Assembly (NCBI GenBank): GCA_945931735.1
Contig: CAMEPN010000011.1
Location: 1-15,786, forward strand
From: an uncultured Clostridia bacterium
GTDB taxonomy: Bacteria; Bacillota; Clostridia; Oscillospirales; Ruminococcaceae
Direction of reading: 5' to 3'
DNA length: 15,786 bases
Made by a program: the position numbers and the translations under genes. Within the stretch, counting starts at the first letter, position 1. Every line of letters starts with the position of its first letter. The notes beneath the pieces are model-generated. The model was given only the letters and a program-made list of their open reading frames with translations. It searched no databases and was not told the DNA's origin. This document shows, piece by piece, positions 1-15,786 of the stretch.

Positions 1-1
1 C

Positions 2-511
2 AATATAATGCTCGTCGCGGCGATGAACCCCTGCCCCTGCGGTAACTTCGGGAGCGCGAAGAAATGCACCTGCTCCCCGCAGAAGGTGAGCGCCTATCTC
101 GGCAAGATATCGCAGCCTGTTCTCGACAGGATAGATATACAGGTCGAGGTGAAGGCGGTGGAATATTCCGACCTTTCCGAGCGCACCCCGCAGGAAAGCT
201 CCGCCGCGATTGCCGAGCGGGTGCAGCGGGCGCGCGACATACAGGCGAAGCGCTTCGCGGGCACGGGGATAAAGGCGAACAGCGGGATAACTCCCGACAT
301 CATATCCGAGGTATGCCGACTGACGGACGGCGCGCAGCAGATGCTGAAAGACGCGTTCGGAAAACTCGGGCTGACCGCGAGGGCTTACGACAGGATACTT
401 AAGGTTGCGCGCACCTGCGCCGACCTCGACGGAAGCGAAGAGATACAGCGGCAGCATATCTCGCAGGCGATAAGCTTCAGAAGCCTGGACAGAAAATATT
501 GGAACAGATGA
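2..511 (+). CDS. comM: ComM/YifB-family Mg-chelatase-like AAA+ protein, C-terminal part (5' end outside window)
   Basis: This is the C-terminal third of a YifB/ComM-type protein. The frame is open to the left edge (AAT ATA before the first ATG at 8), so that ATG is internal and the true start lies upstream. Counting from it, the family motif NPCPCG (residues 7-12) is followed by a second Cys pair (C20, C22). Then come LDRIDIQVEV and a C-terminal helical domain with the typical run LTARAYDRILKVARTCADLD and a closing FRSLDR. ComM in Gram-negative bacteria is a hexameric branch-migration helicase used in natural transformation; the role of the clostridial homologue is less clear. The Walker motifs are not in the window. 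It ends 20 nt before the malQ start, on the same strand, so co-transcription is possible. Family assignment is firm; function in this organism is by homology. Confidence 0.9.
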   Translation, partial: NIMLVAAMNPCPCGNFGSAKKCTCSPQKVSAYLGKISQPVLDRIDIQVEVKAVEYSDLSERTPQESSAAIAERVQRARDIQAKRFAGTGIKANSGITPDIISEVCRLTDGAQQMLKDAFGKLGLTARAYDRILKVARTCADLDGSEEIQRQHISQAISFRSLDRKYWNR

Positions 512-531
512 GCCGAACAGGAGATGATTTT

Positions 532-2004
532 ATGAACAGAAGCTGCGGCGTACTTATGCACATAACCTCGCTGCCCTCCCCCTATGGGATAGGGACATTC
601 GGGAGCGAGGCGGAGAAATTCGCCGATTGGCTCAAGTCGGCGGGTCAGAAATACTGGCAGGTGCTACCGATAGGGCCGACGGGATACGGCGACTCGCCGT
701 ATCAGCCGTTTTCGTCCTTTGCGGGTAATCCGCTGATGATCGACCTCGACGAGCTTTGCGAGAACGGGTATATCACCCGCGAGATGTGCGCTGCCGCCGA
801 CTACGGCGCTGACCCCGGGTATGTGGATTTTGACAAGGTGAGCGCGACGAAAATGCAGCTCCTGCGGCAGGCGTTCGAGAATTTCGAGGACGACGTGGGG
901 TACACCTCGTTCGTGTTGGAGGAAGCCGACTGGCTGGACGACTACGCGCTGTTCACCGCGCTTAAAGCGAAATTCGGCGGCAGACCGTGGAATATGTGGG
1001 ACGAGGATATCAAGCTCCGCCAGCCCGAGGCAGTCGAGAAATACACCTCCGAGCTTAAGGAGGAGATCCGCTTCATAAAGTTTGTGCAGTACATTTTCTA
1101 CCGCCAGTGGAACCGCTTCCACCGCTACTGCAACAGCGTCGGCATACAGATAATCGGGGATATCCCGATATACGTTTCGCCCGACTGCGCCGACGTATGG
1201 GCGCAGCCCGAGCTGTTCGAGCTTGACGAGAAGCGCAACCCGAAGCGCGTCGCGGGAGTGCCGCCGGATTATTTCTCAAAGACGGGTCAGCTCTGGGGCA
1301 ACCCGCTGTATAACTGGGAGGAAATGAAGAAAACGGGGTATGACTGGTGGATAAAGCGCATAAGCAAGTCCGCGCAGTGCTATGATATGCTCCGTATCGA
1401 CCACTTCCGCGCGTTCGACACCTATTACGCTATCCCGTTTGGTCACACGACCGCCGAAAACGGCACATGGGAACAGGGACCGGGAATGGACCTTTTCAAC
1501 GCGATTAAGGCTAAGCTCGGGAATGTAAACATCATCGCGGAGGATCTTGGCGATATTTTCGACAGCGTGAAAGTCCTGCTGAAAAACACGGGCTTCCCGG
1601 GAATGCGCGTGCTGCAATTCGGATTTAACCCCGACAACACAGACAACGACCACCTGCCGCACAATTACGTCCCGAACTGCGTCGCATACACGGGAACGCA
1701 CGACAACGCGACTATAATGCAGTGGTACAAGGAAGCGGACGGTAAGTCCCGCGCAATGGCGAGGGATTACCTCGACAAGGGCTTTTTCGAGAGCTTTAAC
1801 AGGTGCTGCATAAAGCGGCTGTACGCAAGTCCCGCAGGGCTTGTTATCGTGCCGATGCAGGATATAATCGGGCTTGGGAAGAATGCCCGCATGAATGTCC
1901 CCTCGACGGTAGGTGGAAACTGGAGCTGGCGTATGCAGAACGGCGAGCTGACTTCAAAGCGCGCGTCGTTCCTAAGAGAGCTTTCCGAGAAGTATTTCAG
2001 ATGA
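532..2004 (+). CDS. malQ: 4-alpha-glucanotransferase (amylomaltase, GH77)
   Basis: A cytoplasmic disproportionating enzyme that moves alpha-1,4-glucan segments between maltooligosaccharides, used in maltodextrin and glycogen breakdown. The protein is 490 residues, normal for GH77. It opens with the substrate-loop sequence SLPSPYGIGTFG (residues 13-24) and carries GDIPIYVSPDCADVW (209-223), the nucleophile in RIDHFR (D290), the acid/base Glu in AEDLG (E337) and the third carboxylate in GTHDN (D391). An in-frame ATG lies at 499, but it falls inside the preceding gene and lacks a ribosome site. The ATG at 532 has AGGAG at 519-523, 8 nt upstream, and begins exactly where family members begin. The neighbouring pullulanase supplies debranched chains, so the two fit one glucan-degrading route. 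No promoter was identified in front of it. Confidence 0.96.
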   Translation: MNRSCGVLMHITSLPSPYGIGTFGSEAEKFADWLKSAGQKYWQVLPIGPTGYGDSPYQPFSSFAGNPLMIDLDELCENGYITREMCAAADYGADPGYVDFDKVSATKMQLLRQAFENFEDDVGYTSFVLEEADWLDDYALFTALKAKFGGRPWNMWDEDIKLRQPEAVEKYTSELKEEIRFIKFVQYIFYRQWNRFHRYCNSVGIQIIGDIPIYVSPDCADVWAQPELFELDEKRNPKRVAGVPPDYFSKTGQLWGNPLYNWEEMKKTGYDWWIKRISKSAQCYDMLRIDHFRAFDTYYAIPFGHTTAENGTWEQGPGMDLFNAIKAKLGNVNIIAEDLGDIFDSVKVLLKNTGFPGMRVLQFGFNPDNTDNDHLPHNYVPNCVAYTGTHDNATIMQWYKEADGKSRAMARDYLDKGFFESFNRCCIKRLYASPAGLVIVPMQDIIGLGKNARMNVPSTVGGNWSWRMQNGELTSKRASFLRELSEKYFR

Positions 2005-2009
2005 TATAC

Positions 2010-2039
2010 AGCCGCACTGCCCCGCGGGGCGGCGCGGCT
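2010..2039 (+). other. Long G+C-rich hairpin between malQ and the pullulanase gene
   Basis: An outer stem AGCCGC/GCGGCT encloses the perfect palindrome GCCCCGCGGGGC, giving a nearly continuous stem with one mismatch and one G-T pair. It starts 6 nt after the malQ stop and ends 13 nt before the pullulanase ribosome site. Only a short T run (TTTA) follows, so it is a weak candidate for an intrinsic terminator. It may be a partial terminator or an mRNA-stabilising/processing element that sets the malQ to pullulanase ratio. The structure is seen in the sequence; the role is inferred. Confidence 0.4.
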
Positions 2040-2062
2040 TTACAGCAGGTGCGGAGGAAAAT

Positions 2063-4177
2063 ATGGCAGCGGTGCGCAGTAAATTCAAGGCGGCTGATAA
2101 GCTTGCTTTCGCGGGGGAGCTTGGCGCAGTATATTCGCGCGGCGGGACGGTGTTCCGCGTGTGGTCGCCGTCGGCGGAGCGGGTGGAGCTTCGGCTTTAC
2201 GAAAGCGGAACTGCCCCCGAGCCGTTCTTTTCGGCGGACATGAAAAAGATAGGCTGCGGGGCGTGGGAATATTCCCGAAGCGGCGATCTCGACGGGGTGT
2301 ACTATACCTATTCCGTCACGATAATGGGTACAACGCGCGAAACGGCGGACATCTATTCCGTATCGGCGAGCGCGGACGGTCAGCGCGGAATGGTCGCGGA
2401 TATGGAACGCGCTGCGCCCGACGGCTGGGAAAACATCGCTCCCGTGCGGCTGTCGTCGCCTGCGGACGCGGTAATTTACGAGCTTAGCGTGCGCGATTTT
2501 TCCATGGACGAAAGCGCTGATTTTACCCATAGGGGGAAATTTCTCGCCTTTTCGGAGAGCGGCGTGACGTGCGGCGGGAAGCCTGTCGGGCTTGAATATG
2601 TCCGCAGCCTTGGGGTCACTCATATTCAGCTGATGCCCGTGTTCGATTTCGAGAGCAATGGCGGGTATAACTGGGGCTATAACCCGCGGCTGATGATGGC
2701 GCCCGAGGGGACGTATTCCTCCGACCCGAACGACGGTCACGCAAGGATAAGGGAGCTTCGGCAGCTTATCATGGCGGCGCACGAAATGGGGCTTGGGGTC
2801 ACTGCGGACGTTGTGTATAACCACAGCTTTTCCGCCGACGAATCGCCGTTCGGGCGGACGTTCCCGCATTATTACTATCGCGGTTCGGGTAAATACTCCA
2901 ACGGCTCGGGCTGCGGCAACGAATTTGCGAGCGAGCGGAAAATGGCGCGAAAGTTCATTAAGGACAGCCTGTGCTTTCTCGCGCGGGAGTATAAGCTGGA
3001 CGGCTTTCGCTTCGACCTCATGGGGCTGCTGGACATTAAGACGCTTAACGAGTGCGCAGAGGCGCTGCGCGCGATAAATCCCGATATACTGCTCTACGGA
3101 GAGGGCTGGACGGGCGGCGCTTCGCCCATGCCCGAAAACCTGCGCGCGATGAAGAAGAACGCGCGCTCGGTGCCATGCTTCGCGATGTTCGGGGACGATT
3201 TCCGCGACGCGGTGAAAGGCTCGGTGTTCAATGCGCGGGACAGGGGCTATGTCAGCGGAGCGGCGGACACGGAGCGCGCCGAAATGATAAAATCGGGACT
3301 TGCGGGGGGAGTGTTCCACCCGGAAATAAATATCAGTAAAGAGCGGCGTTGGACGGACGATCCGCTTCACTGCATTAATTATGTCGAGTGCCACGACAAT
3401 CTTACCCGCGCGGACAAGCTCGCTCTGTCGATGCCCGAGGCGGACAAGGCGCGGCGCATTGCGGCGGACAGAATGGCGGCTGCGCTGGTGATATTCGCGC
3501 AGGGGATACCGTTCATTCAGGCGGGGCAGGAGTATCTGCGCTCAAAGCCGCTCGGCGAGGGCTTCGACGGGAACAGCTACTGCTCGCCGGACAGCGTAAA
3601 TTCACTTAAATGGAGCAAAATAATTGAAAACGCCGACACGGTCGAATATTACCGAGGGCTTATCGCGCTGCGGCGTAAATTCCCGCAGTTTAGATTAAGA
3701 ACATCGGACGAGATACGGTCGCAGCTCACGTTTGCCGACCTCGGCGGCGGTGCGTTTGCGGAGATGCCGGGCGGCGGGCTGGCGCTTTTCGTAAACCCGA
3801 CGGACGAGCCGCTGCGCGTTGTATTGGGCGGTGCGTGCGAAGTCTATGCGGACGCTGAGCGCGCTTCCGACGAGCCGATTTACAGGATAGACGATATCGC
3901 GCAGATCAGCCCCGTGAGCGTGCTGCTGGTGCGGAAAATAGCGCAGGAGCGGAAAATGAGAGAATATACTGTCACAAGGATAGTCGAGCCGGATTTCGGC
4001 TGCGAGGGGCTGCCCGAGGGCGGCGAGCGCATGGACGAGGTGCGGCTTCGCGGCGCGGACGGCGGCGAGCTTTTGCTTTCGGTGAGCGACGAGCTGTTGT
4101 ACAAAATGGGTGTCGACGAGGGCAGCAGAGTGCTGTCCGACGGAAAAAGCATTTTCACTATGGAGGAGCAGATATGA
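2063..4177 (+). CDS. pulA: Type I pullulanase-like glycogen debranching enzyme (CBM48 + GH13) with an extra C-terminal module
   Basis: An alpha-1,6-glucosidase expected to cut branch points of glycogen, pullulan or limit dextrins. No signal peptide is visible, so it is probably cytoplasmic. Order in the 704 residues: CBM48-like beta domain (about 20-110, GTVFRVWSPSAERVEL); pullulanase signature YNWGYNP (202-208); GH13 region I DVVYNH (249-254); region II GFRFDLMG with nucleophile D318; region III YGEGW with acid/base E347; region IV VECHDN with D445; and a C-terminal beta domain ending near ISPVSVLLVRK (615-625). The ATG at 2063 has GGAGG 5 nt upstream and matches the family start. About 75 further residues (from M632) follow without a stop and do not look like GH13; they are annotated separately. 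The frame overlaps the next gene by ATGA. Debranching activity is confident; pullulanase versus glycogen debranching specificity is not decided by sequence alone. Confidence 0.9.
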   Translation: MAAVRSKFKAADKLAFAGELGAVYSRGGTVFRVWSPSAERVELRLYESGTAPEPFFSADMKKIGCGAWEYSRSGDLDGVYYTYSVTIMGTTRETADIYSVSASADGQRGMVADMERAAPDGWENIAPVRLSSPADAVIYELSVRDFSMDESADFTHRGKFLAFSESGVTCGGKPVGLEYVRSLGVTHIQLMPVFDFESNGGYNWGYNPRLMMAPEGTYSSDPNDGHARIRELRQLIMAAHEMGLGVTADVVYNHSFSADESPFGRTFPHYYYRGSGKYSNGSGCGNEFASERKMARKFIKDSLCFLAREYKLDGFRFDLMGLLDIKTLNECAEALRAINPDILLYGEGWTGGASPMPENLRAMKKNARSVPCFAMFGDDFRDAVKGSVFNARDRGYVSGAADTERAEMIKSGLAGGVFHPEINISKERRWTDDPLHCINYVECHDNLTRADKLALSMPEADKARRIAADRMAAALVIFAQGIPFIQAGQEYLRSKPLGEGFDGNSYCSPDSVNSLKWSKIIENADTVEYYRGLIALRRKFPQFRLRTSDEIRSQLTFADLGGGAFAEMPGGGLALFVNPTDEPLRVVLGGACEVYADAERASDEPIYRIDDIAQISPVSVLLVRKIAQERKMREYTVTRIVEPDFGCEGLPEGGERMDEVRLRGADGGELLLSVSDELLYKMGVDEGSRVLSDGKSIFTMEEQI
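3945..3958 (+). promoter_or_regulatory. Internal ribosome-binding site and ATG inside the pullulanase frame
   Basis: AGGAG at 3945-3949 stands 6 nt before an in-frame ATG at 3956, just after the residues where the GH13 C-terminal domain would normally finish. The spacing is as good as that of the true starts in this window, so independent translation of the downstream 73 codons is plausible. Confidence 0.45.
3956..4177 (+). CDS. 73-residue module of unknown function, fused in frame to the pullulanase and possibly also made separately
   Basis: From M632 of the long frame the sequence changes character: MREYTVTRI, then EPDFGCEG, a central beta-rich stretch (MDEVRLRG, GELLLSVSD) and a C-terminal LYKMGVDEGSRV. 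It reads like a compact acidic beta domain and not a continuation of the GH13 beta-sandwich. It has its own ribosome site (3945-3949) and ends at the same TGA, with the next gene's ATG overlapping. Either it is a separate small gene whose upstream stop was lost, giving a fusion, or a natural C-terminal extension with an alternative start. I recognise no named family and assign no function. Nested in-frame coding is the reason for the modest confidence. Confidence 0.4.
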   Translation: MREYTVTRIVEPDFGCEGLPEGGERMDEVRLRGADGGELLLSVSDELLYKMGVDEGSRVLSDGKSIFTMEEQI

Positions 4178-5964
4178 CTGTACCCGAAAAAATCGGCGCG
4201 CGCAGAGGGCGTATGAACGAGCGCGGGATATACGCATACATTGTCTGCACGGAGGACTGCCACGGCTCGGAATACGTCGGGGAGCATTTTATGCTGCGCG
4301 AGTTCCTGTCGGGGTTCACAGGCTCGGCGGGTACGCTCGTCGTAACGGCTGACGAGGCGGCGCTCTGGACGGACGGGCGCTATTTCCTGCAGGCGGAGCA
4401 GCAGCTTCGCGGAAGCGGGATAGCGCTGATGAAATCGGGGGAGGAGGGCGTTCCGAGCATTGCGAAGTTCCTTGCGGAAAAAATGCCGGAAGGCTCCGTT
4501 CTCGGGTTTGACGGAAAAACCGTTCGCGCAAACATGGCGAGAACGCTCGAAAGGGAGCTTTCCGCGAAAAAGGTGACATTCTCCTTTTCGGAGGACATCG
4601 GCGGAATGGTCTGGGCTGACCGCCCGCCGCTTTCGGCGGAGCCTGTATACGCTCTGCCCGAAAAATACACGGGTCAGCCGCGTGCGGAAAAGCTGAAAAA
4701 TATCCGCGGGAAAATGAGCGCGGCGGGCGCGGACTGCCTTGCGGTCACGGCGCTGGACGAGATTGCGTGGACGCTTAATTTGCGCGGCAACGACGTTGAA
4801 TACAACCCTGTTTTCCTTGCGTATATGCTGATCTTTCAAGACCGAGCGGCGCTCTATGCAAACAGGGATATTTTCGGCGCGGAGATAATTTCGGGGCTGT
4901 CCGAGGACGGGATAGAGCTGTTGCCGTATGAGGATTTTTACGGAGCGGTTCGGGGGCTTGGCGGCGCGGTGATGTACGACCCGTCGGAGGTAAACTGCCT
5001 GTTCGATAAATCGCTCCCCGACGGGGTAAAGCGCGCTGAAATGCGCAGCCCGATAATGCTGATGAAGGCGGTGAAAAATGACGCCGAAATATCCTCGGAG
5101 CGCGCCGCGCATATCAAGGACGGCGTCGCGGTCACGAGGTTCATGTACTGGCTCAAGCACAACATCGGGCGCACACGTATCACCGAGATAAGCGCCGCAG
5201 AAAAGCTTGAGGAGTTCCGCAGGCAGGGTGAGGGCTACCTCGGGCAGAGCTTCGCGCCGATAATGGCATACGGCGCTCACGCCGCGATAGTGCATTATTC
5301 CGCGACGGAGGAGAGCAACGCGGAGCTGTCCGCAAGGGGAATGCTGCTGTCCGACACGGGCGGACATTATTACGAGGGGACAACCGACATAACGCGCACC
5401 TTTGTTCTCGGAGAGCTGACCGACGAGGAAAAGCGGGGCTTTACGCTGGTGCTGGCGGGGCATTTTAACCTTGCGGCGGCGAAGTTCATGTACGGCTGCC
5501 GCGGGGCGAACCTCGACTACACCGCGCGCGAGCCGCTGTGGAGATACGGCATGGACTTCAACCACGGCACGGGGCACGGCGTGGGATATCTGCTTAACGT
5601 CCACGAAGGTCCGAACAGGATACACTGGCGCATACGCCCGAATATGGCGGACTGCGTGCTCGAGGCGGGAATGATAACCTCGGACGAGCCGGGGCTTTAT
5701 GTCGCGGGGAAATTCGGCATACGCCACGAGAGCCTTGTCCTCTGCCGCGAAAGCGAGCGCACCGAGTACGGCAGGTTCATGGAGTTTGAAACGCTGACGA
5801 TGGTGCCGTTCGACCCCGACGGGGTTGACGCCGCGTATTTCTCCGACAGGGAGCTTGAGCGCTTCAACGCTTATCAGAAGCGGGTGTGCGACACGATAGC
5901 GCCGCTGCTCCCCGAAAACGAAGCGGAATGGCTCAGAGATATCACGAAGCCGCTTGTAAAATGA
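4174..5964 (+). CDS. pepP: Xaa-Pro aminopeptidase (aminopeptidase P, M24B metallopeptidase)
   Basis: Removes the N-terminal residue from peptides whose second residue is proline; a cytoplasmic dimetal enzyme used in peptide catabolism. At 596 residues it matches the long three-domain form (two creatinase-like N-terminal domains, about 15-135 and 165-310, then the M24 pita-bread domain), like eukaryotic cytosolic aminopeptidase P, rather than the roughly 440-residue E. coli form. Predicted metal ligands are all present: D394 (LLSDTGG), D405 (TTDITRTF), H468 (HGTGHG), E505 (SDEPGLY) and E539 (FETLT). H477 in NVHEGP is the expected extra active-site His. The ATG overlaps the preceding TGA (ATGA) with AGGAG 5 nt upstream, implying translational coupling. 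Its link to glucan degradation appears to be only shared transcription. The transcript ends at the hairpin after 5990. Confidence 0.95.
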   Translation: MTVPEKIGARRGRMNERGIYAYIVCTEDCHGSEYVGEHFMLREFLSGFTGSAGTLVVTADEAALWTDGRYFLQAEQQLRGSGIALMKSGEEGVPSIAKFLAEKMPEGSVLGFDGKTVRANMARTLERELSAKKVTFSFSEDIGGMVWADRPPLSAEPVYALPEKYTGQPRAEKLKNIRGKMSAAGADCLAVTALDEIAWTLNLRGNDVEYNPVFLAYMLIFQDRAALYANRDIFGAEIISGLSEDGIELLPYEDFYGAVRGLGGAVMYDPSEVNCLFDKSLPDGVKRAEMRSPIMLMKAVKNDAEISSERAAHIKDGVAVTRFMYWLKHNIGRTRITEISAAEKLEEFRRQGEGYLGQSFAPIMAYGAHAAIVHYSATEESNAELSARGMLLSDTGGHYYEGTTDITRTFVLGELTDEEKRGFTLVLAGHFNLAAAKFMYGCRGANLDYTAREPLWRYGMDFNHGTGHGVGYLLNVHEGPNRIHWRIRPNMADCVLEAGMITSDEPGLYVAGKFGIRHESLVLCRESERTEYGRFMEFETLTMVPFDPDGVDAAYFSDRELERFNAYQKRVCDTIAPLLPENEAEWLRDITKPLVK

Positions 5965-5990
5965 AAATGCGCAGCTTTTTCGACAAACTG

Positions 5991-6023
5991 AAAAAAGGCT
6001 ATGTGAACCGCTCACATAGCCTT
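5991..6023. terminator. Bidirectional intrinsic terminator between convergent genes
   Basis: A perfect 10-bp stem GGCTATGTGA/TCACATAGCC (5997-6006 and 6012-6021) with a 5-nt loop is flanked on the left by AAAAAA and on the right by TTAATTATTT. Read leftwards it gives a stem followed by U6, a strong terminator for the six-gene operon ending at 6030. Read rightwards it gives a weaker U-rich tail that can end the pepP transcript. Confidence 0.92.
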
Positions 6024-6029
6024 AATTAT

Positions 6030-7007
6030 TTATTCAAACGCTTTCTTAAGCTCGCTAAAGCTTATTTCTCCGGAAATATTCTGTATCTGAATTGCGCCCG
6101 AGATGATTTTGAAGAAGAAATCGGATATATTTTCGACAGTCAGTTCTTCCGATTTTTCGCCGTCGGATCTCGTCAGAGAATATACCTTGAGGATCTGGCT
6201 GTTTAATGCGCCCGCTCCGATAAGGAAGTGGTTTTCCAGCTTGTCGAAATCGATAAGATCCGCGACAAGCAGTCTTCCCGAAACAGAGTAGCTGTTTACG
6301 GTAGTTGTCGAACCGTCGTCGTCCACGAGCACTGTTCTTTGATGGTCGTCCTCAAGATCCATTTTTATTTTTCCGGTGTTCTCGCCCTCCGGATCACCCT
6401 TGAACAGCGCGCCCAGATGAGCCATTGAGATGTTATACAGCTCCGTCCCGGGCAGGAACGAAAGCGGCTCTATGGAAAATGCCGCCGGATAAAGCATATA
6501 GTTGACGCCGGACAGCTCTACGCTCGGCGCGTTGAACGTTCCGAAAATGCAGTTGGTGATCGTCAGATTTTTTGTGGCAAATACTCCGCCCAGAACAACG
6601 CAGTTTTCAAGATAAACCTCTGCGCCGAAAACGCTTCCTCCGATATAGCAGTTTTTAAGCCTTACCGACGGTGAATTTACATCGGAGCCGAAAATGACCT
6701 TTCCGGACGATACCAAAGCCGCAATGCTTTCTGCGCTTGCCGCCGCCTTGACAAACTTGATCCTGCCCGACATTGAAGTGCTTATATGAAGCTCTTTGTT
6801 TGCAAAGACTGCGCCCTTGAACACGACGTCGCCGTTGTCTATGCTGATCGTATTGCCAAATACACTTCCCTCAAAAATGGTGTTGGATTCGATTTTTATA
6901 TTTCGTTTCAGATCCTTTGAACCCTTCGGCAGGACGCTTGTTTTGACAATATTATCCTTAAGGAAAAGATCATTGTCATCAAACCTGATTTCGTTTAAAG
7001 TTTCCAT
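6030..7007 (-). CDS. Beta-helix, bactofilin-like protein; last gene of the SPFH operon
   Basis: The function is unknown. The 325-residue protein has a repetitive centre (about 38-165) in which the short motif G-[SAG]-V-F-[GA] recurs: GSVFG (47), GAVFA (65), GSVFG (124), GGVFA (140), plus related KVIFGS (103) and CIFGTF (153). Each is followed by a short beta-like stretch such as TISID, LHIST, VYLEN or LTITN. Spacing of 16-18 residues per turn fits a right-handed beta-helix such as bactofilin/polymer-forming domains, though I cannot prove that family. A C-terminal domain (about 210-325) looks globular. No signal peptide or membrane segment is seen. An upstream in-frame ATG (7163) would sit inside the previous gene. 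The ATG at 7007 has AGGAGG 5 nt before it and follows the previous stop by 22 nt. It may supply a self-assembling cytoskeletal element to the operon's complex; that is inference. Confidence 0.88.
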   Translation of the reverse strand: METLNEIRFDDNDLFLKDNIVKTSVLPKGSKDLKRNIKIESNTIFEGSVFGNTISIDNGDVVFKGAVFANKELHISTSMSGRIKFVKAAASAESIAALVSSGKVIFGSDVNSPSVRLKNCYIGGSVFGAEVYLENCVVLGGVFATKNLTITNCIFGTFNAPSVELSGVNYMLYPAAFSIEPLSFLPGTELYNISMAHLGALFKGDPEGENTGKIKMDLEDDHQRTVLVDDDGSTTTVNSYSVSGRLLVADLIDFDKLENHFLIGAGALNSQILKVYSLTRSDGEKSEELTVENISDFFFKIISGAIQIQNISGEISFSELKKAFE

Positions 7008-7018
7008 TTGATCCTCCT
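7008..7018 (-). promoter_or_regulatory. Ribosome-binding site that fixes the start of the beta-helix gene
   Basis: On the minus strand AGGAGG (7013-7018) lies 5 nt before the ATG at 7007. This decides against the longer frame from 7163, whose first 52 residues are out-of-frame reading of the upstream gene's 3' end. Confidence 0.9.
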
Positions 7019-7029
7019 GATTTGAGTAT

Positions 7030-8091
7030 TTACACCTGTTTAAGCCCTGCACAGTCGGCTTTCCACATTCTGCATATTTCGGTATATATGCGCTCCTGAT
7101 ATTCGTTGTAATCGCCTGTGCTTGAATAACTATCCTGTACCATGCTTGTAAACGCCTGATCAATAAGTTTCATTTCCTCGTTCGGGATCGCTTTCGGTTC
7201 AACGCCGTTTCTTTCGCCGACGTAGGAATATACGGATGCGAGAATACCCTCCTTGTTCGCGTTGTCGGATACATAGCATTTGCAGACGTTGTGTGCGTCT
7301 GCAATATCCTCCGCAACGAAATACGCAACAGGAATATATGAGAGCTGCTGTTCTTCGCTGACGCTTTTGTTCCATAATATGTCACGCATCGTGTGGCGAT
7401 ACAAAAGATTGTTATGCAGAGAGTCCGCCAAATTCTGAAGTACTACCGAAACCTTCCGGCGCAGACCTGCGACCGCGATATTGCCGCTGTTATTGCTTCC
7501 GGAGCCTAGCCGGTCGGCTGTTTCCGCTGCTGACGATAGATGAGGCTTGATGACGACTTCCTCTCTGACCTTCTTGCTGAGCCTGAATGCGGGCTTATTG
7601 ATCTCGGTAATTCGCCTTTCAAGCTCCTTGTCCAATTCATTAAACACCTTGCCGAACTTTGCGCGTTCCCTCTCGACATCTGTCAGCATTCGATTATGCT
7701 TGTCCTGAACAGCCTTTGAATGCTCGAGCAGCAACGCGGATTTCGTCTGGATAACCGTGTTGTTTTCCGCTTTTTTTGTTGAAATATCGTTTTGGACAAG
7801 GTTATAAAACCCTTTGATAATGCTGTCGGATATCTGATCGGAGCACTGCGCGATAGCAGCGCAGTTTGCCGTATTCATCGCCGCAACAGACGCTGTAAGT
7901 CCGTCGACGCACAGGCTTGCGTCGCTGACGCTTTTGTCGAAGGGTTCGGTCGCAACGGTAACATCAAATCTTATCGGAACATTTTGCTCATAAAACACAG
8001 TCCTTGACCCGCCGCTTTCGCTTGGAGGGTAGGAAACGCTGACAGAACCGGTGACATTTATAGATGAAGAATAGCTTCTTGTGTAACTCAT
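7030..8091 (-). CDS. Helical protein of unknown family, paralogue of the preceding operon gene (copy B)
   Basis: I do not recognise this 353-residue protein. It has a Ser/Val-rich beta-like N-terminus (1-45), a central helical, coiled-coil-prone region (about 85-180: KGFYNLVQNDIS, LLLEHSKAVQDKHNRM, ELDKELERRITEINK), a short Ser/Gly/Asn linker (about 195-205), then a second helical stretch and the motif SYIPVAYF (251-258). It is clearly related to the gene just upstream: KGFYNL, ALLLE, L-D-K-x-L-x-x-R-I and YIPV occur in the same order with similar spacing. No signal peptide or membrane segment is seen, so it is probably cytosolic. The start at 8091 overlaps the upstream TGA by one base (TGATG) with AGGAGG 6 nt before it. 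A TTG two codons earlier is less likely. Tight coupling suggests fixed stoichiometry with its paralogue, possibly a heteromer (inference). Confidence 0.88.
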   Translation of the reverse strand: MSYTRSYSSSINVTGSVSVSYPPSESGGSRTVFYEQNVPIRFDVTVATEPFDKSVSDASLCVDGLTASVAAMNTANCAAIAQCSDQISDSIIKGFYNLVQNDISTKKAENNTVIQTKSALLLEHSKAVQDKHNRMLTDVERERAKFGKVFNELDKELERRITEINKPAFRLSKKVREEVVIKPHLSSAAETADRLGSGSNNSGNIAVAGLRRKVSVVLQNLADSLHNNLLYRHTMRDILWNKSVSEEQQLSYIPVAYFVAEDIADAHNVCKCYVSDNANKEGILASVYSYVGERNGVEPKAIPNEEMKLIDQAFTSMVQDSYSSTGDYNEYQERIYTEICRMWKADCAGLKQV

Positions 8092-8103
8092 CAGCAACCT
8101 CCT
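8089..8103 (-). promoter_or_regulatory. Ribosome site and TGATG stop/start overlap coupling the two paralogues
   Basis: Minus-strand AGGAGG (8098-8103) lies inside the last codons of copy A, 6 nt before the ATG (8091-8089) that shares its A with the TGA stop (8093-8091). This junction favours translational coupling and supports ATG 8091 over TTG 8097. Confidence 0.85.
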
Positions 8104-8996
8104 AGCTGAAACAGCCGCATCATCTGCTCGGCAACCCTTTGGTCAAGCGAAGATGACGCAACAAGAGCCTGAAATTCATCTGAGATAGTTTTCCTCTCAA
8201 AATCATCCTTCTGATCGTTTGCGCATATTTCGTCTTGATTAAGGATATTCAAGCTGATATTGTTTTTTATCTGTTCGGGAAGATATTCGGGATAGTTTAG
8301 ACTGAACACATAAGTATCGGTAACAAGGGTGCTTTGCTTTGAGGCATATACAACGGGAATATATTCTTCCTGCTTGATCTCGGAGCTTGATTTGTCCAGC
8401 ATAGCTTCCATAAGCGACTTATAAACATGGTTTTCGCTGACCTTGTTTGCAAGGAAATCCAGCGAGTGGTCTGTTTTATCCTTTATTCTCGAGGTGACGA
8501 TCTCCTGATCGGATATATCGACCTCTGCGGACGTCAGAACTGCTTCGGGGACATGGCGCTCAAACATACCCATGGTAACTTTTTTTCTCGTTTCGGAGAT
8601 ATCTACCGCGGCTTTGTCCAATTGAGATATGCGGTTTGAAAGCGCCTTGTCAAGTCCCTTGAAAATATGTCTGTACTGCCCTTTTACGCGGTTATAATCG
8701 CTTTCCATGCGCTCTTGGGTCTTTGCCAATGTTTTGCCGTATTCCAGAAGCAGAGCCAGCTTCGCCTGCATTTCCGTATAGCATACGGAAAGCTTCATCG
8801 AAATCTGTGAGTGGATAAGATTGTAAAAACCCTTGTCGACGTTTTCGCATATTTTATTTGCCGACTGCTTCTCTGACGCAATAACGGCTGCCTGCATTGC
8901 GACTACTGCGGCGGTCGTTGCAGTGAGATGCTGCGACACGGTCGATACTGATTCCGCCATGGGGTTTGTATCTACTACAATATTAAAATCAGCCAT
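8091..8996 (-). CDS. Helical protein of unknown family, paralogue of the next operon gene (copy A)
   Basis: A 301-residue protein with no family I can name. After a short beta-like start (MADFNIVVDTNPM) there is an Ala/Val/Thr-rich helix (about 24-45), then KGFYNLIHSQIS (55-66), a long helical, coiled-coil-prone region (about 75-140, with ALLLEYGKTL and GLDKALSNRISQLDK) and EEYIPVVYAS (210-219). These landmarks match copy B in order, but copy A lacks the roughly 40-residue Ser-rich N-terminal extension. No signal peptide or clear membrane segment is present. The ATG lies 6 nt after the stop of the large membrane protein gene, with GGGGAG inside that gene's end serving as ribosome site. Possible roles are a scaffold or adaptor at the membrane with the SPFH protein; this rests on context only. 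Confidence 0.88.
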   Translation of the reverse strand: MADFNIVVDTNPMAESVSTVSQHLTATTAAVVAMQAAVIASEKQSANKICENVDKGFYNLIHSQISMKLSVCYTEMQAKLALLLEYGKTLAKTQERMESDYNRVKGQYRHIFKGLDKALSNRISQLDKAAVDISETRKKVTMGMFERHVPEAVLTSAEVDISDQEIVTSRIKDKTDHSLDFLANKVSENHVYKSLMEAMLDKSSSEIKQEEYIPVVYASKQSTLVTDTYVFSLNYPEYLPEQIKNNISLNILNQDEICANDQKDDFERKTISDEFQALVASSSLDQRVAEQMMRLFQLGGC

Positions 8997-9002
8997 AATT
9001 TG

Positions 9003-10907
9003 TCACTCCCCGCATTCAACAGCAGCCGCGTCGGTTTTTTCAAGACTTACCACGTTAGGCTGTCCGATAGCGCCGTTTACTTTCTGCACCAGATCTGTCT
9101 GTATGCTGTCGAAAACTTCCGGATTTATCATAGGCTCGGGAAGAAGTACGGCATTGTCGGCAACATATGGGCTTACTCCGACAAGATTTCTGCGGCGTCT
9201 GTCAAGGGCGTGAAGATCGGAGAACGCAACCGCCGTTTCATGCGCCATAGAATCTCTGAGCGAGCCTTCGTAGTATTCGATATATTCGAATTGCCGCGTG
9301 CTTTCGTCTATGCTGTCATTTATCCTGTCCATAAATTCCGCAAACGCTTCCTGCTGCTGATTGCACTGCGAAGCCTGAGCCTCGAAGCCTGCGATCATTT
9401 CCGCCTGAGCCTCGGTTTCCTTTACCTCGCTGTCGTCAGTGCTGCCGCTCTGTTTCATTGCGGAGCTGGTATTGATAAGAGATTGATACATATTATATGC
9501 GTTCATGTAATCCGCATAGGTTTCGCGCATATGAGTAATAAGCTCGTCTGCTGTCTTGCGGTTATCTCTGAAATAATTGCCGATCTCTGTTTTCCATCTG
9601 TCGACATACATTCTCTTCTGATCGTCAATGTTATTGTATATCTTCATTCTCTCGATCTTGTTTTCTTCCATAAGCGCGGCGATGACCGGCATGAAGATCT
9701 CTTCATCTATCTGATGCATACCGAACGGCATTGATGTTCTTGAGCCGTCCTCGGCTATCCAGCTGTCTGAAAACAGCTCGTACTTGACGACGGAGCTTGC
9801 TTTAAGAGCAAACGGGGAATAGTCGTTTGCCGCGGTATGGTAGTCGAAGATGTTTTCGGAGCGCACTCTTTCGATCTCCTCTGCTTCAAGCGTAGGGGAA
9901 TACTGGGTAAATCCCGCCTTGAGCACCAGATTGAATATCGAAGAGGTATAATTGGTAAGCTTGCTCTGAGATGACAGCTTGGTTTTGGTAAGAAGCTGTA
10001 CGGAATCGGCAAGGCGCCTCATAAGGCGCTTTATGTATTCGTTGCTGTCCGAATCTCCGGTGTTCTTTATCTGATCCTTAAGCGCGTTAAGCGAAGCGAA
10101 CTTAGCAAGGCGGTCGTCGAAGGATACATCGAATACCTTTACAACATTATGAGAGCCGGTGTCAGTGGTGGAATAATCGCGGAGATATTCTGCGTCTTTG
10201 CTGCCGGGGCTTATGACAGGGATCCTTACGGAAGCGTTGTTGCTGTCACCGAGGAGATAGCTTATATTTCTGACCTGCCTGTCTATGCTGCCCATATAAT
10301 CATACAGGGTGATGTTCTGGATAGAGGTAGAATAATCCGAGGTATTGACCGTTTCCGTCATAGTATTGTCTTCCACGACCGGCAGCTTATCCAGCGTGTC
10401 GGACAGCTGCTGAACAGAGCTTTGGAAGTCGTCGGGCTGATTTAGTACGGTAAGGTTAAAATCGGTCTCCTCGACAGAACCGGTGTGATCCAGAACGATG
10501 CTCTTGTCCTCAAACGGAACTCTTGTTGCAACGGGAACATACACAACGCCGATTTTATTGACCTTGTACTCTCTGCGAATATTCCTGTATCTTTCGTCGC
10601 ACTGAATAATAAGTCCATCGAACCTTTCGACCTCGTCTTTGCATTTGAAGTACTTTACGAGATACACGATGCCGATTACGATCGTAACAATAAGGAAAAA
10701 CAGCGCGAACATTACGATCGCAATGGTCTTTGACTTGTTTCTGACAGCGATCATCTCATCGCGCTGCCTGATGAGGTCGGCTTTGTTCTGTTCCTCCGCG
10801 ATTTCCGCGGCAACAATGGTTTCGGCGGCAGCCTTATAGTAATCAAACAGGATTTTTGCTTGATCCTGATAAATATTAGAAGATTCCTTGAAGATCTTGC
10901 CCGTCAT
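9003..10907 (-). CDS. Large single-pass membrane protein with long helical regions, unknown family
   Basis: A 634-residue protein of unknown function. Residues 1-58 form a charged amphipathic helix; one clear membrane segment follows (about 61-85, TIAIVMFALFFLIVTIVIGIV). After it come a charged helix (86-115) and VNKIGVVYVPVATRVPFED (116-134), whose YVPV resembles the YIPV motif of the two downstream paralogues. The rest (150-634) is hydrophilic and mostly helical, with charged coiled-coil-prone stretches around 420-480 and 500-570 and a proline-containing tail. Basic residues flank the membrane segment on both sides, so topology is not decided; there is no cleavable signal or lipobox. The gap to the upstream gene is 16 nt, with AGAGGAA as a moderate ribosome site. 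It may be the membrane anchor of the operon's complex (inference from order and motif sharing). Confidence 0.87.
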   Translation of the reverse strand: MTGKIFKESSNIYQDQAKILFDYYKAAAETIVAAEIAEEQNKADLIRQRDEMIAVRNKSKTIAIVMFALFFLIVTIVIGIVYLVKYFKCKDEVERFDGLIIQCDERYRNIRREYKVNKIGVVYVPVATRVPFEDKSIVLDHTGSVEETDFNLTVLNQPDDFQSSVQQLSDTLDKLPVVEDNTMTETVNTSDYSTSIQNITLYDYMGSIDRQVRNISYLLGDSNNASVRIPVISPGSKDAEYLRDYSTTDTGSHNVVKVFDVSFDDRLAKFASLNALKDQIKNTGDSDSNEYIKRLMRRLADSVQLLTKTKLSSQSKLTNYTSSIFNLVLKAGFTQYSPTLEAEEIERVRSENIFDYHTAANDYSPFALKASSVVKYELFSDSWIAEDGSRTSMPFGMHQIDEEIFMPVIAALMEENKIERMKIYNNIDDQKRMYVDRWKTEIGNYFRDNRKTADELITHMRETYADYMNAYNMYQSLINTSSAMKQSGSTDDSEVKETEAQAEMIAGFEAQASQCNQQQEAFAEFMDRINDSIDESTRQFEYIEYYEGSLRDSMAHETAVAFSDLHALDRRRRNLVGVSPYVADNAVLLPEPMINPEVFDSIQTDLVQKVNGAIGQPNVVSLEKTDAAAVECGE

Positions 10908-10923
10908 ATCATTTTCCTCTTTC

Positions 10924-11634
10924 TTAACGCATATTTTTCCGTTCTCTGTAAAGAGCGTCGAAATTTCTGAATTTGCTTTCTAACGAGTCTGTGGAGCCTT
11001 TTTCTTCGGAAGCGAAATAGCTGTCCATAATAATGCTGTCCAGAACAGCGAGCATTCTGCGTTCGATATCATGCGCGTCGTCTGTATTGCCCGGAGAAAG
11101 GTACTGCATATCATCAGCAATTTTTTCCGCGCCGGCGCGTATGCTGCTGCCCTTATCAAGTCCGGCGGCAATCGCCGCAAGCTTGCGCGATCTGCTTCTT
11201 AACTCCATAACGGGCGATTTCTTGATTTCCTCGTCACGAAGAGAGGATTCTATATGGTCTTTTGTGACGATTGCCATGAGGAGCCATACAACAAAAACAA
11301 ATACTGCAACGCTCTGAATTACTATCGCGACGCTGAGCGGAATAAGGGTAAACGCAAGGGCGATGTCCGCGATAGAGATAATGCCGTATATCGTTAAGCC
11401 CTTGTAGTATACGGCTCCGCTTGCGGCGATTGTTGCTACCCCGCCCTTAAACGAGCCGAATACGATCGGCAGAAATACAGCGAGATAAAGCAGAGAAACA
11501 CTGACGCAGGAAAAAATATATTCCCCCCGGAAGTATACGAACAGCGGGCTGAGCATAACGAATGCAAAAGCCAGAACAGCTATTCCCAGTATAAACAGTA
11601 TCAGACCGACAGCAAAATATTCACGCTTTTTCAT
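10924..11634 (-). CDS. Small polytopic membrane protein with helical cytosolic tail, unknown family
   Basis: This 236-residue protein has about four membrane segments in its first half (near 7-29, 39-60, 80-99 and 100-123). Behind them is a hydrophilic, largely helical tail (about 125-236) rich in charged residues (DHIESSLRDEEIKK, ELRSRSRKLAAI, LESKFRNFDALYRERKN), probably cytosolic by the positive-inside rule. I do not recognise a named family. It starts 15 nt after the SPFH gene, with GGGAGG just before the ATG. SPFH proteins of the YdjI type work with small membrane partners (YdjG/YdjH in Bacillus subtilis); this gene is in the corresponding position, though I cannot show homology. A role in docking the SPFH protein to the membrane is therefore a guess from context. 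Confidence 0.88.
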   Translation of the reverse strand: MKKREYFAVGLILFILGIAVLAFAFVMLSPLFVYFRGEYIFSCVSVSLLYLAVFLPIVFGSFKGGVATIAASGAVYYKGLTIYGIISIADIALAFTLIPLSVAIVIQSVAVFVFVVWLLMAIVTKDHIESSLRDEEIKKSPVMELRSRSRKLAAIAAGLDKGSSIRAGAEKIADDMQYLSPGNTDDAHDIERRMLAVLDSIIMDSYFASEEKGSTDSLESKFRNFDALYRERKNMR

Positions 11635-11649
11635 AATGCCTCCCAGCTG

Positions 11650-12837
11650 TTATTGCAGCTTATTGCCGCATATAGGGCAGAACTTAACACCGAACTGAAC
11701 AGGGTTATGGCACTTGGAGCAGACATTGTCCGAAACGTTATTCGTTGTAAGGACAGAGCCGCAGGTCACACATCTTGTTGATTTGGGCGAATTATCCGCT
11801 CCGCACATCGGGCAGGGATTGTATTTGTTTCCGCAGTGGGGGCAAAAAGCGGAGTCCGCCGAGAATTTCTTGCTGCAATTCGAGCAGAAAATTTCCTTAC
11901 GAACTATTCTTTGATTTGGAGCGGCGCCGAAATTCTGACCCGCTTGGTTTTGCCCGTAAAATTGATATTGATTTTGAGGGGGCGTTTGCATCATCGCGCC
12001 GCCCATAGTGTTATTGCCCGAAAAAGCGCCTGTCATCATTGCAACGCCGAGTATACCCATCGAGGAACCGCTGTTGACGGCGTTTCCCGCAACATCAAAG
12101 GACTGCTTCTGCTGCCATGTATATCCCGCGATAGCCTGTGCGGAGCGGTCGGACATTGCCTCGGAGATCTTTCTTCCCTCCTGCGTAGAGGTGTCGAGAT
12201 TGACCTCCGTTATATAAAAGCCCTCGAGGTTGAAGCCGTATTCCTCCCAAAATTCCGACATCGGCTGCTTGATGAATTTGGACAGATCGTCCAGATGCAT
12301 GGCTATGCTGTTTATACCGACGCGATTTGCGTTCATGAATGCAATTATTGAAGAATTTGTTTTGGCTATCATTGCGCCTTTGAAATGATCCGTAAGCTCT
12401 TTTGCCGTGAAGCTCTGCATCGTACCGACCAATTTCACGAGAAAACGCTCTGCGTCAGTTACTTTAAGACCGTATCTTCCCTTTGCGATAAGCGGAAGCA
12501 TCTGTCCGTAATCGGGGTCCATAAACCTCATGGTAGTTGTCGTCCAGTCTATGTTGAGCGGCGCTGTCTTGTTTACGAACCACACCTCCGCCATGAAAGG
12601 ATTTCTGCCTCCAAAGGGTATACCGAACAGATTTCTCAGCAAAGGAAGATTTTGGGTGGAGAGAGTATGCGAGCCGGGTCCGAATTTGCCGAGTATTTGC
12701 CCCTTCGAGAAAAAAACCGCCTCCTGCGACTCATGCACGATAAGCTGAGTGCCTGTGCTCAGATTGCTCTGCGGGAAACGGTGAGCAAATTCGGCGTTGT
12801 TTTGGGGTGACCATTCGACCATATCAATGAAAGCCAT
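11650..12837 (-). CDS. SPFH (band 7) domain protein with three C-terminal zinc ribbons, YdjI/COG4260-like
   Basis: A membrane-scaffold type protein and the head of the six-gene operon. Residues about 25-220 carry the YdjI-type SPFH domain (LIVHESQEAVFFSKGQILGKFGPGSHTLST, NPFMAEVWFVNK, RYGLKVTDAERFLVKLVG, GFYITEVNLDT). A Gly/Met/Ala and Asn/Gln-rich low-complexity linker follows (about 255-310). Then come six CxxC pairs (C318/C321, C332/C335, C342/C345, C356/C359, C373/C376, C387/C390), which make three zinc-ribbon modules. There is no N-terminal membrane anchor. In B. subtilis the homologue YdjI acts with membrane proteins YdjG/YdjH to bring PspA to the membrane under envelope stress; here no pspA is seen, and different partners follow. 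The start has AGGAGG 7 nt upstream and the gene lies about 97 nt from a perfect promoter. Domain calls are confident; the pathway is inferred. Confidence 0.93.
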   Translation of the reverse strand: MAFIDMVEWSPQNNAEFAHRFPQSNLSTGTQLIVHESQEAVFFSKGQILGKFGPGSHTLSTQNLPLLRNLFGIPFGGRNPFMAEVWFVNKTAPLNIDWTTTTMRFMDPDYGQMLPLIAKGRYGLKVTDAERFLVKLVGTMQSFTAKELTDHFKGAMIAKTNSSIIAFMNANRVGINSIAMHLDDLSKFIKQPMSEFWEEYGFNLEGFYITEVNLDTSTQEGRKISEAMSDRSAQAIAGYTWQQKQSFDVAGNAVNSGSSMGILGVAMMTGAFSGNNTMGGAMMQTPPQNQYQFYGQNQAGQNFGAAPNQRIVRKEIFCSNCSKKFSADSAFCPHCGNKYNPCPMCGADNSPKSTRCVTCGSVLTTNNVSDNVCSKCHNPVQFGVKFCPICGNKLQ

Positions 12838-12839
12838 AA

Positions 12840-12905
12840 TTATTCCTCCTCATAACATAGAAAAAAGGCAGAATTGATTGCCCTGAGTTTTTTCACATTT
12901 TTCAT
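12840..12905 (-). other. Possible leader ORF (21 codons) in front of the SPFH gene
   Basis: Within the predicted leader an ATG at 12905 opens a 21-codon frame (beginning MKNVKKLRAI, ending FFLCYEEE) whose TAA stops 2 nt before the SPFH ATG. The SPFH ribosome site AGGAGG lies inside its last codons. A weak 6-bp stem around GGCA/TGCC (12865-12870 with 12879-12884) followed by a U run (12861-12864 and on) lies in the same stretch, resembling an attenuator. No ribosome site is seen before the small ORF, so chance is quite possible. Confidence 0.25.
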
Positions 12906-12940
12906 GGTTTTAATATAAAAAATGCTGTATTTCGACCTTT

Positions 12941-12969
12941 ATTATACTGCTTTTTACTGATATTGTCAA
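12941..12969 (-). promoter_or_regulatory. Perfect-consensus SigA promoter of the six-gene SPFH operon
   Basis: On the minus strand TTGACA (12964-12969) and TATAAT (12941-12946) are separated by exactly 17 nt. Transcription should begin near 12934, giving a leader of about 97 nt before the ATG at 12837. A match to both hexamers with ideal spacing predicts strong, housekeeping-sigma-driven expression unless a repressor or leader element limits it. Confidence 0.9.
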
Positions 12970-13110
12970 TAGTTTTGGCATATAATTCTTGATATTTTAC
13001 GGCAAAATAAATGTTGATTTTTGCTTGAAAATAAGAGCTTTTTTGGGAACAATTTTCATTGTTGATTTGGAATGTTTACGGCGAATGTCATTTTGTTGAT
13101 AACCGCATAT
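12970..13110. other. A/T-rich intergenic spacer upstream of the SPFH promoter
   Basis: Between the operon promoter and the tRNA terminator lies about 140 nt of A/T-rich sequence without a convincing ORF or RNA gene. The only structure I see is a short dyad AACAAT-TTTC-ATTGTT (13048-13063), about 80 nt upstream of the -35, which could be a regulator site but is short enough to be chance. Confidence 0.5.
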
Positions 13111-13144
13111 AAAAAGAAATCCCCTCTGCTTTCGCAAAGGGGAT
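13111..13144 (-). terminator. Intrinsic terminator of the tRNA-Thr transcript
   Basis: Read leftwards, an 11-bp stem (ATCCCCTTTGC with GCAGAGGGGAT, one G-U pair) closed by a GAAA tetraloop is followed by TTCTTTTT. It lies about 8 nt after the tRNA 3' end and isolates the tRNA from the SPFH operon promoter. Confidence 0.95.
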
Positions 13145-13151
13145 CATCTTT

Positions 13152-13227
13152 TGGAGCTGCTAATCAGATTCGAACTGATGACCTCATCCTTACCAAGGAT
13201 GTGCTCTACCAACTGAGCTATAGCAGC
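13152..13227 (-). tRNA. tRNA-Thr, anticodon GGU, with encoded CCA
   Basis: The minus strand folds into a standard cloverleaf: 7-bp acceptor GCTGCTA/TAGCAGC, D arm with GCTCAGTTGGTAGAGC, anticodon stem CATCC/GGATG around loop TTGGTAA (anticodon GGT at loop positions 3-5) and T arm with GTTCGAATC. Discriminator T is followed by encoded CCA (13152-13154). It reads ACC and ACU threonine codons. It has its own promoter and terminator, so it is a monocistronic unit. Confidence 0.97.
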
Positions 13228-13242
13228 TTCACAACATAAAAG

Positions 13243-13293
13243 ATTATACCACAATAAATTTGATTTGTCAATACCTTTTTTAAAAAATTTTTT
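13243..13293 (-). promoter_or_regulatory. Perfect SigA promoter with A-tract UP-like element for tRNA-Thr
   Basis: Minus-strand TTGACA (13266-13271) and TATAAT (13243-13248) are 17 nt apart, starting transcription near 13236, about 9 nt before the tRNA. Just upstream (13276-13293) lies AAAAAATTTTTTAAAAAA, in the position of an UP element. Such a combination is expected for a stable-RNA gene. The same A/T block follows the mnmM stop directly and lacks a G+C stem, so it is not a terminator. Confidence 0.92.
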
Positions 13294-13295
13294 AT

Positions 13296-13871
13296 TTACA
13301 TATCTTTAAGAATGATAACGGGGATAGGCGGGCAGTTTGTCCTGTTCACGAACGGCATTTCTATGACGGTGTATTTTTTGCTGTCGATCGTCGGGAGGAA
13401 CTCAAGCAGCGCGTCGCGCTCCTCGAAGCCGGTTTCTCTGCCGTAGTAGATTATCAGCGTCATTATCCCGCCGCTTTTCAGCAGACGAAGCCCCTGCTCT
13501 ATCGCGGCGATCGAGCTTGTTTTGTCGGTGAAAATATTATGGTCGCCGCCGGGGAGCCACCCGAAATTGAAGGTTATGCAGGACACTGTGCCCTCGGCGA
13601 AAAGGCTGCCCATCTCGCTGTGGCTTTTCAGCAGCACATCGGCGCGGTGGGAAACGCCGTTCTGCTCGAGCAGCGCACGCGTGCTGTCCACTGCATCCTG
13701 CTGGATATCGAACGCGGTGACGTGACCGCTGTCGCCGACGAGCTGCGAAAGGAGCAGCGTGTCGTTTCCGCGGCCGGCTGTGGCGTCGATGCAGATGTCG
13801 CCCTCGCGGACGGACTCGGTAATAATGCGGCGGATTATGTTCAGCGCGCTGAACGACGGTCTGTTATCCAT
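13296..13871 (-). CDS. mnmM: tRNA 5-aminomethyl-2-thiouridine methyltransferase (MnmM/YtqB family)
   Basis: A SAM-dependent methyltransferase of the YtqB family, shown in Bacillus to methylate the wobble uridine of tRNA (nm5s2U to mnm5s2U). At 191 residues it is the usual size. The SAM-binding motif I is DATAGRGNDT (29-38), the acidic end of beta 2 is FDIQQDAV (54-61), and the family's diagnostic motif reads FNFGWLPGGDH (101-111). The C-terminal strand carries PFVNRTNCPPIPVI (173-186). The ATG at 13871 overlaps the end of the upstream CBS gene by 8 nt, so the two are co-transcribed and probably coupled; GGAGCGG about 7 nt before is an acceptable ribosome site. No stem-loop terminator follows, so some transcription may continue into the tRNA. 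Older annotation would call it rRNA methylase. Confidence 0.9.
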   Translation of the reverse strand: MDNRPSFSALNIIRRIITESVREGDICIDATAGRGNDTLLLSQLVGDSGHVTAFDIQQDAVDSTRALLEQNGVSHRADVLLKSHSEMGSLFAEGTVSCITFNFGWLPGGDHNIFTDKTSSIAAIEQGLRLLKSGGIMTLIIYYGRETGFEERDALLEFLPTIDSKKYTVIEMPFVNRTNCPPIPVIILKDM

Positions 13872-14289
13872 TGCGTTCCGCTCCGTTTCCGATATATTCG
13901 TCGATGAAATAGCGTATTATTTTCTGCCGCGTAACTATCCCCACGAAAAAATCGCGGTCATCCACTACGGGAATAAAGCTCTGATTTATCGAGCGCTCAA
14001 AAAGCTCGTTCATGGAGATGTTGACATGGACGCAGGGATTAAAGCCCGGGCGGACGATGTCGCTTATCAGCATTTTTTCCTTGTCCTTCATGCTGTTGTT
14101 TTCGCTGTCGATAAGGCTGCGCAGAAAGTCGCCCTCGGTCACCGTTCCGTAATATGTATTATCCCGCGTCAGCACGGGGATCGCGGTGTAGCCGTGCGCT
14201 CGGAATTTTTCAAGACCCTGACGGATAGTATTGTCGCTGTAAATATATGCCACCTGCATTTTGGGCATTATCATTGAGATTATGTTCAT
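13864..14289 (-). CDS. Protein with two CBS domains (stand-alone CBS pair)
   Basis: A 141-residue protein made almost only of a CBS pair (about 5-60 and 78-131), the module that senses adenosine nucleotides or similar ligands in larger proteins. Each repeat shows the usual pattern: YTAIPVLTRDNTYYGTVTEGDFLR (34-57) and QSFIPVVDDRDFFVGIVTRQKI (103-124). Stand-alone pairs bind AMP, ATP, c-di-AMP or Mg-ATP in different bacteria; the ligand cannot be told from sequence. A longer frame begins at 14343, but the ATG at 14289 has GGGAGG just upstream, lies about 36 nt after the predicted transcription start, and opens with the domain itself. It shares a transcript with mnmM, overlapping it by 8 nt; I see no established functional link between the two. 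Confidence 0.92.
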   Translation of the reverse strand: MNIISMIMPKMQVAYIYSDNTIRQGLEKFRAHGYTAIPVLTRDNTYYGTVTEGDFLRSLIDSENNSMKDKEKMLISDIVRPGFNPCVHVNISMNELFERSINQSFIPVVDDRDFFVGIVTRQKIIRYFIDEYIGNGAERNG

Positions 14290-14331
14290 ATGTTCCTCCC
14301 GAAAAACGAAAGAAATTGGTTTTATAGATTT

Positions 14332-14360
14332 ATCATACCACATAGCGTCCGTAAAGTCAA
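14332..14360 (-). promoter_or_regulatory. Extended -10 SigA promoter of the CBS-mnmM operon
   Basis: Minus-strand TTGACT (14355-14360), a 17-nt spacer and TATGAT (14332-14337) preceded by TGG, forming an extended -10. Predicted start near 14325, about 36 nt before the CBS ATG. Confidence 0.85.
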
Positions 14361-14398
14361 TGATTGCGGTGTGAGATTTTTAAGAAAACACGCGGGGC

Positions 14399-14435
14399 AA
14401 AAAAGGTCACCCTCACAGATAAGTGAGAGCGACCT
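14399..14435 (-). terminator. Intrinsic terminator of the SDR gene
   Basis: Read leftwards, AGGTCGCTCTCAC pairs with GTGAGGGTGACCT over 13 bp (two G-U pairs) around a TTATCT loop, followed by TTTTT. It lies about 28 nt after the SDR stop and separates it from the CBS promoter. Confidence 0.94.
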
Positions 14436-14463
14436 GTAAATTATTATATTATTTGACAGCTTA

Positions 14464-15264
14464 TCACCATGTGCGGGACTTCATTTCCTTGAACTGACCA
14501 ACTGTCGTGGTGTGAGCATTCAGACCGCCGTCGACGGTAACGACCTGACCCGTGAAATACTCGCTCTCGTCGGAAGCAAGGTAAACGCACATATTTGCGA
14601 TATCTGCGGGGCAGCCGTAACGGTTTACCATGATGTTGTTGAGGAAGATGTCCTTAAGCACCTGAGGAACATGAGCCTCGTTGTCGGGCGTTACGATAAG
14701 GCCGGGGCGAACGCAGTTGCAGCGGATATTTTCCTTGCCGTACTGCAATGCGGTGTATTCCGTCAGCTTGTCGATACCCGCCTTTGCGCAAGCATATGCG
14801 GTGGAGCCGAGGTCGCCGCTGCACGACGCCATGGAGCCGATGTTGATTATGGAGCCGCCCTTGTTTTCCTTCATGTAGGGAAGAACGCTCTTGATAGCGT
14901 AGAATGTGCCGCGGATATCGCTCTGGAAGATAGCGTCCCACATCTCGAGGGTCAGCTCGTCAACGCGGCCGTCCTTTAACGCAACGTTAGCGGCGTTGTT
15001 TACCAGAATGTCGATTTTGCCGTACTTATCGGCGGTGTCCTTGAGCAGGGCGTCGATGCTGTCGGTCTGCGTGATATCCATGAAGTGGTACATAGCCTCT
15101 CCGCCGTTGCTTACGATGCTGTCTACAACAGCCTGTCCCTTTGTTTCGCGGCGGCCGCAGACTACTACCTTCGCGCCCTCTGCCGCGAACATCTGCGCGA
15201 TGCCGACGCCGATACCGCTTGTAGAACCGGTTACTATCGCTACTTTACCCTTTAATCTGTCCAT
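14464..15264 (-). CDS. Short-chain dehydrogenase/reductase (classical SDR)
   Basis: A 266-residue NAD(P)-dependent oxidoreductase of the classical SDR type. The cofactor motif is TGSTSGIG (12-19), with CGRRE after beta 2 (36-40), whose arginines hint at NADP(H). The structural NNAA motif is at 89-92, the catalytic triad is S144, Y157 and K161 (YACAK), and the C-terminal VDGG is at 244-247. The substrate is unknown: the KLTEYTALQYGKENIRCN stretch and length resemble glucose-1-dehydrogenase-like and hydroxysteroid dehydrogenase-like SDRs of gut clostridia, but this is not enough to assign one. The frame is open to 15318, but ATG 15264 has AGGAGG 8 nt upstream and begins at the domain. It is monocistronic, with its own promoter (about 170 nt upstream), a long structured leader and a strong terminator. 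It contains no membrane segment. Confidence 0.94.
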   Translation of the reverse strand: MDRLKGKVAIVTGSTSGIGVGIAQMFAAEGAKVVVCGRRETKGQAVVDSIVSNGGEAMYHFMDITQTDSIDALLKDTADKYGKIDILVNNAANVALKDGRVDELTLEMWDAIFQSDIRGTFYAIKSVLPYMKENKGGSIINIGSMASCSGDLGSTAYACAKAGIDKLTEYTALQYGKENIRCNCVRPGLIVTPDNEAHVPQVLKDIFLNNIMVNRYGCPADIANMCVYLASDESEYFTGQVVTVDGGLNAHTTTVGQFKEMKSRTW

Positions 15265-15434
15265 TGTAATGTCCTCCTTAAATTTTTCGGCTTCCGCGGT
15301 GGCTCCCCTTTTTCGCATGAAGAGGGAAAGGCGCAGTTCCGTATTATTGTTGTGAATGTTTTCTCAATCTTTTGCAGACATGAGAAAAGTTTTTAAATTT
15401 GAACCCATACCTTGATTTTCTGTATGGGCTTTAT
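15265..15434 (-). promoter_or_regulatory. Long structured 5' leader of the SDR gene
   Basis: The predicted transcript starts near 15434, leaving about 170 nt before the ATG. It holds two clear inverted repeats: CCCATAC/GTATGGG (15404-15410 with 15422-15428, extendable by a G-U and an A-U pair) at the extreme 5' end, and TTTTCTCA/TGAGAAAA (15359-15366 with 15381-15388). I cannot match it to a known riboswitch, and it has no evident terminator stem with a U run. The dyads may be RNA hairpins or DNA operators. Confidence 0.45.
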
Positions 15435-15440
15435 GACTAT

Positions 15441-15469
15441 ATTATAGCACCGTAATATAAAAATTTCAA
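15441..15469 (-). promoter_or_regulatory. Extended -10 SigA promoter of the SDR gene
   Basis: Minus-strand TTGAAA (15464-15469), a 17-nt spacer and TATAAT (15441-15446) with TGC immediately before it. Start predicted near 15434. The stretch 15470-15589 behind it is A/T-rich with no gene or structure that I can support. Confidence 0.85.
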
Positions 15470-15589
15470 GTGGTTTTGTACAAAAATAAGTAATAAAATT
15501 CTGGTAAGTTTTTACTGTAAAATATGAATGACAATAAAACAACAAATAGAATATGCGGCGCAATGGGAAAGAAAATGCCCAAAAACATA

Positions 15590-15618
15590 TTTACAAGACG
15601 GAAAAAACGTTATATAAT
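15590..15618 (+). promoter_or_regulatory. SigA promoter of the lipoprotein gene
   Basis: TTTACA (15590-15595), 17-nt spacer, TATAAT (15613-15618). Start predicted near 15625, giving a leader of about 48 nt before the ATG at 15673. It is divergent from the SDR promoter. Confidence 0.8.
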
Positions 15619-15672
15619 AATAGATAGCCGTATGGCATTAGTAAAAATGGTATATTGATGTAAGGAGAAATT

Positions 15673-15786
15673 ATGACTTCTTTAGCGAAAAAACTTTGTG
15701 CGGCTGCGCTGGCTGCCGCGGTAATGATGAGCACCGCCTGCTCGGGCGGGAGCGGAAGCTCTTCCCTGACCGAAAGCGGCTCGGAC
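15673..15786 (+). CDS. Lipoprotein, N-terminal 38 codons only (3' end outside window)
   Basis: The ATG at 15673 follows AAGGAG by about 5 nt and a promoter by about 55 nt. The encoded start is a textbook type II signal peptide: basic n-region (MTSLAKK), a hydrophobic Ala-rich h-region (about residues 8-19) and a lipobox STAC with the lipidated Cys at residue 23. A Gly/Ser-rich linker (GGSGSSS) follows, as is common in surface lipoproteins and ABC-transporter solute-binding proteins. The window ends at codon 38, so the mature function cannot be told. It is oriented away from the SDR gene. Confidence 0.9.
   Translation, partial: MTSLAKKLCAAALAAAVMMSTACSGGSGSSSLTESGSD

Follow-up and report, generated by a model that had tools for sequence, protein, structure and literature searches.

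A conserved six-gene operon of Bacillota joining an SPFH/zinc-ribbon protein to membrane, helical and putative beta-helix proteins

Nearest described systems and layout of the locus

SPFH proteins serve as membrane organisers in every domain of life. To judge from the accessible text of the sources cited here, the described system nearest to the locus reported below is the pspA-ydjGHI operon of Bacillus subtilis. In the available part of PMC8581546, YdjI is described as soluble, with an SPFH domain and a C-terminal zinc finger, and, like PspA, it needs YdjG and YdjH for recruitment to the membrane; the available part of PMC11237479 assigns a TPM domain to YdjH, and zinc ribbons and an NTF2-like domain to YdjG. 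The latter text also discusses PadR-HAAS-Toastrack genes for PspA-free neighbourhoods and proposes a beta-helix-type cytoplasmic protein with membrane partners as an assembly platform.

The window (the whole 15,786-nt stretch of DNA analysed, from an uncultured Clostridia bacterium) contains a six-gene minus-strand operon at 12837-6030, its genes called A to F (Table 1). The first-pass annotation had proposed such an operon with one perfect promoter and one terminator, and all of these elements were recovered: the six ORFs start with ATG in this reading, are separated by 15 (A-B), 16 (B-C), 6 (C-D), -1 (D-E) and 22 nt (E-F), and lie between a full-consensus promoter-like site and a terminator-like stem. 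The genes preceding the convergent pepP-like gene were read, from translations alone, as comM, malQ and pul. A second promoter-like site was seen next to the tRNA-Thr gene.

Table 1. Positions of the operon genes and neighbouring features in the window
Feature	Position	Strand	Description
Promoter-like site TTGACA-17-TATAAT	12969-12941	minus	12/12 consensus matches, sigma-70-type
Gene A	12837-11650	minus	395 aa; SPFH (Band_7_1) and C-terminal zinc ribbons
Gene B	11634-10924	minus	236 aa; membrane protein, 3 or 4 hydrophobic segments and C-terminal tail
Gene C	10907-9003	minus	634 aa; N-terminal hydrophobic block, then conserved, mostly helical domain
Gene D	8996-8091	minus	301 aa; helical, paralogue of E
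Gene E	8091-7030	minus	353 aa counted from the ATG overlapping the D stop; predicted N-terminal beta-hairpin, then very long helix
Gene F	7007-6030	minus	325 aa; hexapeptide/beta-helix-like N-terminal part by eye and weak Pfam matches
Terminator-like stem	6023-5995	minus	13 pairs and T run; between operon and convergent pepP-like gene
Aminopeptidase-P-like gene (pepP-like)	4174-5964		convergent, downstream of operon; name from reading of translation
tRNA-Thr	13152-13227		upstream of operon
Second promoter-like site	13243-13271		12/12 matches, TG before the -10 hexamer; directly upstream of tRNA-Thr

Among the six proteins, A alone could be assigned clearly to a family. It matched the Pfam model Band_7_1 (E 1.6e-38; 132.9 bits against a cut-off of 24), which is also matched by the control genome of B. 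subtilis, and it carries Pfam zinc ribbons. A membrane segment is absent by hydropathy, and a low-complexity linker precedes the C-terminal ribbons. Twelve cysteines are invariant in the window and the seven other loci described below (8/8), which is enough for three ribbons. This is the architecture given for YdjI in the available text, and the YdjI-type label first applied to A is retained on that comparison of architecture. Flotillin and HflK/C share with A the SPFH domain, which is expected to oligomerise; unlike them, A has zinc ribbons and, by hydropathy, no membrane anchor of its own. Elsewhere in the same genome, a second SPFH/zinc-ribbon protein (contig C178, L029 1782-3110; Band_7_1, 69.7 bits), 21.7% identical to A, is encoded between genes read as ABC-transporter-like and thymidylate-kinase-like. 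On contig C149 (L030 120-1256), a frame reads as HflK/C-like, with Band_7_1 below the cut-off (19.9 bits), and is followed by two frames resembling serine recombinases.

As far as pspA-ydjGHI is covered by the accessible sources, membrane proteins are added in both operons, whereas the partners themselves differ. PspA is missing from the six-gene operon, as had been noted (no PspA_IM30 match in the six proteins); B to F have no TPM, NTF2-like or zinc-ribbon Pfam match at E 1 or better; and three extra families (C, D/E and F) are present. PspA was likewise not found in the window's own assembly. Its absence says little, because that assembly is 70% complete and PspA is sparse, exceeding the cut-off in 10/59 genomes of the order and being present in one of the seven other carrier genomes. 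The likeness to Toastrack systems consists of one locus (L008), in which a PadR-HAAS-Toastrack operon adjoins the module divergently from A, and of the beta-helix-type platform with membrane partners proposed in the available text. In contrast, F did not match Toastrack at E 1 or better, and PadR, HAAS and PspC families were not above cut-off in any of the six proteins. No description of this operon was found in the literature searched, in which coverage of subscription journals and preprints is thin.

Conservation, distribution and neighbourhoods of the module

A profile of C was scanned against a genome collection of 84,980 species and returned seven other loci, a lower bound because the scan depends on two short peptide patterns. 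The carriers are an uncultured Clostridia bacterium, two Oscillospiraceae, an uncultured Butyrivibrio, a Lachnospiraceae, an uncultured Clostridiales and Lactimicrobium massiliense Marseille-P4301, a named strain (L009). The arrangement A-B-C-D-E-F is identical in order and strand in 7/7 of these loci, within varied surroundings. With the window included, the D-E overlap, of 1 or 4 nt, is present in 8/8 loci, and the remaining intergenic gaps measure 2-72 nt. Identity to the window spans 52-91% for A, 23-63% for B, 52-87% for C, 32-81% for D, 32-72% for E and 56-88% for F. B is the least conserved of the six in the alignment of eight; its L008 copy was missed by tblastn and assigned by position and alignment (23% identity). 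The five more distant loci retain 52-57% identity in C and 56-67% in F, and even in the most distant one A, C and F are 52-56% identical to the window. For each of the 15 protein pairs the distances are correlated (r 0.75-0.97, permutation fraction <=0.005), which is not specific, since any genes with a shared history would diverge together.

Protein searches at E 1e-3 or better revealed at least 1418 clusters for C, 77 for E and at least 784 for F. For C and F, 8000 candidates were scored and the best 120 clusters of each were compared: their longest-contig sizes coincide exactly 30 times, against a jittered expectation of 0.5. The six genes form a real conserved unit. Loss of gene order or separate distribution of the families, looked for as evidence against a common system, did not occur, and with the order kept in 8/8 loci and nothing describing it in the literature searched, the view of the locus as an undescribed system stands.

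The promoter-like site upstream of A has 12/12 matches also in L003 and L004 and weaker counterparts (9-10 matches) in L005, L006, L007 and L009; none was found upstream of A in L008. In L007 (18-167), two tRNA genes (Phe and Gly) lie just upstream of A, comparable with the tRNA-Thr of the window; in the other six loci a tRNA near A was not found.

In overlapping samples of whole genomes, C occurs in 1/197 genomes of the family, 1/295 of the order and 1/391 of the class, and F in 1/398 of the phylum sample, the window's own genome each time. In L008, an Oscillospiraceae locus, C shares 52% identity with the window and is no closer to it than C of Butyrivibrio and Lachnospiraceae (56-57%), although the close named relatives of the window's C (P0009 and P0017) are from Oscillospiraceae. 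One relative of F (P0317) comes from a Spirochaetota assembly. A genome of the same genus (G1253) is colinear with window positions 1-5965 (82%) and 13140-15277 (85%), and its frames beyond pepP read as biotin genes. The module coincides almost exactly with a lineage-specific interval, which fits its gain or loss as a unit; G1253 is not a clean empty site, because its two flanks lie on different contigs. In the 15-19 kb fetched around pepP from same-genus genomes, A to F were not found in any of the six. On G1253 contig C12 (L023 8997-12721), the matches of the malQ-like gene and of the pul-like gene are each split in two, suggesting a shifted frame, probably through an assembly fault. An integrase-family frame lies ~130 bp upstream of A in L005, and phages, plasmids and viral contigs gave no match to C. 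The module is patchily distributed and possibly horizontally moved.

The neighbours include envelope-signalling genes in 3/7 loci. Besides the Toastrack operon of L008, ABC transporter and two-component genes flank the module on both sides in L004. In the Butyrivibrio locus (L005, 3-6235 and 13966-19613), the module sits between Ser/Thr kinase genes, whose products carry PASTA domains, a solute-binding domain or an FHA domain (one protein each), and a radical-SAM gene and zinc-ribbon proteins (ribbons by eye) also surround it. Among the neighbours looked at in the remaining 4/7 loci, no envelope-signalling gene was found. Such genes are common in Bacillota, and the count is only a hint of a link to envelope signalling.

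Features of the membrane, helical and beta-helix-like proteins

Searches of Pfam, NCBIfam, PADLOC and PHROGs with B to F gave nothing convincing, and hhalign comparison of profiles gave no homology for C with B, D, E or F, for B with A, D or E, or for A with F. By hydropathy, hydrophobic segments occur only in B and C. Of the three hydrophobic blocks of B, the last could accommodate two segments, which makes the four segments assigned to B in the first-pass annotation plausible rather than shown. Its residues 103-152 bear a sub-threshold resemblance to PspB (E 0.02 in Pfam, 0.22 in NCBIfam) and to PspC (0.22), which does not recur at E 0.01 in the eight B proteins; the PspB-like stretch would suit an envelope role.

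For C, no convincing Pfam family emerged among 63 members; one of them gave a weak Ribosomal_L12 match, and three relatives (P0112, P0115 and P0120) carry long acidic C-terminal tails. The uncharged N-terminal stretch is shorter than 30 residues in 29/63 relatives, the window included, and totals 34-45 residues in 33/63, enough for a two-helix hairpin; in L008 (1/63) none was found by the same criterion. The domain that follows is well conserved in both length classes and should occupy the same side of the membrane in each. Both classes would be better explained by a hairpin or re-entrant insertion that leaves the main domain cytoplasmic than by one crossing. The 'single-pass' topology proposed for C is doubtful. 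The structural model of C is poor (pLDDT 58.7, pTM 0.24); its helix is broken at residues 69-72, inside the hydrophobic region (local pLDDT ~80), a break that hairpin-type sequences in the alignment may cause.

Homology between D and E extends over almost the entire length of both (hhalign probability 100, E 1.4e-49), as their designation as paralogues implied. The model of E (mean pLDDT 78.0, pTM 0.28) contains a beta-hairpin at residues 3-46 and a 121-residue helix at 49-169 (pLDDT mostly 78-95), ~180 angstroms long at 1.5 per residue; it gave no fold match. A match of D to Zea_mays_MuDR (22.7 bits against a curated cut-off of 20.8) was taken as chance. The suggestion that the paralogues replace PspA found no detectable relation behind it: when they were aligned by hhalign to a profile built from nine PspA proteins, the probabilities were 0.5 and 0.2.

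The length of F hardly varies (323-332 aa in eight loci). Its N-terminal part looks beta-helix-like by eye, and weak hexapeptide-type matches were obtained for 5/8 members (best E 4.7e-4); the repeat signal in this part is no stronger than in the rest of the protein, so the beta-helix is weakly based. As for bactofilins, 2/8 members match (best E 0.0091) and the window's F does not at E 1 or better; against a profile of 12 bactofilins the probability was 1.3, and F has an extra C-terminal part of ~145 residues. The bactofilin likeness is at most a resemblance. One relative (P0282) is 444 aa long, with an added tail of zinc-ribbon Pfam domains that ties F to the ribbon theme of A.

A possible membrane-associated scaffold and its alternatives

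We hypothesize, with middling confidence, that the products of the six genes assemble around the SPFH/zinc-ribbon protein into a scaffold associated with the membrane on its cytoplasmic side. The SPFH domains of A would oligomerise, and B and C would tether A, itself without a membrane segment, to the membrane. C would insert a hairpin (or one helix) and carry long helical rods, while D and E, made side by side from overlapping genes, would form a pair of rods. F may provide a beta-helix-type platform or polymer, and the zinc ribbons would dock partners. The weakest step is the function: by analogy with pspA-ydjGHI of B. subtilis, the module likely organises or protects the membrane, with other partners. 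An envelope-stress role is plausible; the sigma-70-type promoters at the module give no sign of stress control.

Several observations point to such a scaffold: the six-gene synteny, the constant D-E overlap and the shared longest-contig sizes of C and F; the SPFH domain and invariant cysteines of A, with hydrophobic blocks confined to B and C; the long helix in the E model and the ribbons of P0282; and, in the available text, the dependence of YdjI on YdjG and YdjH for membrane recruitment (PMC8581546). The envelope-signalling neighbours add a hint, which is weakened by the four loci that have none and by how widespread such genes are; the poor C model also weakens the reading. The membrane-anchored scaffold of the first-pass annotation survives as the most economical account of one conserved system, shorn of D and E as PspA substitutes and of F as a bactofilin.

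The module might instead serve some other membrane machine (for transport, secretion or proteolysis) as its membrane-bound assembly chaperone or regulator, with the SPFH assembly as an enclosure, as HflK/C encloses FtsH. The accessible parts of two papers favour this, describing a bacterial SPFH relative that forms a 24-mer with a lid (PMC10936438) and proposing that band-7 partners of PspA act like chaperones (PMC11237479); however, the inspected neighbours in the seven loci include no recurrent client gene, and we regard this reading as unlikely. A cytoskeletal or cell-shape element, in which F and the C/D/E rods polymerise and A and B are the membrane anchor, would agree with the near-constant length of F, its weak bactofilin and hexapeptide-type matches and the long helices in the E and C models. 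It appears distinctly unlikely in view of the bactofilin profile comparison, and the patchy distribution argues against a basic shape function.

That same patchiness, the exact lineage-specific interval against G1253 and the integrase-family frame in L005 are what a defence or conflict module, moved between genomes as a cassette, might leave behind. PADLOC, however, gave one insignificant match for the six proteins (B, E 0.94), nuclease, NTPase or toxin domains were not recognised in B to F, and C is without a match in phages, plasmids and viral contigs, so that defence seems very improbable. Returning to the scaffold, its boldest form is an undescribed membrane-attached supramolecular machine composed of an SPFH assembly, a hairpin-anchored rod protein, a pair of ~180-angstrom rods and a beta-helix polymer, spread as a six-gene cassette between Bacillota (F at least also reaching a Spirochaetota assembly); this we put forward tentatively, as possible and somewhat unlikely.

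Together, our results describe a block of genes that stays together, its order unchanged, across gut bacteria of quite different kinds, distant Bacillota included. Five of its six proteins are without a convincing family in the libraries searched. The building partners of SPFH proteins in bacteria are poorly known, and here they are fixed by strict six-gene synteny. With Lactimicrobium massiliense Marseille-P4301 as a carrier, how an SPFH/zinc-ribbon protein is built into an assembly without PspA becomes directly testable.
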